Assembly: GCF_001610895.1 (NCBI RefSeq)
Contig: NZ_CP011273.1
Location: 5,642,001 to 5,706,000 of the forward strand
Direction: 5' to 3'
Origin: Planctomyces sp. SH-PL62
GTDB lineage: Bacteria > Planctomycetota > Planctomycetia > Isosphaerales > Isosphaeraceae
Length of the DNA: 64,000 nucleotides
Shown: piece after piece, positions 1 through 64,000 of the stretch
Layout of the letters: the number at the start of each line of letters is the position of its first letter
Numbering within the stretch: position 1 is the first letter of the stretch
Notes under the pieces: model-generated
Told to the model about the DNA's origin: nothing
What the model saw: only the letters and a program-made list of their open reading frames with translations
The model's database searches: none
Translations under genes and position numbers: made by a program

Positions 1-146
1 TCCCCGCCCTCCTTCATCGACCGGTTGTCGGCGGCAGAGGCGTGAGCCTTCCCGACGCGGGTGTCGGGGAAGACGCTGGCGTAGAACTCGGCCGCCTTGC
101 GGGCCTCGCCGCTGTCGAACCACAGGCAGGTGATCAGCTTATTCAT
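1..146 (-). CDS. VOC/PhnB-like protein, N-terminal part (runs off window)
   Basis: The minus strand opens with ATG at 146 and encodes a 48-residue N-terminus starting [19 protein letters not shown], continuing through [14 protein letters not shown] and leaving the left edge of the window. This start resembles PhnB-type and 3-demethylubiquinone-methyltransferase-like members of the VOC (glyoxalase/bleomycin-resistance) superfamily, which use a paired beta-alpha-beta-beta-beta fold. AGGAG lies a few bases upstream of the ATG. The catalytic or metal-binding part is outside the window, so only family membership can be proposed. Confidence 0.6.
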
Positions 147-588
147 GGTCGTGCTCCTGGACGGGGACGGAACGATGCCGGATTGGAACCAGTTATCGGC
201 GGGAAGTCAACGGGCGTACAGTAATTTTAGTCGATCCCTCTTCGCGGGTGGCTCCTCTCCGTTGTTCGCTTCGCTCCGTCGCTCGCGCGACCACACTCCG
301 GTCAGCCTATCGTGGGCATTCGGAGGGTTTTGCCCTCCAAGGGGACGCTGCGCGCCTTCATTCAGGGGCTTCTTCCGAGGGTGACTGCCCTTTCCGAGGT
401 CCCCAAACATTTTTCTCTAAACCCATCAAATACCATTTAATCATTAGTGCGATCACTGGCACTGTCAGTCCAGCAAAAACACATGGGCCCAACCTAATAA
501 ATGCCATCAAAGTCGATATCAAATCCGTGTTCGGTAACGAGAAGATTTACCCCGCCTGCCCGGTGGCCGAAGGATTCTGCAAGCTGAA
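147..588. other. Intergenic region with no supported gene
   Basis: Reading frames here overlap each other and lack convincing codon structure or ribosome-binding sites. Bases about 415-560 are noticeably more AT-rich than their surroundings, which may mark decayed or transferred DNA next to the IS630 insertion. No hairpin with a T-run was found. Confidence 0.4.
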
Positions 589-590
589 TA

Positions 591-1624
591 CAGCGGTTTA
601 CCCCCGCTTGGCAGACGCGAAGGATGGCTACAGAGCCATGAGCGAGTGACGCGTCGGCTCGGGAGGCGTGCCGTGGGAAGACCTTATTCGGCGGATCTGC
701 GGGAGCGCGTGGTCGCGGCGGTGGACAGGGGCGAGGAGTCGCAACGCGCGATCGCCCGGCGGTTCGAGGTGAGCCCGTCGTTCGTGGTGCGGATGCTGCA
801 GCGTCGGCGTGCGAGCGGCGGCCTGGAGCCGGGGCCCCACGGCGGCGGGGCCGGGTTCAAGCTCGGGCTCGACGAGCGGATTCGCCTGTTCGAGTTGGTT
901 CGCCGGCACGCCGACGCCACGCCGAAGCAGATCAAGGAGCGGGGCGGCTTCGACTGCACGCTCGTGACGATCTGGCGGCCGTTGCGGCGGTCCGGCTGGA
1001 CGCGGAAGAAGAAGTCGCCGCACGCCGCCGAACGCGACCGCCCCGACGTCAAGGAGGCCCGCCGGAGGTCCCGCCGCAAGGCGAAGCGGCTCGATCCGAG
1101 ACGGCGGATCGTCCTGGACGAGGCCGGTGTCGACGCGTCGATGACCCCGACGCAAGCCCGGGCCCCGGGGGGGCGTCGGGCCGAGGGCTCGGCCCCGAAG
1201 GCGTGGCGGACGACGACCGTGGTCGCGGCGGCGGGCCTCGACGGCCTCCGCGGCGAGTCGGCGTTCGCCGGCGCCATGGACGAGCCGGCGTTCCGGACCT
1301 ACGCCGAAGGCGTGCTCGCGCCGAACCTGCGCCCCGGCGACGTCGTGGTGATGGACGACCTTCGCGTCCACGACTCGGAGGCGGCCGAGGCCGCGATCGA
1401 GCGGGCGGGGGCGAGAGGGATCCGGCCGCCGCCGTACAGCCCCGACCACGACCCCATCGAGGAGATGTGGTCGAAGCTCAAGGCCCGCCTGCGTCGGATC
1501 GCCGCGGGGACGACCCCGGCGTTGCATCAGGCGCCGGCCGACGCCCTCTACCAGACCACGGCCAAGGATATCGCCGGCTGGTTCAGGCATTCAGGGCTGT
1601 ATGCCATCCCGGGGTAAACCGCTG
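591..1624 (+). mobile_element. IS630-family insertion sequence, complete
   Basis: A 1034-bp element bounded by perfect 14-bp inverted repeats, CAGCGGTTTACCCC at 591-604 and GGGGTAAACCGCTG at 1611-1624. It is flanked by TA on both sides (589-590 and 1625-1626), the target duplication expected for IS630/Tc1-type transposition. It holds one transposase gene whose TAA stop lies inside the right inverted repeat. Intact ends and an intact gene suggest recent insertion. Confidence 0.92.
646..1617 (+). CDS. IS630-family transposase
   Basis: A 323-residue DDE transposase starting at GTG 646. The N-terminus carries a helix-turn-helix (about residues 20-55, including ESQRAIARRFEVSPSFVVRM), followed by a basic linker. 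The catalytic domain shows VLDEAGVD, VVMDDLRVH and YSPDHDPIEEMWSKLK, which match the three acidic motifs of IS630 enzymes. The stop codon lies in the right terminal repeat, so the gene fills the element. A start a few codons downstream at GTG 673 is possible. Its only expected role is to mobilise the surrounding IS. Confidence 0.9.
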   Translation: MTRRLGRRAVGRPYSADLRERVVAAVDRGEESQRAIARRFEVSPSFVVRMLQRRRASGGLEPGPHGGGAGFKLGLDERIRLFELVRRHADATPKQIKERGGFDCTLVTIWRPLRRSGWTRKKKSPHAAERDRPDVKEARRRSRRKAKRLDPRRRIVLDEAGVDASMTPTQARAPGGRRAEGSAPKAWRTTTVVAAAGLDGLRGESAFAGAMDEPAFRTYAEGVLAPNLRPGDVVVMDDLRVHDSEAAEAAIERAGARGIRPPPYSPDHDPIEEMWSKLKARLRRIAAGTTPALHQAPADALYQTTAKDIAGWFRHSGLYAIPG

Positions 1625-1688
1625 TAACATAGCAACTGGTAGCAACGGCGGGGGCAGGTCACGAGGTCTCCCGAGCCCAAGAGCAACC

Positions 1689-2441
1689 ATGAACCACTCC
1701 GACTCCACCCTCGCCGAAGACTTCGACTGGGCGCTCTTCCCGCAGGAAGCCACTGTCTCGCCGCTGAAGCGGTGGGTGCTCGGCCTGGAGGTCTCCTCCG
1801 TCGTCGTCCTCACCTGGTTGGTCTACCAGCCGCTCGCCGTCGTCCTGGCGTGCCTGGCGATTTCCTTCCGGGAGTTTCGGAGAGCTCGAGTCTCCGCGCG
1901 TGCCATCCCCGACAAAGCGGCCGCCTGGATCAGTTCGCTCTTCGGCTACGCGTGGGCCGCCTGGACGCTGGGGGTCGCCGCTTGCGCTACGTTCTTCGTC
2001 CTCGGGGTGATCAACGTCACCGTGGTGCATGACCGCGGGATGCCGGCGGGGGCAGGTACGGCGATGTTGCTCGCCCCATGCGGGTTCCTGGCCGCGCTGA
2101 CGCTCACGGCCGCCGGGTTGGTGATGGCGATCCGCTCGGGCCTCAGGATATGGATCGGCGAGGGGATGAATCAGGCCCGCACCTTGCTCCTGGGCCTGCT
2201 GATCCTCCTCTTCACGGTGTTCGGGATCGGCCCGCTGCTCGTGCTCCTGAGTGCGAACATCGACCGGAACTCGGGCCCGGGGATCGGCGCTTTCATCTCA
2301 TGGGTCGGCCTCCTTGCGGCGACGTTCGCCGGGCCGATCGCAATCCTGATCGTCCTGGACCGGATCAGCAGGCGAGTGCTCGCCTCACATCCCGGGACGT
2401 ACGGTCCGAAGGTGCCGAGCTTGAAGAAGTGGGATGTCTGA
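1689..2441 (+). CDS. Multi-pass membrane protein of unknown function
   Basis: Encodes 250 residues from ATG 1689. The N-terminal ~35 residues are acidic and soluble (EDFDWALFP). They are followed by five or more hydrophobic stretches, including VLGLEVSSVVVLTWLVYQ, TLGVAACATFFVLGVINV, FLAALTLTAAGLVMAI, LLLGLLILLFTVFGIGPLL and LAATFAGPIAILIVLD, so it is probably an inner-membrane protein. No enzymatic motif is visible and I do not recognise the family. It begins 63 bp beyond the IS630 element, so its native promoter may have been displaced by the insertion. Confidence 0.6.
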   Translation: MNHSDSTLAEDFDWALFPQEATVSPLKRWVLGLEVSSVVVLTWLVYQPLAVVLACLAISFREFRRARVSARAIPDKAAAWISSLFGYAWAAWTLGVAACATFFVLGVINVTVVHDRGMPAGAGTAMLLAPCGFLAALTLTAAGLVMAIRSGLRIWIGEGMNQARTLLLGLLILLFTVFGIGPLLVLLSANIDRNSGPGIGAFISWVGLLAATFAGPIAILIVLDRISRRVLASHPGTYGPKVPSLKKWDV

Positions 2442-2621
2442 ATCGCGATGCACTACAGCCTCGCTAAACACCTGCCCAGCTAACCCTCGTGTCGAGCCTT
2501 CGTAAAATCCGACTGTCAGAAGTTGGTTCGGGGGATCCACGATGATCGGCGGGCCGCTCAGCGATGGATGGTCGGGCAAGGCGAGCCAGCCCCTGCCGTA
2601 TGGGCCCGGAGTGCGAGCGTC

Positions 2622-3152
2622 ATGCGAATCCTGGCGGTCTCGGGCAGCCTACGGGCTAGGTCTTCCAATACGGCGGCGTTGAAGGCGGCCGTGAAGCTTG
2701 CCCCGCCCGACATGCAGATCCATCTCTTCGAGGGGATCGCGAGCCTTCCCCACTTCAACCCGGACGTCGACGAGTCAGGGCCGCCTCCATCCGTGCACGA
2801 GTGGAGAAGACAAGTTGGAGCGGCCCGGGGGCTCCTCATCTGCAGCCCGGAATATGCCAGGGGCGTCGCGGGCGTCATGAAGAACGCCCTCGACTGGCTC
2901 GTGAGAGGCCCGGAGTTTTACGAGAAGCCCGTCGCCGTCATCAACGCCTCGCCCCGGTCCACCCACGCCGACGCCAGCCTGCGCCTGACCTTGGCCACCA
3001 TGTCCGGTCGGGTGATCGAAGCCGCCTCGATCGCCGTGCCCCTGCTCGGTCGCGGCCTCGACGCCGACGGCATCGCTGCCGACCCTTCCCTCTCATCGTC
3101 GCTCCGCGACGCACTTCGCAGTTTCGCGGACGCCATCGGGGCCGGATCGTAA
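2622..3152 (+). CDS. NAD(P)H-dependent FMN reductase
   Basis: A 176-residue flavodoxin-fold protein starting MRILAVSGSLRARSSN at ATG 2622. The GSLR-x-x-S-x-N phosphate loop binds FMN, and SPEYARGVAGVMKNALDWL is the second signature of the NADPH-dependent FMN reductase family (chromate and azo-dye reductases and quinone reductases such as ChrR). These enzymes transfer two electrons from NAD(P)H through FMN to quinones, metals or xenobiotics and protect against redox cycling. The gene stands alone, so its substrate cannot be inferred. An upstream in-frame start at 2523 would add residues unlike the family. Confidence 0.85.
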   Translation: MRILAVSGSLRARSSNTAALKAAVKLAPPDMQIHLFEGIASLPHFNPDVDESGPPPSVHEWRRQVGAARGLLICSPEYARGVAGVMKNALDWLVRGPEFYEKPVAVINASPRSTHADASLRLTLATMSGRVIEAASIAVPLLGRGLDADGIAADPSLSSSLRDALRSFADAIGAGS

Positions 3153-3221
3153 CGGCGAGTCTTGCGTCCGAAACCTGAACGCATGCCCAGACAACACGTT
3201 CTATCGAATCGGCCATAAAAT

Positions 3222-3251
3222 CTCCCCGGGACTTACCTGTTTCCCGGGGAG
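3222..3251. terminator. Strong hairpin downstream of the FMN reductase
   Basis: CTCCCCGGGA (3222-3231) and TCCCGGGGAG (3242-3251) form a perfect 10-bp stem with a 10-base loop. An AAAA run at 3217-3220 makes it look like an intrinsic terminator when read on the minus strand. On the plus strand it lacks a T-run but could still pause transcription after the reductase gene. Confidence 0.5.
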
Positions 3252-3255
3252 TTGA

Positions 3256-3474
3256 CCGACGTCCGACGAACTCGAATCGGCCCTGGCCGAGCTGACCGAA
3301 GCCCGCGAGAAGCTGGAGGCCGTCCGGGCCACGCTGACGCAGGTTCTGGGCGTCACGCACGACGACCAGGCCGTGGTCGAGAAGGCGAAGGCTGGGCTGG
3401 AGCGGATCGACGCCGAGGTCGCCAGTGTGGAGCGGGCGATCGGGGAGGTGGCGAGGCAGGTGGTGAGGGCCTGA
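3256..3474 (+). pseudogene. Truncated coiled-coil protein remnant
   Basis: An open frame begins immediately after a TGA at 3253-3255 and runs to TGA 3472-3474, with codon use typical of this GC-rich region. The translation (DELESALAELTEAREKLEAV, later GLERIDAEVASVERAIGEV) has a clear coiled-coil heptad pattern. There is no ATG, GTG or TTG start near its beginning; the first possible start is a GTG in the middle. It is probably the 3' end of a gene that lost its beginning, or a gene with an unusual start. Confidence 0.4.
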
Positions 3475-3522
3475 AGAGCAAGGGAAGCTGGTCGGCTCTC
3501 CTACCCTCATCTCAAGCAGATC

Positions 3523-4344
3523 TCAACGGTTTCGCTTGCGGAAAACATCGGTGTTGCCCGCCTCGAATTCGTCGAGTTTTGGCTTGACCCAGTTGCGGAA
3601 CTCGTCGGTCATGTCCTCGAACCTGCAGTGATCGATGAAGATGGCATGTCGGAGTGCGAAGTAGGCGCCCTGATCGCCGTCTAGGTTTATCAGAATGCCA
3701 CCAAACACGAAGGCCGGAGCTTCGAATTTCACGGTCTTCAGGAAGTTGAACAGGGTCTCCACCGTCTCACGGTAAATGACTTCTGCCGCTCGCACGAATC
3801 GCCAGGCGTAGGTCGACTTACCCAGGTGTAGTATCTCGTTGGAGTGCTTGAGCATCAGCTGCTCAAGCGACTCTTGCTGATAGTCGTGAGGATCGAAATC
3901 CGCCGGTTGTTTCGGGTGGATCCCGCCCGCCACCAGCTTTTGCAGAGCCGCTGCTGCGGCGCCGCAGCAATCCGAAGGCTTCGACTGCCCCGGTCGGAGG
4001 ACTTTGCCAACCTGCCCGTCATCGGTTATCCCGACGTGTGGGCCGACTACCATTAGCGCCGCCCCTTCCTCGGGGAGGTGATGCGAAAACGCTCCGATGC
4101 CTGTCCTGCCGACGAACGGATAGCCGTCGAGGCCCCCGAGGACGAACGGCCCGATCATGTCGTTGTCGGGGAGCTGAACGCTGTTGAGATCGTCGCTGCA
4201 GACGCTTGTGAGAAATGCGATCTGATCCTCGCGTAGTTCAAGCTCTTTCTCAGTGTAATCGAGGAGAGCTTCGATGAGTTCGCAGGCTTTAATTGCGCCG
4301 GGGTAGTAATCACTGACGAATGAAGTCGCTCGCAGTTGAAACAT
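3523..4344 (-). CDS. LCIB/LCIC-family (theta-class) carbonic anhydrase
   Basis: A 273-residue protein from ATG 4344. The central block carries GGLDGYPFVGRTGIGAFSHH, GPHVGI (101-106), GKVLRPGQ and CCGAAA (126-131). This combination is the signature of the limiting-CO2-inducible LCIB/LCIC family, theta-type zinc carbonic anhydrases known from algal CO2-concentrating mechanisms and from bacteria. Candidate zinc ligands are Cys49, His88 or His89, and Cys126 or Cys127; the exact assignment needs alignment. The expected reaction is CO2 hydration to bicarbonate in the cytoplasm. No carbon-fixation gene is adjacent, so its metabolic role here is open. Family assignment is from motif recognition. Confidence 0.7.
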   Translation of the reverse strand: MFQLRATSFVSDYYPGAIKACELIEALLDYTEKELELREDQIAFLTSVCSDDLNSVQLPDNDMIGPFVLGGLDGYPFVGRTGIGAFSHHLPEEGAALMVVGPHVGITDDGQVGKVLRPGQSKPSDCCGAAAAALQKLVAGGIHPKQPADFDPHDYQQESLEQLMLKHSNEILHLGKSTYAWRFVRAAEVIYRETVETLFNFLKTVKFEAPAFVFGGILINLDGDQGAYFALRHAIFIDHCRFEDMTDEFRNWVKPKLDEFEAGNTDVFRKRNR

Positions 4345-4454
4345 GAGTTTGCCTCTCTCGGGGTTCGAAGCGGAAACCTGGCCGTCTTTGGCCTCAACGC
4401 CTGTTTGTGCGATTCGATCGGCTCAACTCGTCGCCTTCGATGAGTAACAAGTGA

Positions 4455-4760
4455 CGAGCCCTTTCATACACTGACGACTTCCATCCGAAGGACGGTCTCG
4501 CCTTCGTCCGGCTTGAGAAAGGGCTCTGCGTCCCGATAGATCTGAACTGGCCATCGGCCGTTCGCATCGCATGGGCCGCCATGCTGAAGACCAGCGAATT
4601 CACCAAGGCAAAACTCGAAAGTCTCGGTATCAGCTACCTGTTCCTCGCCAGTCTGCTCGGTAGCAGCCGACCCTTCCACGTCACGAGGGTACAGGGTTTC
4701 AAAATCCTCACGCTCGGCGAATTCATGAAGGGGGCGGCCGAAGCAGATGCAAAGCTCTAG
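4455..4760 (+). pseudogene. C-terminal remnant of an unrecognised protein
   Basis: Within the 665-bp gap between the carbonic anhydrase and the nitrilase gene, one frame stays open from just after TGA (about 4452) to TAG 4758-4760. It reads like real protein: GLAFVRLEKGLCVPIDLNWP, then IAWAAMLKTSEFTKAKLESL and RVQGFKILTLGEFMKGAA. No start codon precedes it in frame, and a similarly protein-like but stop-ended stretch lies just upstream. I take it as the decayed 3' end of a lost gene of unknown function. Bases 4761-5009 hold nothing I can support. Confidence 0.35.
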
Positions 4761-5009
4761 GCAGGACTGGCGGGCCGCAATAGAGGGCTCACGCCAGCAT
4801 AATCTGGCTGGCCCTTTGCATCCGCCCGAACGGCTATACCTTCACCGAGGCCCATCGACTTTGGCACTCCGGGTCGGGGTCGCCTCCAGGTTGTCGTCGT
4901 ACGGGAGCGTCACGCTCGCCCTCCAGCCGCACGCCGAATCAGTCGGGATCACGGGGTGATACGCCCCGCTTCCGGCACCCCAGACGGGCCGTTCCTGCCA
5001 TCATCCAGC

Positions 5010-5960
5010 TCAGGGCTTCCCCGGACCGGGCGGACCATCCGTGGCGATCGGCTTCACGATCTCCCCGTAGGCATCCGGCCTCCGCTGCCGGAGGTTCCGG
5101 CTGTTCAGCCGGGCCTTCCGAACCCGTCCCAGATCGATCGTGGCGATGACGTAGCCCTCCTCCGGCTCCTTGCAGACGGCGAGGATCTCGGCGGGCCACT
5201 GGCCGATGGTCGTCCCCGACCCGTAGGCCTGGTTCGTGGCGACCATCGCCACTTCGTCCTGGAACATCGCCGACTTGACCAGGAAGTCCTCCACCGTCCC
5301 CTTCCGGCCGTTGATCCAGACCAGGATCTCGGCCCCTTTGAGCGACAGGATGCGGGACGACTCCGGGAACCAGCCGTCGTAGCAGGTCAGGATGCCGACC
5401 CGGCCGAAGTCCAGGTCGAAGACCGGGAACTCGTCACCCCGCTTCATCTTCCATTCAGGGTCATTCGTCGAGTACCACTCGTCGTCCTTGCCCTGCGGGG
5501 GGCTGGACCAGGGCGGCTGGCCCTCGGAATGGTCCACGGCGGCGTGGACCTTGCGGTACTTGCCGGCGATCTCGCCGGAACGGTCGAACAGCAGGGCCGT
5601 GTTGGCGAACGACCCGTCCTCGGAGACCTCCCAGCAACCCACGACCACGTAAATCTTCCCCGCCGCCGCCGCCCCGGCGATCCGCTCGGTCTGCGGGCCG
5701 GGGACGGAGATCCGGCCCAGCAGATACTCCGGGAAGACGACGAGCTGCGCCCCGTCCCCGGCCGCCTTCTCGACGTATCGGACCACGGCCTCGCTCGGGT
5801 CGAATCCCGGCCGTGGCAGGTCGGTCTTGTCGTAGCCTAGCATCTGGACCGCCGCCACCTTCACCTGCGTCGGCTTGGGGGGCTCCCCGCCCCATGCGAC
5901 GGCGGTGGGCAGCAGCATGAACAGGGATGCGGAGAACAGCGAACTCGACCGAAAGCCCAT
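5010..5960 (-). CDS. Exported carbon-nitrogen hydrolase (nitrilase superfamily)
   Basis: A 316-residue protein from ATG 5960, chosen because GGAGG lies 7-8 bases upstream; an in-frame ATG 33 bases earlier has no such site. A signal peptide (FSASLFMLLPTAVAWG) suggests export. The nitrilase triad is visible as Glu78 in FPEYLLG, Lys137 in KYRKVH and Cys193 in TCYDGWFPE. The superfamily hydrolyses amides, nitriles or carbamoyl compounds via a thioester. The substrate is unknown. It is the last gene of a minus-strand run with cupin, TspO and a secreted protein, separated by short gaps, so co-transcription is likely. Confidence 0.85.
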   Translation of the reverse strand: MGFRSSSLFSASLFMLLPTAVAWGGEPPKPTQVKVAAVQMLGYDKTDLPRPGFDPSEAVVRYVEKAAGDGAQLVVFPEYLLGRISVPGPQTERIAGAAAAGKIYVVVGCWEVSEDGSFANTALLFDRSGEIAGKYRKVHAAVDHSEGQPPWSSPPQGKDDEWYSTNDPEWKMKRGDEFPVFDLDFGRVGILTCYDGWFPESSRILSLKGAEILVWINGRKGTVEDFLVKSAMFQDEVAMVATNQAYGSGTTIGQWPAEILAVCKEPEEGYVIATIDLGRVRKARLNSRNLRQRRPDAYGEIVKPIATDGPPGPGKP

Positions 5961-6004
5961 CTGCGTTCCTCCCTCGCCCCATCGATGAGACACCGAAGGC
6001 GCAT

Positions 6005-6364
6005 TCAGATTCTTTGAGGTTCCAACACGGTCCTCTCGCCGGGCGCATCACCGGTGTTCAACGTCCCGACCGGCTCGAAGAGCAGGACATGCACCTCGTG
6101 CTGCGCAACGGGGCGATGCTCGATTCCTCGTGGCACGATCGGGAACTCGCCCTCTTCCAGCCACACCCGCCGGTCCCGGAAGTCCATGCGGAAGCGCCCC
6201 TGGACGACCAGGAACAGCTCGTCCTCGGCGTCGTGCTCGTGCCGGACGAACTCGCCCTGGAACTTCACGAGCTTGACGTGTCGCCCGTTCGATTCGCCGA
6301 CGATCCGGGGATTCCAGTGGTTCTGGAACAGTGCCAACTTCTCGCGAAGACTCACCTTCGTCAC
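6005..6364 (-). CDS. Cupin-domain protein
   Basis: A 119-residue single-domain cupin. His42, His44 and Glu49 in RHEHDAEDELFLVVQG, with His83 in GIEHRPVA, supply the usual metal ligands of cupin motifs 1 and 2. Small cupins of this type resemble the phosphomannose-isomerase C-terminal fold and act as metal-dependent isomerases, dioxygenases or sensors; the reaction cannot be read from the sequence. The gene starts 13 bp after the TspO gene ends and precedes the nitrilase gene by 44 bp, so the three are probably one transcript. It is likely cytoplasmic, as no signal peptide is visible. Confidence 0.82.
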   Translation of the reverse strand: MTKVSLREKLALFQNHWNPRIVGESNGRHVKLVKFQGEFVRHEHDAEDELFLVVQGRFRMDFRDRRVWLEEGEFPIVPRGIEHRPVAQHEVHVLLFEPVGTLNTGDAPGERTVLEPQRI

Positions 6365-6377
6365 GGCTCGGCCCTCG

Positions 6378-6785
6378 TCAGGATCGTCCCCAGTTCATCC
6401 AGGTGATCGACAGTTGCAGGACGGTCGCTGTCGAGACCCAGATCAGGTACGGCACCTGGGCGACGGCGACCCAGCGGTAGTGCTTCCAGACGGCGACGAT
6501 CATCCAGAGGATCGTCGCCCAGACGATCAGGATGTCCACGGAGGCCAGCGGCAGGTTCCGCAGCCCGAACTGGATCGGCGTGAAGATCAGGTTGGCCACG
6601 AGGTTGACGGCGAAGGGCGTCGCCACTCGCCGGGGGATCTTCCTCCGAACCGCCTGCACGAACACGAACAGGCACGTGACCAGGATGATCGGGTAGAGGA
6701 TCTGCCAGACCAGCCCGATGGTCGATGGGCTCGGAGTCCAGGACGGCTTCGCCAGGCCGTCGTACCAGACCATGAAGTTATTCAT
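6378..6785 (-). CDS. TspO/MBR family tryptophan-rich sensory protein
   Basis: A 135-residue membrane protein with five predicted helices, the normal size for the family. The diagnostic WYDGLAKPSWTPSPSTIGLVW near the N-terminus matches the TspO W-x-x-L-x-KP-x-W-x-P signature. Bacterial TspO proteins bind porphyrins and related ligands and are linked to stress or tetrapyrrole regulation. The gene sits between a secreted protein (25 bp upstream) and the cupin gene on the same strand. Clear Trp-rich helices (ATILWMIVAVWKHYRWVAVA) make the call secure; the ligand is unknown. Confidence 0.88.
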   Translation of the reverse strand: MNNFMVWYDGLAKPSWTPSPSTIGLVWQILYPIILVTCLFVFVQAVRRKIPRRVATPFAVNLVANLIFTPIQFGLRNLPLASVDILIVWATILWMIVAVWKHYRWVAVAQVPYLIWVSTATVLQLSITWMNWGRS

Positions 6786-6809
6786 ATCGGCGTTTCCATC
6801 GACGATCGA

Positions 6810-7694
6810 TCAAGGACGACCTCCGCCGCCCGGACCCGAGCCCGTCCCGATCCGCTCCGTGCCGACCGCCAGGTCGTCGATCCAGAGCGTCTGGTCGTGC
6901 GGCACGCCGTCGTGGAAGTAGGGCAGCATCATGAACTGGTCGAACTTCATGTTCGGAAAGTCGGTCGAGCGGAACACCACGTCGTTGCGCTCGACGACGA
7001 GCTTGCCATCGACCCAGCCCCTCGCCTCGCCGTCCGGGTTCGGCTTGTCCCCGGCCGGATCCAGGCTGTTGAGCTTGAACATGGCCTCGACGCAGTGCCA
7101 CTCGCCGTCGTCGAACAGGACATCCCGGCTGTCGTGGAACGTGCCGTTGTAGCCGCCCCGCAGCGGCCCTTGCGTCAAGCCGTGGGGCGCATCCTCGTTC
7201 TGGATGTCCTGGGCCGCCAGCCGCAGCTTGCCGTTCACCGGCTCCACGTAGAGCGTCAGGCGGCTGGCGGCGGGGCCGTAGTACTTGCCGTTCTCGGTCG
7301 TCATGAAGTGCAGCAGGTGGGGGCCATACGGCTTGCCCGTCCAGGACCAGTCCGGGGACAGCTTCAGGTGGAACCGCAAGTAGACGACCTCGGTGGGCTC
7401 GATCGCATGACGCACCCCTGATGAATCGGAAGGCGTGAGCTTGCCCTTCGGGAAGTGGTACTGGATGGAGCGCCGGCCCACCGCCGCATCCTCGCCGAGC
7501 GTGAAGCGGTCGTCGCCGTCGTACCAGCCCCGAGTTTTCAGGTTCGTGTCCTCGAAGCCCTCGCTGAACAGGACGCCCGGACCGGTCGCCTCGTCGTCGG
7601 TGAAGATTCGGGCGTGGGCCAGGGCGTCGTGAAAAGTCACGGCGACGGCGAGAGCGATTAGGACGAACCCCGGCGTCGATGCCTGTCGAGTCAT
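6810..7694 (-). CDS. Secreted protein with a probable carbohydrate-binding beta-sandwich
   Basis: A 294-residue protein from ATG 7694, which has GGAGG six bases upstream. The N-terminus (MTRQASTPGFVLIALAVAVT) is a signal peptide. The mature part is rich in aromatic residues and polar strands (WSWTGKPYGPHLLHFMTTEN, GEWHCVEAMFKLNSL, DQTLWIDDLAVGTERIG). This resembles the polysaccharide-lyase-like concanavalin-A fold seen in planctomycete secreted proteins; no catalytic residue can be assigned. The C-terminus is Gly-rich (GTGSGPGGGGRP). It heads the minus-strand run with TspO, cupin and nitrilase genes. Confidence 0.65.
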   Translation of the reverse strand: MTRQASTPGFVLIALAVAVTFHDALAHARIFTDDEATGPGVLFSEGFEDTNLKTRGWYDGDDRFTLGEDAAVGRRSIQYHFPKGKLTPSDSSGVRHAIEPTEVVYLRFHLKLSPDWSWTGKPYGPHLLHFMTTENGKYYGPAASRLTLYVEPVNGKLRLAAQDIQNEDAPHGLTQGPLRGGYNGTFHDSRDVLFDDGEWHCVEAMFKLNSLDPAGDKPNPDGEARGWVDGKLVVERNDVVFRSTDFPNMKFDQFMMLPYFHDGVPHDQTLWIDDLAVGTERIGTGSGPGGGGRP

Positions 7695-7871
7695 GGCGAC
7701 CTCCCCATGCGGCCGAACTCCGGTCATGTCATCGCCGCCCATTGTCCCGCATTCTCGCCGACGATTCGACGCATCGCCGACCTCGGACCTTGAGATCGGC
7801 GAGCCCCGTCTCGATGCCGGGCGGATGCCGCAGCACGAACGAGGTGGAAGCCATGCTTCGGCCGCTCCGGG

Positions 7872-8300
7872 TCAACCATGGCGGACCCCCAGGGCCTCCT
7901 CGACCCATTCGGGGTCGCCCGGCAGCCTCCGCTCGTGCTCGTCGTACAGGAACCGATGCGCACGGCCCCCGAGCCGGTAACGCTCGGCCAGCCTCTCCCG
8001 CCAGTCGGAGACCGGGGCGTCGTCGCCGTGCAGGACCAGGATAGACTTCCCCGGCCGGGTGACCCGCCCCCTCGGCAGGCCCGTGTAGCGGTCGATCAGC
8101 CGCCGACGGAGCCCGCCCGCATCCCGCCCCCACGTCATCGCCAGGCGATCGAGCACGGCGGGCCAGAGATCGACGTGGCCGACCTCGGCGTCGAACCCCA
8201 GGTCGTGACAGGTCACCACCGCCCAGGACATCACACCCCCCGCCGGGCTCGGGAACCAGTAATAACCGCCTATGAGCGGCCTCGGACGTGGATCGGACAT
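7872..8300 (-). CDS. Conserved small protein of unknown function, leader-associated
   Basis: Encodes 142 residues from ATG 8300. Notable segments are LIGGYYWFPSPAGGVMSWAV, TCHDLGFDAEVGHVDLWPAV and YDEHERRLPGDPEWVEEAL. There is no signal peptide or transmembrane segment and I recognise no named domain. Its 5' leader (8301-8357 on the minus strand) contains the GACACCGGCGG motif and a hairpin, the same arrangement found before the plus-strand genes from 8.56 kb onward. It is therefore the divergent first member of that cassette array, with a shared upstream region at about 8358-8511. Confidence 0.6.
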   Translation of the reverse strand: MSDPRPRPLIGGYYWFPSPAGGVMSWAVVTCHDLGFDAEVGHVDLWPAVLDRLAMTWGRDAGGLRRRLIDRYTGLPRGRVTRPGKSILVLHGDDAPVSDWRERLAERYRLGGRAHRFLYDEHERRLPGDPEWVEEALGVRHG

Positions 8301-8357
8301 CGCACCTCGACCTCAAAGGGGGCCGGGACCGCCCCATGATAACCCACCGCCGGTGTC
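8301..8357 (-). repeat. Cassette leader L0 (motif plus hairpin, minus strand)
   Basis: On the minus strand GACACCGGCGG (8357-8347) is followed by a GGGGC/GCCCC stem (8335-8331 with 8323-8319) and then the ATG at 8300. It is the mirror-image member of the repeated leader family. Confidence 0.5.
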
Positions 8358-8511
8358 AGCTCCCGTGTCCACCGGCTATTGATCCCGAGCCCCCTCGACC
8401 CCCACCCCCTCGATCGCATTGACCCCGACGGGCCTGACCCACGGGTCCAGGCCGTCCCCCTTGGTCGTTAATATCCGCACGCCACCTCCCCTGGGCGCTC
8501 ATTGGTCCGCC

Positions 8512-8552
8512 GACACCGCCGGTCCGGTCGTTGATAACCAACCCCGACCGGA
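8512..8552 (+). repeat. Cassette leader L1
   Basis: GACACCGCCGG (8512-8522) is followed directly by TCCGGTCG (8523-8530) and CGACCGGA (8545-8552), a perfect 8-bp stem with a 14-base loop containing ATAACCAACC. The ArdC start codon follows at 8561, so the hairpin ends at the ribosome-binding site. Confidence 0.65.
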
Positions 8553-8560
8553 GGCGAGAC

Positions 8561-9505
8561 ATGGCCAGCCAGCAGCAGCTCCGTCAGTCCATCACCGAGC
8601 AGATCGTCGCCGCCCTGGAGTCCGGCAGCACGCCGCCATGGCGACGGCCGTGGAAGGTCGGCCCCAACGCCGGCTCCCCCGCCAACGTCGTCAGCCGCAA
8701 GCCGTACCGGGGCATCAACCCCATCCTCTTGGATCTTGCGGCGGCCCGCCACAACCTGACCTCGAAGTGGTGGGCGACCTTCAATCAGTGGAAGCATATG
8801 GGTGGCAGGGTCATGCCCCGCCCGTCACACGTGCCCTCGGGCCGCTGGGGAACGACGATCGTCTTCTGGTCGCCCATCAACAGGGCCGTGACCAACGACC
8901 GGGGCCAGGACGAAGAGGACCGATTCTTCGTCATGCGGTCCTACACCGTCTTCAACGTCGATCAGGTCGAGGGCGATCACCTCGACCACCTCCGGGCCGG
9001 GCAAGGAGAGGACGACACCGCCGGTGAGGTCGTCATCGAATACGAACCCGCCGTGGCGGCCATCGCCGCCACCGGCATCGCCGTCCGCCACGGCGGGACG
9101 AGGGCGTTCTATTCGCCGAGTGAAGATTTCGTCCAGGTGCCGCCGAAAGCGTCGTTCACCGAGCCGGACGAGTATTACGAGACGATCTTCCACGAGCTGG
9201 TCCACGCCACGGAGCATCCGAACCGGCTGAATTGGAGCCGCAAGGAGAAGGACAACACCTACGCCCTCGGGGAGTTGGTCGCCGAGATCGGGGCCTGCTA
9301 CCTGGCCCGTGAGCTGGGGGTGCCGGCCAGCGGGAATCTCGACAATCACGTCGCCTACCTCGCCAACTGGCTACGGGCGATGAAGGATGACCCCCGCTTC
9401 ATCTTCACGGCGTCGGCGCAAGCCTCAAAGGCCGCCGACTACCTCCTCGCCTTCAGCCGCCCCCAGGTCGCCGAAGAGATGGAAGCCTCGGTTCTTGCCG
9501 GATGA
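8561..9505 (+). CDS. ArdC-like antirestriction protein with zincin metallopeptidase domain
   Basis: A 314-residue protein from ATG 8561, preceded by GGAGG. The N-terminal ssDNA-binding ArdC domain (ITEQIVAALESGSTPPWRRPW through KPYRGINPILLDLAA and SYTVFNVDQVE) is followed by a zincin domain with HELVHATE near residue 211 and GELVAEIGACYL about 30 residues later, supplying the His-Glu-x-x-His and downstream Glu. ArdC-type proteins protect incoming plasmid DNA from restriction during conjugation. A second ArdC-family gene lies at 63079-63972 with clear but distant similarity. It is the first plus-strand gene of the leader-hairpin array. Confidence 0.9.
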   Translation: MASQQQLRQSITEQIVAALESGSTPPWRRPWKVGPNAGSPANVVSRKPYRGINPILLDLAAARHNLTSKWWATFNQWKHMGGRVMPRPSHVPSGRWGTTIVFWSPINRAVTNDRGQDEEDRFFVMRSYTVFNVDQVEGDHLDHLRAGQGEDDTAGEVVIEYEPAVAAIAATGIAVRHGGTRAFYSPSEDFVQVPPKASFTEPDEYYETIFHELVHATEHPNRLNWSRKEKDNTYALGELVAEIGACYLARELGVPASGNLDNHVAYLANWLRAMKDDPRFIFTASAQASKAADYLLAFSRPQVAEEMEASVLAG

Positions 9506-9541
9506 CGGACCTGACGGGCGGCGGGACGAACGTCGCCCATC

Positions 9542-9575
9542 GACACCGCCGGGCGGGGTGTGACCACCACACCCC
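9542..9575 (+). repeat. Cassette leader L2
   Basis: GACACCGCCGG (9542-9552) precedes the stem GGGGTGTG (9555-9562)/CACACCCC (9568-9575) with loop ACCAC. The downstream gene starts at 9593 after ACGGAG. Confidence 0.6.
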
Positions 9576-9592
9576 ACCCGACGGAGATGACC

Positions 9593-10199
9593 ATGACGAT
9601 GCTCGGCGAGATGACCCTCGAAGAGGCCGCACGTGAGGCGGCGGGCGACTGGAAGCGATTCGGCCGCTTCGTTTGGGACCGCAGCCACGACCTCGACGCC
9701 CCCGATTCTTGGGCGATCGTCTACACGCATAACCGGGACGGCGGGCTGCTCGACCTGAGCAACGCCGACGCCATCGCCGAGGCCATGGAGCCCTTCACCG
9801 ACGGCGACGACCCCGACGTGGTGATGGAGAGCCATTCGCACTGGGGGGGTCGGTCACGTGGACGGCTTCTCCGTCCGGGTCTCACGGGGCGGCGAGGTCA
9901 CCGACGCCTTCCGCACCTACCACGACCTCGCCGAGCGGCTCGCCCACTACCCCATCCTCGACGAGTGCGACTACGGCGAGCGGGAGTACGTGGCGACGGT
10001 CGAGAACATCGCCGATTCCGCCTGGCGGCTGAAGGGCCGGTACGACCTGCCCAACGGCTGGGAGGGCGACGTGTACTCGTGGCTCTCGGAGCACCGCCGG
10101 CGGGCCGTGGAGGACCGGGACGACCAGGGCGGCTACCCGGAGGAGGACGACCTCCGGGCCGCCTTCGAGGCCCTCGGCTACGAGCGGGTCGAAGGCTGA
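9593..10199 (+). pseudogene. Conserved hypothetical protein split by a +1 frameshift in a G7 run
   Basis: One frame runs from ATG 9593 (ACGGAG upstream) through MTLEEAAREAAGDWKRFGRF to VVMESHSHWG. The second continues from about 9850 as VGHVDGFSVRVSRGGEVTDA and ends at TGA 10199. They join into one smooth ~201-residue protein if the seven G's at 9843-9849 are read as six, giving ...SHWGVGHVDGFSVRV.... It could be a genuine pseudogene, transcriptional slippage on the G-run, or a sequencing error in a homopolymer. The later part (YGEREYVATVENIADSAWRL, GGYPEEDDLRAAFEALGYE) looks fully conserved, which favours an error or slippage. No function is known to me. Confidence 0.6.
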
Positions 10200-10207
10200 C
10201 GAGGATC

Positions 10208-10237
10208 GACACCGGCGGAGGGGGCAAGGAAGCCCCC
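10208..10237 (+). repeat. Cassette leader L3
   Basis: GACACCGGCGG (10208-10218) precedes GGGGGC (10220-10225)/GCCCCC (10232-10237) with loop AAGGAA. The next ATG is at 10241, so the hairpin loop itself contains the AAGGA ribosome-binding sequence. Confidence 0.6.
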
Positions 10238-10240
10238 GCC

Positions 10241-10981
10241 ATGCCGATCTACCTGACGGGCTACATCGACGAGTACACCGACCGCTGGAAGCACTACAAC
10301 GGGGACATGCTGCCGCTCGGCCTGATCGTCCAGCCGAAGACCCACCGGGAGGGCTACCTCCGCCGGGCCGGGCTCTACACCTGGGCGGCGATCGACAACG
10401 GGAGGTTCACCGAGGCCGGACGCCGCCTCTTCCGGCCCGACGAATACGACCACATGATCGGCGAGGGCCTGGAGCGTGCCGGCGACCACCTGCTCTTCGC
10501 CACCGCCCCCGACGAGCCGTTCGACTGGGCCGAGACCCTGCGGCTCTCCCGCCCGTGGCTGCGACGGATTCGCCGCATGGGCTGCCCGGCGGCCCTCTGC
10601 GCTCAGGAAGGGATGACGCCTGGGAGCATCCCCTGGGACGAGTTCGATTGTCTCTTCGTCGGCGGGCGGGACGCCTTCAAGGAGGGGCCGATCGTCCGTG
10701 ATGCCTGCCGGGAGGCGAGGCGGCGGGGCAAGTGGGTCCACACGGGCCGGGTCAACTCCTTGCGACGGATGCGGATCGCCCTGGATTTCGGCGTGGACGG
10801 CGTGGACGGGACGTACCTGCTCCACGAGGCCCGGAAGGGGCGTGCCGGGGAAGCCCCGCACGATGTCGTCGGTTGGCTGCGACGACTCCACGCCGAGCGG
10901 CGGAGGATTCTGCGACTGGACCTGGGGACGCTCGGCGTGGAGGGCGAGCGGGTCGAGGCCCTCTTGGAGCAGCTCCGATGA
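10241..10981 (+). CDS. Transglycosylase-like (TGT/DpdA-type) TIM-barrel protein
   Basis: A 246-residue protein starting MPIYLTGYIDEY at ATG 10241. Conserved-looking blocks are AAIDNGRFTEAG, LLFATAPDE, RRIRRMGCPAALCAQEGM, FDCLFVGGRDAFKEG, GKWVHTGRVNSLRR and DFGVDGVDGTYLL. The VGG and GVDxxDGT elements resemble the substrate-binding segments of tRNA-guanine transglycosylases, and similar phage proteins are annotated as queuine tRNA-ribosyltransferase or DpdA-like. TGT relatives exchange guanine for a 7-deazaguanine in tRNA or DNA. No 7-deazaguanine synthesis genes are present here, so the modified target is unknown. The gene belongs to the leader-hairpin array. Assignment is by motif resemblance only. 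Confidence 0.5.
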   Translation: MPIYLTGYIDEYTDRWKHYNGDMLPLGLIVQPKTHREGYLRRAGLYTWAAIDNGRFTEAGRRLFRPDEYDHMIGEGLERAGDHLLFATAPDEPFDWAETLRLSRPWLRRIRRMGCPAALCAQEGMTPGSIPWDEFDCLFVGGRDAFKEGPIVRDACREARRRGKWVHTGRVNSLRRMRIALDFGVDGVDGTYLLHEARKGRAGEAPHDVVGWLRRLHAERRRILRLDLGTLGVEGERVEALLEQLR

Positions 10982-11025
10982 CACCTCCGGGGGCGGAGCG
11001 GAGGACATAAACCCTGGGGGAGCCA

Positions 11026-11679
11026 GTGATCGACGAGACGCCCGAGGAATGGGTCGAACGCCTGTTCGAGTTCGAGTTCTGCCCGGAGTGCGGGGGCGAT
11101 GCGGAGGACCACGAGGTCTGCCTGGTTCCTGGCATCGGCGACTACTTCGCCCGCTGCCTGCCGGGGCGGGAGTCGCCGGACCACGGCGGACACGCCGCTC
11201 CTCTCAAGGGGCCTGCCGACATGGGAATCGACACCGCCGGAATGGGCATGACCAACCCTCACCCCGGTGGAGAACGCCCGATGAAGATCACGGCCTCGTG
11301 CAAGCTCGGCGACCACGACATCAAGGACATCCCCGTGCTGAACCCCGGCGGCTGGTTCGGCAAAGCCTGGCTCCTCGAAATCGGCGGCAGCTACACGCCG
11401 TTGTTCCTGGTCGTCGAGGCCGACACGATCTCCGACGCCATCAACGAGTTGAGCGACGACCCGACATTCGGGCCGCAGATCCACGTGCCGGACGAAGACC
11501 TCGGCGACTATCCCGAGGACGATCGCCGGTACGACGGCAGCGGCAGGGTGATCGACCTGGACTGGGTGGCGATCCATGGGCGGGAGGGCTCGGACCTGCC
11601 GTACTCGGTCGAGTACCACGTGGGGGACGAGCCCGTGGCCTTCGACCCCCGACGCTTCGCCGCCTGGCAGTTCAACTGA
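11026..11679 (+). CDS. Zinc-ribbon segment fused in frame to a conserved 132-residue protein
   Basis: Starting at GTG 11026 the protein reads IDETPEEWVERLFEFEFCPE with paired cysteines (CPECGG...CLVPG...ARC) typical of a small zinc ribbon. It then runs without a stop through a copy of the array leader (11230-11280) into MKITASCKLGDHDIKDIPVL at 11281, and ends at TGA 11679. The leader motif and GGAG before 11281 indicate that the second part (132 residues) is normally a separate gene starting at ATG 11281; the first gene seems to have lost its stop codon. The second part contains NPGGWFGKAWLLEIGGSYTP and GRVIDLDWVAIHG and is of unknown function. Confidence 0.6.
   Translation: MIDETPEEWVERLFEFEFCPECGGDAEDHEVCLVPGIGDYFARCLPGRESPDHGGHAAPLKGPADMGIDTAGMGMTNPHPGGERPMKITASCKLGDHDIKDIPVLNPGGWFGKAWLLEIGGSYTPLFLVVEADTISDAINELSDDPTFGPQIHVPDEDLGDYPEDDRRYDGSGRVIDLDWVAIHGREGSDLPYSVEYHVGDEPVAFDPRRFAAWQFN
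11230..11280 (+). repeat. Cassette leader L4 (translated through)
   Basis: GACACCGCCGG (11230-11240) is followed by GACCAACCCTCACC and GGTGGAG before ATG 11281. The pairing here is weaker than in the other copies, and the element lies inside an open frame. Confidence 0.5.
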
Positions 11680-11700
11680 CTCCAGGCGAGGACGCATAGC

Positions 11701-11736
11701 GACACCACCGGGGGGGCGTTGACCGACAACGTCCCC
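11701..11736 (+). repeat. Cassette leader L5
   Basis: GACACCACCGG (11701-11711) precedes a 10-bp stem, GGGGGCGTTG (11712-11721)/CAACGTCCCC (11727-11736), with one G-T pair and loop ACCGA. The next gene starts at 11751 after GGAGG. Confidence 0.62.
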
Positions 11737-11750
11737 TTCGGAGGCCCGCC

Positions 11751-12080
11751 ATGAGCGACCTGATCGACCGCATCCGTGAGGTCCGCAACTCCGTCCGACC
11801 CCGCCCGACCTTTACGTTGGAGATGGGCCGGGGTGAGACCTACCGCCACTCCAAACCCGTGCTCTACGCCCACTCGATCTACGGGCGAGGCTCGGTCCTC
11901 TCCGGGCGGCCCCGGCGGCTGTTCGTCGAAGAATGGGAGACCTGGGACGAGGCCCGAGCCGCCCTGGCCGAGGTCCGCAAGGCCGACCGCTGCTTCCGCT
12001 TCGACGACCTCGGCGAGGGCGGCTCCACGCACGTCCCGTCCGCCGTCCCGACCCGCCACCTGCCCGACGACGAGGGCTGA
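11751..12080 (+). CDS. Small conserved hypothetical protein
   Basis: Encodes 109 residues from ATG 11751, with GGAGG 7-8 bases upstream. Visible segments are MSDLIDRIREVRNSVRPRPT, GETYRHSKPVLYAHSIYGRG and FVEEWETWDEARAALAEVRK; the last resembles short helices that follow a beta-rich domain in plasmid proteins. There is no signal peptide, zinc site or membrane segment. The stop codon TGA overlaps the next leader motif (TGACACC at 12078), as at several junctions in the array. I do not recognise a family. Confidence 0.6.
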   Translation: MSDLIDRIREVRNSVRPRPTFTLEMGRGETYRHSKPVLYAHSIYGRGSVLSGRPRRLFVEEWETWDEARAALAEVRKADRCFRFDDLGEGGSTHVPSAVPTRHLPDDEG

Positions 12081-12122
12081 CACCACCGGAGGGCTCGCCG
12101 GGGCCGCACGTCCCGGCGAGCC
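12079..12122 (+). repeat. Cassette leader L6
   Basis: GACACCACCGG (12079-12089) precedes a perfect 11-bp stem, GGCTCGCCGGG (12092-12102)/CCCGGCGAGCC (12112-12122). The upstream gene's TGA overlaps the motif by two bases. Confidence 0.65.
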
Positions 12123-12163
12123 GATGTCGCCGTGCAAAAGTTGGAACCCATCGAGGCCATGCC

Positions 12164-12262
12164 ATGAGCGAATCCCGCATCGATCCCGCCCGCAGGACCA
12201 CGACCCGACGCCCCCGAGCCAGGGAGCGGAGACGCCGACGCCGCAGGAGGTCGAGGCGCTGA
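12164..12262 (+). CDS. Possible very basic 32-residue peptide
   Basis: ATG 12164 follows GAGG and opens a short frame, MSESRIDPARRTTTRRPRAR followed by an Arg-only tail, ending at TGA 12260-12262. The next leader begins six bases later, so the spacing matches a cassette gene. The extreme arginine content could reflect a nucleic-acid-binding peptide or simply GC-rich noise. A second frame over the same bases also reads plausibly (GAETPTPQEVEALTTDTEG) but lacks a good start. Low confidence. Confidence 0.3.
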   Translation: MSESRIDPARRTTTRRPRARERRRRRRRRSRR

Positions 12263-12267
12263 CGACC

Positions 12268-12298
12268 GACACCGAAGGGCATGATGAAGACATCACCC
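12268..12298 (+). repeat. Cassette leader L7
   Basis: A divergent motif GACACCGAAGG (12268-12278) is followed by GGG-x-x-TGATG (12277-12286) pairing with CATCACCC (12291-12298) around an AAGA loop. The ParB-like gene starts at 12321. Confidence 0.45.
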
Positions 12299-12320
12299 GA
12301 TACACGAGAGGATCATCGAG

Positions 12321-13226
12321 ATGGCGTTCACCGCCGAGACCGGCGACCACAAGGTCACCCGCAGCGACATCTTCCTGGTCGATCCCAGGGCGTTGGTCGT
12401 GGACTGGACGAAGAACCTCAGCCGCAACGGCGAGGAGCCGCCCGTCGACGAGGCCCTGATCGAGCTGGCCCGAGACATGGCTCCGAAAAAAGGGCGGAGC
12501 GATTCCGAGGAGGGCTCCTCGGGGCAGCTCAATCCGATCCTCGTCCGCCCCCTGCCCGACCGCCGCCTGGAGGTCGTCGGAGGATTCCGACGCATGCGGG
12601 CGGCCTTGTGGCTGATCGAAAGCGGGGAGTGCCCCGACTTCCGAGTGAAGTACATCGTCTCCCGGCTGTCGGACGCCGAGGCGGCTTTGGTCAACCTGTC
12701 GGAGAACCTCCAACGGGAAGATCCTCGCCCGGTCCAGCTGGCCCATGCGATCCGCAGCCTGACCGAAGACTACGGCTTGACCATGAAGCAGGTCGCCGGG
12801 CGGCTCAAGCGGTCCGAGGCGTGGTGCAGAAACCTCGTGAACCTCGTCGTGCTGCCCACGGCGATCCAGGAGAGCGTGGCCGCCGGGCGGACGCCCGTCT
12901 CGGCCGCCTTGGAGCTGACGAAGCTGCCCGGCGACCAGCGGATCAAGGTCTTCGAGACGCTCGCCGGGGGCGGCGGGAAGATCACCGCCGCCGGGGTCAA
13001 GGCGAAGCGTCGAGAGGCCCACGAGGCGACCGGCGACGGCGGCCCGGTGCCCCGCACCCTGAAGCGCTTCCGGGTGTTCCTGGAGGGCAAGACCGGCCCC
13101 GCCGATCCGGGCCGCCGACTCGCCGCCGGCCTGCTCGACTATCTGGCGGGGACGATCTCGGAGGAAGCGATGGAGAAGACCTGGGACCGGGCGTTCGACC
13201 CCGCCGGGTCTCGCAACGTGGGCTGA
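12321..13226 (+). CDS. ParB/RepB/Spo0J-family DNA-binding protein
   Basis: A 301-residue protein. The N-terminal ParB domain shows VDPRALVVDW, LNPILVRPLPDRRLEVVGGF, GGFRRMRAA and LVNLSENLQREDP, the last two being the CTP-binding and arginine-rich motifs of the family. A helix-turn-helix follows (YGLTMKQVAGRLKRSEAWC). ParB-like proteins of this size act in plasmid partition or as plasmid-encoded regulators. No adjacent ParA is present in this half, so an accessory role is possible. A much larger ParB-like protein lies at 60502-62400 next to homologues of other array genes. The stop codon TGA merges with the next leader. Confidence 0.85.
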   Translation: MAFTAETGDHKVTRSDIFLVDPRALVVDWTKNLSRNGEEPPVDEALIELARDMAPKKGRSDSEEGSSGQLNPILVRPLPDRRLEVVGGFRRMRAALWLIESGECPDFRVKYIVSRLSDAEAALVNLSENLQREDPRPVQLAHAIRSLTEDYGLTMKQVAGRLKRSEAWCRNLVNLVVLPTAIQESVAAGRTPVSAALELTKLPGDQRIKVFETLAGGGGKITAAGVKAKRREAHEATGDGGPVPRTLKRFRVFLEGKTGPADPGRRLAAGLLDYLAGTISEEAMEKTWDRAFDPAGSRNVG

Positions 13227-13272
13227 CACCGCCGGTCCTCCCGTCGAGACCACCAACCCTTCGACGGGAGGA
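13225..13272 (+). repeat. Cassette leader L8
   Basis: GACACCGCCGG (13225-13235) precedes a perfect 12-bp stem, TCCTCCCGTCGA (13236-13247)/TCGACGGGAGGA (13261-13272), with a 13-base loop containing ACCACCAACCC. The 3' arm supplies the GGAGG before ATG 13278, so folding would hide the ribosome-binding site. Confidence 0.7.
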
Positions 13273-13277
13273 CCGCC

Positions 13278-13517
13278 ATGAAGACCCACGCCCTGCCACC
13301 GACTCCGACCAGCCTCACCTTTCTTCAAGACCTCGACGACATCCTGGGCGGGACGACGTTCGGGACGCCCGTCGAACGAGGCCGTCGCACTGCATTTCGC
13401 CCCACGGCCGCCCGCCCCTGCGACGGCTGCGGCGATCCCGCCCCCGCCGTGGACCTCTGGGCCGAGCACCCCGAAACGGGCGAGCAGCTCTGGCTCTGCC
13501 TCGCCTGCGGCGACTGA
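13278..13517 (+). CDS. Small zinc-ribbon protein
   Basis: Encodes 79 residues from ATG 13278. The C-terminal half has CDGCGDPAP followed after about 20 residues by CLACGD, a two-CxxC zinc ribbon. The N-terminal half is Pro/Thr-rich (LPPTPTSLTFLQDLDDILGG). Such short zinc ribbons are common in plasmid and phage cargo and often bind nucleic acid or proteins; no specific role can be assigned. Its ribosome-binding site lies in the 3' arm of the leader hairpin. It is followed by the next leader and the 102-residue conserved protein. Confidence 0.6.
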   Translation: MKTHALPPTPTSLTFLQDLDDILGGTTFGTPVERGRRTAFRPTAARPCDGCGDPAPAVDLWAEHPETGEQLWLCLACGD

Positions 13518-13519
13518 CG

Positions 13520-13562
13520 CACACCGCCCCGCCCCGAGTCGGTCGCTCCGCCGGCTCGGGGC
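13520..13562 (+). repeat. Cassette leader L9
   Basis: A variant motif CACACCGCCCC (13520-13530) precedes GCCCCGAG (13531-13538)/CTCGGGGC (13555-13562), a perfect 8-bp stem. ACACCAACGG follows the stem. Confidence 0.5.
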
Positions 13563-13614
13563 AACACCAACGGACGGGCCGTCGGCGAAACCAACTCACG
13601 AACGGAGAGTAGAC

Positions 13615-13923
13615 ATGACGCAGACGACCACGGCGGCGAAGTTCCACCCCGGCAGGATCGTCGCCACGCCCGGAGCCCTGGAGGCGATCCGGGCCAGCGG
13701 CCAGAGCCCCGAGACCTTCCTCGCCGCCCATCTGGACGGCTACTGGGGCGGCGACCTCTGCGACGAGGACAGGCTACTCAACGACGAGGCGTTGAGCGAC
13801 GGCTCCCGCATCCTCTCCGCCTACCGGACGCTCCGGGGCGAGCGGCTCTGGGCGATCACCGAGGCCGTCGGCGACGACGGGCGGCGGGCTTCCACCTGCC
13901 TGCTGCTGCCCGAGGAATACTGA
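13615..13923 (+). CDS. Conserved small plasmid-type protein, paralogous family in both halves
   Basis: Encodes 102 residues from ATG 13615 with CGGAGAG upstream. The central and C-terminal part (GYWGGDLCDEDRLLNDEALS, then GSRILSAYR, RLWAITEA and STCLLLPEEY) aligns clearly with the protein at 62478-62792 (GDWGEVCEDDRASNEEALTE, YRLLSVYR, FWIITEAD, TTVLMPDDY). In both places the gene keeps company with ArdC and ParB-like genes. The invariant aspartate/glutamate-rich core and the terminal acidic-Tyr look like a compact alpha/beta domain of unknown function. Probably part of a widely shared plasmid-maintenance or antirestriction cargo set. Confidence 0.7.
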   Translation: MTQTTTAAKFHPGRIVATPGALEAIRASGQSPETFLAAHLDGYWGGDLCDEDRLLNDEALSDGSRILSAYRTLRGERLWAITEAVGDDGRRASTCLLLPEEY

Positions 13924-13961
13924 CGACCCGTCCCATTTTCGTACTCGATCGAGGACCGACC

Positions 13962-14060
13962 ATGGGTTTGACGGCACGAGAGCGGATTGCAGCGGGCGAT
14001 CAGGCCACGGCCTTGCTTTTCCTCCTTCTGATCATGTTCCTGATGTTCGTCGGCTGCTGA
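13962..14060 (+). CDS. Single-pass membrane micropeptide
   Basis: A 32-residue peptide from ATG 13962, preceded by GAGGACCGACC. It has a polar N-terminus (MGLTARERIAAGDQAT) and then one hydrophobic helix (ALLFLLLIMFLMFVGC) with a terminal cysteine. The layout is typical of bacterial membrane micropeptides. The TGA at 14058-14060 is followed by another strong hairpin and two further motif copies. Whether it is expressed is unknown, but the charge and hydrophobicity pattern is unlikely to be random. Confidence 0.5.
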   Translation: MGLTARERIAAGDQATALLFLLLIMFLMFVGC

Positions 14061-14075
14061 CGAGGCGGCGATGGC

Positions 14076-14117
14076 GGGGCCGTCGGGACGACCCGGCGGC
14101 CCCGTCGACACCGGCGT
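14076..14117 (+). repeat. Cassette leader L10 (hairpin before motif)
   Basis: GGGGCCGTCGGG (14076-14087) pairs with CCCGGCGGCCCC (14092-14103), 12 bp with one G-T pair and loop ACGA. It is followed by GACACCGGCGT (14107-14117). The order is reversed relative to the other copies, so the hairpin may be the terminator of the preceding gene. Confidence 0.45.
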
Positions 14118-14188
14118 GCCGGTCGTGGAGGAGGTGGGGTCCACCCGACAGGTCGTCGGAGGAAGAAGACGGAGTGGAGTCGACGGCT

Positions 14189-14199
14189 GACACCGGGGG
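14189..14199 (+). repeat. Cassette leader motif L11, end of the array
   Basis: GACACCGGGGG occurs directly after CTGA, as at other junctions, but no convincing gene follows. Bases 14200-14484 hold two TGCAAAA-containing stretches and otherwise nothing I can support. Confidence 0.35.
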
Positions 14200-14484
14200 A
14201 GGTCGTGTTGCAAAACGTTCCGGCCATCAATTCCAAGGGAAAAGTGCAAAAGTCGGTCCCCCACCCCCGGCGGGTGGAGCAATACCGATGGGGTGTTTCA
14301 TTATTTGTGCGAATCAACTCGACGATCTATCCCCGTACGCTCGAAACCCTTCCCTCAAAGTCGGAGTCCCGGAATACGCCGCCGACCGAAAAACGCCCAT
14401 GGCGAGTGTTCGAGGCCATGAAGCTCGTCCGGGCCGTCGGCATACGTGTCTCCGCTCCTCGGGTGGGGGACGCCGCCATCACCG

Positions 14485-16146
14485 TCAGGCGGCCAGGAGC
14501 CGGATCGACTGCTCGAAGTCGGGGATCAGGCGGGTCAATTCTTCTGGGGAGAGACGCCAGGGCTTGACCTCGGCGGCCTTTACCGGCCTGATCTTCCGGT
14601 CGTCAGCGACAAAATTGAGTGACTGGATAGCGTGCCGGAGGGGGTCGCGGACGATGAAAGGCCGGGAGAAGGATATCGTCATGCTGGCATAATCTTTCAT
14701 CTTGACTCCTTCGTCGAACGGCCCCGAACCTGGGGGGGGAGATTGAACTGTTCCTACTAAGGGTGCTCTCTCGCTTCCTCCCCTTACCCCCACGTCGATC
14801 GCCCCCGTTCCGCCCTTCGCCTCCTGCCGCTCAGCCTTCCTGCATCCTTCCCATCTGCTCCGATCCAGCATCTCCAGCAAGACGGGGCCGGCCTTCCACT
14901 TGCACGCCCGCCCTTTCCGCTTCTTCCCAGCCTCGTCGAATCTGGGGACGACGAAGGTGCTGTCCTGCCAATCGATCAGGCCCAGGTCGGACAGATAATC
15001 CCTTGTTTTCTTGAACCGATGGCAGTCGAAGGCGCGTTGGAGATCACTCGCCTGGTACAACCCCGTCCACAGGACCTTGAACCTTTTCACCGGGAGCGTG
15101 CCGTCCGCATTCATCCGGTCCGTGAAGAATTTCAGGAGGAGCAGGAAGGCGGCCACGTCCTCGGCGGTGACGACCGACCTGCCCGAGGTCTTCAATACGT
15201 GCGACTCCATCAGGGCGGCGGCGACCTTTCGGTAGTGGCCGTCCTCGGCGACTTGGGCGAGTTCGTCCTCGCTGATCAGTTTCCCGCCGATCGACCCCAC
15301 TGCTTTCGACCTCGACTGCTGGGACTGGACCTTGGCGGTGATCTTCTCGACGGACGCCACGGCTGGCGTCAGCGAGCGGAGTGTGGTGGTCAGCTTCCTG
15401 ATCCCGAACTCGTTCAGGACCGTCGTCCGCTTCCACTCGTCGAAGCGATCGACTTGACGGGGGATCTTCGCCAGGAGGCCCGCCGTGTAGTTCGAGATCC
15501 CGCCGTCGCCCCAGGTGATGACCGGCGGGAGGCCCTTGATCTCGCACATCTCGATGTCGAAGCCCTGGGCGAGCAGGTGGTCGTTCACGCTGCGTTCCAG
15601 GGCTTTGAGGCGTCTCTTGACGGGCTCAGCTTCGAGGTCGAACTTGTCGAGGATGAAGTAGCCGTGGCGGCCCCGTCCGTTGGTGCTGGGCTCGTGGTAT
15701 AGGCCGGGGAAGAAGTTCACCTTGAGGTACTCGGCCGCCGAGGCAGCCCCCCGCTGCGAACCCGAGGCGTGGCAGTCGATGTCGATGTTGACGAGGGCGT
15801 AACGGCACTTCGTCGAGCCGTTGGAGGTGTAGTAGTAGGTCTTCCTGCCGCCCCAGTGGTCGTCCAGCTTCGGGTTCGACAGGCGCTCGATGCGATACCA
15901 GTCGCCGTTTCGGAAAGCCTCCACGATCTCGTCGTTGGTGTTGCAGTGGACCGGTTTGGTCACCGGCTCCATGCGGGGGCCGACGGTTCGGACCTTCACC
16001 CCGAAGTCGATGGGGGAGATCTGGCACCGCAGCCACGCCGTCGGCCTCGATTTGTTTCGCAGCGACTTCAGATCGACGGATTTCCGGCGCTTTCGACGTT
16101 CCTCGGCCTTGTTTCCGATTTCGGTTGCGTAGATATGAGTGGACAA
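14485..16146 (-). CDS. Putative plasmid replication protein with primase-like (AEP) core
   Basis: A 553-residue protein from TTG 16146, with GAAGGA seven bases upstream. The first third contains YALVNIDIDCHASGS, GRGRHGYFILDKF and FDIEMCEIKG. These resemble the D-x-D, x-H and h-D motifs of archaeo-eukaryotic-type primases found in plasmid Rep proteins. A winged-helix-like region follows (RFKKTRDYLSDLGLIDWQDS). The gene lies 50 bp downstream of a ribbon-helix-helix gene with its own promoter, the usual layout of a copy-control repressor plus Rep. An initiator/primase of a planctomycete replicon is the best guess, resting on short motifs; no iterons were seen next to it. Confidence 0.45.
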   Translation of the reverse strand: MSTHIYATEIGNKAEERRKRRKSVDLKSLRNKSRPTAWLRCQISPIDFGVKVRTVGPRMEPVTKPVHCNTNDEIVEAFRNGDWYRIERLSNPKLDDHWGGRKTYYYTSNGSTKCRYALVNIDIDCHASGSQRGAASAAEYLKVNFFPGLYHEPSTNGRGRHGYFILDKFDLEAEPVKRRLKALERSVNDHLLAQGFDIEMCEIKGLPPVITWGDGGISNYTAGLLAKIPRQVDRFDEWKRTTVLNEFGIRKLTTTLRSLTPAVASVEKITAKVQSQQSRSKAVGSIGGKLISEDELAQVAEDGHYRKVAAALMESHVLKTSGRSVVTAEDVAAFLLLLKFFTDRMNADGTLPVKRFKVLWTGLYQASDLQRAFDCHRFKKTRDYLSDLGLIDWQDSTFVVPRFDEAGKKRKGRACKWKAGPVLLEMLDRSRWEGCRKAERQEAKGGTGAIDVGVRGGSERAPLVGTVQSPPPGSGPFDEGVKMKDYASMTISFSRPFIVRDPLRHAIQSLNFVADDRKIRPVKAAEVKPWRLSPEELTRLIPDFEQSIRLLAA

Positions 16147-16196
16147 TTTGGATTCCTTCCGGGCCGGGGCGGTTCAGCAGATCGCCCCGGCCCCTC

Positions 16197-16364
16197 CTAT
16201 TCTTCCCGCTGCCCGTAGGCCGCCATCAGCTCCCTCAGTACCTCTGATACGGACTTGTACCGATCCCGGCAACGCCGCTCGAAAGCGTCGAAGAGGGAGG
16301 GCTGCAAGACGAAGACGACCTGCTTGGTGAGCCGCTCGGCGTCGGAGTTCGATGTGCGTGCCAT
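16197..16364 (-). CDS. Ribbon-helix-helix (CopG-like) repressor
   Basis: A 55-residue protein from ATG 16364: MARTSNSDAERLTKQVVFVL continues as QPSLFDAFERRC and YKSVSEVLRELMAAYGQREE. A short beta strand (TKQVVFVL) followed by two helices is the MetJ/Arc/CopG fold, which dimerises and inserts the paired strand in the major groove. It is upstream of and co-directional with the primase-like gene, and a consensus promoter overlaps the start region. Copy-number or Rep repression is therefore the likely role. It is a small gene in a frame different from longer spurious frames over the same bases. Confidence 0.65.
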   Translation of the reverse strand: MARTSNSDAERLTKQVVFVLQPSLFDAFERRCRDRYKSVSEVLRELMAAYGQREE

Positions 16365-16370
16365 ACATGT

Positions 16371-16398
16371 ATTATAGTGCTATCAATCAGAATTCCAA
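16371..16398 (-). promoter_or_regulatory. Sigma70-type promoter for the RHH/replication operon
   Basis: On the minus strand TTGGAA (16398-16393) and TATAAT (16376-16371) are separated by 16 bases and lie just upstream of ATG 16364. The -10 is a perfect consensus in an otherwise GC-rich region. Confidence 0.55.
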
Positions 16399-16580
16399 CG
16401 AACTGTCTCTTCTTCTCGCCAGATTCCCCGCATGAAAGCCTCGCCGCTACGCCTGGCCCGGCACCGGGCGGCTCATGAACTCCACTTTCAGCTCGAAACT
16501 CTCCCTGGTCTCTATAGGTCTCGGTGGTGTCCTGAAACCGAAACCGGCAGACTACCGAACCCTCGATCCGTCATTCATGG

Positions 16581-16611
16581 TTATTGCGTGCGGTATTGTA
16601 TTATGCAATAA
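16581..16611. promoter_or_regulatory. AT-rich inverted repeat (operator candidate)
   Basis: TTATTGC (16581-16587) and GCAATAA (16605-16611) form a perfect 7-bp inverted repeat around an AT-rich centre, 75 bp upstream of the DUF6011-like gene. It sits in the 322-bp divergent region between that gene and the RHH gene. No other feature was seen there. Confidence 0.4.
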
Positions 16612-16686
16612 TTCCCCCCGTCGCCACCGGCGATGAGACGATGCTGCTCCACCCACAACGAAGCGGGCGATAACAAGGAGGTCGAG

Positions 16687-17277
16687 ATGCTCAACGAAGA
16701 GTGGGCCGTCATCCGACGGGATGCGGTCGAGATGTTCAATTCCCCCGTGGTGGAAGGGTTCAGGCGGAATTGCGTAAGGTACTTCGAGGGTGCCCTGGAG
16801 GGGAAGGGACCGTTCCGCCGCAGGCCGAACACATCGCTGAGGCTCATCTGCGATACGCCGGTCCCCACCAAACTGGTCGCCTACCCGTGCGGCACTGTCC
16901 GTCACGGCGAGTTCGTCCCACAGGTGGAAAAGCTCCATTGCGAGCTGTTGCAGGAGCGAACCAAGGTCGTTGACGGCATACAGGCGAGGAAGTTCACCAG
17001 GCGGTTGACCTTCACCCTCAAACCGGAGTGCGACTCGCTCGGCACCATCTACCCCAGCGCCATCGAGGACGCCCGAACCGCTCTCGGGGTGATGGCCGAC
17101 TTCATCTCGGACGCCCGAGCCGTCTTCGCCCGGTCGCACGACTACTGCTGTTGCTGCGGTAAGGGTCTGAGGGACGAGTCGTCCAGGGCACGTGGGGTCG
17201 GCCCGGAGTGCGTGCGAGTCCTCAACTGGCTGGCTTTCGAGAAGACCGAGGGGAACGCCTTGGTGAACGCCGTCTGA
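16687..17277 (+). CDS. Hypothetical protein with C-terminal DUF6011-like zinc finger
   Basis: A 196-residue protein from ATG 16687, chosen because AAGGAGG lies five bases upstream; an earlier ATG at 16633 lacks one. The C-terminus carries HDYCCCCGKGLRDESSRARG followed by VGPEC, matching the treble-clef-like DUF6011 pattern C-x-x-C-G-x-L-x-D-x-x-S-x-x-x-G-x-G-P-x-C. The N-terminal ~140 residues (RRDAVEMFNSPVVEGFRRNC, KLHCELLQERTKVVDG) are unrecognised. DUF6011 domains are frequent in phage and plasmid proteins. It diverges from the RHH/Rep genes, suggesting plasmid cargo. Confidence 0.65.
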   Translation: MLNEEWAVIRRDAVEMFNSPVVEGFRRNCVRYFEGALEGKGPFRRRPNTSLRLICDTPVPTKLVAYPCGTVRHGEFVPQVEKLHCELLQERTKVVDGIQARKFTRRLTFTLKPECDSLGTIYPSAIEDARTALGVMADFISDARAVFARSHDYCCCCGKGLRDESSRARGVGPECVRVLNWLAFEKTEGNALVNAV

Positions 17278-17339
17278 GCCCGAACGAGTCGTCGGGGCCG
17301 CCCCCTGCGGCCCCGCCGCTCGTCTTACGAACCCCTCCC

Positions 17340-17488
17340 ATGGTCTCCCGGTCGTCTATCACCCCGATACAACGTCACGGCTTTCGGTCTGAAGCGGCTG
17401 CATCCGTTCGACGGCCGCAATTAAGGCCGCATCCACGTCGCCCTCGTCGCCTGTGGCATGTGACGGACCGGCGACTTCGTGCGGCCTA
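17340..17488 (+). pseudogene. Decayed 5' fragment of an HDAC11-like deacetylase gene
   Basis: From ATG 17340 the bases align with the start of the gene at 21390: ATGGTC, then CGTCTA, ACGGC, TTCGACGGCCGCAA and CGCATCCACG all match in order across about 145 bp. The fragment contains in-frame stops and indels (for example TTAAGG where the intact gene has GTACCG). It is broken at TA 17487-17488 by two insertion sequences and resumes at 19579. It is a clear duplicate-and-decay relic. Confidence 0.8.
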
Positions 17489-18389
17489 GGTTCTGTCTGA
17501 CGGCTCGCAAGGCGTTACGATAGCGGCTTCCCCGAGGAGGCCGCGATGACGCGACGCTACGAGCTGAAGGACGAGGAGTTCGCCCTGATCGCCGACCTGC
17601 TCCCTCCGGTCGGGAGGCCGGGCGGGCGGTGGAACGACCACCGCACGACGCTCGACGGCGTCCTCTGGATCCTCCATACGGGCGCCCAGTGGCGGGAGCT
17701 GCCGGAGCGATACGGAAAGTGGAAGAGCGTCTACGACCGATTCAACCGCTGGGCCCGCGACGGCACGATCGACCGCATCCTGGAGCGGCTGCATCTCGAG
17801 CTGGACGCCTCGGGGCGGATCGACTTCGACCTCTGGTGCATCGACGGGACGTCCATCCGGGCCGGCCGCGCGGCCGCCGGGGCCGGGGGGGAAAAGGGGG
17901 ACGGCCGAGCCGGCCGACCACGCCCTCGGCCGCTCGCGCGGCGGCTTCGGGACGAAGCTGCACCTGGTCGTCGACTCCGGCGGCGTCCCGCTGTCGGCCG
18001 TCGTCACCGCGGGCCGGGCCCACGAGTCGAGGTCCCTGGAGCCGGCGCTCGAGGCGGTGCGGATCAAGCGGCCCGGCCGGGGCCGGCCGCGACGCCGGCC
18101 CCGCCGCCTGGCCGGCGACAAGGGGTATAGCTACAGACGCATCCGCCGCTACCTGCGACGGCGAGGGATCAAGGCGGTGATCCCGACCCGCAAGGACCAG
18201 CGGCGAAGCCCGACGTTCGACGCCGAGGCCTACCGCCGCCGCAACATCGTCGAGAGGTGCATCCTCTGGATGAAGGAGAACCGGCGGCTGGCGACGCGGT
18301 TCGAGAAGCTGGCGGTCAACTTCCTGGCCATGGTCAAGCTGGCCATGATCCGCCGTTGCTTTCGGCTCATCGAGCCGTCAGACAGAACC
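17489..18389 (+). mobile_element. IS5-family insertion sequence (IS427-like)
   Basis: A 901-bp element with perfect 19-bp inverted repeats, GGTTCTGTCTGACGGCTCG at 17489-17507 and its complement at 18371-18389, flanked by TA. It encodes a transposase in two frames. It is inserted in the HDAC-like pseudogene and abuts a second IS that uses the same TA. Confidence 0.9.
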
Positions 18390-18392
18390 TAG
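17546..18392 (+). CDS. IS5-family transposase in two frames (frameshift near 17885-17900)
   Basis: The first frame starts MTRRYELKDEEFALIADLLP at ATG 17546 (GAGGAGG upstream) and includes DGVLWILHTGAQWRELPERY and DLWCIDGTSIRAGRAAAGAG. The second continues as PADHALGRSRGGFGTKLHLV, then AGDKGYSYRRIRRYL and NIVERCILWMKENRRLATRF, carrying the remaining DDE motifs. The frames change at the run G7-A4-G5 (17885-17900) by +1. IS427-type elements often use slippage here, normally by -1, so a true mutation is also possible. The TAG stop (18390-18392) uses the flanking target TA and so lies just outside the IS. Confidence 0.8.
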
Positions 18393-19576
18393 TGGTCTAC
18401 CGCAGTAGATTCTGTGGGTAGAGTCGGGAGAGTTTTCGTCGCGCGTCGGCGACGCGAAGGCCCCACACCAGCTTGACTCCGAGCCGATTCCGTTCCGCCT
18501 CCCATGCACCGACCTCTCTTGCCGCGGACTCCTTGTCCGACAGCCGGCGGGCGAGGCATTGCCGGCTCAAGACGCTCAACTCGCACTCCGCCATGTTCAG
18601 CCAGCTGGCGTGCTTCGGCGTGAAGTGGAAATCCAGACGACGGGCCAGCCGCCACGCCTCGTCCGGCGGGTAGGTGGCGAACAGCGACCCGAACGCGTGC
18701 GTGTTCAGGTTGTCCAGCACCACCCTGATCACCTCCGCCTCCGGATACATCTCGTCGCAGAGATGTTTCATCTGGGCGGCGAAGTCCGGGATCGTCCGCC
18801 GATCCGTCACCGTGACGCGCCGACGGCCGGCCAGGGGCTCGACGATCACGAACAGGTTGGCCGTGCCGTGCCGCGTGTACTCGTAGTCCTGCTTCGCCGG
18901 CGACCCGGGCGCCGGCGGGATCGGCTCGGCGACGTCGCCCCGCAGCTCCTTGCTCGCCTCGTCGAAGCAGACCACCGGGCGGGCCTCGTCGTACGGCTCG
19001 GCGTACAATTCCAGCACGTCCTCCATGCGGTGGATGAACTCGCCGTCTACGCCCTTGGGGAGGCACCACGACTTCTTCTGCCACGGCTTGAGGTCGCTTT
19101 TTTGAGGACCCGGAGGACGGTGTCCTCCGAGACGCTCTCGACCACCTGGAGTTCGACCAGGCGGTCGGCGATCATCCGGGCGGTCCAGACGGCCCGGCCC
19201 TCGGGGACCGGGCTGCACGCCGTGGCGACGACGATCGCCTCGGCCTTGCCGTCGAGGACCGGCCTGGCGCCGGGGCGGGGCTTGTCGCGGAGGGCGGCCT
19301 CGAAGCCGCCGGCGGCGTACCGGCGGCGGACGTTGGCCACCGTGCCGATCGAGACGCCGACCTCGTCGGCGATCTCCTCGTCGGTGTCGCCGGCGTCGGC
19401 TCGGAGCAGGATCCGAGCTCGGTATCGCTGGCGACGGGTCAGCGAGCCCGCCTCCCACTGCTCCAGGGCGGCTCGTTCGTCATCCGTCAGCTCTACGACG
19501 TGTCGCTTCGCCATGTCACTCCTCCTAGCAAGCCAGGATAGCGAAAAGGCTGCCAAGATTCACTGCGTTCGACCAC
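18392..19576 (-). mobile_element. IS630-family insertion sequence with programmed frameshift
   Basis: An 1185-bp element whose ends, GTGGTCTACCGCAGT (from 18392) and the complement GTGGTCGAACGCAGT (from 19576), are imperfect inverted repeats. It is flanked by TA (18390-18391 and 19577-19578). The left TA is also the right target copy of the IS5 element, so the two are placed back to back at one target site. Confidence 0.87.
18397..19514 (-). CDS. IS630-family transposase expressed by -1 frameshift
   Basis: The first frame begins MAKRHVVELTDDERAALEQW at ATG 19514 and carries helix-turn-helix segments (DTDEEIADEVGVSIGTVANV). The second frame continues KSDLKPWQKKSWCLPKGVDG through VCFDEASKEL, RVVLDNLNTHAFG and HASWLNMAECELSVL, giving the three DDE motifs. 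They overlap at an A6G run near 19098-19104 (CAAAAAAG on the minus strand); a -1 shift there gives a continuous protein. This is a standard slippery sequence in IS630-family elements, so the gene is probably functional. The TAG stop lies inside the terminal repeat. Confidence 0.85.
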
Positions 19577-19578
19577 TA

Positions 19579-19725
19579 GTCCGGCGAGCCGCAAAGGGGT
19601 CACGCCGAACCTCTTCGGACGCTCCGACGACTCGACGTTCCGGCTTGAATTGTGGAGGTGACGGCGGTCACCCGTCCCCCCGCCTGGGCGATCGACCGGC
19701 GGATTATGCGGCCCATCGAAAAGCG
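19579..19725 (+). pseudogene. Continuation of the decayed HDAC11-like gene
   Basis: Beyond the two insertion sequences the similarity to the gene at 21390 resumes: GGTCACGCCGA, CGCTCCG, GTGGAGGTG, CCCCGCCTGGGCGATCGAC and CGGATTATGCGGCCCAT match the corresponding stretch around 21560-21690. It fades by about 19725. Together with 17340-17488 it shows one pseudogene interrupted at a single TA. Bases 19726-20019 hold no gene I can support. Confidence 0.75.
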
Positions 19726-20019
19726 AGCCGATCGGACGAAGTTCCGTGGCACGCCGGCCGACGAGAGCGTCCGGCAGGCTCGCAGCGGCGTCCTGGCCGA
19801 GTCGAGAGACGACGGGTCACGCCACCTGCGAATCCCCCGGCGGCGAGCCGTGAATCGTCTCGGCAGGTCGAGGTATCGACGACTTCGTTCCGCTCACCAT
19901 ACTGCGACGCCGGCCGCACGGTTATCCTGGCGGAGGCCGATACCGGCCGGGGCGGACGCACCCGGACGCCCCCCGCAGTCGGCCCCGACGAATTCGACGA
20001 AGCCCAAACGGAGGGGATG

Positions 20020-21213
20020 ATGCACGCCGTTAGGACGACCACGTTCGATGTCACGGATGTCGTGCGAGCGACCCGGCCCCTCGCCGAGGTCCCCTACAAG
20101 AAGGCCGTCGAGGCGTTGCTCACGAAGGGCCGACCCGATTGGGAAGACGACTGGGAGGACGACGAGGACGAATTCCCCGACGATCGTCCCGACCCGGGTC
20201 CGCCCCGCCCGGTGGAAGCCTGCTCCAGGTACGGCGGACGCCTGCTGGACAAGGTGGCGTTCCACCCGCTCGTCGCCGCCGCCCACCACGCCTTCATGGG
20301 CCACCGCCCGCTGCGACTGTCCCCGGACATGATCTGGCTGGCGATCTGCCAGGGTGCGGCGGACCACATCAACGCCCACGCAGAGGAGCTGCGGCCCCGA
20401 CTGGTCCGGCGTCCGGGCCGGGCGACGATCTCCATGCGGAGGGACGACTTCCTCAAGGGCTCGCCCGAGAACCCATGGCCCGAGGTCTTCGCCGAGTTCT
20501 CGGATCAGATCCGCTCGCAGATCGGGCCGTCGATCGAGCGGTTCGTGCCCGACTTCTCGACCACCGGCCCGGCGGAGAAGGCGGCCTCGGAAATCGTGCT
20601 GCTGGAGGCGTTGCAGTCCTACTTCGCCTACGAACTGCACAGCTTCTGCGGCATCCCGGCGGTCACGCTGGAGGGCACGCCCGAGGACTGGGAGGCCGTC
20701 GCCGAGCGGGCCGGGGCGTTCGCCGACCTCGGCCTGGGGTGGTGGCTCGACCCGCTGGGGCCGGTGCTCGACCAGTTCGCCCGTGCGGCCCGAGGCGAGG
20801 TGGACCGGCCGTTCTGGCGGTCGCTCTACAAGCTGCACGACGAAAGCGGCGGCCCGAAGATCACCGGCTGGCTCCTGGCCCTTTTCCCCTATCTGAAGGA
20901 CCGGGAGACGGGACGGGCCACGGTTCGGAACCCATGGCTGGCCGAGGAGGCGCAACGCATCGAGTTCGACGTGCTCGGAGAGGAGGACGAGGTGGCAGCC
21001 GAGCCGCAATACCTGCCGGACGGACCGACGATGGAGGAATTCCCCGGCGGGCTGTCGTCGGCCCCCCTACGCTGGGAGTGCCGGGATCGGGCGTTCGCCA
21101 TGGAGTTCCTGGGTGGCTTCGTCGGCGTGGCCCAGGACGACGAGACCCTCTCCCTCCGCCCGGAGATCGGCTGGGCGGTCCGGGAGGCGTCCGAGACGGA
21201 CCGCCCCGGATGA
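20020..21213 (+). CDS. DUF4419 family protein
   Basis: A 397-residue protein from ATG 20020, with CGGAGG five bases upstream. The block HPLVAAAHHAFMGHRPLRLS, then DMIWLAICQGAADHIN, and later FSTTGPAEKAASEIVLLEAL and LHSFCGIPAVTLEGTPEDWE, is characteristic of DUF4419, a family common in planctomycetes, myxobacteria and fungi with no established biochemical function. An acidic Asp/Glu-rich stretch follows the first 40 residues. It lies between a degraded and a better copy of an HDAC-like gene and has a GC-rich codon pattern native to this half. Confidence 0.85.
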   Translation: MHAVRTTTFDVTDVVRATRPLAEVPYKKAVEALLTKGRPDWEDDWEDDEDEFPDDRPDPGPPRPVEACSRYGGRLLDKVAFHPLVAAAHHAFMGHRPLRLSPDMIWLAICQGAADHINAHAEELRPRLVRRPGRATISMRRDDFLKGSPENPWPEVFAEFSDQIRSQIGPSIERFVPDFSTTGPAEKAASEIVLLEALQSYFAYELHSFCGIPAVTLEGTPEDWEAVAERAGAFADLGLGWWLDPLGPVLDQFARAARGEVDRPFWRSLYKLHDESGGPKITGWLLALFPYLKDRETGRATVRNPWLAEEAQRIEFDVLGEEDEVAAEPQYLPDGPTMEEFPGGLSSAPLRWECRDRAFAMEFLGGFVGVAQDDETLSLRPEIGWAVREASETDRPG

Positions 21214-21389
21214 CGGCATGGTTCCGCACGGGATCGCCGCCGTGACGGACCGCCGAGCGGCGAAGCCGCCCTGAGCGAAGCCCTCACCTCCGGCTTGGAG
21301 GGGCGACGTTTGATCCGACTTTCCGGCGTTCCGCCGATTCGAAACGTTCCGAGGGCGGCGGCCGCCCTCGGAGGACCCGAGGATCGAGC

Positions 21390-22316
21390 ATGGTCCCGAT
21401 CGTCTACTCCCCCCTCTACAACTTCACGGCGTTCGGCCTGGAGCGGCTCCACCCCTTCGACGGCCGCAAGTACCGCCGCATCCACGAGGCCCTCGTCGCC
21501 CGTGGCCTGCGGCGTCCCGGGGACTGCGTGCGGCCCCGCCCGATCACTCGGGCCGACCTCCTGAAGGTCCATGCCGAGGACTACCTGCGGTCGCTCCGGC
21601 GGCCCGACGTGCTGAGCGGCATCCTGGAGGTGCCGGTCGTCCGTCGGCTCCCCGCCTGGGCGATCGACTGGCGGATCTTGCGGCCGATGCGATACGCCAC
21701 GGGCGGGGCGCTCCTGGCGTGCCGTCTGGCCCTGGAGCACGGGATCGCCGTCAACCTCGGCGGCGGCTTCCACCATGCCGCCTCGGACCGGGGCGGCGGG
21801 TTCTGCGTCTACGCCGACGTGCCCCTGGCCGTGAAAATCCTCCACGACGAGGGGAAGGTCGGTCGGGTGCTGGTCGTGGACCTGGACGCCCACCAGGGCG
21901 ACGGCACCGCCGCCGTGTTCCAGGGCTGGGACTGGGCCTCGATCTACGACCTGTACGAGCGGGACATCTTCCCGTTCCCGAGGCAGTCGGAGGACTACCC
22001 CGTGCCGGTCGACGCCGGCCTGGCGGGCTCCGAATACTTATGGATCATCCGGGAGTCCCTGCCCGCCGTCCTCGACGAGGTCCGGCCGGATCTGGTCGTC
22101 TACAACGCCGGATCGGACCCGTAAGAGGGCGATCCGTTGGCCCACTACCGCCTGACGGGGGGTGACCTGGCCGAGCGTGACCTGCTGGTCGCCACGGAGG
22201 TCCGGGAGCGGGGCGTCCCGCTGGCGATGGTCCTCTCGGGCGGCTACTCGTCCGAGTCGTGGAAGATCCACGCCGACGCCATCGAGGGCATCCTGACGAG
22301 GTTCGACCGGCGTTGA
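21390..22316 (+). pseudogene. HDAC11-like histone deacetylase superfamily gene with in-frame stop
   Basis: The frame from ATG 21390 encodes 244 residues to TAA 22122-22124, then continues in the same frame for 63 more codons to TGA 22316. Class IV deacetylase hallmarks are present: HPFDGRKYRRIHEAL, NLGGGFHHA, VDLDAHQGDGTA, NAGSDP-stop-EGDPLAHYRLT and VLSGGYSSESW. The stop replaces the residue between GSDP and EGDPL, where the family has Tyr, so a TAC or TAT became TAA. Metal ligands (Asp-x-His, and the second Asp in GSDP) precede the stop, but the final conserved segment is lost. It may be a recent nonsense mutation, a sequencing error or read-through. Confidence 0.75.
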
Positions 22317-22367
22317 GGGGGGCCTCATCTCCCGAAGAGGCCCTCCGTCCGCATTCCGAAGGAGAGA

Positions 22368-22438
22368 TCTGGGGGCAGGGCTCGAACCTGCGTCCAGTCG
22401 GTCCAGACTCGACCGCTCTACCATCGAGCTACCCCGGA
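22368..22438 (-). tRNA. tRNA-Gln (anticodon CTG), slightly irregular
   Basis: On the minus strand a 71-base cloverleaf can be drawn. The D-arm is GCTC/GAGC, the anticodon loop GTCTGGA gives CTG (Gln, codon CAG), and the T-arm is GCAGG-TTCGAGC-CCTGC. The acceptor stem TCCGGGG/CCCCAGA has one C-A mismatch, and the anticodon stem GTCGA/CCGAC has one A-C mismatch. No CCA is encoded. It is functional-looking but imperfect, so a transferred or decaying copy is possible. Confidence 0.7.
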
Positions 22439-22648
22439 CGTGGCTTCACGACCCCAGCGGGACCGGTGGCGTCTTCCCCGAAAAGCATCCCAGTCTGCGG
22501 AGAACCAGGGCAAGCCCCGGAGTCCCCAACTCGATCCCGTTGGGCCAGTTCGGGCGTCGGGCGGAAGGCGTGGACCGTGCGGCCGGGCTTCGGGCTGCTA
22601 AGTCGTTCAGCGCCGGGTTCACCCCGTGCCGGCGACATACCTCCTCGG

Positions 22649-23317
22649 TCAGACCCCTGGGGCGGTCCGAATCGCCCCGGATGATCCGACGGAGAATGAA
22701 CCTGAGACTTCCTGAAAGCGGGCGTAAGTGAACTGCTGGACGTTCCCCTCCGGGGTGCGGTGCTCCTCGGGGCGGGCCTCCATCAGCCGGAACCCCTCGC
22801 CGAACTCACGAGCCAGGCCCTCCGGCCCGTACCGGACGACCGGCAGGCCGCTGCACCGGCTCGGCCCCGCCGGTCCGAAGGTGGCGATGATTACGTGGCC
22901 CCCCGGCTTCAGTGCCCGCCGCACGACCTCGACGTAAGCCCGCCGGTCGGCGGCGGCGGTCAGGAAGTGGAAGACCGCCCGGTCGTGCCACAGGTCGTAG
23001 GCCCACCACGGCAGCCCGGCCTGCGTCACATCGCCCTCGACCCAGGTCACGCCCCCCGCCCGTGCGCCGAGGCGGGCCTTCGCAAAGGCCAGGGCCTCCC
23101 CCGAAACATCCAGGACCGTGAGATCCCTGTACCCGCCGTGCACGAGGTCGTCCACGAGCGTCGAGGCACCGCCGCCCACGTCGATGATCCGGGCGTCAGG
23201 GGCGACCTCGGTGCGGGCGATCAGGTCGAGCGAGGTGCGGAGTTGAGGCTCGTACCAACTGACCCCGGTCGGGCCTTTCGCCTCATAGACCCGATCCCAG
23301 TGCGCTTTCGTGCCCAT
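22649..23317 (-). CDS. Class I SAM-dependent methyltransferase
   Basis: A 222-residue protein. Motif I (ARIIDVGGGASTLVDDLV) is near residues 43-60, motif II is LTVLDVSGEALAFAKARL, and motif IV/post-I lies in YDLWHDRAVFHFLTAAADR, followed by ALKPGGHVIIATF. The opening MGTKAHWDRVYEAKGPTGVS and the central HDRAVFHFL resemble the thiopurine/tellurite-type methyltransferase group, small cytoplasmic enzymes that detoxify metalloid or sulfur species. It lies 38 bp downstream of the sulfide:quinone oxidoreductase gene on the same strand, so it may be the last gene of the sulfur operon. The substrate is inferred only. Confidence 0.82.
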   Translation of the reverse strand: MGTKAHWDRVYEAKGPTGVSWYEPQLRTSLDLIARTEVAPDARIIDVGGGASTLVDDLVHGGYRDLTVLDVSGEALAFAKARLGARAGGVTWVEGDVTQAGLPWWAYDLWHDRAVFHFLTAAADRRAYVEVVRRALKPGGHVIIATFGPAGPSRCSGLPVVRYGPEGLAREFGEGFRLMEARPEEHRTPEGNVQQFTYARFQEVSGSFSVGSSGAIRTAPGV

Positions 23318-23354
23318 GACTTGCCCTCCGGTCCGGGGAGGCCGGTGCCGACCC

Positions 23355-24548
23355 TCACAGACGCCCTCGCAGCATGCCGTGCCAGTACAACGCCGGCAGG
23401 CCGTACTTCTTCAGCAGGTACATGCTCCTCCGCTCCCTCGACTGGTCGAACGGGAACGTCTCGGCAGGCGCTTTGTCGTAGTCGAACTCGGCGAGCACCA
23501 GCCTGCCATGGCCCGTGACCAGGGGGCAGGAGGTGTAGCCGTCGTAGCGGGCCACGGGCGGCTCGCCCCGCATCGCCGAGACCAGGTTCCCGACCACCAC
23601 GGGGGCCTGCTTGCGGACCGCCGCCCCGGTCTTCGAGGTGGGCAGGTTGCTGGCGTCCCCCAGCCCGAAGACGTTGGGGTAGCGGGCATGTCTCAAGGTG
23701 TGCTTGTCCACGTCCACCCAGCCGGAGTCGTCGGCCAGGGGGCTGCGCTTGATGAAGTCCGGGGCGCTCATCGGCGGGGTGACGTGGATCATGTCGTAGG
23801 CGAGCACCACCTCATCGCCCGATCCGGTCCGGCGGAAGACGGCCTCCTTCGCCTCGGGCCGCACGGCGATCAGGTCGTGCCCGAACAGCGTCTCGATCCC
23901 ACGGCGGGCGATCACGCCCTCCAGGGTCCGGGCGTACCGCTCGACGGCGAAGATCGAACCGACGGCCGAGGCGAAGGCGACCTTCGAGCCGCCCCGGACG
24001 CCCGCCTTGCGGAAGTGGTCGTCGGCCAGGTACATGATCTTCTGGGGCGCACCGCCGCACTTGACCGGGGTGCTCGGGTTCGTGAACAGCGCCGTGCCGC
24101 CCCGGAAGCTGCGGATGCACTCCCAGGTGTAGTCCACGGTGCGGTAGTCGTAGTTGCTGCAAACGCCGTGGGAGCCGACGCCCTCCTTGAGACCCTCGAC
24201 CTTGCTCCAGTCGAGCTGGATGCCCGGTGCGACGACCAGGAAATCGTAGCCGATCTCCCGGCCGTCACGGGTCAGGACGAGGTTCTCGTCCGGGCGGAAC
24301 TCGGTTACGGCGTCCCGGACCCAGGTGACCCCCTTGGGGATGAAGTCGGCCTCCTCCCGCTCGCTGGCTCGCTTGGGGAAGACGCCGCCCCCGACCAGGG
24401 TCCAGAGGGGCTGGTAGTAGTGCTTGGCCGAAGGCTCGATGACGGCGATGTCGGGCCGCTTGAGCTTGCGGACCAGGCGGGCGGCGACCGTGATGCCCGC
24501 CGTGCCGCCTCCGACGATGACGATCCCGTGGTGCGAATCTCCGGCCAT
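23355..24548 (-). CDS. Sulfide:quinone oxidoreductase
   Basis: A 397-residue flavoprotein from ATG 24548. The FAD-binding GGGTAG is at 13-18 (HHGIVIVGGGTAGITVAARL), and a second nucleotide-binding region is around GSKVAFASAVGSIFAVERYA. Candidate redox cysteines occur in NPSTPVKCGGAPQKIMYLAD and DGYTSCPLVTGHGRLVLAEF, and FAD contacts in YPNVFGLGDASNLPTSKTGA. These features and the length fit the SQRDL-like (type II) family, which oxidises H2S to a persulfide and passes electrons to quinone at the membrane. Neighbouring persulfide-processing genes support this. A TTG start 24 bases upstream is possible but less likely. Confidence 0.87.
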   Translation of the reverse strand: MAGDSHHGIVIVGGGTAGITVAARLVRKLKRPDIAVIEPSAKHYYQPLWTLVGGGVFPKRASEREEADFIPKGVTWVRDAVTEFRPDENLVLTRDGREIGYDFLVVAPGIQLDWSKVEGLKEGVGSHGVCSNYDYRTVDYTWECIRSFRGGTALFTNPSTPVKCGGAPQKIMYLADDHFRKAGVRGGSKVAFASAVGSIFAVERYARTLEGVIARRGIETLFGHDLIAVRPEAKEAVFRRTGSGDEVVLAYDMIHVTPPMSAPDFIKRSPLADDSGWVDVDKHTLRHARYPNVFGLGDASNLPTSKTGAAVRKQAPVVVGNLVSAMRGEPPVARYDGYTSCPLVTGHGRLVLAEFDYDKAPAETFPFDQSRERRSMYLLKKYGLPALYWHGMLRGRL

Positions 24549-24599
24549 GATCTCCGACTCCCTCCGACTCAATGCCTTACATTACGGGGGCCTGATTCG

Positions 24600-26222
24600 T
24601 CATTCGTTCCCAGCCCTGGACTGACGGTCGGGCGGGAGGACCTGCGAGCGGACGACCGGCGGCAGGTCCTCGGCGACGACACGCTCGCCCGCCGGGGCCG
24701 TCAGGGGCGAGTGGTCCGCCAGGTATCGCCGCACCGCCTCGTGGGCGTCGAGGTCCAGGACTCGGGCGTCCTTGACGTGCGGGATGCGGCAGAGCTTGTC
24801 CGGCTCGTCCCCCTCCCGCTCGCAGGCGACCAGCGTGTACTCCCGGTCGTCCTCCAGGGGCTCGCCCCCGACCCGGATCTCCCGGACCCGGTGCCCTTCC
24901 GGGGCGTGGGCGGTGAACCGCAGGGTCATGCCCGAGGGCCGGGGCACCCAGCCGCCGAACAGCTTCGCCGGGTCCGAGGCGAAGACGTGCTCCAGTTCCC
25001 GCTCCCAGAACGCCCGGAGTTGCGCCCCCGTGACCTTGCCGACCTTCAACCTCGTGGTGATCGGATACCAGTCCCAGAGGTCGGCCTCTCGGATCGGCCC
25101 CGGAGCCGTCGGCGGCGAGAACCGGAAGCCGTTGGAGAGGCCGATCTCCGTCCCGGCCGCCTCCCTCAAGGCGTCCGAGAGCGCGTCGTCGAGGCTCGTC
25201 TCCACGACGTTGTAGCGCATCAGCGTGGCCTTCGTCTCGCCGATGATGGCGTCGAGCCTGGGCCTCATCGGGGCCAGCGTCTCGTCCACGACCCGCTTGA
25301 CCTGCGGGTCTTCGGCGAAGCGGTCGGCCCGCAACTCGATCAGTTCCCAACTGCGATCGATGAGCTTGCCGTCCCTGAACGTGAAGTCCAGCCGCCCCAG
25401 GAACGAGCCGAAGCTGCCCGGCTCGACCACCCAGGTCTCGCCCCGGACGATCGGCTCGTAGGTCCGCTCGTGCGTGTCGCCCGAGAGGAGGAAATCGACC
25501 CCCTTGAGCGTCTCGGCCAGGCGGATCGACTTGGGCAGGCCGACGTGGGTCAGCAGCACGACGACATCGACCTTCTCCCGCCGGCGAAGCTCGTCGATCA
25601 AGGGCTGAATCACATCGGGCTTTTCGAAAGTCAGCCCCTTGCTGTAGCTCGGCGGCTGGCGCTCGGGCACGTCGGGGTCGGTGAAGCCGATCACGCCGAT
25701 ACGGACGCCGCCGACCTCCTTGACGAGGTAGGGCGGGAAGACGAGCTTCTTCGTCCCCGCATCCCGGATGTTGGCGGCGATCATCGGGTGGCGGAACTCC
25801 CCGGCCCGTTCCTCCAGCGCCTCGGCCCCGTAGACGACCTCCCAGTTGCCGGGGACGCCCAGGTCGAGATTCAGGGCGTTGACCGGGGCGACGACCGCCT
25901 TCCCCTCGGTCCAGGCGGCCGCCGCCGAGCCCTGGATCGTGTCCCCGGCGTCCATGAACAGGACCCGGCCCGGCCGCTCCTTGCGGATCGCCTCGACCGC
26001 CGTGGCGATCCGGGCCACCCCGCCGGCCGTGGCCGTCTCGTCCTTGCCGCCGTGCCAGAAGAACTCGGCGTGCGGCCGGAGTTGGGCGTGCAGGCCGGCG
26101 ATGTAGACCAGGGAAATCGACACGGGCTCGCCCTCCCCTGCGAGGGTCGTCGGTGCGGCGAATCCCGTCGCCAGCAGCAGGCCGACGGACGCCTTGATCA
26201 TGGTCATGGTTCGTGCGGACAT
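24600..26222 (-). CDS. SoxB/5'-nucleotidase-family exported metallophosphoesterase
   Basis: A 540-residue protein from ATG 26222 (GGGAGG upstream), with a signal peptide (MIKASVGLLLATGFAAPTTL). The N-terminal metallophosphoesterase domain shows LFMDAGDTIQGSAAA, VPGNWEVVYG, VVLLTHVGLPKSIRLAE and LLSGDTHERTYEPIV. The C-terminal nucleotidase domain (GLSNGFRFSPPTAPGPIREA, DLWDWYPITTRLKVG) is typical of SoxB and UshA. SoxB is the periplasmic dimanganese thiosulfohydrolase that releases sulfate from protein-bound S-sulfonate. Its DsrE and SQR neighbours favour a sulfur role, but SoxAXYZ is absent, so the carrier is unknown. It starts 17 bp after the DsrE gene ends. Confidence 0.8.
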   Translation of the reverse strand: MSARTMTMIKASVGLLLATGFAAPTTLAGEGEPVSISLVYIAGLHAQLRPHAEFFWHGGKDETATAGGVARIATAVEAIRKERPGRVLFMDAGDTIQGSAAAAWTEGKAVVAPVNALNLDLGVPGNWEVVYGAEALEERAGEFRHPMIAANIRDAGTKKLVFPPYLVKEVGGVRIGVIGFTDPDVPERQPPSYSKGLTFEKPDVIQPLIDELRRREKVDVVVLLTHVGLPKSIRLAETLKGVDFLLSGDTHERTYEPIVRGETWVVEPGSFGSFLGRLDFTFRDGKLIDRSWELIELRADRFAEDPQVKRVVDETLAPMRPRLDAIIGETKATLMRYNVVETSLDDALSDALREAAGTEIGLSNGFRFSPPTAPGPIREADLWDWYPITTRLKVGKVTGAQLRAFWERELEHVFASDPAKLFGGWVPRPSGMTLRFTAHAPEGHRVREIRVGGEPLEDDREYTLVACEREGDEPDKLCRIPHVKDARVLDLDAHEAVRRYLADHSPLTAPAGERVVAEDLPPVVRSQVLPPDRQSRAGNE

Positions 26223-26238
26223 CCGTCGGCCTCCCGGC

Positions 26239-26742
26239 TCAGTATTTGATGATCTGGTAGCCCTTGGACACCAACTCGGCGAGCGTGACGATCGAGTTGG
26301 GCACGACCTCATCGACCCCCGGCTCCAGCTTCTCCCTCGGGATGTCGAACCGCTTGAGCGCCTCGCCGCAGAGGATGATGCGGGCGCCGGCCTCCTTCGC
26401 CTCCTTGATGGCGGCGGCGACCTGCGGCGGCTTGGCGGTGATGTCCTTCGAGAACGCCTGGACGGACCGCCCGTAAACTAGGAGCACGGAGTCGTCGAGG
26501 TAGCCCGACTTCATCGCCATCCCGGCGTGGCGGATCGCCATGTTCACCGACTGGAGGTCCTCCAGGCCGGTGGTCAGGACGAAGACCATCTTGCCGTGCC
26601 CCCTGGACCCCGGCTCGACTTTTGTCTCGGCCTTCTCCACCTTCGCCTGTTCCTGGGGCGAGGCCCCGCCCAGGGCAACGAGGCCCCCGAGGGCGACCAC
26701 CAGGCCGGGGACGATTCGTGCGATTCGACGGGTCATGGACAT
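26239..26742 (-). CDS. Exported DsrE/DsrF-family protein
   Basis: A 167-residue protein with an N-terminal signal segment (RIVPGLVVALGGLVALGGAS) and a DsrE-like alpha/beta domain: GKMVFVLTTGLEDLQSVNMA, AMKSGYLDDSVLLVYGRSV and ARIILCGEALKRFDI. DsrE-family proteins relay sulfane sulfur on a conserved cysteine; here Cys in ILCGEAL is the candidate. Export is unusual relative to cytoplasmic DsrEFH and fits a periplasmic partner of the SoxB-like protein encoded immediately downstream. The C-terminus (TLAELVSKGYQIIKY) resembles that of the second DsrE protein in this cluster. Confidence 0.8.
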   Translation of the reverse strand: MSMTRRIARIVPGLVVALGGLVALGGASPQEQAKVEKAETKVEPGSRGHGKMVFVLTTGLEDLQSVNMAIRHAGMAMKSGYLDDSVLLVYGRSVQAFSKDITAKPPQVAAAIKEAKEAGARIILCGEALKRFDIPREKLEPGVDEVVPNSIVTLAELVSKGYQIIKY

Positions 26743-26775
26743 CGGATACTCCTTGGTAAGGTGCTTTCTGGAAAA

Positions 26776-28188
26776 TCAATCCTTCACGGTCGGCAGCCCT
26801 GCGGCCTTCCAGGCCGCCATGCCGCCCAGCACGTTGGTCACGTCCTCGTAGCCCTCCCGCTTCAGGAACGAGGAGGCGATCGACGCCCGGTAGCCCGAGC
26901 CGCAGACCACCGCCACCGGCCGGTCCTTCGGGACCTCGGCGTATCGCTCCTCAAGCCTCCCGCCGTGGATGTGGTGCGCACCTTCGATGTGCCCGGCGTC
27001 CCATTCCGCCTCGGTCCGAACGTCGAGCACGAACGGACGACCACCGTCGTCCTTGAGCCGGTCGGCGAGGTCGTGGACCGAGGTCGTCGCCAGACGGCCC
27101 AACTCGAAGCCGCTGGTCTCCCAGTCGCCCAGGCCGCCCTCCAGGTAGCCCTGCACGTCGTCGAAGCCGACCCGCAGCAGGTGCGTGACCACCTCGGGCA
27201 CGTCGTCGGGGTCGTCGGGCACGATCAGGATCGGCCGGTCGTACGGCAGGACCCAGCCGGCCCAGGTCGGCAGGTTGTGGCCCAGCGGGATGTTGATCGA
27301 GCCGGGGATGTGGGCGGCGGCGAACGCCTCCTTGGGGCGCACGTCCAGCACCAGGCAGTGCTCGCAGACCCGCCCGTGGACCTCCTTCGCCGTGAACCGC
27401 TTCCGGCCGAGCGGCTCGGGGCCGAGCACCTTCGGCCCCTCGGCGTTGACCTTCTTCATGCGGAGGAAGTACGGCGGGGCGATCGGCATCCCGTCCAACA
27501 AGGTCGAGACCCACTCGGGCTCCCCCCTGGGCCGGAGCGCCCCGCTGAACCGCCGCTCGTAGCCGAGGGTCGAGGTGCTGCGGGAGCCGATCGCCTTGCC
27601 GCAGAGCGACCCGGCCCCGTGGGCGGGGTAGACCTCGGTGAAGTCCGGCAGCACGGGCAGTCGGTCGAAGACGCTGTGGTAAAGTTGGTGGGCGAGCGTC
27701 TTGCGGGCCTCCTCGCCCAGGAGGTCGGGCCTCCCCACGTCGCCGACGAACAGGAAGTCGCCCGTGAAGACCAGCCAGGGCGTGTCCCGGCTCCGGGTGT
27801 CGTCATAGAGCGCCCAGGCGACGTGCTCGGGGGTGTGGCCGGGGGTGTGGATCGCCATCAGCCGCACGGTGCCCAGGGCGATCTCGTCGCCGTCGGCCAC
27901 CGCCCGGTCGGCGTACGGAGGGGTCCACTCCTGACCGCCCATGCCGGAGACGACGACCTGCACCTCGGCCCCGAGCCGGTCCTTCAACTCGGCCGAGCCG
28001 CTCACGAAATCGGCGTGGACGTGGGTCTCCAGGACGTGCGTGATCCGCAGCCCTTCCCGCCTGGCGATCTCCAGGTACTCGTCCACGTCCCTGGTCGGGT
28101 CGATGACGGCGCACTGCTTCGACTTCTCGTCGCCGACCATGTAGCTGTAGATGGCCAGGCCGGGCACGAACCGCTGGTGGAAGAACAT
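26776..28188 (-). CDS. Persulfide dioxygenase-like metallo-beta-lactamase fused to two rhodanese domains
   Basis: A 470-residue protein from ATG 28188 (AGGAG upstream). The N-terminal metallo-beta-lactamase domain has ETHVHADFVSG, HTPGHTPEHVAW and FTGDFLFVGDVGRPDL, the ETHE1/persulfide dioxygenase pattern with a mononuclear iron site. Two rhodanese domains follow: an inactive-looking one (RVCEHCLVLDVRPKEAFAAA) and a C-terminal one with the catalytic loop VVCGSGYRASIAS. The enzyme is expected to oxidise glutathione or low-molecular-weight persulfide to sulfite, linking SQR to the sulfite oxidase at 31951. No signal peptide, so it is cytoplasmic. Confidence 0.88.
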   Translation of the reverse strand: MFFHQRFVPGLAIYSYMVGDEKSKQCAVIDPTRDVDEYLEIARREGLRITHVLETHVHADFVSGSAELKDRLGAEVQVVVSGMGGQEWTPPYADRAVADGDEIALGTVRLMAIHTPGHTPEHVAWALYDDTRSRDTPWLVFTGDFLFVGDVGRPDLLGEEARKTLAHQLYHSVFDRLPVLPDFTEVYPAHGAGSLCGKAIGSRSTSTLGYERRFSGALRPRGEPEWVSTLLDGMPIAPPYFLRMKKVNAEGPKVLGPEPLGRKRFTAKEVHGRVCEHCLVLDVRPKEAFAAAHIPGSINIPLGHNLPTWAGWVLPYDRPILIVPDDPDDVPEVVTHLLRVGFDDVQGYLEGGLGDWETSGFELGRLATTSVHDLADRLKDDGGRPFVLDVRTEAEWDAGHIEGAHHIHGGRLEERYAEVPKDRPVAVVCGSGYRASIASSFLKREGYEDVTNVLGGMAAWKAAGLPTVKD

Positions 28189-28202
28189 GGGACGCTCCTG
28201 CT

Positions 28203-29084
28203 TCAGGCGAGGCTCTTGAGGAGGATGAAGGCGGCCACGGCGACCATCGCCGAGGCGAAGAGCTTCTGGAGGCCGGGTCCTCCGAGGCGACGGCCCGCCA
28301 GGGTCCCGAGTTCCATCCCGGCGACCCCGCCCGCCACGAACAGGCCCGTCAACGCCCACGGCAGCGGGCGTCCGGCGGCGAGTTGGGACGCCACGCCCGA
28401 GGCGCTCACCAGGGCGATGACCAGCAGCGAGGTGGCGACGGCCCGGTGGATGCCCATGCCGGTGACGAGCACCAGGGCCGGGACGATCACGAACCCGCCT
28501 CCGACGCCGAAGAGGCCCGACAGCACCCCCGCCGCCAACCCGGCGATCACGAGCACGCCGAAGCACCGGGAGGTCAGGTGCAGCCGCCCGTTCGGGTCCC
28601 GACGGCAGGACGGCCCCGCCTCGTCGGGCGATGCGGCGGACGAGCCACGCAACGCCCGAGTCTCCTCGGGCCTGCGGGACGCCTGGACCCACATCCTGAC
28701 GGCGACGAGCGCCATGAGCACGGCGAACAGGAGCAGCAGGACGCCCTCGGGGACCCGACGCCCCAGCCACGAGCCGGCCGGAGCCCCCAGCATCCCGGCG
28801 GCGGCGAAGAGCAGCCCGGTGCGGACCTCGACCTCGCCATGGGCCAGCCGCCTCAGCCCCCCGACCAGGGCGGTCGCCCCCACGGCGGCCAGCGAGACGC
28901 CGATCGCCTCACGGGTGCGCACCCCCAGGCCGTAGACGAGAAGCGGCACGGCGAAGATCGACCCGCCGCCGCCGGTCAGGCCCAGCGAGAATCCCACGAC
29001 CGCCCCGAAGACGAGGCCCAGGGCGGCCTGCGGCCCGCCGACGGGCGTCGTCGAGTCTGCGAACAGGCACAGCGGTCCGATCAT
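28203..29084 (-). CDS. TauE/SafE family sulfite/sulfur-anion exporter
   Basis: A 293-residue membrane protein from ATG 29084, whose ATGA overlaps the stop of the rhodanese gene. Two repeats with the family glycine motifs are visible, GFSLGLTGGGGSIFAVPLLV and GVLSGLFGVGGGFVIVPALV, each beginning a bundle of about four helices. TauE/SafE proteins export sulfite, sulfoacetate or related anions; YeeE/YedE-type import is less likely. Sandwiched between rhodanese genes, it probably exports sulfite made by the persulfide dioxygenase, where the Tat-exported sulfite oxidase could use it. The cytoplasmic loop is Arg/Pro-rich. Confidence 0.85.
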   Translation of the reverse strand: MIGPLCLFADSTTPVGGPQAALGLVFGAVVGFSLGLTGGGGSIFAVPLLVYGLGVRTREAIGVSLAAVGATALVGGLRRLAHGEVEVRTGLLFAAAGMLGAPAGSWLGRRVPEGVLLLLFAVLMALVAVRMWVQASRRPEETRALRGSSAASPDEAGPSCRRDPNGRLHLTSRCFGVLVIAGLAAGVLSGLFGVGGGFVIVPALVLVTGMGIHRAVATSLLVIALVSASGVASQLAAGRPLPWALTGLFVAGGVAGMELGTLAGRRLGGPGLQKLFASAMVAVAAFILLKSLA

Positions 29085-29638
29085 CGAGCACACGTCGCCT
29101 CCTCGGGCTCGGCCCGGTTCCAGGGCATCCGGGCCAGCATCATCCCCATCCCGCAGGTGTCCGTGACCCCGGCGAAGACCAGCCCGGCCCCGACGAACCC
29201 CGACAGGCCCAGGAAGGCCGGGTGGACGAACGCCCCCAGCGCCGTGCCGAGCACCACCAGCGAGCCGGCGGCGATCCGCACCTGCCGCTCCAGCGAGACG
29301 CCCTTCTTCCCCCGCACCACGGGCAGCCCGGCCCGCTCCCAGGCGAGCGTGCCGCCCTCGACGTTGACGACGTTGGCGAACCCGGCGGCGTGGAACGCCT
29401 CGCACGCCTGCCGCCCCCGGCTCCCCGAGCGGCAGATCGTGTAGAGGGGTTCGTCGCTCGTGCCGTTGCGGGCTTCCATCACCGCCCTGGGGTCGAGTCG
29501 GTCCAGGGGGACCGACCGTGCGGCCTCGGCGTGGACCTCCCGGTACTCCACGGGGGTCCGCACGTCGATCAGATCGACAGCCCGCCCCCGCCGCCGCAAG
29601 TCCTCGACCTCGTGCGGCGTGATCGTCTGGACGCTCAT
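29081..29638 (-). CDS. Rhodanese with C-terminal membrane anchor (YgaP-like)
   Basis: A 185-residue protein from ATG 29638 with GGAGG close upstream. The rhodanese domain (VDLIDVRTPVEYREVHAEAA, active loop TICRSGSRGRQACEA) is followed by a DUF2892 membrane hairpin (IAAGSLVVLGTALGAFVHPA, LSGFVGAGLVFAGVTDTCGM), the YgaP architecture. YgaP-type rhodaneses carry sulfane sulfur at the inner membrane. An earlier in-frame start at 29704 would overlap the preceding DsrE gene. Its stop overlaps the TauE start codon, so the two are translationally coupled. The terminal Cys-Gly-Met segment is conserved in YgaP relatives. Confidence 0.87.
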   Translation of the reverse strand: MSVQTITPHEVEDLRRRGRAVDLIDVRTPVEYREVHAEAARSVPLDRLDPRAVMEARNGTSDEPLYTICRSGSRGRQACEAFHAAGFANVVNVEGGTLAWERAGLPVVRGKKGVSLERQVRIAAGSLVVLGTALGAFVHPAFLGLSGFVGAGLVFAGVTDTCGMGMMLARMPWNRAEPEEATCAR

Positions 29639-29684
29639 CTCACCCTCCTCCCGGTCTCTCGCCGGACCGCCCACCGGCCTCGAC

Positions 29685-30119
29685 TCAGGGCTTGAAGTAG
29701 GCATAGCCGTCTTTCTGCTGCTTGTGGACGACCTCGACGGCCCCCGAGGGGACCGTGACGACGCCCGGCAGCAGGTCCTCCTTCTTGATCGACTTCAGCC
29801 GCATCGTGTTCTCGCAGGCCACGAACTTGACGCCTTTCTTGACGAGGGCCTCGACCGCCTCGGCGTGATCGGTCCGGGCCTTCTCCACCAGGCCGATGCC
29901 CGCCCCGTGGCAGACGACCTCGACCTGCGTGTCCGGCGCCTCCTTGAGGATGTTCGTCACGTTCTTCAGGCCCGCCCCTTGGACGCCCGAGTCGGGGACG
30001 TTGACGTGGACGACCACCTTCAAAGGGTCGCTCGGCCCGTCGTCACGGGCCGTGGGGGACTCCTCATGGAACCAGAGACAGGACGTGGCCAGGATGGCGA
30101 GGAGCGTGCGTGTCTTCAT
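29685..30119 (-). CDS. DsrE-family protein, probably exported
   Basis: A 144-residue protein with a short signal-like N-terminus (MKTRTLLAILATSCLWFHEE) and a DsrE domain: DPLKVVVHVNVPDSGVQGAG, NVTNILKEAPDTQVEVVCHG, KGVKFVACENTMRLKSIKKE. Two cysteines (VVCHGAG and VACENT) are at the positions used by DsrE-like proteins for sulfur transfer, and the tail GAVEVVHKQQKDGYAYFKP matches the family. It differs clearly from the second DsrE protein at 26239. Being near the promoter-proximal end of the sulfur operon, it may hold or relay periplasmic sulfane sulfur. Confidence 0.82.
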   Translation of the reverse strand: MKTRTLLAILATSCLWFHEESPTARDDGPSDPLKVVVHVNVPDSGVQGAGLKNVTNILKEAPDTQVEVVCHGAGIGLVEKARTDHAEAVEALVKKGVKFVACENTMRLKSIKKEDLLPGVVTVPSGAVEVVHKQQKDGYAYFKP

Positions 30120-30146
30120 TCGGCGAATCCTCCGTAGTGATCGGCC

Positions 30147-30737
30147 TCACCGACCGGGCCTCATGCGACCCCGACCGCCCCCGGCCCACGGGGGGCGGGC
30201 CGCTGCGTGCCCTCGGGCCACGAAGTCGCTCACCTTGGCCGCATGCGCCCGGATCAGCGTCACGACCGACGGATTCGTGCTGGTCTCCGTCACCTCGATG
30301 CCGCCGGCGATGTCCTTCATTGCCACCTCGATCTCGTCGGCGTGGGCGAAGACGCCCCGGAACACCGGGTCCCACATCCTCACGGGTCGACCCTGCTCCA
30401 GGCGTCGGGCCATCTGGCGGACGTGGGTCCGCAGCGTCTCGACCAGTTCGGGTTTCGTGGTCGTGGTCGTGGTCCGCACGCCGTCAGGGATCTCCTCCAC
30501 CTTGCGAGCGATGGTGCCATGCCCGCCGAGCAGGTCGAAGATGGCACCGTGCTCGTCGTCCGACATCCCCCGCTCCTTGCCCACCGGACCCGTCCCGCCC
30601 GGACGCTGGGGGGCGGACGGCCCGGTCGTGCCCCGCATGCCCAGCCCGGCGTCTCGGCAGCAACAGCCAGGGGGCGGGTCGGCCTGCACCGACGCCGACA
30701 CGAACATCAAGGCCAAGACTGTGGTCAACGTACGCAT
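30147..30737 (-). CDS. Secreted conserved protein of the sulfur operon
   Basis: A 196-residue protein with a signal peptide (MRTLTTVLALMFVSASVQAD), a Cys-rich start to the mature chain (PPPGCCCRDAG) and a Gly/Pro linker. The core, EHGAIFDLLGGHGTIARKVE, then EIPDGVRTTTTTTKPELVET and HVRQMARRLEQGRPVRMWDP, is striking and conserved-looking, with several His residues (HGTIAR, HVRQMARR, ADEIEVAMK) that could bind metal or heme. I recall similar proteins beside sulfur-oxidation genes but know no biochemical assignment. It is the first intact gene of the minus-strand operon. Confidence 0.65.
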   Translation of the reverse strand: MRTLTTVLALMFVSASVQADPPPGCCCRDAGLGMRGTTGPSAPQRPGGTGPVGKERGMSDDEHGAIFDLLGGHGTIARKVEEIPDGVRTTTTTTKPELVETLRTHVRQMARRLEQGRPVRMWDPVFRGVFAHADEIEVAMKDIAGGIEVTETSTNPSVVTLIRAHAAKVSDFVARGHAAARPPWAGGGRGRMRPGR

Positions 30738-30757
30738 CTCCGGTCTCCTTCGGATTC

Positions 30758-30913
30758 TTAGCCGACGGTCGGACGGGACGCCCCTGCATCCTCATGCGGT
30801 GACGCCGCACACGAGCCGTCCATCCAGGTGGGCACGCCCATGCGGGGCAGGACCCAGCGGTTCAGGATGATCCACAGGGCCGGAACCCCGAGCGGCGGGA
30901 GTCAGTCGTACAT
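30758..30913 (-). pseudogene. Small membrane protein with an in-frame TGA at codon 4
   Basis: From ATG 30913 the frame reads MYD-stop-LPPLGVPALWIILNRWVLP and continues with RMGVPTWMDGSCAASPHEDA to TAA 30758. After the TGA there is one hydrophobic helix and a conserved-looking NRWVLPRxGVPT/GSC ending, known from small proteins beside YgaP/sulfur genes. The TGA probably replaces TGG or TAC. It would be the first gene of the sulfur operon. Translation could re-initiate only from non-standard codons, so I treat it as a recent pseudogene. Confidence 0.4.
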
Positions 30914-30962
30914 CGCCTTCCCCGTATCCTTGTGGCTTCCCTTCGCCGTTGGCCGTGTTACA

Positions 30963-30992
30963 ATATTCTCGAACACCGTCAAAACTATATTC
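30963..30992 (+). promoter_or_regulatory. Direct repeats upstream of the ArsR-family gene (operator candidate)
   Basis: ATATTC occurs at 30963-30968 and again at 30987-30992, 24 bases apart, in a locally AT-rich stretch (30955-31015) between the divergent sulfur operon and the repressor gene. The spacing, about two helical turns, would suit a dimeric repressor acting on both directions. No perfect palindrome was seen. Confidence 0.35.
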
Positions 30993-31015
30993 CTGTCTGG
31001 TTAATCAGTCAAGCT

Positions 31016-31381
31016 ATGACCGCCACGATCCCCGACGAGTTCCTGGACCTCATGGCCGAGAAGTTCCGCATGCTGGCGGACCCGACCCGGCTGGCGATCC
31101 TCCGCAGCCTGATGGCGGGCGAGCGCAACGTCACCCAGGTGGTCGAGGAGACCGGCCGGAACCAGGCCAACGTCTCCAAGCACCTGAAGATGCTCTCGGA
31201 GGCGGGGCTCGTGGCCCGCCGCAAGGATGGCTTGCAGGTCTTCTACAAGCTCGACGACCCGCTCGTGGAGCGGCTCTGCAAGCTCGTCTGTGAGACGATC
31301 GTCGAGGAGACGCAGGAACAGATGGCCCGCCAGAAGAAGCTGCTCGACGGCTGGGGCGGCAAGAAGAAGGGGAAGCCCTAG
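31016..31381 (+). CDS. ArsR/SmtB-family transcriptional repressor
   Basis: A 121-residue winged-helix protein from ATG 31016. The N-terminal helices (FRMLADPTRLAILRSLMAGE) and the recognition region (NVTQVVEETGRNQANVSKHL, KMLSEAGLVARRKDGLQVFY) match the ArsR fold. The only cysteines are Cys88 and Cys92 (LCKLVCET) in the last helix, not the distant pair used by BigR/SqrR persulfide sensors, so the sensing mode is uncertain. It diverges from the sulfur operon and precedes DUF2892 and sulfite oxidase genes; repression of both units, relieved by sulfide or persulfide, is a reasonable inference. An upstream start at 30932 is less plausible. Confidence 0.87.
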   Translation: MTATIPDEFLDLMAEKFRMLADPTRLAILRSLMAGERNVTQVVEETGRNQANVSKHLKMLSEAGLVARRKDGLQVFYKLDDPLVERLCKLVCETIVEETQEQMARQKKLLDGWGGKKKGKP

Positions 31382-31475
31382 CGGAACCCTCGACGGGCTC
31401 GGGATTTGCATGATCAGAACGGCCATCACTTCGTCCTATCGGCACACAGGACAACCGCCCCGTGAGGAGGCCCCG

Positions 31476-31937
31476 ATGATTCCCACGACCGTAACCCGAG
31501 TGCCCGAGCACACCGCCGAGCATGTGAACGATGACATCCGCCGACGGACCCAGGAGGACATCGCCCGGATCGCCGCACAAGGCCCCGAGGCGATCGACCG
31601 CCGCCTGGCGGAACTCGACCGGGAGTGGGACATCGAGCGGACCCTGGAGGCCAACGCCGCCACCGTGGCCCTGATCGGCCTGGGCCTGGGGACGTTCGTG
31701 GATCGGCGGTTCTACCTGCTGCCCGCCGCCGTGGCCGGCTTCCTGCTCCAGCACGCCGTCCAGGGCTGGTGCCCGCCGATGCCGGTGTTCCGCCGCCTGG
31801 GCGTCCGCACGGCCACGGAGATCGAGGAGGAGCGGTACGCCCTGAAGGCCCTGCGAGGCGATTTCCGGGGCGTGGGCGACGGAGACGGCCGTGACCCGAC
31901 GGGCGTGGGCAAAGCGCTCCAGGCGGTCCGGCGCTGA
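31476..31937 (+). CDS. DUF2892 (YgaP-type) inner-membrane protein
   Basis: A 153-residue protein from ATG 31476 with GAGGAGG upstream. A soluble helical N-terminus (DDIRRRTQEDIARIAAQGPE, AIDRRLAELDREWDIERTLE) precedes two membrane helices (NAATVALIGLGLGTFVDRRF, YLLPAAVAGFLLQHAVQGWC) with the WCPPMPVFRRLGVRTATEIE ending typical of DUF2892 proteins. Related proteins form the membrane anchor of YgaP and are frequent beside rhodanese and sulfur-transfer genes. It lies between the ArsR gene and the sulfite oxidase gene, with a 13-bp gap to the latter, so all three are probably co-transcribed. Confidence 0.75.
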   Translation: MIPTTVTRVPEHTAEHVNDDIRRRTQEDIARIAAQGPEAIDRRLAELDREWDIERTLEANAATVALIGLGLGTFVDRRFYLLPAAVAGFLLQHAVQGWCPPMPVFRRLGVRTATEIEEERYALKALRGDFRGVGDGDGRDPTGVGKALQAVRR

Positions 31938-31950
31938 GAGGGGGCGGACG

Positions 31951-33153
31951 ATGGACGGGACATCGAGGCGGGGAATCGGTCCGGGCTTCGGGCGTCGTGA
32001 CCTGCTGCGAGGGGCCGTGGCCCTGCCGCTGGCCCAGGCCCTCGGCGGCCGGGCGGCGGCATTCGGTGCGGACGACGGCGACCGGCGTCCCACGGGGATG
32101 ATCGGCCGGCAGCGAGACCCGGAGAACCTGGAGTTCCCCTTCTCGGCCCTCGACCCCCGCCGCCCCCTGACGTCGAACGAGCAGTTCTACGTCCGCACCC
32201 ACTTCGAGGTCCCGGAGATCGGGGCGAAGACCTGGAACCTCACGGTCGAGGGCGAGGTCGAGCGCCCCTTCGAGCTGACTTTTGACGAGTTGCGACGGAT
32301 GCCCTCGCAGGCCATGACCGCCCTGCTGGAATGCTCGGGCAACGGCCGGGTCTTCCTCGAACCGCCGCAGGTCGGCATCCGCTGGGAACTGGGGGCGGTG
32401 GGCACGGCCGAGTGGAAGGGCGTTCCGCTGGCCGCCGTGCTGGAGCGGGCGGGGCTGAAGCCGAACGCCGTCGAGGTGATCCTCGAAGGGGCGGACAGGG
32501 GCGAGTTGAAGGAGCCCAACCCGAAGACGCCGGGAGTCATCCCCTACGCCCGCAGCCTGCCGCTGGCCAAGGCGAAGGCCCCCGAGGTCCTGCTCGCCTA
32601 CGAGATGAACGGCGTCTCGCTCCCGCCGAGGCACGGCCACCCCGTGCGGGCGGTGGTGGCAGGCTGGTACGGCATGGCCTCGGTGAAGTGGCTGAAGCGG
32701 ATCGTCGTGACCGACCGCCCCTTCGACGGCTACTTCCAGACGTTCATGTATTCGATCTGGGAGAGGCGGCACGGCCTCCCCACGCTCGTCCCCGTCACCG
32801 ACATCCAGGTCAAGTCGGAGATCGCCCGCCCCGCCCCCTACGAGGTCGTGCCGAAGGAGACGAAGTACCGCATGGTCGGTGCGGCGTGGGCCGGGGAGGC
32901 GGACGTGACGAAGGTCGAGGTCAGCGACGACGGCGGCCGGAGCTGGGCCGAGGCGAAGCTGACCGGCGAGCCGGTGCGTTTCGCCTGGCGGTTCTGGGAA
33001 CACGAGTGGCAAACCCCCGCTTCGCCGGGCCGCCACGTCGTCATGGCACGGGCGACGGATTCACGGGGCCGTACCCAGCCGATGAAGCGTGACCCCGACC
33101 GCCGGGATGCGGTGATCAGCCACGTCTTGCCGACCGAGGTCGAAATTCAGTGA
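31951..33153 (+). CDS. Tat-exported molybdopterin-dependent sulfite oxidase
   Basis: A 400-residue protein from ATG 31951. A Tat signal with twin arginine (GRRDLLRGAVALPLAQALGG, Arg15-Arg16) is followed by the oxidoreductase molybdopterin-binding domain. Cys128 in TALLECSGNGRVFLEPPQ ligates molybdenum, and RHGHPVRAVVAGWYGMASVK and VKWLKRIVV are further cofactor and substrate contacts. A C-terminal Mo-co dimerisation domain (VSDDGGRSWAEAKLTGEPVR, FAWRFWEHEW) completes the SorA/SUOX-like fold; no heme domain is fused. It should oxidise periplasmic sulfite to sulfate, the end of the pathway begun by SQR. The electron acceptor is not encoded nearby. Confidence 0.88.
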   Translation: MDGTSRRGIGPGFGRRDLLRGAVALPLAQALGGRAAAFGADDGDRRPTGMIGRQRDPENLEFPFSALDPRRPLTSNEQFYVRTHFEVPEIGAKTWNLTVEGEVERPFELTFDELRRMPSQAMTALLECSGNGRVFLEPPQVGIRWELGAVGTAEWKGVPLAAVLERAGLKPNAVEVILEGADRGELKEPNPKTPGVIPYARSLPLAKAKAPEVLLAYEMNGVSLPPRHGHPVRAVVAGWYGMASVKWLKRIVVTDRPFDGYFQTFMYSIWERRHGLPTLVPVTDIQVKSEIARPAPYEVVPKETKYRMVGAAWAGEADVTKVEVSDDGGRSWAEAKLTGEPVRFAWRFWEHEWQTPASPGRHVVMARATDSRGRTQPMKRDPDRRDAVISHVLPTEVEIQ

Positions 33154-33228
33154 GGCGGCTCAACGCCGGCGATTCGCCTCATGCACGCCACCGAAGCGGC
33201 CCCGCAAGTCTCGATCCTCGGCATCTCA

Positions 33229-34383
33229 TCATGAGCCCGTGGCCGACCTCCGCACGATGCGATGTCGCAGCGGTGCTGCTCCGGGCAGGCCGAAGGGGTC
33301 GTACTCGACCTCGCCGCCCCGGACCGTCGCCTCGGTGATCCGGGCGGTCGTCCAGGGCCTCGGGTCGAACAGGACCGGCTCCAGCACCCGCTCGACGACC
33401 GCCCGCAGGCCCCTGGCCCCGTTGCCCCGTTCGTGGGCCATTTTTGCGATCTCCCGGATCGCCCCGTCGGTCAGCTCCAGGTCGGTATGGCGGTACTTCA
33501 GCAGCTTGCGGTACTGGGCCAGCAGGGAGTTCGTCGGCTCCCGGAGAATCCTCGCCAGATCCTCCACGCCGAGGTCGTCGAGCGTAGCGATGATCGGCAG
33601 CCGCCCGAGCAGCTCGGGGATCAGCCCGAACCCCTCCACGTCCTCCGGCAGGACGTTATGGAGCGGATTCTCCGCCTCGTCCCCGACGGTCGATCCCGCC
33701 TGCTCAAAGCCGAAGGAGGCTCTCCGGCCAATTCTCCGGGCCACGATCTCCTCCAGGCCGACGAACGCCCCGCCGCAGATGAACAGCACGTTGGACGTGT
33801 CGAACGGGACGCAGGTCTCGCCGACAACCTTGTAGCCGCCGGAAGGTGGGACGTTCGCCACGGTCCCCTCGATCATCCTGAGCAGGGCATGCTGGACGCC
33901 CAGCCGCATGTCCTTCGTGCCGTGAACTCGATCCCCTCCGAGCTTGTCGATCTCGTCAATGAACACGATCCCCTGACGGGCCTCCGCCACGTCCCCTCCG
34001 GCCGCCATCAGTAACTTGTGAAGGACCGTCTCCACGTCGTCGCCGACGTACCCCGCCTCGGTCAACGTCGTGGCGTCGGCGACTGCGAACGGCACGTCGA
34101 GGCACTCGGCCAGGGCTCGGGCCAGGTGCGTCTTGCCCGAGCCCGACGGGCCGATCAGCAGGACGTTTGACTTCTCGATGACGACCTGCCGTAGGGAAGC
34201 GTCCGTGACGGTCGGAGCGGCGGACTCCCAGTCGAGCACGTCGAACAGGCGGACATGGTGGTTGGCGACCGCCACGGCGAGCGTGCATTTGGCCCGGTCC
34301 TGGCCGACGACCGAGCGGTCGAGGCGCTGGACGATCATCCGGGGCGTGGGCAGGGCGGCGGCGAGGCTGACGGGCTGCGACAT
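33229..34383 (-). CDS. ClpX-like AAA+ ATPase lacking the zinc-binding domain
   Basis: A 384-residue protein. It has Walker A GPSGSGKT (78-85), the pore-loop-like region LTEAGYVGDDVETVLHKLL, Walker B IVFIDEIDK, and the C-terminal small domain (EIAKMAHERGNGARGLRAVV) with sensor-2 GARGLR. These follow ClpX closely. The N-terminal Cys4 zinc domain that selects substrates is missing, and the IGF loop for ClpP binding is not obvious; VGLEEIVARRIGRRASFGF occupies its region. It is thus a divergent paralogue, perhaps acting as an unfoldase without ClpP. It stands alone downstream of the sulfite oxidase gene, convergent with it. Confidence 0.82.
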   Translation of the reverse strand: MSQPVSLAAALPTPRMIVQRLDRSVVGQDRAKCTLAVAVANHHVRLFDVLDWESAAPTVTDASLRQVVIEKSNVLLIGPSGSGKTHLARALAECLDVPFAVADATTLTEAGYVGDDVETVLHKLLMAAGGDVAEARQGIVFIDEIDKLGGDRVHGTKDMRLGVQHALLRMIEGTVANVPPSGGYKVVGETCVPFDTSNVLFICGGAFVGLEEIVARRIGRRASFGFEQAGSTVGDEAENPLHNVLPEDVEGFGLIPELLGRLPIIATLDDLGVEDLARILREPTNSLLAQYRKLLKYRHTDLELTDGAIREIAKMAHERGNGARGLRAVVERVLEPVLFDPRPWTTARITEATVRGGEVEYDPFGLPGAAPLRHRIVRRSATGS

Positions 34384-34546
34384 GCGACTCGGGCTCCGGG
34401 GAAGGGACGATCGCCGCCCCCCGAAGTGGCGGGCGGTTCCCTTCCCCGATGGTGTCGATCCGGTTCACGGCGAAGCCTCAGCCTCGGATTGGCACACCGC
34501 CCGCTCGCCGGGCCGGCTCACCCCCGGCGGTACAACGTCGAGGTCT

Positions 34547-35230
34547 CTAGGCGTCCGCATAGTACGAATCCACGGCGGGCTGGCCGGTGTAGTTCGGCCC
34601 GGCCCGGTCGTCCGCCCCCAGGTAACGATAGGGCAGGTCCACAGCCTTGCGACCACGGCAGCTCACCAGCCGCCGCCTGCGATCGTACTCCAGACCGGCC
34701 CGCCGAAGGGCGGCGGCGATTCGTCGCCCCAACGGCGAGGCGTCGGCGATCTTCAGGTTGTGAAGATCCAGGCTCGCCACGAACAGACCGTCCTCGGTCA
34801 GCCATGAGGCGGCACGGGCGATCAGGGCCAGCTTGTCGCCGACGTAGTGCAGGCCGTGGACGCAGCTGATCAAGTCGAAGCCTCGGTCGGGTCGCCAGTC
34901 GCCCAGTGAAGCCTCGACCAGCCGCAGGCGATCCTGGTCGGGATCGACCCGCCGGAACAGCCCCGCCAGGTCGACGCCGACGATCTCCACGTCCATGCCC
35001 TCATCGTGAACGATTCTGGCGGCCTCGATCAGAGCCTTGCCCGAGCCGCAGCAGAGGTCGAGCCAGCCGGCCGGGCGGCTCTCGCCCGACGGCTTCCTCA
35101 GCACGTCGAGCGGGTTGAAGCCGAGTTCCCGGTCGTAGCCGTTGGAGCCGAGGAGGCCCCGCTCCCGGTTCATCCGGCAGTTGGCGACGACCGCCGATCG
35201 CTCCAGTTCGTCGTCGTCCAGGAGGTCCAT
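34547..35230 (-). CDS. Class I SAM-dependent methyltransferase
   Basis: A 227-residue protein from ATG 35230, the start codon lying at the very end of the integrase gene. SAM-binding motif I is GWLDLCCGSGKALIEAARIV (about 55-74), the acidic motif is VEIVGVDLAGLFRR, and motif IV region DLISCVHGLHYVGDKLALIA is followed by ASWLTEDGLFVASLDL. The substrate domain is C-terminal and contains YRYLGADDRAGPNYTGQP. The target is unknown. Tight coupling with the integrase suggests it is cargo of the same mobile unit. Confidence 0.8.
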   Translation of the reverse strand: MDLLDDDELERSAVVANCRMNRERGLLGSNGYDRELGFNPLDVLRKPSGESRPAGWLDLCCGSGKALIEAARIVHDEGMDVEIVGVDLAGLFRRVDPDQDRLRLVEASLGDWRPDRGFDLISCVHGLHYVGDKLALIARAASWLTEDGLFVASLDLHNLKIADASPLGRRIAAALRRAGLEYDRRRRLVSCRGRKAVDLPYRYLGADDRAGPNYTGQPAVDSYYADA

Positions 35231-36924
35231 CAGTAGTCGTACCGTTTCATCTCACGGTAGACGGTCATGGCGGACACGCCGCACTCCCTGGCGATGGTCG
35301 GGGCCTTCTTCCCCTCGGCGATGAGCGCCCGCACCTTCTCCCGGACGGCCGCCGGCAAGTACTGTTTCACCTCCTCGGTGGGGTCGTCGGGGGCGGCGGC
35401 GAAGACCGGGGCGAAGTAGGCGTGCATCCTCCGCAGGGCATCGTGCAACCGTCCGAACGGTCGATTCCCGTAGCATTCGAGCAGGTTGTCGCCCTGAAAC
35501 GGCTGTCCGTGGGCCAGGCAGAGCGAGGCCAGGTCGTCGCTCTCACGATGCCTCAACAGGTCCGGCAGCGTGTCCCGCAGCGTCCCGAAGGGGAGGATCG
35601 GGAAGTCGGGGTCTGATTTCCGCACCCGCTTCAGGAGGCGGGTCCAGGCGTTCGCAAAGTGGTACTGGGCGTTGGTCGCATGCTCCCTGTACCAGGGCAT
35701 GCCCTCCTCGGAGACGAGAAGCAGTTCCGAGCCGATCTTCTTGGACCGCTCCAGCCCCCACCGGAGCATCCTCGCCGTCTCGGGCCATACCAGCCACTCC
35801 CCGAAGACCTCGGTCTTGGGCCGCAGGAAGCGGATGAAGCTGTCCTCGTCGGTCGAGGAGAAGTGCAGCCGCTCGGCGTATTCGTGGCGGTGGCCCAGCA
35901 GGATGTCGCCCCTGGCCAGCCGTCCCATCTCCGCCGCCCCCATGGCGCAGTTCAGACCCAGGTACAGCAGCAGCCTCTCGGTGGGGGTGGCGTGCTTGTT
36001 GATGGTCGCCAGTTGCTCGGCCGAGTATACCCGCTTGGTGATGACCGATAGCTTCCGCTCGGCGTCCGTCTTGCCGATCTTGCGATCGATGTGCCCGACG
36101 CCGCTGGGCATCCGCCAGCGGTACTTCCCGGTTCTGTCCAGCCATTTGTAGAATCGGATCAGCTCGCCGACGTGGTGGCGGGCGTTGTCCCGGCTGGTCA
36201 GCCCCCGCATCCCCTTCGGGCGGCCTCGCCAGTAGGCGGCCATCGCCGAGCAGGCGTCATGGGTGAGGGCGGAGAGGGGGATGTCGTCGTGGGCCTTCCT
36301 GAACCGCTCGACCCGAGCCAGCCGCAGTCGACCGTAAGGCGTCAGGTCGGACGTTCCCGGTCGGACGTTGTGGGCGGCGATGGACGCCTCGTAGTCGTCG
36401 AGGGCCTCGTGCAGCGAGCCGGGGATCAGTTCCTCGGGCAATGACTCCTTCGAGCCCAACGCCCCGAGTTCCCTCAGCTCGGCCTCCAGCTCCCGAATCC
36501 GGTCCTTGACCACGCCTTGCTGCCCCCGTCGGGCGGACTCGGCGTGCAGAGTCGGGTCGGACGGGATGAGGTCCAGGGACGGGAAGCGGTCCCTGTCCAC
36601 TTGGAGCATCTGGGCGTAGTCGGTCGCCGGATCTTCGATGCAGAGCTCCGGAGGCGGGGGGAAGTAGGTGATCCGATGCCGCCCCCTGGCGATCTCCTCG
36701 GCGTAGGAGAGGGCTAGCGGGGACCAGAGGTCTTCCCGGACGACCCGGCAGTTCTCGTCGTACAGCTCCCGGAGCTTGGCCAGGCGACGTTCCGCCTCCT
36801 TGCGGTCGGTCCCCAGATTGAAGCGATGCTGCCGCTTCTTCCCATCCTCACCGTGTTTCCAGCCGAGGTAAGGGCGGTAGCGGCCCTGGGGGTCGGGGCT
36901 CAGGTCACGATTTCGGCGTGCCAT
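35230..36924 (-). CDS. Divergent tyrosine-recombinase-type integrase fused to an HTH
   Basis: A 564-residue protein. A basic N-terminus (GRYRPYLGWKHGEDGKKRQH) resembles integrase arm-binding regions. A SAM-like core-binding domain follows (DKIPLSAL-type DDIPLSALTHDACSAMAAYW), then a catalytic region with LLLYLGLNCAMGAAEMGRLA, PFGTLRDTLPDLLRHRESDD, LCLAHG and ECYGNRPFGRLHDALRRM. The late His and Tyr positions are recognisable, but the first catalytic Arg is not obvious. The C-terminus carries an extra helix-turn-helix (KVRALIAEGKKAPTIARECG, VSAMTVYREMKRYDY). It lies 190 bp from a tmRNA-3'-end-like sequence, so it probably integrates there. Confidence 0.65.
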   Translation of the reverse strand: MARRNRDLSPDPQGRYRPYLGWKHGEDGKKRQHRFNLGTDRKEAERRLAKLRELYDENCRVVREDLWSPLALSYAEEIARGRHRITYFPPPPELCIEDPATDYAQMLQVDRDRFPSLDLIPSDPTLHAESARRGQQGVVKDRIRELEAELRELGALGSKESLPEELIPGSLHEALDDYEASIAAHNVRPGTSDLTPYGRLRLARVERFRKAHDDIPLSALTHDACSAMAAYWRGRPKGMRGLTSRDNARHHVGELIRFYKWLDRTGKYRWRMPSGVGHIDRKIGKTDAERKLSVITKRVYSAEQLATINKHATPTERLLLYLGLNCAMGAAEMGRLARGDILLGHRHEYAERLHFSSTDEDSFIRFLRPKTEVFGEWLVWPETARMLRWGLERSKKIGSELLLVSEEGMPWYREHATNAQYHFANAWTRLLKRVRKSDPDFPILPFGTLRDTLPDLLRHRESDDLASLCLAHGQPFQGDNLLECYGNRPFGRLHDALRRMHAYFAPVFAAAPDDPTEEVKQYLPAAVREKVRALIAEGKKAPTIARECGVSAMTVYREMKRYDY

Positions 36925-37076
36925 GGGGTCGATCTCGGTGCCATGAACCAGGCGGTCACGGCCCCCATCTTACCAGCTTATCTGACACGGCCAAGCTCTT
37001 ATCTGACACGCTATCTGACACGAAGCTCAAGTCGCAAGTCCTTGCGGAGCAGGCGAATCGACGTAAGTCAAAAAGA

Positions 37077-37110
37077 AAAGGCCCCTTGCGATTTCTCGCA
37101 AGGGGCCTTT
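37077..37110. terminator. Bidirectional intrinsic terminator
   Basis: AAAGGCCCCTTGCGA (37077-37091) and TCGCAAGGGGCCTTT (37096-37110) form a perfect 15-bp stem with tetraloop TTTC. The flanking A-run at 37068-37079 provides the U-tract on the minus strand. Confidence 0.8.
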
Positions 37111-37112
37111 CA

Positions 37113-37129
37113 GTGGAGGCGGCGGGAAT
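37113..37129 (-). other. Candidate attachment site: match to the 3' end of tmRNA
   Basis: On the minus strand the sequence ATTCCCGCCGCCTCCAC, preceded by a degenerate CGGGTGCA, matches the conserved 3' terminus of bacterial tmRNA (normally GGGTTCGATTCCCGCCGCCTCCACCA). The rest of a tmRNA is not present. tmRNA 3' ends are classical integrase targets, and the integrase gene starts 190 bp away, so this is probably one att half-site of the island or plasmid. Confidence 0.5.
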
Positions 37130-37162
37130 TGCACCCGATGCAAGGATTCCGCAACCCATTCA

Positions 37163-37324
37163 ATGGCTTGTCTTTACGGAAACCAAGGGTGCTGGTGGTC
37201 GGAAATGGGTCGGGAGGACGCGGCACGCTCGCCGGAATGGCGGGAAGTCCTGGAGAAATGGCCCCTTCTGCCGCCGCATATCGTGCAGGCAATTCTTGCC
37301 CTGGTACGTTCAGCAACACCGTAG
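37163..37324 (+). CDS. Short planctomycete-type peptide
   Basis: The frame from ATG 37163 gives 53 residues: MACLYGNQGCWWSEMGREDA, then ARSPEWREVLEKWPLLPPHI and VQAILALVRSATP. The second half (EWREVLEKWPLLPPHIVQAI) has the amphipathic pattern I associate with short proteins near planctomycete integrases. A start at ATG 37202 is equally likely. Bases 37325-37819 contain no gene I can support; composition changes to less GC-rich DNA within this stretch. Confidence 0.35.
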   Translation: MACLYGNQGCWWSEMGREDAARSPEWREVLEKWPLLPPHIVQAILALVRSATP

Positions 37325-37819
37325 TGGAGGCAATGTGCCTCCACCCTGTGTCGTGAGAATTGCAGGACAGGCTGATAACCTTGGTGATCTAGGTAGTTTC
37401 CTTTGACTTGAAGCTTGAGAAAAAATAGAGAACATAGAAAAGCTACCAAAGCGACCGAAGAGGCATCAGCCGTCTTCGGGTGATGCCTATGAGCGTCGCA
37501 ACCGAACGGCGGAGCCGGTCGGATCGCAGGTGGAAAAACCCAGGCACGGATGCCGGCCGATTCCGTTCCGGCAGGTGGCAGGGAACGCTACGCGATAAAC
37601 CGCATTACAAGCTCGTACAGAGCCAAAAGCACCTCGCGGCTGGGGTAGTAGCGGACACGCCGAAAAACCCCTTCTCAATGCCCTATAAGCCCGAATACGG
37701 GGCACTCTATCGGTGTCCCTCCCCTGTCTCTCCGTTCACGGTCAAGTGACCGGGCTGACATGGGCCGGTGGGGAAGCAGGTCCGTTAACCCTGCACTGAA
37801 CGCCAGGCGGGATGACGGT

Positions 37820-38014
37820 TCACCCTTCCGCCGGGTCGCCACCATCTGCGGTGCGATCGCGCCGTTCCAGGTTTCTTGGCTTGAGCTGCGGCAAAACGTG
37901 TCCATGCTGCGGGTGTGCATGCACGGCCTGCACCGCTTCCGAGATCTGCCTGAGCAGTTCCAGCGTCTGTGCCAGGTTCGGGTCTGCGGGGGGAAGCGGA
38001 ATCCGGTTACGCAT
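37820..38014 (-). CDS. Small hypothetical protein beside the plasmid origin
   Basis: A 64-residue protein from ATG 38014 with AGGAGG seven bases upstream. It begins MRNRIPLPPADPNLAQTLEL and continues LRQISEAVQAVHAHPQHGH with an amphipathic helix, then a basic, polar tail ending ADGGDPAEG. No domain is recognised. Its position 150 bp left of the DnaA box, reading away from the origin, suggests a plasmid backbone gene, possibly in replication control. A longer in-frame start at 38170 lacks a ribosome-binding site. Confidence 0.45.
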   Translation of the reverse strand: MRNRIPLPPADPNLAQTLELLRQISEAVQAVHAHPQHGHVLPQLKPRNLERRDRTADGGDPAEG

Positions 38015-38160
38015 GGGTAGCCTCCTGGATCGAGCGTGGCCGGCGAAGCCTATAAGGATTCTCGCGTCATGTGCCAGGGGGTGCCAGCCACGCTCGGTTA
38101 CGGCTGGCTTCCTGCGAGCGCGTGCAGGCGTAAGGACGGGGTTGCCCCTCGCCGCTCCGG

Positions 38161-38565
38161 TTATCCACAACGGTCATCCGTTAAGTAAGTTATAAGTATG
38201 ATAATACAGTTAAAACGTTAAGGGCCGTGCAAGCAATTGAACAAAATCAGGAATACGGCACTTCTTGCGCCTAATAGGCCGAGTCTTTGCGCCTAATCGA
38301 CCGTGCCTGCATGCGCCTAATCGACCGTGTGTTTTACGCTTAATCGACCGACACTATCCACAGCCGGCCTGGTTTCTCCGCCACTCTGAATCGGACTACC
38401 AGGGTGCGCCTAATAGGCCGTGCCTGCTGAATCCACGGCTCTGCGTGCCCTTTGGGCGTCGGATACGGTGTTTTCATGGGGAAAACTCCACCCAAACGCT
38501 GTTAGCCCATATACTTGAAGCGTGTATGGAGGCGAAAATCCGCCAAAACTGCGCCTAATCGACCG
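38161..38565. other. Plasmid origin oriV: DnaA box, AT-rich stretch and iterons
   Basis: A perfect DnaA box TTATCCACA lies at 38161-38169 and a near-match CTATCCACA at 38354-38362. Bases 38181-38222 are AT-rich, a likely unwinding element. Six directly oriented iterons follow (38266-38565). The repA gene lies next to them and reads towards them. This is the classic theta-replication layout. Confidence 0.88.
38266..38565 (+). repeat. Six RepA-binding iterons
   Basis: Sixteen-base repeats of consensus TGCGCCTAATMGRCCG start at 38266, 38288, 38312, 38335, 38405 and 38550. Copies 1 and 5 read TAGGCCG; copies 2, 3, 4 and 6 read TCGACCG. The first four are spaced 22-24 bases apart, about two helical turns. 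The sixth lies 50 bp from the repA stop codon. Confidence 0.9.
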
Positions 38566-38614
38566 TGCCGGGCCACTACCCCGGAGTGGGCTGAACGTAA
38601 GTACGGAGAACCGT

Positions 38615-39544
38615 TTACGGCTCGATGTTACTGAATCGCTTGGATTTTCTGCTGCTCGCACCCGCCAGGCGTCGCCGGGCATAGCGTGGCGACTCGAAGT
38701 TCGGATCTTCGACCGCCAATTGGCTGCGGCGGACGAAATTGACCACCTCCTCCCCCTCGTCGTTCTTGTGGATCGCCATGCTGTATTCCGGCAAGGCATT
38801 GCCTTCGACGGCCTTCCGTACATCGATGGCGAAATCCGAGAAGCGGGCGGTGGAGCCTGATTTCTCGAAGAGCTGCCGCATGGTGAAGCTCCATCCCAGC
38901 TCCTGCTGGCCAGCGTGCTTCCGCGCCACGCGATAAAGCCAGCGTTCAATGCCTCCGGTGAGCAAGAAATAATCTTCGTGGATGGTCAGCACCCCTCCCC
39001 GCATCAGCACGCCGTCATAGAGCCAATCGGGCAGCGTCATCGTCATGCCTGTGGTTTCGCCAGTCGCCTCATCGATGACTTCCGTCCAGCTCTCCAGCCA
39101 GTGGAAGGAGGCGATTTTTTTCTTGCCGTGGCCACGGATATTCGTGCGAACGGCGGTGTGGGTCAGCCGGTCCAGCGCCGCGCGCAGTCGCCGGTAATGC
39201 TCGCCCCCGGTTTCCCGGCGGATCGCTTTCAGGAGGTTGTAGGGATGGAAATGGATGGTGCGCGACGGTTTCAGCTCGCGGTCCAGGGCTTCCGTCACCT
39301 GGGTAGAAGCCCAAATCAGGATGTCCGCATCCCAGATGGTGGCCATGCCGAATTTCGGGTTGGCGCTCACCTCCACCCACACATCGCCCACCTGATATTC
39401 GATCGGGGCATGGCGTGGCTTCTTCGCCAGGCTGAAGAACGGCCGCTCCATCGTGTCACGCTGATCGCGGATCGGGATATCGGCAAAGCTGGCCGCAAAC
39501 AGGTCCGGCTGGCTATCGCTCGGCGGCGGCGGGCGCTTAGCCAT
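38615..39544 (-). CDS. repA: Plasmid replication initiator RepA (RPA family)
   Basis: A 309-residue protein from ATG 39544. Segments FFSLAKKPRHAPIEYQVGDV, then VEVSANPKFGMATIWDADIL, SRTIHFHPYNLLKAIRRETG and YRRLRAALDRLTHTAVRTNI are typical of the RepA/RPA replication-initiator family of alphaproteobacterial plasmids. Two winged-helix regions bind iterons and open the origin. Its own iterons lie just downstream (38266-38565). A palindromic TACGCGTA sits three bases before the start codon, so binding there could repress translation or transcription. A ParA/RHH partition operon follows on the same strand. Confidence 0.9.
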   Translation of the reverse strand: MAKRPPPPSDSQPDLFAASFADIPIRDQRDTMERPFFSLAKKPRHAPIEYQVGDVWVEVSANPKFGMATIWDADILIWASTQVTEALDRELKPSRTIHFHPYNLLKAIRRETGGEHYRRLRAALDRLTHTAVRTNIRGHGKKKIASFHWLESWTEVIDEATGETTGMTMTLPDWLYDGVLMRGGVLTIHEDYFLLTGGIERWLYRVARKHAGQQELGWSFTMRQLFEKSGSTARFSDFAIDVRKAVEGNALPEYSMAIHKNDEGEEVVNFVRRSQLAVEDPNFESPRYARRRLAGASSRKSKRFSNIEP

Positions 39545-39556
39545 GGTACGCGTATG
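39545..39556. promoter_or_regulatory. TACGCGTA palindrome overlapping the repA start
   Basis: TACGCGTA (39547-39554) lies directly before ATG 39544 (minus strand). The same 8-mer occurs upstream of parA (40657-40664 and 40824-40831) and at the end of the relaxase gene (59850-59857), suggesting one shared regulator, perhaps the RHH protein. Confidence 0.45.
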
Positions 39557-39631
39557 CCCTTACACCTTCATACGGCCGCAAGGCTAACCTCGTTTGCTGG
39601 TATGCCCTGCTCATCGGGTACGGGCGCACGC

Positions 39632-39934
39632 TCATCCCTCTTTGCCCTTGAGTTCGTCCACGCCGGGCAAACCGCGTTTGCGGAAGACCAGATCGAGCCC
39701 TTCGATCAGGTAATCGTGCATCTTTTTCCGCTCCTCAAACCCTAAGCGGCGCAGCTGCTCGTAGATCGGGAGGGAGAGATACGCCGTCTGCTGCTTCACG
39801 CCGGCACGGTTCCCGGTCGGCTGCGGCTCGGCCCTAACCGGCGCGGCAACCGCAACCGGCGCCATCGCCGGTTGTTCCTGCTCTAGGTTGCGCGTCAGGA
39901 TGGAATCAAGCGATGTGCGTTTTTTCACTGTCAT
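39632..39934 (-). CDS. Ribbon-helix-helix partition/regulatory protein
   Basis: A 100-residue protein from ATG 39934, which overlaps the 3' end of parA by 29 bases, so translation is coupled. The N-terminus is flexible and Ala/Pro-rich (MTVKKRTSLDSILTRNLEQE through AMAPVAVAAPVRAEPQP). The C-terminal part KQQTAYLSLPIYEQLRRLGF then ERKKMHDYLIEGLDLVFRK has the beta-helix-helix pattern of ParG/omega-type centromere-binding proteins, with a mobile N-terminal tail that stimulates ParA. I infer that it binds the repeated sites upstream of parA and represses the operon. Confidence 0.65.
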   Translation of the reverse strand: MTVKKRTSLDSILTRNLEQEQPAMAPVAVAAPVRAEPQPTGNRAGVKQQTAYLSLPIYEQLRRLGFEERKKMHDYLIEGLDLVFRKRGLPGVDELKGKEG

Positions 39935-40556
39935 AGGCAATCTTCTCCATTTTCTTTTCGATCCAGTTCCACAGCTGCCGGATTTCAGTGGCCGCCTTCC
40001 CTTCCGGCTCATATTCCATCACCCCCAAGCCTGCTCCAAGCGCATCCTGGTAAGCGGCGCGCGTGACGATGCGCACCGGGCTAACGATGCCGAGCATGCT
40101 CAACCCCGCCTCCGCTTCCCGCAACCGCTCGCCGCGCGGCGGCGTCTGCGTCAGCACAAACACCGCCGATTTGGATAGGCGGTTGATGGTGGCGACCGTC
40201 GGCGGCACGGCTCTCAAATCCACCGGCGTGGGGCGGCACGGGATGATGCAGAAATCGGCGCAGCGGATCGCGGCGGTGGTAGACGGCTCATCGCGGCCGG
40301 GCGTATCGATGATCACCAGATCAAATCCGGCGGAGTTGGCCTTGGCGATGGCATCCGGCAGCGACCAGGAATCGATTTTCACCAGCTTGGGCGAATCGGC
40401 TTCACGGTCCTGATACCAGCCTTCCGATGAGGCTTGCGGGTCCAAGTCCAGGATCAGCACCCGATGCTTCTTCAACTCGGCGGCGATTGCGCAGTTGATG
40501 GCGAGGGTGGTTTTCCCCGCTCCTCCCTTCTGTGTGACGAAGGTAATGATCCGCAT
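39906..40556 (-). CDS. parA: ParA-family partition ATPase
   Basis: A 216-residue protein from ATG 40556, with no N-terminal HTH, i.e. the short type Ib ParA. It has the deviant Walker A KGGAGKTT (10-17), the switch region DLDPQASSEGWYQDRE, and Walker B DLVIIDTPGRDEPSTTAAIR. It partners with the small RHH protein encoded immediately downstream and overlapping. ParA forms ATP-dependent gradients on the nucleoid to segregate plasmid copies. The region upstream holds several repeated TACGCGTA/GTACAC-type elements likely to be the centromere. Confidence 0.92.
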   Translation of the reverse strand: MRIITFVTQKGGAGKTTLAINCAIAAELKKHRVLILDLDPQASSEGWYQDREADSPKLVKIDSWSLPDAIAKANSAGFDLVIIDTPGRDEPSTTAAIRCADFCIIPCRPTPVDLRAVPPTVATINRLSKSAVFVLTQTPPRGERLREAEAGLSMLGIVSPVRIVTRAAYQDALGAGLGVMEYEPEGKAATEIRQLWNWIEKKMEKIAYDSEKTHIA

Positions 40557-40840
40557 CGGAAACTCGTTGGCTGTTATACAAGGCTCCCCGTGCAATCGCG
40601 TACAGGTGGGATGGGATACGCGGCACACAGGGTCAGGGTGTGACCCTGCAATAGCATACGCGTACACCAATGTAAATGGTTACGGCGCATGCCTTACTAT
40701 GGGATGCAATGAAACGGGCGCACGGTTTCACACGGATGGCCGTATACGGGTACACGAGGCTACGGCATCATCGTAACGTGGCAGACGCGGACACATCTTT
40801 CCCCGTACGGCGTTACACGAGGATACGCGTATGCCACGGT
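40557..40840. promoter_or_regulatory. Partition operator/centromere candidate upstream of parA
   Basis: This 284-bp gene-free stretch is crowded with related short elements: TACGCGTA at 40657-40664 and 40824-40831, TACACGAGGCTACG near 40751 and TTACACGAGGATACG near 40814. It also has an 8-bp inverted repeat CAGGGTCA/TGACCCTG (40628-40635, 40641-40648). Arrays like this serve as centromeres and autoregulatory operators for ParA/RHH systems. Confidence 0.55.
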
Positions 40841-40890
40841 GATCAGAGGAGCAGTCGGTCGAACATTGAGTGGGGAGAGGGGAGGCGGGC

Positions 40891-41343
40891 CTATGACGCC
40901 GCGAAGAGGGGAACGCCTACCGCTTGGGCGGCAAGTTTGAGCTTGCCGTCGATCGTGGCCAGCGGCAGGCCGCGCCGGATGGCCAGCTCCAGGTAGGCGG
41001 CATCATACGCCGTCAGCTGGTGGCCGCGCGCCAGGTTCAGCGTATCCGCCCAGGCGTGGGCGTTCGTTTCGCTGTCGATGATGATCGGCAAAGAAGCCAG
41101 GATGCCCGTCCATTTGATCGTTTCGGCTTCGGTGGAGCGTTTCCGCCGTTCGCCCATCAGCAGGGCGTTGGCAACCTCCAGCGGCCAGAGGGCAGGGACA
41201 ACCGCCTTTTCAGTCGCCAGCCGGTCCAGCACGGCATCGGCGTAATCGTCCGTTTCGTCCTCGAAGCTCCACGCCATGGCGATGGAGTTGTCCAGTACGA
41301 AGTGTTCGCTTGGCTTAACGGCGCGTCCTTTCGCCCTGGCCAT
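40891..41343 (-). CDS. PIN-domain toxin (VapC-like)
   Basis: A 150-residue protein whose ATG overlaps the antitoxin's TGA by one base. The four acidic residues of the PIN ribonuclease site are Asp18 (FVLDNSIAMAW), Glu56 (PLEVANALL), Asp114 (TAYDAAYLELA) and Asp132 (LATIDGKLKLAA). VapC toxins cleave RNA, commonly initiator tRNA or rRNA, and stop growth when the antitoxin is lost, stabilising plasmids. The upstream partner is Phd-like rather than AbrB-like, a frequent mixed pairing. Confidence 0.9.
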   Translation of the reverse strand: MARAKGRAVKPSEHFVLDNSIAMAWSFEDETDDYADAVLDRLATEKAVVPALWPLEVANALLMGERRKRSTEAETIKWTGILASLPIIIDSETNAHAWADTLNLARGHQLTAYDAAYLELAIRRGLPLATIDGKLKLAAQAVGVPLFAAS

Positions 41344-41588
41344 CAGAAACGCCGTCCTTCCTCGATTAAATCCCGGATGGTGACGCCATCGCCAAGCTTC
41401 CGCCCTTTGCGGAATTCCTTGATTTCGGCGATCACTGAACGCACATCAGGCGCTTCCTCCGCCGGCTCCGGCACCAGCCGGGCAACCGGGCGGCCATTCC
41501 GGGTGATCTGGATTTCCTCGCCGCGGGCTACGCGGTCGAGCAACTGAGGCAGATGCGTCTTCGCCTCGTAGGCCCCGACCGATTCCAT
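41343..41588 (-). CDS. Phd/YefM-type antitoxin
   Basis: An 81-residue protein starting MESVGAYEAKTHLPQLLDRV. The following ARGEEIQITRNGRPVARLVP is the Phd/YefM DNA-binding fold. The C-terminal part (SVIAEIKEFRKGRKLGDGVT, IRDLIEEGRRF) is the helical segment that wraps around the PIN toxin. It is first in the operon, overlapping vapC by one base. An imperfect palindrome at 41605-41630 directly upstream is a likely operator for autorepression by the toxin-antitoxin complex. Confidence 0.88.
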   Translation of the reverse strand: MESVGAYEAKTHLPQLLDRVARGEEIQITRNGRPVARLVPEPAEEAPDVRSVIAEIKEFRKGRKLGDGVTIRDLIEEGRRF

Positions 41589-41604
41589 AATTCCCTCTCT
41601 GCTT

Positions 41605-41630
41605 TAGACTGGTCTACTAGGCTAGTCTAG
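41605..41630. promoter_or_regulatory. Palindromic operator of the PIN/Phd toxin-antitoxin operon
   Basis: TAGACTGG at 41605-41612 and CTAGTCTA at 41622-41629 form an imperfect palindrome centred on CTACTAGG, 17 bases before the antitoxin start codon. Position and symmetry fit Phd-type autoregulation. Confidence 0.5.
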
Positions 41631-41715
41631 CTGAACTTGCCCAGTTTGACAAGATCGATGACCAGCTAGATGACGCCTGAGGGAGCTGGTCGGAACGCGG
41701 TGCAAAGCACTCTGA

Positions 41716-42816
41716 TTAAAGGGCTGATTTTGCGATTAAGTGGTTGGGAAATCGCTCTTTCAGCCGTTCCACGGTTGAACGCCAAACCGGCGTGGTCGGC
41801 TTGCAAACGGTGTTTTGATTGCCGAAAAGCCCAATCTCCTTGATTGCATCCATTATCGGCACAGTTTGCAGCCATTGGATCGGGACGAAGTATTCACATT
41901 TCTCCGAATCATCAACAAATTCCCGGTGGTAGCTTCCTCGCTTTGCCACCTCCAGCACCGGGGCTTCGCCTTGCGGAGTCATCACCCGGAAAGTAGCGGC
42001 AAGCTGAGCGTAGCCGGTCACTTTTCCCACACCGACATAGCCGGTACGCGGGATGTTCACCCAGACACGATCACCGGGGCTAAGCAGTTGAAGCGTCCGG
42101 CTATACCACGCTCCGCCACCGCCGCAGAGGAAGCCAAACTGCACGGCGTCATCCCAGGATCGCGATTCGCCGTGGCCGAAGGAAGCATAGAATTCGCCGT
42201 TCCAAGGCTCGCTAGAACCGCTCGGTGTCGCAGCGGTGCTGATCTGCGTCCGAACCGGGTCCAGTAACCAGGCACGGCTCAGGAGCTGGTCTGGACCATG
42301 CGTGAAAACCTGGAAGAACAGCACGTTGATCGGAATGTCACGGTCGTTGAGGTACGCAACGATGCGTTCCGTGCTATCGTCGAGTGACGATGCGACAATT
42401 ACAATCTGGTGGCTTCTGTTCAGCGAATCCTCATCCAGATCGACACCGAAGCGTAGCCGAAAATCATCCGCCAGGCTGCTGCCCGGCTTGAATCGCTGGT
42501 AGATCGCGGCGATATCGGCTGCCCGCAATCGTTCTACCCAACTGGCGTAGTCAATGGCCTGGGCCACCACTTCGCGTGGCGTACGGTCACGTTTGAGTTC
42601 GATAAGCACCATCGCTCCATCAGGAGCAATGGCCAGCAGATCGATACGACCGCCAAAGCCGGTGTCTTCCTGGCGGCCAATCAGCATCCATTCATCGGAT
42701 AGGATGCGGGGAGCGGCAACAATCATGTCCTCAAGGAGCTGCTCCCTTGCCAGGGATGATTCAGCGAGGATCTGAGGGTTAGAATCGACTTTCCAGATAG
42801 CGTGGCGAATAGGCAT
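41716..42816 (-). CDS. NucS/DUF91-like nuclease beside type III RM
   Basis: A 366-residue protein. The N-terminal third contains DEWMLIGRQEDTGFGGRIDL, then LLAIAPDGAMVLIELKRDRT, a PD-(D/E)XK core (GRIDL...IELK) like the C-terminal domain of NucS/EndoMS and DUF91 proteins. The middle includes SRSWDDAVQFGFLCGGGGAW, and the C-terminal region has an OB- or PUA-like look (GDRVWVNIPRTGYVGVGKVT). It is six bases downstream of the type III Res gene, so part of the same locus. It could be an extra effector nuclease or a modified-DNA sensor. NucS mismatch repair itself is unlikely because the usual N-terminal domain is absent. Confidence 0.65.
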   Translation of the reverse strand: MPIRHAIWKVDSNPQILAESSLAREQLLEDMIVAAPRILSDEWMLIGRQEDTGFGGRIDLLAIAPDGAMVLIELKRDRTPREVVAQAIDYASWVERLRAADIAAIYQRFKPGSSLADDFRLRFGVDLDEDSLNRSHQIVIVASSLDDSTERIVAYLNDRDIPINVLFFQVFTHGPDQLLSRAWLLDPVRTQISTAATPSGSSEPWNGEFYASFGHGESRSWDDAVQFGFLCGGGGAWYSRTLQLLSPGDRVWVNIPRTGYVGVGKVTGYAQLAATFRVMTPQGEAPVLEVAKRGSYHREFVDDSEKCEYFVPIQWLQTVPIMDAIKEIGLFGNQNTVCKPTTPVWRSTVERLKERFPNHLIAKSAL

Positions 42817-42821
42817 AAAAT

Positions 42822-45488
42822 TTATGTGATAATGGGTCGGACAATGGAAGTGAAATCACCCTCGGTCGGCATGACGAATCGGCACTTACCTTTGCTGCGG
42901 GAAGCCCACACTTCGCCAACGGCACGCTTCTCTTCCGCATCGGTGAAAAGGTGCTGGCCTTTATATTCAACCACAAGAATGCATCCGTCGTTCAGCAGGC
43001 AGATGAAATCGGGATAGAATCGATCCTTCGACGTTTGCAGCCGGAACGATGACGGTTTGCGGGAGAGATTGCGTATCCAGCATGTCACTTCGGCCAGGCC
43101 GTCGATGAATTGAGCACACTTAAATTCTTCCGTCAGATGCCCGCCAGGGGTTTTCTCGGCGAGTTCGCCCGGCTTACCGAAATAATGCTTTTTGAACAGG
43201 AACCCGCCGTCATAGAGCCAGCTCGGCTCATAGGCCATCGTTTTGAAATTGATGGCACGGTCGGGGCTAACCGTCAGCTCGGATGCGGGAAGCAGGAATG
43301 CCTGGAACGCTTTCTTGCGTTCTTCCTGGCGGTGCTCGTTGATCCGGTCTTCTACCGCGTCACGCAGCCGGAAGCGGTCCAGGGCGAGCGTGCTTACATC
43401 TGGGATGCCATGCTGAGCCATCAATCCGTTGATGATTTTCAGCAGAAACTTCGCAGATTCGCCTTCGGGGATGTCCTGGTGCGGGATGTGGCGATCCAGC
43501 CAGGCAACCAAAGCTTCCTTCGTCCAGTCATCAGCGGTGCCCAAATCCAGTACCTGCTGATGCAGGGTCGCCACAAAATCGCTGGCCTCTCCTTCGGCAA
43601 CGGCGGCGATGACCTTGCCGCCTAGCACATCCAGCGTACCGGCCTTGCCTGCGGGCCGGTCCAGCGGGTTATAACCCGCCTTCAGCGTGGCGTCCTTCTC
43701 GCTGAGCTTCCATTCGTGCTCCAGCAGGAAGGTGCTTTCAAACTCGAAGAGATTGCCGTTTTCCTGCACGCTGAGCAGGGGCACCACGAAATCGATGCCT
43801 TGCTCATAGGGCGTGGGCACGCGGGTTTGGCCGCTGCCACCGAACGCCTTTTCCGCCTCGCGGATGATGGCGACGGTTTCCTTGATACGTGACTTCGCCT
43901 CCGGCGTCTTCACGCATGCTTGAAGGTACGCGGTTTCCGCATCGTCGAGCGGCACCAGGATCGTGACTTCACCGCTGGCCGTGTCGATCCGTGCCTTGCC
44001 GGAGAGGCTAGGCACCTGTGTCGCGGCCATATCGGCATCGATCTCCTCCGGGGCCAGCTTCAGCGTTTTCGGTTGCACGCCAAGGGGCAGCGTGCCTTGC
44101 GTCACCGGCAGGATGATCCGCTCGGCTTCGGTGGCGGTAAATCCATTGCTGACCAGTGCTTCCCGCAATTCGGCGAGCACGTCCGTCAGCGATTCCGATA
44201 CCGAGAACGCATAGGCACAGTTTAAATCCGGGTGCTGCTTCGGCTGAGCCTTGGGCAGACGCAGGATGCGGCCAACGATTTGCTCAATGGCGGTCGCTGA
44301 GCGGGTCGCCTTCAGGCTGCAGAGCACATACGCGAAGGGGCAATCCCATCCCTCCCGCAGCTTCTCCACGGTGATGATGAACCGCACCGGGCAGGCAGGA
44401 GCGGAAATATCCTTGATATCCTTCAGCTCATCCAAGCGGCCAACGGAAATCTTGATTTGATCTTTCGGAATCCCGAATTCGCTTACCAGCCGCTCGCGTA
44501 GCGGCTCGCACGCATCCACCCGCTCCGCCTGAAAGAGCAGAATCGGCCGGAGATATTCGCCGGTCGCTTGTCCTTCGGCGATGGCCAGCCTTTCCAGGTC
44601 GCTTCTGAGCGTGATCGCTTCGGCAACCAACTGATCGCGTTGGCTGGGATGCCGGGTGATGACGCGAAGCGGCAGCTTTATCATATCCGCTGCTTTCAAC
44701 TCGGCGGCGGATACCGAATCCAGCACGTTCGACGGATTGCCCGAACGGGCAGGGGTGGCGGTGAATTCGATGACGCAGGAGGGCAGCACGTTGCCGAGTG
44801 TGGCAAAGGAAAGATCGGTGCGGGCGTTATGGGCTTCGTCCACGATGACAATGGGGCGGTGCAGGCGTAAGACGTTTACCAGTGAAGGCTTCGGCTTGCC
44901 GTCGGCACCGGGGAGCATGTCGGCAATGCGGCTGGGCGGAAGATTCAGCAAGTGCTCGGCCAGCATGCCGTTCTGGTCGTACACCTTCCGGCCCGTGGTA
45001 TCCTCAACGCGGAATGATTGAATGGTCGAAACTATCACGACCGTCTGCCCTGACACGGCGGCAACGGAGAGCCGCAAGGCTTCTTCGATAGTCAGCACTT
45101 CGACGCTGCCGCACGACAGTTCCAGTGCCCGCCGGTAAGGATGGCGGGGATCGCGTAGAGCATTGGCGGTCTGTTCCAGGATGGCGTTGCTCGGCACCAG
45201 CCAGAGCACCACCGCCCGCTCCGCCTGCAACAGCTCGTCCATCGCTATGCCGGTGGCATGGCAGGCAAGCAGGGTTTTGCCGCCTCCGGTCGGCACACGC
45301 AGGCAGACATAGGGCAATCCAGGTCTGATTCCGGCGGCAGTGACCGGGAGATACGGCATCGGCCGCCGCTCGCGTGCTTCCTGCACCGCCTGGTAGGCGG
45401 CTTCGGGTCTGCCGTCCTTCGAGCACTGGCGAAGAAAATCGCGTAATGAACCAAGCAGTTCAGTTTGATAATTCTTTAGAGAAATCAT
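42822..45488 (-). CDS. res: Type III restriction enzyme Res subunit
   Basis: An 888-residue helicase-nuclease. Walker A PTGGGKT (66-72), DEAH in IVIVDEAHNARTDLS, TAT in EFTATPARSG, and motif VI EQIVGRILRLPKAQPKQHP define a superfamily 2 helicase. The C-terminal nuclease carries RFYPDFICLLNDGCILVVEYKG, the D-x(12-14)-ExK endonuclease core of Res subunits. With Mod it forms the ATP-dependent complex that cuts DNA after translocation or sliding between head-to-head sites. The start codon overlaps the mod stop (ATGA), as in known type III operons. Confidence 0.9.
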   Translation of the reverse strand: MISLKNYQTELLGSLRDFLRQCSKDGRPEAAYQAVQEARERRPMPYLPVTAAGIRPGLPYVCLRVPTGGGKTLLACHATGIAMDELLQAERAVVLWLVPSNAILEQTANALRDPRHPYRRALELSCGSVEVLTIEEALRLSVAAVSGQTVVIVSTIQSFRVEDTTGRKVYDQNGMLAEHLLNLPPSRIADMLPGADGKPKPSLVNVLRLHRPIVIVDEAHNARTDLSFATLGNVLPSCVIEFTATPARSGNPSNVLDSVSAAELKAADMIKLPLRVITRHPSQRDQLVAEAITLRSDLERLAIAEGQATGEYLRPILLFQAERVDACEPLRERLVSEFGIPKDQIKISVGRLDELKDIKDISAPACPVRFIITVEKLREGWDCPFAYVLCSLKATRSATAIEQIVGRILRLPKAQPKQHPDLNCAYAFSVSESLTDVLAELREALVSNGFTATEAERIILPVTQGTLPLGVQPKTLKLAPEEIDADMAATQVPSLSGKARIDTASGEVTILVPLDDAETAYLQACVKTPEAKSRIKETVAIIREAEKAFGGSGQTRVPTPYEQGIDFVVPLLSVQENGNLFEFESTFLLEHEWKLSEKDATLKAGYNPLDRPAGKAGTLDVLGGKVIAAVAEGEASDFVATLHQQVLDLGTADDWTKEALVAWLDRHIPHQDIPEGESAKFLLKIINGLMAQHGIPDVSTLALDRFRLRDAVEDRINEHRQEERKKAFQAFLLPASELTVSPDRAINFKTMAYEPSWLYDGGFLFKKHYFGKPGELAEKTPGGHLTEEFKCAQFIDGLAEVTCWIRNLSRKPSSFRLQTSKDRFYPDFICLLNDGCILVVEYKGQHLFTDAEEKRAVGEVWASRSKGKCRFVMPTEGDFTSIVRPIIT

Positions 45489-47095
45489 GATGTTTTAATC
45501 TCGTAGGGCGTCTGGCGAACGATGACCCGCTCGGCAAGCAGGCGGTCGCGGCCGAGCAAACACCCTGCACAGTAGATGACTTTCTGGCCATCAAACGGCG
45601 GAAGCTTAGCGAGCACGGCCCGCGTCAGCACGTTTCCGCCGTTAGCGGTCCGGTCGCCGAGGATGCCGTTGAACAGCAGATAGATACCGACGCCACGGCA
45701 CTCACCGAGAAACGGCGAATTGAGTTCACCTGCCAGCGGCAGCGGTTCGCCGGTTTCCGTGAAGTACACATGCCGGGCTAGGTCAGCGAATCGCACCGTA
45801 TCACGAATCTTGCCACTCTCATCGAACAGCGGTTCTCCCAACTCGCAATAGCGGAAGCTCCCGCCGACCGCTTCGACGCTGATCTCGCCCTTTGCTTTGG
45901 TGTAGCCAGTAGCTGCCCGGCGGACACGTTCGCAGGTAACTTCGCGGGCAATCTTCGATTCCATTTCAACAAGAAGAAATCTGCGAGGGGGTTTGCCCTG
46001 GGTAGCGTGGTTAAGCTTTAGGGCAGCATGGCCTGTCGTGCCGGAACCGGAAAAGGAATCAAGGATGAGGTCGCCAGGATTGCTAGCAATTTGCAGTATC
46101 CGCTCTAGAAGCCGTGTCGGCTTGGGAGTATCAAATGCTGTTTGAGTACCAAATAATGCTTGAATTTCCTTCTTGGCTTCGTCTGTGTGCCCAACTTCCT
46201 CATGCGGCCACCAAGTCCAGGGAACGAATCCTTCTACCTCATCAAGAAAACGAATAACGCTCGGTTGTGCCTTGTTGTCTTTGCCGAAATAAATCCGGCC
46301 TGCTGCTTCAAGCTTCTTGAATTCCGGTTCAATCATTGACCAACAACGGCCTTCAGGCGGAGTATGGACGATACCGGCAGGGGTAGTAATTTCATACATT
46401 TGATTTGGGCGATATCCCTGTGCCGTCATAGGAATACCACGCCATCGGCCACGCGGGTGATTGTTGAGATTCTTGTAAACTTTGGCCTGCTCCTCCGTAA
46501 GTCCTACCAAATTCCGTGTCGCTTTGAACGCATCAGGATTCATGGCATATACCACGACGTATTCATGCACGTCGCCGATAGCTTCCCGATTCTCGCGGGA
46601 ATATCGCTTTTGCCAGATATTGCAGGCAACAAAACGTTGCCTGCCGAAAATCTCGTCCATCAACATTCTGAGTAAAGTGAGTTCTGAATCGTCGATGGAA
46701 ATCCAGATGGAACCATCAGACCGAAGAAAATCTTTCAAAACTTGAAGGCGTGGATACATCATGCAAAGCCAGCGGTCGTGACGGTCGAGCGTTTCACCCT
46801 CCTTGCCGACCGCCTTGCCAAGCCATTCCCGGATGAGTGGACTGTTGACGTTATCGTTGTATACCCATCCTTCGTTGCCCGTGTTATACGGAGGATCGAT
46901 ATAAATGCATTTAACTTGTCCAGCGTAGTAGGGCAGAAGGGCTTTGAGGGCGACCAGATTATCCCCCTGGACGATCAGGTTCCCGCTGCCTGGATCGCCG
47001 CACGCCAGCTCCGGCACGTCTTTCAGCAGGTGGAACGGCACCTTCTGATGGTGGGTGATGACGGCTTCTTTGCCGATCCAATTCAACGTAGGCAT
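45485..47095 (-). CDS. mod: Type III adenine methyltransferase Mod subunit
   Basis: A 536-residue beta-class N6-adenine methyltransferase. Catalytic DPPYNTG is at 67-73, and the SAM-binding FSGSGTTGHAALKLN lies near residues 344-358, after DPPY as the beta class requires. The central target-recognition region (about 140-330) will set sequence specificity. The C-terminus contains IYLLFNGILGDRTANGGNVL, common in Mod proteins of this group. It protects host DNA and gives specificity to Res. It is the first gene of the operon, divergent from the Cas4-like pair at 47338. Confidence 0.9.
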   Translation of the reverse strand: MPTLNWIGKEAVITHHQKVPFHLLKDVPELACGDPGSGNLIVQGDNLVALKALLPYYAGQVKCIYIDPPYNTGNEGWVYNDNVNSPLIREWLGKAVGKEGETLDRHDRWLCMMYPRLQVLKDFLRSDGSIWISIDDSELTLLRMLMDEIFGRQRFVACNIWQKRYSRENREAIGDVHEYVVVYAMNPDAFKATRNLVGLTEEQAKVYKNLNNHPRGRWRGIPMTAQGYRPNQMYEITTPAGIVHTPPEGRCWSMIEPEFKKLEAAGRIYFGKDNKAQPSVIRFLDEVEGFVPWTWWPHEEVGHTDEAKKEIQALFGTQTAFDTPKPTRLLERILQIASNPGDLILDSFSGSGTTGHAALKLNHATQGKPPRRFLLVEMESKIAREVTCERVRRAATGYTKAKGEISVEAVGGSFRYCELGEPLFDESGKIRDTVRFADLARHVYFTETGEPLPLAGELNSPFLGECRGVGIYLLFNGILGDRTANGGNVLTRAVLAKLPPFDGQKVIYCAGCLLGRDRLLAERVIVRQTPYEIKTS

Positions 47096-47337
47096 GATGC
47101 GGAACTACAATCCTGTTCTGTGCTTAGAGCAATGGCGGTGAGCGGTCCCGCTAACGTTCGCCGGTCATAGGTAGCGTGATCCGGGGGCGAAGGCAAGCGG
47201 CTGAGAAGCCTGCATGATATCGCTCTGCCGTCAGCATGATACTGGAATCTTGTACCGCGAGCAAGGTTCTGGTGTTGCAGGGTACAACTGGACAGATTGC
47301 CTGCGATCAGCGATCCTCTTCGTGGGGAGGAGATTCG

Positions 47338-47616
47338 ATGCAGGAGAATACCGAAGCACCGGGGAATGCACGTCGCAGACTGATTTCGGCCCATGAAATC
47401 GCCTGTTTCGCCTACTGCCCGGAGCAATGGCGGTTGCAATACGGCTTGAAGCTGCCGCCTGGCAACCGGGCAGAGCTGGCAGCAGGCACGCGGCATCACC
47501 GGCGGAAGACGGTCGCGGTGCGGAAGGCGGGGCTCCTCACCACGCTCGGCACGTTTCTGGGGCTGATTGCCGCTTCTGCGTTCTTCGTCTACTTGCTTTT
47601 GGTGGTCTGGCGGTAA
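47338..47616 (+). CDS. N-terminal half of a Cas4-like membrane nuclease
   Basis: A 92-residue protein from ATG 47338 with GGGGAGGAG upstream. LISAHEIACFAYCPEQWRLQ carries Cys23 and Cys27 and matches the first Fe-S cysteine region and opening helix of Cas4/Dna2-type nucleases. A single hydrophobic helix at the C-terminus (TTLGTFLGLIAASAFFVYLL) anchors it. It lacks the nuclease core, which is in the next ORF; the stop and next start overlap as TAATG. Both ORFs together reconstitute one Cas4 fold with a membrane hairpin at the junction. It diverges from the type III mod gene. Confidence 0.65.
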   Translation: MQENTEAPGNARRRLISAHEIACFAYCPEQWRLQYGLKLPPGNRAELAAGTRHHRRKTVAVRKAGLLTTLGTFLGLIAASAFFVYLLLVVWR

Positions 47617-48122
47617 TGGGCTGGGCGTTCATTTGGCTCATCGCCATTGCCTTCTTGGCTATGCTTGGACTGCTTCTTCTGCTGTCGGGGAAACAGGTGC
47701 ATCAACGCCAGGGTCTTGCCGACGGCCCGACCGTGGCGATGGATAGCGTCACGCTAAAATCCCGCCGGTATGGCTTGATCGGCCGCCCGGATCGGCTGAT
47801 TCGCCAGGGCGGTACGATTATCCCGGAAGAATGGAAGTCATCCCGCACCGTGCGACCGTGGCATCTAGCTCAGATGGGCGTGTATTTCCTGCTGATCGAG
47901 GAAGAGCTAGGGGTGATTCCTCCGCACGGTTTCATCGTCTGCGGCAATGGCACCCGGCACCGCATCGACAACAGCGAAGAGCTGCGGGCCTGGGTGCTGG
48001 ATCTGGCCAGCGGCATCCGTTCGGCACGGGCGGCGATAGCTGCTCCAATCCCGGTGCAGCCAAAAGCAGGTCAGTGCCGGCCCTGCGGCATGCGGGTTTA
48101 CTGCGTGCAAGCAAGATTGTAG
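47616..48122 (+). CDS. C-terminal half of a Cas4-like membrane nuclease
   Basis: A 168-residue protein from ATG 47616, overlapping the preceding stop by one base. The N-terminal helix (GWAFIWLIAIAFLAMLGLLL) is membrane-spanning. The nuclease core follows: YGLIGRPDRLIRQGGTIIPE with Asp59, EEWK with Glu72-x-Lys74, and Gln86 in PWHLAQMGVYFLL. Cys154, Cys157 and Cys163 (QCRPCGMRVYC) supply the remaining Fe-S ligands of Cas4. No CRISPR array or cas1/cas2 is in the window, so it is a solo Cas4-like enzyme, probably 5'-3' ssDNA exonuclease activity at the membrane, perhaps in DNA-uptake defence or processing. Confidence 0.72.
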   Translation: MGWAFIWLIAIAFLAMLGLLLLLSGKQVHQRQGLADGPTVAMDSVTLKSRRYGLIGRPDRLIRQGGTIIPEEWKSSRTVRPWHLAQMGVYFLLIEEELGVIPPHGFIVCGNGTRHRIDNSEELRAWVLDLASGIRSARAAIAAPIPVQPKAGQCRPCGMRVYCVQARL

Positions 48123-48172
48123 ATAAAGTCTAGGCGAACGACTAAAAGGGGGGGGGATAATCACATGAATTA

Positions 48173-49249
48173 TCATGTATCTAAAGATTCATCCCATTCG
48201 GCACCCAAAACCCACGCTAATGCGGACATTCGGCCGCTGAGCAATCCCCATTCAAAATCATTCCAGCCAAGATTCTCCCTGCCATACTTCTCTTCGATGC
48301 ATCGTGCGGTTGCCTTGGCCTGCTCCAAGATCGGTCCTTGGGCGTCGGTCAACGGTTCCTCGCCGGTTTCGATTCGGTAAAGCCAGTTCTGATGGCGGTT
48401 CCACCACACCTTGTCCCAAAACACATTGTAAGCCGCGAGGATGGCGTTATCGCTACGACGGAGTAGCAGCGGCAATTCCTCGCCAGGATTCTCTTCATCG
48501 GGAATCCATTCGACTTTATCGCCTTCGTCGGTGTAGCCGATGCGGTGGCCGTTTGGGCCTACTTCACCCGGCGGCACTGGGTCTGTTGTCTGAGCGTGAG
48601 TACGCGGTTCCATACCAATAAACGCATCACGGAATGTCATAAAAGCCTCCGGCGTGATGTTTCTTCGAACCGATTCAGGTATTAAGTTCATAACTCTCTC
48701 TGAGACATCCAAATTCTCATAAAAAGAAGGCGAGCGGCACCCCTTCAGCAACCTGACTTGATTCACCAAATTTCTGTGAATTATCCGCCGCAACTCATCG
48801 ATGCTGCTGAAATTGCCTACCAGTGCCGTGGTGTAGGTTTCCTCCTTGAAATCCCGAAGCCTACCAAGCTGTGCCAGGTCAATTTTACCTGGATCAATAG
48901 GACGGTTGGAAAAATAGAGCTGGGCAGGCTTTTTGGCGGCAATGAATTGGTCGATTTCCTCGACCGTACCTGATTCAGCCACGCCGGTGCTGGTGCCGAG
49001 CTTGGTCCAAAACATGCCGATCAGCATGTCACAAGAGCGGACAAGCTGGGCGTTAATCGCCTCCTGCGGCCGGATGGCCGCTTGCGGCAGTGCGTGCGTT
49101 TCCCACTTCACCGGCAGCAGGACGATGTTCTCGGCGACGGCGTGCAAGGCGTTCCATTCGTTGACGGCATCGGTGGCCACCTGTCGCTCTTCCGCCAGAT
49201 CGGAAGGCGAGGCGATCATGACGCGGTAGGTGCTGGCGTGGAAGGGCAT
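48173..49249 (-). CDS. DUF4062-domain protein (putative defence effector)
   Basis: A 358-residue protein from ATG 49249. The N-terminal ~160 residues ([20 protein letters not shown], then [40 protein letters not shown] and [20 protein letters not shown]) match DUF4062, a TIR-like Rossmann fold found in predicted NTPase and NAD-related defence proteins. The C-terminal half ([40 protein letters not shown]) is unrecognised. The gene lies 5 bp downstream of a small partner gene on the same strand and beside the restriction and Cas4-like genes, which supports but does not prove a defence role. Confidence 0.68.
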
Positions 49250-49254
49250 GGCAG

Positions 49255-49794
49255 TCACTCCAGCGTTAGGGCAGGAAGGATCGATGCATCGGGTATCTTG
49301 GCACCGATTTCGACGGCCCTTCGCTTGAACGTTGACCACCAGCGGGGTGGCGTCCTCCCTTCCGCATGCAATCGTGCTGCAACAGCCAGAGGATTGAGCA
49401 ACAGGATATGGCCGAATTCGCGGTTCCCGTCGCTCTCGACCAAAATGAATCCCAACCGCTTGAGCACCTTGATGTGATCCTTCCAGGTGCGGACGGCCCG
49501 TTTTGGGTTGGTGCAATTTGAAGCAAATGCGATATCTTCTTCATCTGTTATTGATATAATATGCTGATCGCGAGCACGGCTCCACAATTCTAGGTAAGCC
49601 AGTCGAGCATCCCCTTCGCCTTTTTCGGATAGCTCATCGATCAGGATCATGATGAGGGGAAGCAATCGCGGGATGGTGGCATAGCCTTTGACGTTAACCT
49701 TGTCGGTGCGGTCCCAAATCCATGAACCAGCATCGGGCCAAAGCTCGTCCCTGAGTGCTTTCTGCTTCTTGTCTATGCTATTTTCACTGCCCAT
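49255..49794 (-). CDS. Partner of the DUF4062 protein, probably winged-helix
   Basis: A 179-residue protein from ATG 49794; a TTG start 18 bases upstream is also possible and no start has a strong ribosome-binding site. It contains [40 protein letters not shown], and [20 protein letters not shown] followed by [20 protein letters not shown]. The last pair resembles the helix and beta-wing of a winged-helix domain. It ends 5 bp before the DUF4062 start codon, forming a two-gene operon. DNA- or nucleotide-binding regulation of the effector is a reasonable guess. Confidence 0.55.
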
Positions 49795-50220
49795 ATCGGT
49801 GTTCCAGTCCAAGGTTGTACAAATGACCCCGGTTTATCGCAACCTTCGCGGACCTTCCCATTGGCGATGGGCCTCCGTCTGGAGCGGCGATAACCGGGGA
49901 GCGTGTCTCGAACCGCATTGGCCTTGCGACTCTCGACAGCCCAATAATATGACGCAAACCCTTTGAAATCAATAGGTTATGGAAAGCTTATTCGGGATTT
50001 TGGCCGTTGAATTTGCAACCAATTTAATGCTGAATCGGCGTTTCACTGCCAATTCGGAAACGGAATCGGCGGATTATCGCAGCTAATTTGGGATAGAGCA
50101 AGGGTTTGCGAGAATTGCAGTGCTCATTGTGCTCGCTGTGCCGCAAGGTGCTCCGGCGTGCCCCAAGTGCTCCATCGTGGGGGGTTGTAGGGGGTGCCGC
50201 TAGGATTACGCCCCAATCCA
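49795..50220. other. Intergenic region with no supported gene
   Basis: No frame here has a plausible start or protein-like composition. The stretch 49960-50120 is AT-rich relative to its surroundings and could hold promoters for the minus-strand pair. It separates the DUF4062 operon from the Abi_C fragment. Confidence 0.4.
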
Positions 50221-50590
50221 CTAGCTACCGTTATCGGGAGCCTTCCTCTTCGCGTCACGATGGGTTTCAAGCAAGAAGAGAGCGGGCGTCGATGCGGCAC
50301 CTGCCGCCAGGCGGGCATGTCGCGGCTGCAAGCCGCGTGCTCGTCCTTCATGGCCATGACCAGTGCCGTAGGGATTCCGCAGCTCAGCTAGGCCCTGAAC
50401 AATCGTAGCTAAATTGTTGAGCAATCGTTTAACGGTGTCAGCTGCCTTGTTCGTGTTCGGAATATCGTCCGGCGTCAGCTTCAATTCCTTGCGGGCTTCT
50501 TTGCAGAGGTCCATTAGCTCCCAGGATGTGCTGAGCGGCTTAGGGCCTGGGGCTTTAGGGAATAGATTAGCGTAACTGCCATGAGGTACG
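50221..50590 (-). pseudogene. Abi_C domain fragment (abortive infection C-terminus)
   Basis: The frame ending at 50221 contains ELMDLCKEARKELKLTPDDI, then NKAADTVKRLLNNLATIVQG, LAELRNPYGTGHGHEGRARG and LQPRHARLAAGAASTPALFL. It is the characteristic abortive-infection C-terminal (Abi_C) domain with its R-N-x-x-G-x-x-H-G core. Upstream the frame runs into the WGR gene without a clear start or an N-terminal domain; ATG 50517 would begin inside the domain. It is probably the leftover 3' end of a larger Abi gene, although a solo domain is conceivable. Confidence 0.6.
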
Positions 50591-50606
50591 CGTGCCCGTG
50601 AATCAC

Positions 50607-50900
50607 CTAAGCGGGGACGGACAGCCACCCAGCAGCATCGCTCAGCTCGCGGAGATGGTAGCCGATGCCGATCCGCTTGGGGGCGGTCTTGCGGCGTTGT
50701 AAGCAATGCCGGACGATCTTGCGAGCCTCCTGCTCGCTAGCCGCCACATGGCGAATCCGCCTGCCGGGCGTGCCGATGCGGCCATATGTCACGTCCACCA
50801 GCCAATCGCCCAGCAGGTCCGTGCCTGCCTCGATGCGGTAGGCCCGGAAGATACCGCGTGCCGGATCGCACGCCTGTAGCTCTGCCCGAAACTGCTCCAT
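50607..50900 (-). CDS. Stand-alone WGR-domain protein
   Basis: A 97-residue protein from ATG 50900. GIFRAYRIEAGTDLLGDWLV followed by DVTYGRIGTPGRRIRHVAAS and EQEARKIVRHCLQRRKTAPK is the WGR domain, here with YGRIG as its core. WGR domains occur in PARPs and in bacterial nucleic-acid-processing proteins, where they contact DNA ends. Stand-alone bacterial versions are common on plasmids and have no established function. It is adjacent to the Abi_C fragment, whose loss of N-terminus may date from this gene's insertion. A longer in-frame start at 51053 looks spurious. Confidence 0.75.
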   Translation of the reverse strand: MEQFRAELQACDPARGIFRAYRIEAGTDLLGDWLVDVTYGRIGTPGRRIRHVAASEQEARKIVRHCLQRRKTAPKRIGIGYHLRELSDAAGWLSVPA

Positions 50901-51159
50901 CCCCTGATCCCTTCCCCTGACCCCTCCTGCCGCCTTGCGGCGGTAAAGCAAACGACCGTTTTCCTGCCTCCGGCCAGCTCGTCGGACTGGCCACGGCATT
51001 TTCCGCTTTTCTTGGTAAAGGAATTGCGATAAGAAATCAAGGGAAAGTTGCATCGGCTCCCCACGAATTTCTTGCCTTCCGTGGATGGATGGTATAGCTT
51101 GCGGCTTCCTTCGCTATACGATATTATATTAAAATATAACTTATAGATGGAGCCTAGGC

Positions 51160-51416
51160 ATGCACTACTCAACTCTTCGCACCGTCGGCGGATCAGTGAT
51201 GTTCGCCATCCCCAAGCCGGTGCTTGACATGCTTGGCCTGCGTCCCAATGCCGAAGTGGGCATTACCGTGGCCGATGGGCGGCTGATCGTCGATCCGCAG
51301 GCCAAACCCCGGTACACGCTGGAGGAGCTGATTGGGCAATGCGACCTGGCGGCCCCTCTGACAAAAGAGGAACAAGCCTGGCTGGACGATGGCCCTGCTG
51401 GCGGCGAAGCCATCTG
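51160..51416 (+). CDS. mazE: MazE-type (AbrB-fold) antitoxin
   Basis: An 85-residue protein. SVMFAIPKPVLDMLGLRPNA then EVGITVADGRLIVDPQAKPR is the swapped-hairpin AbrB/MazE DNA-binding domain. The C-terminal tail YTLEELIGQCDLAAPLTKEE, QAWLDDGPAGGEAI is the usual toxin-binding segment of this ChpAI/MazE group. Its TGA overlaps the toxin's ATG by one base. An AT-rich, partly palindromic stretch (about 51110-51150) directly upstream is a probable promoter/operator, different in composition from its surroundings. Confidence 0.88.
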
Positions 51417-51746
51417 ATGCAGCGGGGGGATATTTACCACGTCGATCTCAATCCGGTGCAGGGGAGGGAGCAGCTTGGGCGGCGCTATGTGCTGGTGGTA
51501 TCACGGCGGGAGTTCAACCAGTTCGGCACGCCGCTGGTCTGCCCGATCACGCAGGGCGGCGAGTTTGCCCGGAGTAAAGGCTTCGCCGTACCCTTAAGCG
51601 GTGCCACGGTCAACGTGCATGGTGTTGTGCTTTGCCATCAGCCCCGCACGCTTGATCTCCAGGCCCGCAAAGCCACCTTCGTAGAAAAGGCACCGCCTGC
51701 CATCGTCGAGGAGGTGATTGCCCGGTTGATGACACTGCTGGAATAA
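51417..51746 (+). CDS. mazF: MazF/PemK-family endoribonuclease toxin
   Basis: A 109-residue protein from ATG 51417, translationally coupled to mazE. MQRGDIYHVDLNPVQGREQL then GRRYVLVVSRREFNQFGTPL carries the beta-barrel start and conserved Arg of MazF. VVLCHQPRTLDLQARKATFV and EEVIARLMTLLE complete the fold, with the D-x-x-x-R-x-A-x-x-V segment typical of PemK/MazF. It cleaves mRNA at short sequences and serves plasmid addiction or phage response. Confidence 0.9.
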   Translation: MQRGDIYHVDLNPVQGREQLGRRYVLVVSRREFNQFGTPLVCPITQGGEFARSKGFAVPLSGATVNVHGVVLCHQPRTLDLQARKATFVEKAPPAIVEEVIARLMTLLE

Positions 51747-51748
51747 CC

Positions 51749-51916
51749 ATGGCGGACACAGGGAGCACCGACACACATTCAAAAGACACCGCCAGAGCCG
51801 AGAAACGCAACGTGGACGCCATTCAGTCGGGGATACATGCCTGGCGGGAAGGCCGCATAGTATCGCATGCATCCCTCATCGCATCCATCCAGAACCGCCG
51901 GGAGAGCCTGCCATGA
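51749..51916 (+). CDS. Small protein coupled to the resolvase
   Basis: A 55-residue protein from ATG 51749: MADTGSTDTHSKDTARAEKR, then NVDAIQSGIHAWREGRIVSH and ASLIASIQNRRESLP. Its TGA overlaps the resolvase ATG (CCATGA). It starts three bases after the mazF stop, so it also belongs to that transcript. The helical content and the SIQNRR tail resemble short DNA-binding or antitoxin-like peptides placed before plasmid resolvases, but no family is certain. Confidence 0.5.
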   Translation: MADTGSTDTHSKDTARAEKRNVDAIQSGIHAWREGRIVSHASLIASIQNRRESLP

Positions 51917-52482
51917 AGATCGGCTATGCCCGCGTATCGACGCAGGATCAAAATCTGGATTTGCAGCGGGATGCCCTGAAATCGGCCGGGTGTGGCCGGA
52001 TTGTGGAAGATACCGCCAGCGGGAGCAAACGCGACCGCTCCGGCCTGGAGAGAGTACGGGAGCAGCTACGCAAGGGCGATGTGCTGGTGGTCTGGCGGCT
52101 GGACCGGCTCGGCCGGTCGCTCCGCCATCTGATCGAGCTGATGAACGATCTGGAAGGGGAAGGCATCGGCTTCCAGAGCATCCAGGAGGCCATCGACACC
52201 ACCACCTCCGGCGGCAAGCTGGTGTTCCACATCTTCGGTGCCCTGGCGGAATTTGAGCGGAACCTGATCCGCGAGCGGACCAAAGCGGGCCTGGAAGCGG
52301 CACGGGCACGGGGAAGGAAGGGAGGGCGGAAGAAGAAGCTGGATCAGAAAAAGCGTGCCCTGGCCGTTCAGCTCTACCGGGCGAAGGAGCACACCATCCC
52401 GGAAATCTGCCAAATGGTCGGCGTCAGTAAGCCGACGCTGTATGCCTATGTCGAGGAAGCGAAGAAGGATATGTCAACATAA
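51913..52482 (+). CDS. Serine recombinase (Tn3-type resolvase/invertase)
   Basis: A 189-residue protein. The catalytic Ser9 is in MKIGYARVSTQDQNLDLQRD. The resolvase core has VLVVWRLDRLGRSLRHLIEL, GKLVFHIFGALAEFERNLIR and the E-helix RTKAGLEAARARGRKGGRKK. A C-terminal helix-turn-helix (HTIPEICQMVGVSKPTLYAY) binds res sites. It probably resolves plasmid dimers. No transposon ends were seen nearby, so it is a plasmid resolvase rather than part of a complete Tn3 element. The res site should lie just upstream or downstream (52483-52750), where I could not recognise subsites. Confidence 0.9.
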   Translation: MKIGYARVSTQDQNLDLQRDALKSAGCGRIVEDTASGSKRDRSGLERVREQLRKGDVLVVWRLDRLGRSLRHLIELMNDLEGEGIGFQSIQEAIDTTTSGGKLVFHIFGALAEFERNLIRERTKAGLEAARARGRKGGRKKKLDQKKRALAVQLYRAKEHTIPEICQMVGVSKPTLYAYVEEAKKDMST

Positions 52483-52751
52483 TAGAAACCTCAAGCCATA
52501 ACATTGGTCAACGATTGCGGTTGCAATTGAAACCACTGTTTCCTCTGGCCGTTAACGTTGAGTCTCTCCTAGATAAACAATGATTTATCGATTTTTAGGC
52601 GTATCATCGATTCCATACACCCTCGGCTCTGTGAACAAGCTTAGCCAGTTCGGCGGCAGGCTTGTGGCTCCTGCCAAGACATCGTTGCCGTTCCGGCGGG
52701 TTCCTGCGTGCGAAGGATGACATTCCATTTTGACGTGCATGAATACCATTT

Positions 52752-53507
52752 TCAAAAGAACCTAATGAACAGCTTGCACCACATGCGATTGTCCGTGACG
52801 TTGTAACTGGTGGCTGTGGCGTCCGTGACGCATTGCCCGGCGATATTGCTCGTCGCAGGCAGATGCGAGGGAATTTCCACTGCTAACACGGCGCCGCTCT
52901 TGGGGATACCGTCGTCCATCTTTGTATCCAGACTCATCGCCTGCGATGGAGTGAGAGTGCCTATGCTGCCGGGTGAGTGGTCATTCAAGAAACTGCCTTC
53001 GTAATAAGTGGTTTTCCCCAGATACATCCAAATATTTCCTCTATAGCTGCTTATGAATATCCCTGTGCTGGGATTAGCAGCCACTGGCGGATAAAAGCCG
53101 ACGTCATATGAACTTCCCCTTCGCGTGAAATTAATAAGATTAGCGTCTTTCAAATCATAGGAAAATAGATACGGCTCTCGTCCGGCATAGCGGATGGGGG
53201 CATTGCCGCCGGCATCATCGATGGTTCCGTTGTTGGACCACGCTGTGTCGGCATAAGAGGTGGCGTGGAATGTGAGGCCAAAATTGGTCGCTGCCGCTTG
53301 GGGGATGTCTCCCGGAAGGGCGGCGTACTTGTCTTTGAAGTGAGCGGTCGCGGTACTGAAGTTGCTGACCTGTTTGATCTGGGCACGGATTTTCGCCGCT
53401 TCGATCAGCTCTCGACCCGCGAGAATTCCGCCAGTGGTTAGGCCGATCACCACCAGTACGATGGATATCTCGATCAGCGTAAAGCCTGTTAAATGCTCTT
53501 GTGTCAT
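52752..53507 (-). CDS. Type II/IV pseudopilin-like protein 1
   Basis: A 251-residue protein from ATG 53507 (alternative 53516). It has a class III signal, HLTGFTLIEISIVLVVIGLT, with Gly just before the Phe and Glu at mature position 5. GRELIEAAKIRAQIKQVSNF follows and then an extracellular beta-rich domain ending CVTDATATSYNVTDNRMWCK, with a probable disulfide. Prepilin peptidase and secretion genes are absent from the window. It resembles the two other pseudopilins nearby (54349 and 55769), sharing the DLIEAAK-type helix and the F-D-S-K-x-DDGIP segment. Confidence 0.8.
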   Translation of the reverse strand: MTQEHLTGFTLIEISIVLVVIGLTTGGILAGRELIEAAKIRAQIKQVSNFSTATAHFKDKYAALPGDIPQAAATNFGLTFHATSYADTAWSNNGTIDDAGGNAPIRYAGREPYLFSYDLKDANLINFTRRGSSYDVGFYPPVAANPSTGIFISSYRGNIWMYLGKTTYYEGSFLNDHSPGSIGTLTPSQAMSLDTKMDDGIPKSGAVLAVEIPSHLPATSNIAGQCVTDATATSYNVTDNRMWCKLFIRFF

Positions 53508-53627
53508 CACGGCCAATGTAGCAATGAATAATTTAACATTCCGTTAACAGATATACATTACCCTTGGTGGTATGAAAAACTCTGGTATCCGCAAAGAACG
53601 GCATATCAAACTGTCGGGGAGTACGAT

Positions 53628-54032
53628 TTGCAAACGCGTGATATATTTATTGTGTGCGCCGTTTTTTGGTGCCTGAGTCGCCTGAGAGCACGTTACCTCC
53701 TTTATTTCTTCGGGCGGGCGACGCAAGGCGTGATAACCGCTACTGCCGTAAGTGGCGAGCCTGGGCATTCAGACCTTGTGTTCTATGAATTCAAGGACGA
53801 TCTTGACAAAACCTACAAGAACTGGTTCGGCGTGGGTCGGACCGACTATCAGATGTGGAAGCAACGCGTTGGCGATCCAATCCAGGTTCTCTATGTTCCA
53901 CTTTACCCGAAAATCAACAAGGCGAACTACGACGCGAAACCCATGACTTCAAGTCGATGGATGATCGGCAATGTCAAAATTGTCGCCGTCTCGATTCTAA
54001 TACTCCTGGCAGCCCTTTACTTCCGCCCATGA
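53628..54032 (+). CDS. DUF3592-like small membrane protein
   Basis: A 134-residue protein from TTG 53628, with GGGGAG six bases upstream. It has an N-terminal helix (IFIVCAVFWCLSRLRARYLL), a soluble middle (VSGEPGHSDLVFYEFKDDLD, then VGDPIQVLYVPLYPKINKAN) and a C-terminal helix (IGNVKIVAVSILILLAALYF). This layout, with the D-P-x-x-x-x-x-Y-x-P core, matches DUF3592-type proteins. The last ~109 bp are duplicated at 55382-55490, showing that this neighbourhood has been copied along with the pseudopilin gene. Confidence 0.6.
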   Translation: MQTRDIFIVCAVFWCLSRLRARYLLYFFGRATQGVITATAVSGEPGHSDLVFYEFKDDLDKTYKNWFGVGRTDYQMWKQRVGDPIQVLYVPLYPKINKANYDAKPMTSSRWMIGNVKIVAVSILILLAALYFRP

Positions 54033-54118
54033 CAATCTGAATTTGTCATTGCCATAGACAACCGCGTGTATCTTCACATTAGGAGTTCTAAAACTTCCTG
54101 CCGCCTTCCGGCCTGGTC

Positions 54119-54250
54119 TCAGCATGGGCTGCCTTTCGGCGTGTCGTGCGTCACTAGCACGCTTTCGCCTTCGTGGCGGTACTCCTGCTGCTGGGTGATG
54201 ATTCTGGCCTTGTGCTCCCGCCCGTGCTTCTCGCTATACATCCGTGGCAT
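54119..54250 (-). CDS. Short hypothetical protein
   Basis: A 43-residue frame from ATG 54250: MPRMYSEKHGREHKARIITQ, then QQEYRHEGESVLVTHDTPKG and SPC. It is hydrophilic with balanced charge and a convincing codon pattern, and AGGTGAG precedes the start. No family is recognised. It occupies the gap between the DUF3592-like gene and the second pseudopilin gene on the opposite strand. Apart from this the 54033-54348 region shows nothing I can support. Confidence 0.4.
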   Translation of the reverse strand: MPRMYSEKHGREHKARIITQQQEYRHEGESVLVTHDTPKGSPC

Positions 54251-54348
54251 GCGCTCTCACCTATGCTCATGGCGTTGCCCGCATGGTAGACCGCCTCTGC
54301 CGCTCGATCAAGGCAAGACTGTTAACGGAGGATTAACCGGATGACTTT

Positions 54349-55254
54349 ATGGTACGCCACATGAAACACTCTATCTGCATGCCGATTCGCACCAGCTCTG
54401 GCTTCACGCTGATCGAGCTGTCCATCGTGCTGGTCGTCATCGGACTGGTGGTCGGCGGCGTGCTGGTGGGAAGGGATTTGATCGAGGCGGCAAAACTTCG
54501 GGCGACGGCGTCGCAGCTTGAGCAATACAGCACTGCGGCAAACGTCTTCAAATTGAAGTACGGAAACTTACCTGGCGATATCCCGGCTAACAAAGCACAG
54601 GCATTCGGCTTGCGTTATTCTCATGCCGTTTCCAGAAATTCCGGAGACGGCAACGGTGCCTTTAATTGCGTACAGGATCTTGTTTACTGCTCATCTGGCA
54701 GGTACGGCTTTGTGAATCACGAGATGACTTACTTTTTCATGCATTTGGGCGACGCCAATTTAATCGCAGGAAATTACAACTTTTATCTGAGTGGCTACAG
54801 AGACGATGGAGTATACGGCGGGGCGCTTCGAACCACCATGAGTGCCGGAGTGGACTATCCGGCGCTTAAAATGAATCCTCTTGCAGGCATACTGCCTGTG
54901 ACTTCCCGAATCTTCGGGGATAACTGGTTCATGCTCAGTTGCATTTCCGACACTGCAATAATGGGATGGATTAATCAGAACTGTCAATTCGGAGCTGCCG
55001 TGCCGCCTGCACACGATCATCGCTTGCTCCCGATGCAAGCCTTCGCCCTCGACAGCAAGATAGATGACGGTATACCTAGTACGGGCACCGTCAGGGCTGT
55101 CAGAATACTCGGAGGCGCAATCGCAGGAGTCAGCTACGATATAACGATATACATAGACGACCGCCCAAACCTGTGCGTTACCACCAGTGCATCCACATTA
55201 TACAATACAAACAACAACTCTCCGCAGTGCTCCATGCTTGTGAAAATGCGGTAG
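54349..55254 (+). CDS. Pseudopilin-like protein 2
   Basis: A 301-residue protein from ATG 54349; GGAGG lies 17 bases upstream, so ATG 54361 is less likely. The prepilin signal is RTSSGFTLIELSIVLVVIGL with Glu5, followed by GRDLIEAAKLRATASQLEQY and a long C-terminal domain with paired cysteines (NCVQDLVYC, SCISDTAIMGWINQNC). A short out-of-frame ATG 54341 (MTLWYAT-stop) sits closer to the ribosome-binding site and might act as a leader. It belongs with the pseudopilins at 52752 and 55769. Assembly machinery must come from elsewhere in the host. Confidence 0.8.
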   Translation: MVRHMKHSICMPIRTSSGFTLIELSIVLVVIGLVVGGVLVGRDLIEAAKLRATASQLEQYSTAANVFKLKYGNLPGDIPANKAQAFGLRYSHAVSRNSGDGNGAFNCVQDLVYCSSGRYGFVNHEMTYFFMHLGDANLIAGNYNFYLSGYRDDGVYGGALRTTMSAGVDYPALKMNPLAGILPVTSRIFGDNWFMLSCISDTAIMGWINQNCQFGAAVPPAHDHRLLPMQAFALDSKIDDGIPSTGTVRAVRILGGAIAGVSYDITIYIDDRPNLCVTTSASTLYNTNNNSPQCSMLVKMR

Positions 55255-55381
55255 CCAGCGCCGCCCTCGACGGGTTCACCGCTCGGACAGCTCGCAAAGG
55301 GGAGGAGCGGGTAGCCGGGCGGTTAATAAGTTGTTAACCATCGTTTTGCTAAAGTGTTGTCCATGAAATGCAATCCACAAG

Positions 55382-55490
55382 TCGAACTACGACGGGATAC
55401 CCATAACTTCAAGGCAATGGATGATCGGCAATGGCAAAATTGTCGCCGTCTCGATTCTAATACTCCTGGCAGCCCTTTACTTCCGCCCAT
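55382..55490 (+). repeat. Duplicate of the DUF3592-like gene 3' end
   Basis: Bases 55382-55490 repeat 53922-54030 in direct orientation with only scattered differences: ACTACGACG, GGATGATCGGCAATG and TCTAATACTCCTGGCAGCC are identical, and CTTTACTTCCGCCCAT ends both. It is a truncated second copy of the membrane-protein gene, left by a tandem duplication spanning the pseudopilin gene. The rest of 55255-55768 holds no supported gene. Confidence 0.9.
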
Positions 55491-55768
55491 AAAGCCTGAG
55501 TGCGTACAATACGGCGTATTCGTCGAATGCATGTTTCCTGATGCTATACTCCAAAGTATAACCTAACTAAATAGCGGCATGTCGCCTGGTGATAACTGCG
55601 AATCGGGAATGATCGATCTCGGCCATGAGACTGCCCCTACCGGAACCAGCGTAGAACAGCATGTCGAGGTCCTTACGGCGGTTGAGGGTTCCAGAGCGGT
55701 TATGATCCTTCCGCTGCGACCGAAGCGAGGTTAAGTGGCAAGGCGTTTGTTGAAATTAACTTTTCCAA

Positions 55769-56638
55769 TTACTGCGGCCAGGCTTTGGACTTGATCAAAA
55801 GCCTGCATCCCGGCTCTCCCAATGCCGTGGCATACTCGTTAACAGCCGTGCGGCATGTGCTTGGGTAAGTACCCGCTGAATAAGCAGGCGTGCTTGAATT
55901 GGCATTCGCATCCGCTGCTCTTACGATCCCCGTATTTGGAATACCGTCGTCAAATTTGCTGTCAAATGCAAATGCGAGTAACGGCTTAATTGCAAGTTTA
56001 TCTATTAAATTAGCATAGTCTGTGCCTGTGACACCCTTAATCATATAGAATGTTGCAGGGGCAGGATAAAACGGGCGGCGGCTACTGGCTGCCGGATAAT
56101 CAAACGAGCCGAAGGTAATAAAATTTCCATCCAATTTGGAGGCTGGAATAAAAGTGGTCAACTGTGATTGGGTTATCTCGCGGACCCATATTGTTTCGGT
56201 GGCCGTTACAAAGGATTCCTTGATCATGCCTGCCTGCGAAAGGTCACGCCAGAAAATAATATTTTCTGAGCCAAGCCGATAAGTCGAATAGTCCTTGCCG
56301 CAGGCACCGCCACTGTATGTGTAAATTCTCTGGTCGCCGCCGGAGCAGTAAAGTGCACTATCCGTGCGAGGGGTCATGCCGAAAGCCATTGATTGCGAGG
56401 CTGTCAAGTCACCAGGGAGAGCGTTATACTTTAGCCGGAATGAACCGATCGCTAGTTCGTACTCTTCGATCTGTCCGCCTGCTGCGCGGACTTTTGCAGC
56501 CTCGATCAGATCGCTCCCCACCAGCACGCCGCCAACCACCAGCCCGATAATCACCAGCACAATGCTCAGCTCAATGAGCGTGAAACCTGGAGCGGAGCGA
56601 GAGCGACAACAATCGGGGACGCGGGCATGATTATTCAT
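55769..56638 (-). CDS. Pseudopilin-like protein 3
   Basis: A 289-residue protein from ATG 56638. The signal RSAPGFTLIELSIVLVIIGL and GSDLIEAAKVRAAGGQIEEY are nearly identical to those of pseudopilin 2. The extracellular domain differs: YCSGGDQRIYTYSGGACGKD, FITFGSFDYPAASSRRPFYP, ending CRTAVNEYATALGEPGCRLL. Conserved AFDSKFDDGIPNTG aligns with the equivalent DSKIDDGIPSTG and DTKMDDGIPKSG of the other two. This suggests paralogues with a common core fold and diversified surface. Confidence 0.8.
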   Translation of the reverse strand: MNNHARVPDCCRSRSAPGFTLIELSIVLVIIGLVVGGVLVGSDLIEAAKVRAAGGQIEEYELAIGSFRLKYNALPGDLTASQSMAFGMTPRTDSALYCSGGDQRIYTYSGGACGKDYSTYRLGSENIIFWRDLSQAGMIKESFVTATETIWVREITQSQLTTFIPASKLDGNFITFGSFDYPAASSRRPFYPAPATFYMIKGVTGTDYANLIDKLAIKPLLAFAFDSKFDDGIPNTGIVRAADANANSSTPAYSAGTYPSTCRTAVNEYATALGEPGCRLLIKSKAWPQ

Positions 56639-56685
56639 CCTGCCAGCCTAGCAGCGAATGGTTAACCATTCGTAAAACGGCAGAT

Positions 56686-56895
56686 TCAGTCGGTCAACTC
56701 GATCAGCGGCAATGGTAACTCCGACAAGCCAAGCCCGCTCTTGGCGTAGTCTTCGCTACCGAAGCAGAGCCGAAGCCTGCCACGTTTCCCTGCCAATCGA
56801 TCTTCCTCGGCACGCCGCTCCTCCCGGTAGCGTTGTCGCACTTCCTTCAGCTCATCCGGCGGTAGCTGCGAATCAGTGAAATCAACCTCGGTCAT
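56686..56895 (-). CDS. Small hydrophilic plasmid protein
   Basis: A 69-residue protein from ATG 56895 (a longer start at 56931 is possible). It begins MTEVDFTDSQLPPDELKEVR, then QRYREERRAEEDRLAGKRGR and LRLCFGSEDYAKSGLGLSEL. A highly charged helix dominates. It diverges from the relaxase gene across a 280-bp region. Small proteins here may be relaxosome accessory factors, but no DNA-binding motif is clear, and the family is unknown to me. Confidence 0.45.
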   Translation of the reverse strand: MTEVDFTDSQLPPDELKEVRQRYREERRAEEDRLAGKRGRLRLCFGSEDYAKSGLGLSELPLPLIELTD

Positions 56896-56931
56896 GGTGC
56901 CAGCGATAGCCCGATTCGGCAGCCTCGTCAA

Positions 56932-57112
56932 ACACAGCCGGATGCGGCCAGGCTATTCGCTTTGGTCAGTCGCTCAACTGACAGGCGAATGCCAATGCTT
57001 GGCGGCGGTCGTTCCACGACCCGCTTTTTCCCCGCGAAAAATCCCTTGAGCAAAGCTAAGGGGAGACGCCTGTAGCCAATGAATCAGTAACAACCAATGC
57101 GTGCAAAACCGC
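56932..57112. other. Candidate oriT region upstream of the relaxase
   Basis: This stretch contains short inverted repeats GGTCGT-TCC-ACGACC (57007-57021) and CCCTT/AAGGG (about 57048-57063), as expected near a nic site. MobF origins lie next to their relaxase genes. No nic sequence could be assigned with confidence. Confidence 0.35.
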
Positions 57113-57149
57113 TTGACTTGGGGGTAAGCGCTCATATGATGCACATCAT
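57113..57149 (+). promoter_or_regulatory. Relaxase promoter with overlapping operator
   Basis: TTGACT (57113-57118) and TATGAT (57135-57140), spaced 16 bases, form a strong sigma70-type promoter. An inverted repeat ATGATG-CA-CATCAT (57136-57149) overlaps the -10 and likely binds a repressor. The relaxase ATG is at 57176. Confidence 0.6.
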
Positions 57150-57175
57150 CTAGTGGCACCCCGCAAGGCAACCCT

Positions 57176-59905
57176 ATGCTGCGCATCCACCAAGTCACCA
57201 CCGCTTCCGGCGCGAAGAACTACTACGCGGCCAGCGACTATTACGCGGATGGGCAGGAAACATTGGGCGCCTGGGGAGGTACGCTGGCGGAGCGGATGGG
57301 CCTGTCCGGCACCGTGGACAAGGCGAGCTTTGACCGGCTCTGCGACAACCTCCATCCCGCCACGGGGAAATCGCTCACGCCGCGCACCAACGCGGAGCGG
57401 CGGGTGGGCTATGACTTCGTGTTCTCCGCCCCCAAATCCTTCAGCATCGTGGAAGCGCTGGCCGGCGAATCGGGCCGCCAGGAGCTTCTATCTGCCTTCG
57501 ACGCCTCCATCCGGGAAACCATGGAAGAGCTGGAAGCCGACATGCAGACGCGCGTGCGGAGGCAGGGCGCGGATTGCGATCGCACCACCGGCAATCTGCT
57601 CTATGCCAGCTTCGACCACAGTACGGCGCGCCCGGTGGGTGGCGCGGTGCCGGACATGCACCGTCACCGTCATGTGCTGGTGTTCAACGCCACCTTCGAT
57701 GCGGATGAGGACCGGATCAAGGCCGGACAATTCGCAGCGATCAAGCGGGACGGAGAGTATTTCACCGCCGCCTTCTATGCCCGGCTAGCCAATCGGCTGG
57801 AGGGCATGGGCTACCGCATCGACCGCAGTCGGGGCCTGAAGGAGTGGGAAATCGCCGGGGTGCCGCAAGCGGTGATCGACCGGTTCAGCAAGCGTTCGGA
57901 GGAAGTGCAGGAAGCGCACGAGGAGAAGCGGAAGAACGATCCCACCTACCGGGAGGAGTACAAGCACGAGCTGGGTGCAAAGACGCGCTCGGGCAAGCAG
58001 AAGGAGCTGACACCGGCAGAGCTGCGGGCTGCCTGGGAAGGGCAGCTTTCGGATGCCGACCGGCAGGCGCTGGCCGCCGTGTACGGCAGGCGGATCGCGC
58101 CGGATGCCAGGGTTTCTGCCAGCGAGGCGGTGTCCTACGCGGTCCACCACTGCTTTGAGAAGGCATCGGTAGTGCCGGAACGGGAGCTGAAGCGGGTGGC
58201 GCTGCTCTACGGCCTGGGCGATGTCACGGCGGATGAGGTAGCGGCGGAGCTGCCGCGTCAGGGCATCATTACGCGCACCAAGGGCGACCGGCTGCTGGCT
58301 ACCACCAAGGCGGTACAGCGGGAAGAGGAAGAAATCGCGGCATTTGCTACCCGGATGGGGCCGGTCAAACCGGTGGGGCTGCCGGACGGGCTGAACCGTG
58401 GCGCGCTCGATGACGACCAGTGGCGGGCGGTGCAGGGCCTTCTTACCTCCAGCTGCCGCGTCAACGTGGTCAACGCGATTGCCGGCACCGGCAAGACCAC
58501 CGCGCTCGGCATTTACGATCAGGCGATGCGGCTGGCCGGCGAGGAGGTGACGTATCTGGCCAGCACGGCCGAAGCGGCCAAAGTGCTGAACAAGGAAGGG
58601 TTTGAGGCGGTGACGGTCGCGCATTTCCTGCTGGATGAACGGATGCAGGAGCGGGCGAAGGATGGCCGCGTCGTCATCGATGAATCCTCCCTTCTCGGGC
58701 ACCGGGACGCCTACCGGCTGTTCGGCCTTGCCGCCGAGAAAAATCTGAAGCTCAATTTCGTCGGCGATTCCCGCCAGCATGGCTCGGTGGCCAGGGGATC
58801 GCTCCTGCATGTGCTGACCACCTACGGCGGAATCACGCCCTTTACCATCGCCACGATCAAGCGGCAGAAGGGCAGCCACTACCGGAAGGCGGTGGAAGCC
58901 CTGGCGGCTGGTGAGACGGTTTCCGGCTTCGATCAGCTCGACCGGCTGGGCTGGGTGAAGGAAAACCGGGAAGGCGACCGCTATTGGCACCTGGCCAACG
59001 AATATGTGCAGGCCATCAACGACAAGAAAACCGCCCTGGTGGTCAGCCCCACCCATGCCGAAGGCGAGCGCATCACGCGGGAAATCCGCCGCCAGCTCAG
59101 GCTGGCGAAGAAGCTGGGCAAGGAGGAGCGGGCGTTTACCCGGCTGGTGGCACGGAACTTAAGCGAAGCCGAGCGCGGTGATGCACGCAATTACCAGGGC
59201 GGCGATGTGCTCCAGTTCCACCAGAATGCGAAGCAGGGCTTTGGCAAAGGCGACCGGCTGGCATTCTCCGGGGCAGAGGACGCGCGCGCCGGCCTGCCGG
59301 TCGGCGAAGCGGCGAGATTCCAGGTCTACCGCCCGGAAACCATCCACCTGGCCAAAGGCGATCTGATCCGGTTCACCGCTAATGGCCGCTCCCTCGATGG
59401 CAAGCACAAGCTCACCAACGGCTCCAGCTACCGCGTGGCTGGCTTCACCGAAGGCGGCAATATCCGCCTTGAAAACGGCTGGGTGGTCGGCAAGGAGGAA
59501 GGGCATTTCCGGCACGGCTACGTGGAAACCTCCTTCGGCAGCCAGGGCAAAACGGTTGATCGCGTCATCCTCGGCATGGCGGCAATCTCGCTGCCGGCGA
59601 TCAATCGGGAGCAGATGTATGTCTCCAGCTCGCGCGCCCGCGAGCGGCTGACACTCTATACCGACGACAAGGAAGCGGTGCGCGAGGGCATCCAGCGCTC
59701 TTCCGCCAAAATCGCGGCGCTCGACCTGGTGGGCCACGCGGCGCACCCCAACCTGTTTCAGCCGCCGCACGCGGCCCGCAAGGCCAGCCTTGCCGAACGC
59801 ATGCGTCGGCAAGCGGATAAGCTGAAACGCTTACGCTTCTATCAGCGTATACGCGTATCCCACGATACCCCGCAACCGGAGAGGAGTCATGTCCATGGAC
59901 GCTAG
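57176..59905 (+). CDS. MobF-family relaxase/helicase (TrwC/TraI-like)
   Basis: A 909-residue protein. The N-terminal relaxase has tyrosines 16, 17, 22 and 23 (KNYYAASDYYADGQ), the region GYDFVFSAPKSFSIVEALAG, and the three-His metal site in DMHRHRHVLVFNATFDAD. A RecD/TraI-type helicase follows, with Walker A AGTGKTTALG near residue 438, VVIDESSLLGHRDAY and a UvrD-like C-terminal motif GKTVDRVILG then YVSSSRARERLTLYT. It nicks oriT, stays covalently bound to the 5' end and unwinds DNA for conjugative transfer. No type IV secretion genes are in the window, so the plasmid may be mobilizable only. A TACGCGTA site lies near its 3' end. Confidence 0.93.
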   Translation: MLRIHQVTTASGAKNYYAASDYYADGQETLGAWGGTLAERMGLSGTVDKASFDRLCDNLHPATGKSLTPRTNAERRVGYDFVFSAPKSFSIVEALAGESGRQELLSAFDASIRETMEELEADMQTRVRRQGADCDRTTGNLLYASFDHSTARPVGGAVPDMHRHRHVLVFNATFDADEDRIKAGQFAAIKRDGEYFTAAFYARLANRLEGMGYRIDRSRGLKEWEIAGVPQAVIDRFSKRSEEVQEAHEEKRKNDPTYREEYKHELGAKTRSGKQKELTPAELRAAWEGQLSDADRQALAAVYGRRIAPDARVSASEAVSYAVHHCFEKASVVPERELKRVALLYGLGDVTADEVAAELPRQGIITRTKGDRLLATTKAVQREEEEIAAFATRMGPVKPVGLPDGLNRGALDDDQWRAVQGLLTSSCRVNVVNAIAGTGKTTALGIYDQAMRLAGEEVTYLASTAEAAKVLNKEGFEAVTVAHFLLDERMQERAKDGRVVIDESSLLGHRDAYRLFGLAAEKNLKLNFVGDSRQHGSVARGSLLHVLTTYGGITPFTIATIKRQKGSHYRKAVEALAAGETVSGFDQLDRLGWVKENREGDRYWHLANEYVQAINDKKTALVVSPTHAEGERITREIRRQLRLAKKLGKEERAFTRLVARNLSEAERGDARNYQGGDVLQFHQNAKQGFGKGDRLAFSGAEDARAGLPVGEAARFQVYRPETIHLAKGDLIRFTANGRSLDGKHKLTNGSSYRVAGFTEGGNIRLENGWVVGKEEGHFRHGYVETSFGSQGKTVDRVILGMAAISLPAINREQMYVSSSRARERLTLYTDDKEAVREGIQRSSAKIAALDLVGHAAHPNLFQPPHAARKASLAERMRRQADKLKRLRFYQRIRVSHDTPQPERSHVHGR

Positions 59906-60371
59906 CTTGGCGCCGGACCGGCGCTCGATTTCCGGCATCCAGGCGATCTTGAATCGGCCTGATCCCGGCGCAGGCACCGCAGCAGTGCCGCCGCGCGAGG
60001 AAGATGAGGCGGTTTCGCTGCTCACCATGAGCGGCGATTACCGGGCGTTTGCCATGCCCAGCTACAAACCGCTGCCGCGCGTGCATTTCTTCCTGAAAGA
60101 TCGGGCGGTGCGGGTTGGCATGTACGCCGACCTGGACAGCTTCCCGGAATACCGTCCCGCCACCGGCACTTCGGGAGAAACGCTCATCCTCTGCTTCAAA
60201 TCCCGGATCATCACGGAAGTCACGATCGAAGGGCGGCATCTGTGGCCGCTGTTCGATTACCTCTCCCTCCAGCGCATGCCGTGGATGCGCGAGCTGCCGG
60301 CGGAGCGGGATTTTGAACCCGAATCCTCACCGGTCATCCACCGCATCGCGTTTCACCCGGTGGAATTCTGA
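59889..60371 (+). CDS. Conserved hypothetical protein following the relaxase
   Basis: A 160-residue protein from ATG 59889, overlapping the 3' end of the relaxase gene by 17 bases, so probably translationally coupled. Segments include RRSISGIQAILNRPDPGAGT, KPLPRVHFFLKDRAVRVGMY, TLILCFKSRIITEVTIEGRH and LFDYLSLQRMPWMRELPAER. No transmembrane segment or catalytic motif is seen. The position suggests a transfer-associated role, but no function is known to me. Confidence 0.65.
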   Translation: MSMDASLAPDRRSISGIQAILNRPDPGAGTAAVPPREEDEAVSLLTMSGDYRAFAMPSYKPLPRVHFFLKDRAVRVGMYADLDSFPEYRPATGTSGETLILCFKSRIITEVTIEGRHLWPLFDYLSLQRMPWMRELPAERDFEPESSPVIHRIAFHPVEF

Positions 60372-60472
60372 CGCTCCCGCGCACTCGAAGCGAGCGACCG
60401 GAGCGTGAGCGCAGGGAGCGAGCGCGGCGGGCACCGCGCGGCGTTTTGCCGCCCCCGCTAAATTGGAGGGCA

Positions 60473-60487
60473 GGCGGCCAAGCCGCC
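60473..60487. terminator. Hairpin between convergent genes
   Basis: GGCGGC-CAA-GCCGCC (60473-60487) lies between the plus-strand gene ending at 60371 and the minus-strand ParB-like gene ending at 60502. No T-run follows, so it is a weak or factor-assisted terminator. Confidence 0.45.
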
Positions 60488-60501
60488 CACCCCGTAACGC
60501 A

Positions 60502-62400
60502 TCAGGCGGCTGCGTGTTCCACGCCAATAGCGTTCGGTTCCACTACTGGTTCCGCCGCTTCTGCCTCCCGTGGCAGGAACGCCATGCCTTCCGGTAGCCA
60601 CGCGGCGAGTTTTGCCGCCGCCTCGGCGCTGTGTCCGGGCTGCTCCGGCTCGCGGAACGCGGCGTCAAGCCGCTCCACCAGCTCGGTTTTCTTGTAGTCC
60701 ATGCGTTGGTACGCCCACGCTTCGCCCACAAGCTCGGCACCGAGCGCCAGCAGCTGTGCGCGGGTGAGCCGCTTCAGATACTGCGCCTTGCCCGGTCGCC
60801 AGAAAGCGGCCACCTCCACGCCGGTCAGCGTCATCGCCTGCTCATAGGCGGTTGCCTCATGGCCGGTGGAGAGCTGCGGCTGTAGGCTCTGCGCCACGCA
60901 GAAGGCGAAGATGGCGTGCTTTGCCGTCTCCGGCATCGCCCGGAACTGGCGGAATTGCTCGGCTTCCTCCTCCGGCTCCAGCCAATGCCGGGGCAAGCCC
61001 TGCCGAATCGCCTCCATCGCGTTCGCCGCTGCCGTGTCGCCGGCTCCGTCGAATTTACCCCGGTGCTCAATCAGGCGAATATCCAGCCCGGTTGAAATGG
61101 GCTGGCCGAATGCGTCACGGACGAGGGTGAAGGCCAGCCAATCGAAGGCGAGCGCCGGGTTTCCGGCGATGGCCGCTTGCGCCACTTGCAGGCGGTAGGC
61201 TTCCAGATCGCGGCGGAGCGAATCCGGCATTTTTCCTGCCGCGCCCTTTGCGTGGGCGCAGGGCGCTGCCAGCCGTTTGGCATCGCCTTTGAGCAACAGC
61301 CCTTTTTCCACCTCCAATGCCCCGTTGTGTCCGATGATGAGGCAACATCCGGCAAGTTGCATCTGCTCTGGATCGTAAGCGGTGAACCGTGCCAGCTCGG
61401 CGGCGATGGCTTCCAGCGCCGCCTCGGCTGCCTCCTGTGCCTCTATCAGCGCCTCGGATTCCGTGTCGTCCAGCGCTGCCAGAATGTCGTTCAGCTCGGA
61501 TTCTGCACGGGCTTGGCGTTCCAGAAGCTCCTCCGGCACGTTCAGCGGTTTGGGGGTAATCCGGCTGCACTGGTGGAGAAACTGCCAGTCGCGCTCCGGC
61601 ATGATCTCGACCCATGCCCAGCCTTCGGCCAGCAGCGCCTGCCGCTCCGCTTCCATCCGCTCGGCGGCGATGCGGTGCAAAAGCTCCGGGTTTTCCAGAT
61701 AGACCGCTTCCCCGAACAAATCGGCGCGGATGATACCGCCTGCCTGTTGGTAGGCATCCAGCCCGACGAACACCGCCAGCCTGTCCTTGCCGCTCGGCAT
61801 GGTTTCGGTCAATAGGGCGCGGATGTCGCGGGCGTTACGCTGCCACTCCGACAAGCCGCGATAGACGCTCACTTGCCGCTTGTGGTCATCGGTCAACGTG
61901 AAAGCCATCAGGCATTCGAGGCTGATTTCTCCCGCGCGGTACGCGCTCAGCAGCTCCGGCGCGACCCGCGCCAGTTTCAGGCGTTTCAGAACATGGGCTT
62001 CCTCCACGCCGAAGCGCGTAGCGATGTCGGCGGAGGATAGCCCTTGCCCGGCCAGCCGGGCGAAGGCTTCACACTCGTCCGCCGGGTGCATGGCGTGGCG
62101 CACGGTGTTTTCCGCCAAGCTCAACTCCTGCGCCTGTGCTTCCGTGTAGATGTGGCAGGGCACGGCGTAATCGTCCGGCAGATGGCCTTCCGACTGGAGC
62201 GCGTGCAGTGCGGCCAGCCGCCTGCCTCCGGCAAATACCTGAAATTTCCCCTTCTTGGCAGGGTGGACGCTCAGATTCTGCAACAGGCCATGGGCGCGGA
62301 TGGATGCTTTCAGCTCGTCGCACGCGGCGGCGTTTCCGGTGCGCCGGACGTTGAGCGGGGATTTAGCAAGCTTCTTGACTTCGATTAGTTGCGTATTCAT
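60502..62400 (-). CDS. Large ParB/RepB-like plasmid protein
   Basis: A 632-residue protein. The first ~200 residues are a ParB domain: SPLNVRRTGNAAACDELKAS, GKFQVFAGGRRLAALHAL, AQELSLAENTVRHAMHPADE and the HTH GQGLSSADIATRFGVEEAHV. The remaining ~430 residues are unlike ParB and are rich in Ala/Glu helices (LNDILAALDDTESEALIEAQ, then EAAEAALEAIAAELARF), with a late conserved part (GVEVAAFWRPGKAQYLKRLT). Such long ParB-like proteins accompany MobF relaxases and ArdC on plasmids; partition itself is handled by ParA/RHH here, so an accessory or regulatory role is likelier. Confidence 0.85.
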   Translation of the reverse strand: MNTQLIEVKKLAKSPLNVRRTGNAAACDELKASIRAHGLLQNLSVHPAKKGKFQVFAGGRRLAALHALQSEGHLPDDYAVPCHIYTEAQAQELSLAENTVRHAMHPADECEAFARLAGQGLSSADIATRFGVEEAHVLKRLKLARVAPELLSAYRAGEISLECLMAFTLTDDHKRQVSVYRGLSEWQRNARDIRALLTETMPSGKDRLAVFVGLDAYQQAGGIIRADLFGEAVYLENPELLHRIAAERMEAERQALLAEGWAWVEIMPERDWQFLHQCSRITPKPLNVPEELLERQARAESELNDILAALDDTESEALIEAQEAAEAALEAIAAELARFTAYDPEQMQLAGCCLIIGHNGALEVEKGLLLKGDAKRLAAPCAHAKGAAGKMPDSLRRDLEAYRLQVAQAAIAGNPALAFDWLAFTLVRDAFGQPISTGLDIRLIEHRGKFDGAGDTAAANAMEAIRQGLPRHWLEPEEEAEQFRQFRAMPETAKHAIFAFCVAQSLQPQLSTGHEATAYEQAMTLTGVEVAAFWRPGKAQYLKRLTRAQLLALGAELVGEAWAYQRMDYKKTELVERLDAAFREPEQPGHSAEAAAKLAAWLPEGMAFLPREAEAAEPVVEPNAIGVEHAAA

Positions 62401-62477
62401 AGTGTCAATCTCCGTTTGTATGCATTTCGGGGGAATTCCGGGCGGGGCTGCAATCCCCGCCCGGTCAGTCGTTTAAC

Positions 62478-62792
62478 TCAGTAATCGTCCGGCATCAGTA
62501 CCGTGGTGACGCTGCGGTCGGCCTCGGTGATAATCCAGAACACGGTTTCGCCAGCACGATAGACCGATAGCAGCCGGTAGCCCTCGGTCAGCGCTTCCTC
62601 GTTGCTGGCACGGTCATCCTCACACACCTCTCCCCAATCGCCGGACGCGTGGCGGCACAAAGCGTGCGCCACTTCCACCGAGGGAAGCTGTTCGGCGGCG
62701 TTGGCGGTCATCACCACGTCACCGAGTGGAAATTTGGGGTTGGCGATGACCAGCCGGGGAAACGGCGGTTTTTCGGGTTGCATGTTCGTCAT
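62478..62792 (-). CDS. Conserved small plasmid protein (same family as 13615-13923)
   Basis: A 104-residue protein from ATG 62792, with AGGAGACGAACTT upstream. LVIANPKFPLGDVVMTANAA precedes the shared core HASGDWGEVCEDDRASNEEA, then LTEGYRLLSVYR, FWIITEADRSVTTVLMPDDY. The core matches the protein at 13615 (GYWGGDLCDEDRLLNDEALS and following) throughout. Both lie near ParB-like and ArdC genes. The function is unknown, but the conserved partnership suggests plasmid establishment or antirestriction. Confidence 0.78.
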   Translation of the reverse strand: MTNMQPEKPPFPRLVIANPKFPLGDVVMTANAAEQLPSVEVAHALCRHASGDWGEVCEDDRASNEEALTEGYRLLSVYRAGETVFWIITEADRSVTTVLMPDDY

Positions 62793-63037
62793 AAGTTCGT
62801 CTCCTAATATGGTTAACACATTGAATGCGCCCGGCATTCAATGAGCTAGCCAAGCGGCAATGAGCGGGGGGAGCCGTCAGGCGGTCGGGCGGCGGAGGGG
62901 AATCACCCGGTTTGCAGGCTGGCCGCGCGCGGGCAGCCGAAAACTGGGGACACCGCCGTGCGACCGGAGGCTTGCCGCTTGACGGCGATGGGGCTGCAGG
63001 CCCCGCTTGGGGGCGTTGCCCACGCGGTGGCGGTGCT

Positions 63038-63065
63038 GCCGGCGGCGCGGCTTCGCGCCGCCGGC
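63038..63065. terminator. Strong hairpin after the ArdC gene
   Basis: GCCGGCGGCGCG (63038-63049) and CGCGCCGCCGGC (63054-63065) form a perfect 12-bp stem with tetraloop GCTT, 14 bases beyond the ArdC stop on its transcribed strand. It probably ends the ArdC transcript. The remaining gap 62838-63037 shows no gene. Confidence 0.6.
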
Positions 63066-63078
63066 CTATGTTCTGTGT

Positions 63079-63972
63079 TCAGCCTTCCGGCTTCGGCTGC
63101 AGGGCGTGCAGAAAATCCACCGCCTTCTGCGCCTCGGCAGCGGCGGAGAAGATGGCGCGTTTGTCTTCCCTCAGCACTTTCAGCCAGTGATCCAGGTAGC
63201 TGGCGTGGTCTTCCCGCGGCTCCGGCGTGATCGCCAGATCGGCGGAAAGGAACGCGGCGCCAAGCTCGGCCACCAGCTCTTCGCGGGCGTAGCCTTCATC
63301 GCCGAACTTCTTCCGGCCAAAATCCCGGTTCAATCGGCTGCCATGCTTCGTCCAGTGGGTCAGCTCGTGGGCGAGCGTGGAGCAATAGGACTGCGCATCG
63401 CGGAACGTTTCAAAGGGCGGCATCTGCACGTAATCCGGCGCTTCCGCATAGTAAGCCCGGTTGCCGCCATGGCGGATGTCGGCTTGCGTATTGGCGTAGA
63501 AGAGGTCAGCCTGGGCAATCCGCTCCTGCGGCTGGAGCTGGGTGGAAGCGGTCGCGTAGAAATGAGCGGGCAAGCCTTCGGTCTGCTCGGCGTTGAAGAC
63601 GGTATAGCCCTTCATGAAATAAATATCCTTCTCCACCTCTTCGCCATCGTCGGTGGTGTCGGTTTTGGTCATGCGGTCGGAATAGACAACCAGCGTGCCC
63701 TTGGCTCCGGCCTTGATGTGGCCGCCCAATTCCCTGGCCTGCTTGAAGGTAATCCACAGCGGGGCGGCAAAGCCCTGGGCAGCGGCGCTCATCCAGAGTT
63801 GAATCACGTTAATTCCACGGTACGGCTGGCCACTGGAGCGAAGTGGGCGGGTGATCTTGCCCGCCAGATGCTCGGCGTTCCACGGCTGGAGCCACGGACG
63901 CACGCCGCGCTCCAGCTCGGAAACGATGTGGTCGGTGACGCGGGTATAGATATCGGCTCGGTCGGTGTTCAT
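63079..63972 (-). CDS. ArdC-like antirestriction protein
   Basis: A 297-residue protein from ATG 63972 with AAGGAG upstream. The N-terminal ArdC domain (DRADIYTRVTDHIVSELERG, RPWLQPWNAEHLAGKITRPL, GQPYRGINVIQLWMSAAAQG) is followed by YFMKGYTVFNAEQTEGLPAH and a zincin domain with HELTHWTKHGSRLNRDFG and, further on, EELVAELGAAFLSADL, giving His-Glu-x-x-His plus Glu. It protects transferred ssDNA from restriction and should act early after conjugation. It is a distant homologue of the protein at 8561. In this half it is the last gene of the mobilisation/antirestriction block. Confidence 0.92.
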   Translation of the reverse strand: MNTDRADIYTRVTDHIVSELERGVRPWLQPWNAEHLAGKITRPLRSSGQPYRGINVIQLWMSAAAQGFAAPLWITFKQARELGGHIKAGAKGTLVVYSDRMTKTDTTDDGEEVEKDIYFMKGYTVFNAEQTEGLPAHFYATASTQLQPQERIAQADLFYANTQADIRHGGNRAYYAEAPDYVQMPPFETFRDAQSYCSTLAHELTHWTKHGSRLNRDFGRKKFGDEGYAREELVAELGAAFLSADLAITPEPREDHASYLDHWLKVLREDKRAIFSAAAEAQKAVDFLHALQPKPEG

Positions 63973-64000
63973 GGCTCTTGCTCCTTCGTTGATATGTCCG

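Follow-up and report, generated by a model that had tools for sequence, protein, structure and literature searches.

A predicted Cas4-type nuclease divided between two membrane proteins recurs on mobile elements of planctomycetes and Bacillus

In CRISPR memory Cas4 is known to act as a soluble helper, and there is no consensus on what its many copies outside CRISPR do. Relatives of this enzyme serve elsewhere: in Dna2, AddAB and EndoDinG a Cas4-like nuclease works with a helicase, to which it is fused or with which it forms a complex, and the same nuclease fold is found in MGME1, EXO5 and the Argonaute-associated ACE1, which are single chains as solved and belong, by their names, to other cellular contexts. 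We know of no membrane hairpin in Dna2, AddAB or EndoDinG. EndA/NucA-type DNA-entry nucleases and plasmid entry exclusion proteins resemble the gene pair described here in its proposed site, the membrane at which DNA enters; they are unrelated protein families, and no entry exclusion protein is, to our knowledge, a nuclease. The main text of Hudaiberdiev et al. (2017; PMC5704561) places Cas4 homologues outside CRISPR loci on mobile elements (MGE-Cas4), among them a clade from conjugative plasmids found in Burkholderiales, and finds solo-Cas4 beside restriction systems, both being points of resemblance to our pair; in that text the word 'split' is absent and 'membrane' appears just within an unrelated gene name. 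Sections of PMC11981726 report 5'-3' exonuclease and endonuclease activity for Cas4-type enzymes, and the main text of an Isosphaeraceae plasmid paper (PMC5352709) discusses PALBO2 and its homologues without the word 'Cas4'. As no paper on a split or membrane Cas4 was found in the open-access PMC literature, the split membrane form of MGE-Cas4 is new as far as that literature shows.

The window, a stretch of 64,000 nucleotides from Planctomyces sp. SH-PL62, contains two adjoining genes, here called ORF1 and ORF2 (Table 1). Together they are like CRISPR Cas4 (TIGR00372, PF01930; structures 8d3l, 7mi5, 4ic1 and 4r5q) in their RecB-type active site, in a pattern of one plus three cysteines, and in the predicted fold of the joined halves. 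However, CRISPR Cas4 is one soluble chain, whereas the pair would form two membrane chains, with no cas1 found nearby and with ORF2 under the TIGR00372 cut-off. In all 20 intact planctomycete pairs ORF1 lies directly upstream of ORF2. The overlap of the two reading frames at TAATG is as originally predicted, and is likely, judging from the arrangement of stop and start, to couple their translation. A simple scan for promoters yielded none. On the plasmid pSINAC03 the counterpart of ORF1 is annotated as a hypothetical protein (WP_015250768.1), and that of ORF2 as a PD-(D/E)XK nuclease family protein (WP_015250769.1).

Table 1. Features of the window, in window coordinates; pair counts refer to the 21 intact pairs compared in the text.
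Feature	Position	Strand	Basis or remark
RPA-type replication initiator (RepA), marks integrated plasmid	38615..39544	-	Pfam RPA 1.5e-79
ParA-type partition ATPase of integrated plasmid	39906..40670	-	
Divergent type III restriction-modification operon	41716..47095	-	Mod 45485-47095, Res 42822-45488, third gene 41716-42816
GGGGAGGAG, Shine-Dalgarno-like, upstream of ORF1	47324..47332	+	by inspection
ORF1, 92 aa, N-terminal Cas4 half and C-terminal transmembrane helix	47338..47616	+	CPExWR with Cys27, GxxxH with His54
Cys27 codon, first Fe-S ligand (predicted)	47416..47418	+	21/21 pairs
His54 codon, motif I	47497..47499	+	20/21 pairs
Transmembrane helix 1 (predicted), ORF1 residues 72-90	47551..47607	+	hydropathy; mean KD 2.46; N-in/C-out by charge
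TAATG stop/start overlap, one base common to both ORFs	47614..47618	+	
ORF2, 168 aa, N-terminal transmembrane helix, then nuclease core (GRPD, ExK, QxxxY) and Cys154/157/163	47616..48122	+	
Transmembrane helix 2 (predicted), ORF2 residues 5-23	47628..47684	+	hydropathy; mean KD 2.92; N-out/C-in by charge
D59, E72, K74 codons, catalytic (predicted)	47790..47837	+	each 21/21 pairs
Q86, Y90 codons, QxxxY motif	47871..47885	+	each 21/21 pairs
Cys154, Cys157, Cys163 codons, remaining Fe-S ligands (predicted)	48075..48104	+	each 21/21 pairs
MobF/TrwC relaxase with helicase domain	57176..59905	+	Pfam TrwC 2.3e-68, AAA_30 7e-43
ParB-like partition protein, also in pSINAC03	60502..62400	-	
ArdC-type antirestriction protein of integrated plasmid	63079..63972	-	

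The relationship to Cas4 is carried at the profile level by ORF2, which matches Pfam Cas_Cas4 at 1.8e-9 (38.3 bits, cut-off 22.7), PDDEXK_1 at 1.1e-6, again above the cut-off, and the Cas4 models of PADLOC down to 6.6e-17. Its match to the NCBIfam cas4 equivalog TIGR00372 (3.7e-13) reaches 49.7 bits, under the cut-off of 65; PHROGs gave weak matches only, mostly to exonucleases, and a profile of ORF2 found the 8d3l Cas4 among PDB sequences at a mere E of 0.0076. ORF1 is under the cut-off for PDDEXK_1 (9e-4), has an E of 0.091 (12.6 bits) against TIGR00372, and is matched by no PADLOC model. Residues of the active site are present in both proteins. The D...ExK core of ORF2, together with the motif I histidine and QxxxY, is that of the Cas4/RecB-like PD-(D/E)XK superfamily, and the GRPD, ExK and Gln residues and three cysteines to which the original prediction pointed are invariant at the positions expected to matter (Table 1); R57 is replaced, by Lys, in a single pair (L098). 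The same prediction assigned two Fe-S cysteines to ORF1, of which Cys27 stands and Cys23, kept in just 3 of 21 pairs, does not. The resulting arrangement of one N-terminal (C27) and three C-terminal cysteines (C154, C157 and C163) is that of Cas4, with a putative 4Fe-4S cluster. W31 and G50 of ORF1 are likewise kept in 21/21 pairs. His54, which we take by analogy with Cas4 to be the motif I histidine, is Gln in one intact pair (L093) and otherwise conserved; ORF1 therefore brings a likely catalytic residue besides its Fe-S ligand. His54 was absent from the residues originally listed.

Each ORF contains one strongly hydrophobic segment, scored over 19 residues, and in 21/21 intact pairs hydropathy places a helix at the C-terminus of ORF1 and another at the N-terminus of ORF2, as had been predicted for the window. 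ORF1 stops 1-7 residues past helix 1, and helix 2 starts within residues 1-10 of ORF2, in all 21 pairs. Against 480 background ORFs from the same regions, a set that includes some pair genes, TM-like C-termini were found in 21/21 ORF1 proteins vs 12/480, and TM-like N-termini in 20/21 ORF2 proteins vs 32/480. Across the 21 pairs, the 15 residues before helix 1 contain 2-5 Lys and Arg, and the 15 after helix 2 contain 2-6, with 0-1 on the far sides of both helices. By the positive-inside rule, this pattern would put both nuclease parts in the cytoplasm and the break between the chains outside. Hence the sequences favour the predicted placement of the active site on one side of the membrane, with both halves at its cytoplasmic face if the proteins are inserted as their charges suggest.

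The fold of the joined halves was predicted from two natural loci in which an in-frame TAG alone divides the ORFs, each read through and folded as one chain. The two models (pLDDT 84.2 and pTM 0.72; pLDDT 84.5 and pTM 0.75) were built on shallow alignments of 12 and 13 rows, largely common to both, and are therefore not independent. In each, a long helical hairpin (helices 36-84 and 88-114 in one model, 35-81 and 85-116 in the other) separates the N-terminal helices from the beta core, in agreement with the original prediction of a two-helix hairpin inserted between the halves. Model 1 aligns to the Cas4 chain of 7mi5 in VIA-align with Z 18.5 and an rmsd of 2.8 over 156 residues (model 4-226, chain 6-177). 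Z is lower for 8d3l (16.6), MGME1 (13.3), Dna2 (11.8), F. magna DinG (11.1), ACE1 (10.5), EXO5 (10.2) and AddAB (8.7), and Foldseek matches the model to 8d3l Cas4 at 8.1e-7 and also to Dna2, MGME1 and ACE1. As 156 of the 172 residues in the 7mi5 chain range are aligned, both halves very probably contribute to the match. The cysteine-bearing C-terminal part is beyond the aligned range: the last ~30 residues of the models, holding the three cysteines, are of low confidence (pLDDT blocks 60-67 and 42-74), as are residues 21-40 of model 1 (59-66).

The division of the protein could have been an accident of one genome. We read 30 regions, the window and 29 that were fetched, and tblastn found both ORFs in 26: 20 intact pairs and 6 degraded or truncated ones (L089, L090, L095, L097, L101 and L103), which were left out, as were the four regions with an ORF2 match only (L102, L104, L105 and L106). 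With one Bacillus plasmid, the 20 planctomycete pairs (the window and 19 other loci) make up the set of 21; a second Bacillus plasmid and the planctomycete genomes G559, G630 and G078 are outside it. All 20 intact planctomycete pairs are split, as are those of the class relatives G559 and G630, and no fused single-chain membrane version was seen among the sequences retrieved here. The split arrangement thus recurs in every intact relative read, which confirms that it is beyond chance. An ORF2 match at E <= 1e-12 occurs in 19 of 45 genomes of the window's family, its own included, and the relatives are assigned to Singulisphaera, Tautonia, Aquisphaera, other Isosphaeraceae, Planctomycetales and Planctomycetota. 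For ORF1, the start in L086 was taken as the beginning of the open frame, and the one in L083 (161 aa) probably lies too far upstream.

How the two frames meet bears on whether the pair is a remnant, either a Cas4 gene decayed by a frameshift or a single protein still made through programmed frameshifting. The ORFs overlap by 4 bases in 15 of 21 pairs, by 1 base in two (the window and L092) and by 10 in one, so that 18/21 stand in the -1 relation that frameshifting would use; 10 of the 29 Isosphaeraceae places, moreover, are degraded or truncated. Yet the two intact TAG-divided loci (L096 and L099) are in frame 0, and the Bacillus pair has a 4-base gap and the third frame relation. Stop and start thus occur in three different frame relations, which excludes one conserved frameshift. 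Programmed frameshifting was rejected because the frame relation differs among loci, and a sequencing error or frameshift because the split is kept in every intact relative read. The conserved active-site residues and the helices found at the break in every pair also oppose decay, as does dN/dS below 1 in the closest pair of loci (L082/L084: 0.36 in ORF1, 0.07 in ORF2). Among the eight closest comparisons some ORF2 values rise to 0.84, and the medians at dS < 2 are 0.52 for ORF1 (175 comparisons) and 0.40 for ORF2 (168), figures made rough by saturation. That the pair is a remnant is therefore scarcely credible. The original prediction was to be given up if a sequencing error proved to fuse the ORFs or if confident Cas4 similarity was lost: the split is conserved in relatives, and the similarity is confident by profile for ORF2 and by fold for the joined pair.

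The two halves have also diverged in step, their distance matrices correlating at r 0.85 (0/5000 permutations, n=21), or 0.845 without Bacillus. Deep support in the tree is low (0.0 and 0.5 near the Bacillus root), so no conclusion is drawn from the order of its branches; the alignments A4 and A8 misplace some ORF1 tails.

The plasmid genes of the window (Table 1), and the counterparts in pSINAC03 of its ParB, pair, mobF, the gene after mobF and the coupling protein, place the window's pair on an integrated plasmid. A T4SS coupling protein and an integrase lie just beyond the window, and PLSDB types pSINAC03 as conjugative, MOBF and MPF_T. Like an MGE-Cas4, the pair is carried by mobile elements: pSINAC03, PALBO2, two B. 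subtilis plasmids and the integrated plasmid of the window. In planctomycetes its recurrent companion is the MobF relaxase of the plasmid. Among 45 genomes, TrwC occurs in 15/19 with the pair vs 5/26 others (Fisher p 8.5e-5). Out of 29 places, a count in which the second piece of contig G021:C225 was merged with the first, 9 are within 10 kb of TrwC, 13 within 25 kb and 15 within 70 kb; 0.16, 0.40 and 1.13 would be expected under uniform placement, which is a weak null given that mobile genes gather in islands. These co-location counts assume linear contigs and omit several secondary rows of one gene. Among the 19 intact Isosphaeraceae pairs, 12 are within 25 kb of TrwC and two are at 56 and 63 kb; no TrwC is present on the 10-40 kb contigs of the remaining five. 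Outside the family TrwC lies 17.8 kb from the pair in G047 and 15.9 kb in G559; in G630 the pair is on a 5.4-kb contig and TrwC solely on others. A pair and a relaxase separated by 15-24 kb need not act together. From the relaxase's side, 14 of 39 TrwC places have the pair within 25 kb and 25 do not, and the pair is therefore accessory.

The same arrangement extends to another phylum. A tblastn search of 72,556 plasmids with the read-through pair hit 16 records at E <= 1. Three are Bacillus subtilis plasmids of 64-65 kb (2e-10 to 3e-10) and two are planctomycete plasmids; the remaining 11 match less well, and nine of those carry the annotation CRISPR cas4. In the two B. subtilis plasmids that were read, an 81-aa 'hypothetical' gene directly precedes a 162-aa 'Dna2/Cas4' gene. 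The first protein ends in a helix and contains the motifs CPxxW and GxxxH, the second has its helix at the start, and identity to the window is 28% for ORF1 and 25% for ORF2. Transfer genes were mapped in one of these plasmids, NZ_OX419581, which PLSDB types as 'non-mobilizable': it encodes TcpC (3.7e-22), TcpD, TcpE and a DUF87/TrwB-like coupling-type ATPase, and its transfer system is of the Tcp type, different from the planctomycete MobF. Within the planctomycetes, G078 has a divergent split pair with a stop codon inside ORF2; its neighbours are not transfer genes, and no match to TrwC was found in that genome. Searches of the phylum and the class matched at least 2 of 392 and at least 24 of 397 genomes, the window's own included, with the best nine candidates per genome scored, which makes the negatives weak. 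Two class matches, G558 and G625, are weak, have no separate ORF1 and look by eye like CRISPR-type single-chain Cas4, and G558 has a Cas2-like ORF upstream of the Cas4-like one. Four queries gave 58, 7, 74 and 23 pattern matches in viral contigs, none confirmed, and two queries against phage sequences gave no match.

The immediate neighbour of the window's pair is a restriction system, and the pair might be the nuclease arm of such an adjoining restriction-modification or defence operon, degrading restriction fragments. The type III operon (MTase_III 3.6e-196, REase_III 6.3e-134; methyltransferase in PF01555; third gene in the PADLOC candidate family PDC-S11) is divergent from ORF1 and 242 bases away, N6 methyltransferase genes of PF02384 are within 5 kb at 9/29 places and within 10 kb at 11/29 (0.22 expected under uniform placement; rows of pair-bearing genomes only), and solo-Cas4 beside restriction systems is described for DPANN archaea in the main text of Hudaiberdiev et al. 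(PMC5704561). Against this, the type of system varies, the PF02384 methyltransferases that were identified being MmeI-type or Eco57I-type, and at 18/29 places a PF02384 methyltransferase is lacking within 10 kb on the contig, a number that includes the window, whose enzyme belongs to PF01555, and short contigs. An arm of a restriction operon is accordingly an unlikely identity for the pair. The original prediction treated the divergent type III operon as a meaningful neighbour: it is present, but the partnership is not supported, as other types or none were found at other loci, and we read the operon as local cargo rather than a conserved partner.

A link to CRISPR fares no better. Cas1 was not found in the window's own genome at E 1e-8, in keeping with the predicted lack of CRISPR genes, and across pair-bearing Isosphaeraceae genomes it is present in 12/19 with none found in 7/19, own genome included. 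A CAS-Cas4 is encoded with cas1/cas2, but no pair was found close to a listed Cas1 place on its contig, and the single soluble chain of CAS-Cas4 is absent from the 20 planctomycete pairs, G559, G630 and the two Bacillus plasmids. A phage Cas4-like protein has reportedly been linked to acquisition of host-derived spacers in Campylobacter, and the pair's Cas4 fold and the 12 genomes with Cas1 would similarly fit a decoy that disturbs spacer acquisition by the host so that the plasmid stays unseen. This is very improbable, given the 7 genomes without detected Cas1, the absence of any pair on the same contig near a listed Cas1 place (many assemblies being fragmented), and a membrane anchor for which a decoy has no evident use.

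The sequences support the division into two chains, the membrane helices, an active site that is conserved, a predicted Cas4 fold once the halves are joined, and linkage to transfer genes. The core of the original prediction, a Cas4-type nuclease split over two membrane proteins, is borne out at that level by profiles, hydropathy and conserved residues; its suggestion that this may be a new DNA-entry or defence nuclease can be made more specific. We propose, with confidence divided about evenly for and against, that in conjugative or mobilizable elements the pair serves as a Cas4-type nuclease of two chains, anchored in the membrane, which guards against incoming DNA. The two genes would encode one obligate two-chain DNA nuclease of the RecB family, loaded with a 4Fe-4S cluster. 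A two-helix hairpin, with the chain break in its periplasmic turn, would hold it in the inner membrane. ORF1 would contribute the first of the Fe-S cysteines together with the histidine of motif I, and ORF2 the metal-binding Asp and Glu, the Lys, QxxxY and the other three Fe-S cysteines; coupled translation would make the chains at one place, with both catalytic parts facing the cytoplasm. Carried as accessory genes by plasmids that are conjugative or mobilizable, whether free or integrated, the pair would supply a tethered nuclease that attacks free DNA ends or unprotected single strands emerging into the cytoplasm, and so would protect the plasmid already present, and the host, from competing DNA that arrives. 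In conjugation, the transfer strand of the element itself arrives with the relaxase covering its 5' end. We favour this guard role since the pair is accessory, has frequently been lost, commonly has restriction genes nearby and, by its predicted helices, would be located in the membrane of cells that carry mobile elements.

The same membrane enzyme may instead trim or process the element's own DNA, whether transferred, re-circularising or replicating, at the channel and in concert with a helicase. In planctomycetes this would be the helicase domain of MobF, and in Bacillus a helicase of the DinG type. The linkage to a relaxase would suit this function, and so would the Bacillus locus L107, where a DinG-type helicase gene (typeIV_DinG 2.2e-117, Helicase_C_2 1.6e-44) is followed by a 77-aa gene and then the pair, with Hfq-, SNase- and primase-like genes downstream. 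The F. magna DinG match to model 1 points the same way, as do the fusion of a Cas4-like nuclease domain to a DinG helicase in EndoDinG and the action of Cas4-type enzymes on DNA ends, both described in sections of PMC11981726. However, most TrwC places are without the pair, and transfer systems of two kinds accompany it, so that it does not belong to the core of the transfer machinery; the degraded or truncated places imply that its loss is probably tolerated by the element. A role in processing the DNA of its own element is thus possible, if on balance rather unlikely. The Bacillus neighbours, with their DinG-type helicase and primase-like genes, suit the processing of DNA ends at least equally well as a guard.

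Considered more broadly, and with somewhat less than even confidence, the pair may represent a new class: an integral-membrane, obligately two-chain Cas4 nuclease, present in at least two bacterial phyla with different conjugation systems, which polices or processes DNA at the transfer channel, and in which the break in the periplasmic turn could act as a switch for assembly or release. We know of no nuclease that processes a plasmid's own DNA as an accessory step of conjugation. A split membrane form on the plasmids of two phyla links one group of non-CRISPR Cas4 with DNA transfer and with a particular cellular site, and its role becomes testable in Bacillus subtilis. If the pair processes its element's own DNA, it would be such an accessory step; if it is a guard, plasmids would here carry a nuclease that acts right where DNA enters.

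Copies of ORF2 were also found in interrupted form. The Planctomyces sp. SH-PL62 genome itself has a second ORF2 copy (G000:C3:48548-49029; L027, L102), on a contig other than that of the pair, which is in two pieces with differing frames, and no ORF1 match was present there. In the divergent planctomycete pair of G078, the TAG inside ORF2 may reflect decay or a special reading of this codon; transfer genes were not evident among the surrounding ORFs read.

Features of the window and of related loci
Feature	Location	Strand	Match or remark
Third gene, type III restriction operon	window 41716-42816	-	PADLOC PDC-S11, 2.2e-157 (strong match)
DUF4062 protein gene	window 48173-49516	-	Pfam 3.9e-6; PADLOC candidate family PDC-S60, 2.8e-23
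MazE-like antitoxin and PemK/MazF-like toxin genes	window 51160-51746	+	overlapping
Resolvase gene	window 51913-52482		3' of MazE/PemK-like genes
Prepilin-type N-terminal methylation motif protein	window 54349-55254	+	
Second such protein	window 55769-56638	-	
TrwC relaxase	L083 1-1611	-	beside L083 pair
SIR2-STAND-TPR protein	L083 11600-14710	-	beside L083 pair
Helicase gene, upstream of Bacillus pair	L107 9342-11462 (NZ_OX419581)	+	type IV CRISPR DinG, 2.2e-117
Divergent split pair, G078	L112 8214-8767	-	TAG interrupts ORF2

PLSDB/MOB-suite typing classed two plasmids as non-mobilizable, despite TcpC/TcpD/TcpE-type transfer genes on one (NZ_OX419581, Bacillus subtilis) and an annotated mobF on the other (NZ_CP019084, PALBO2). 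Besides the helicase, no CRISPR genes are named in the NZ_OX419581 annotation between record positions 2616 and 63590. Both prepilin-type proteins of the window are encoded between the resolvase and mobF, and the planctomycete plasmid pSINAC03 likewise encodes one.

At the planctomycete region L083, which has another pair, the relaxase gene lies 0.7 kb from the pair, on the opposite strand; SIR2-STAND-TPR proteins like its other neighbour are of a type occurring in defence systems. In the window, a NucS-like stretch lies within the third restriction operon gene. The DUF4062 gene, convergent with the pair, is perhaps a further defence gene.
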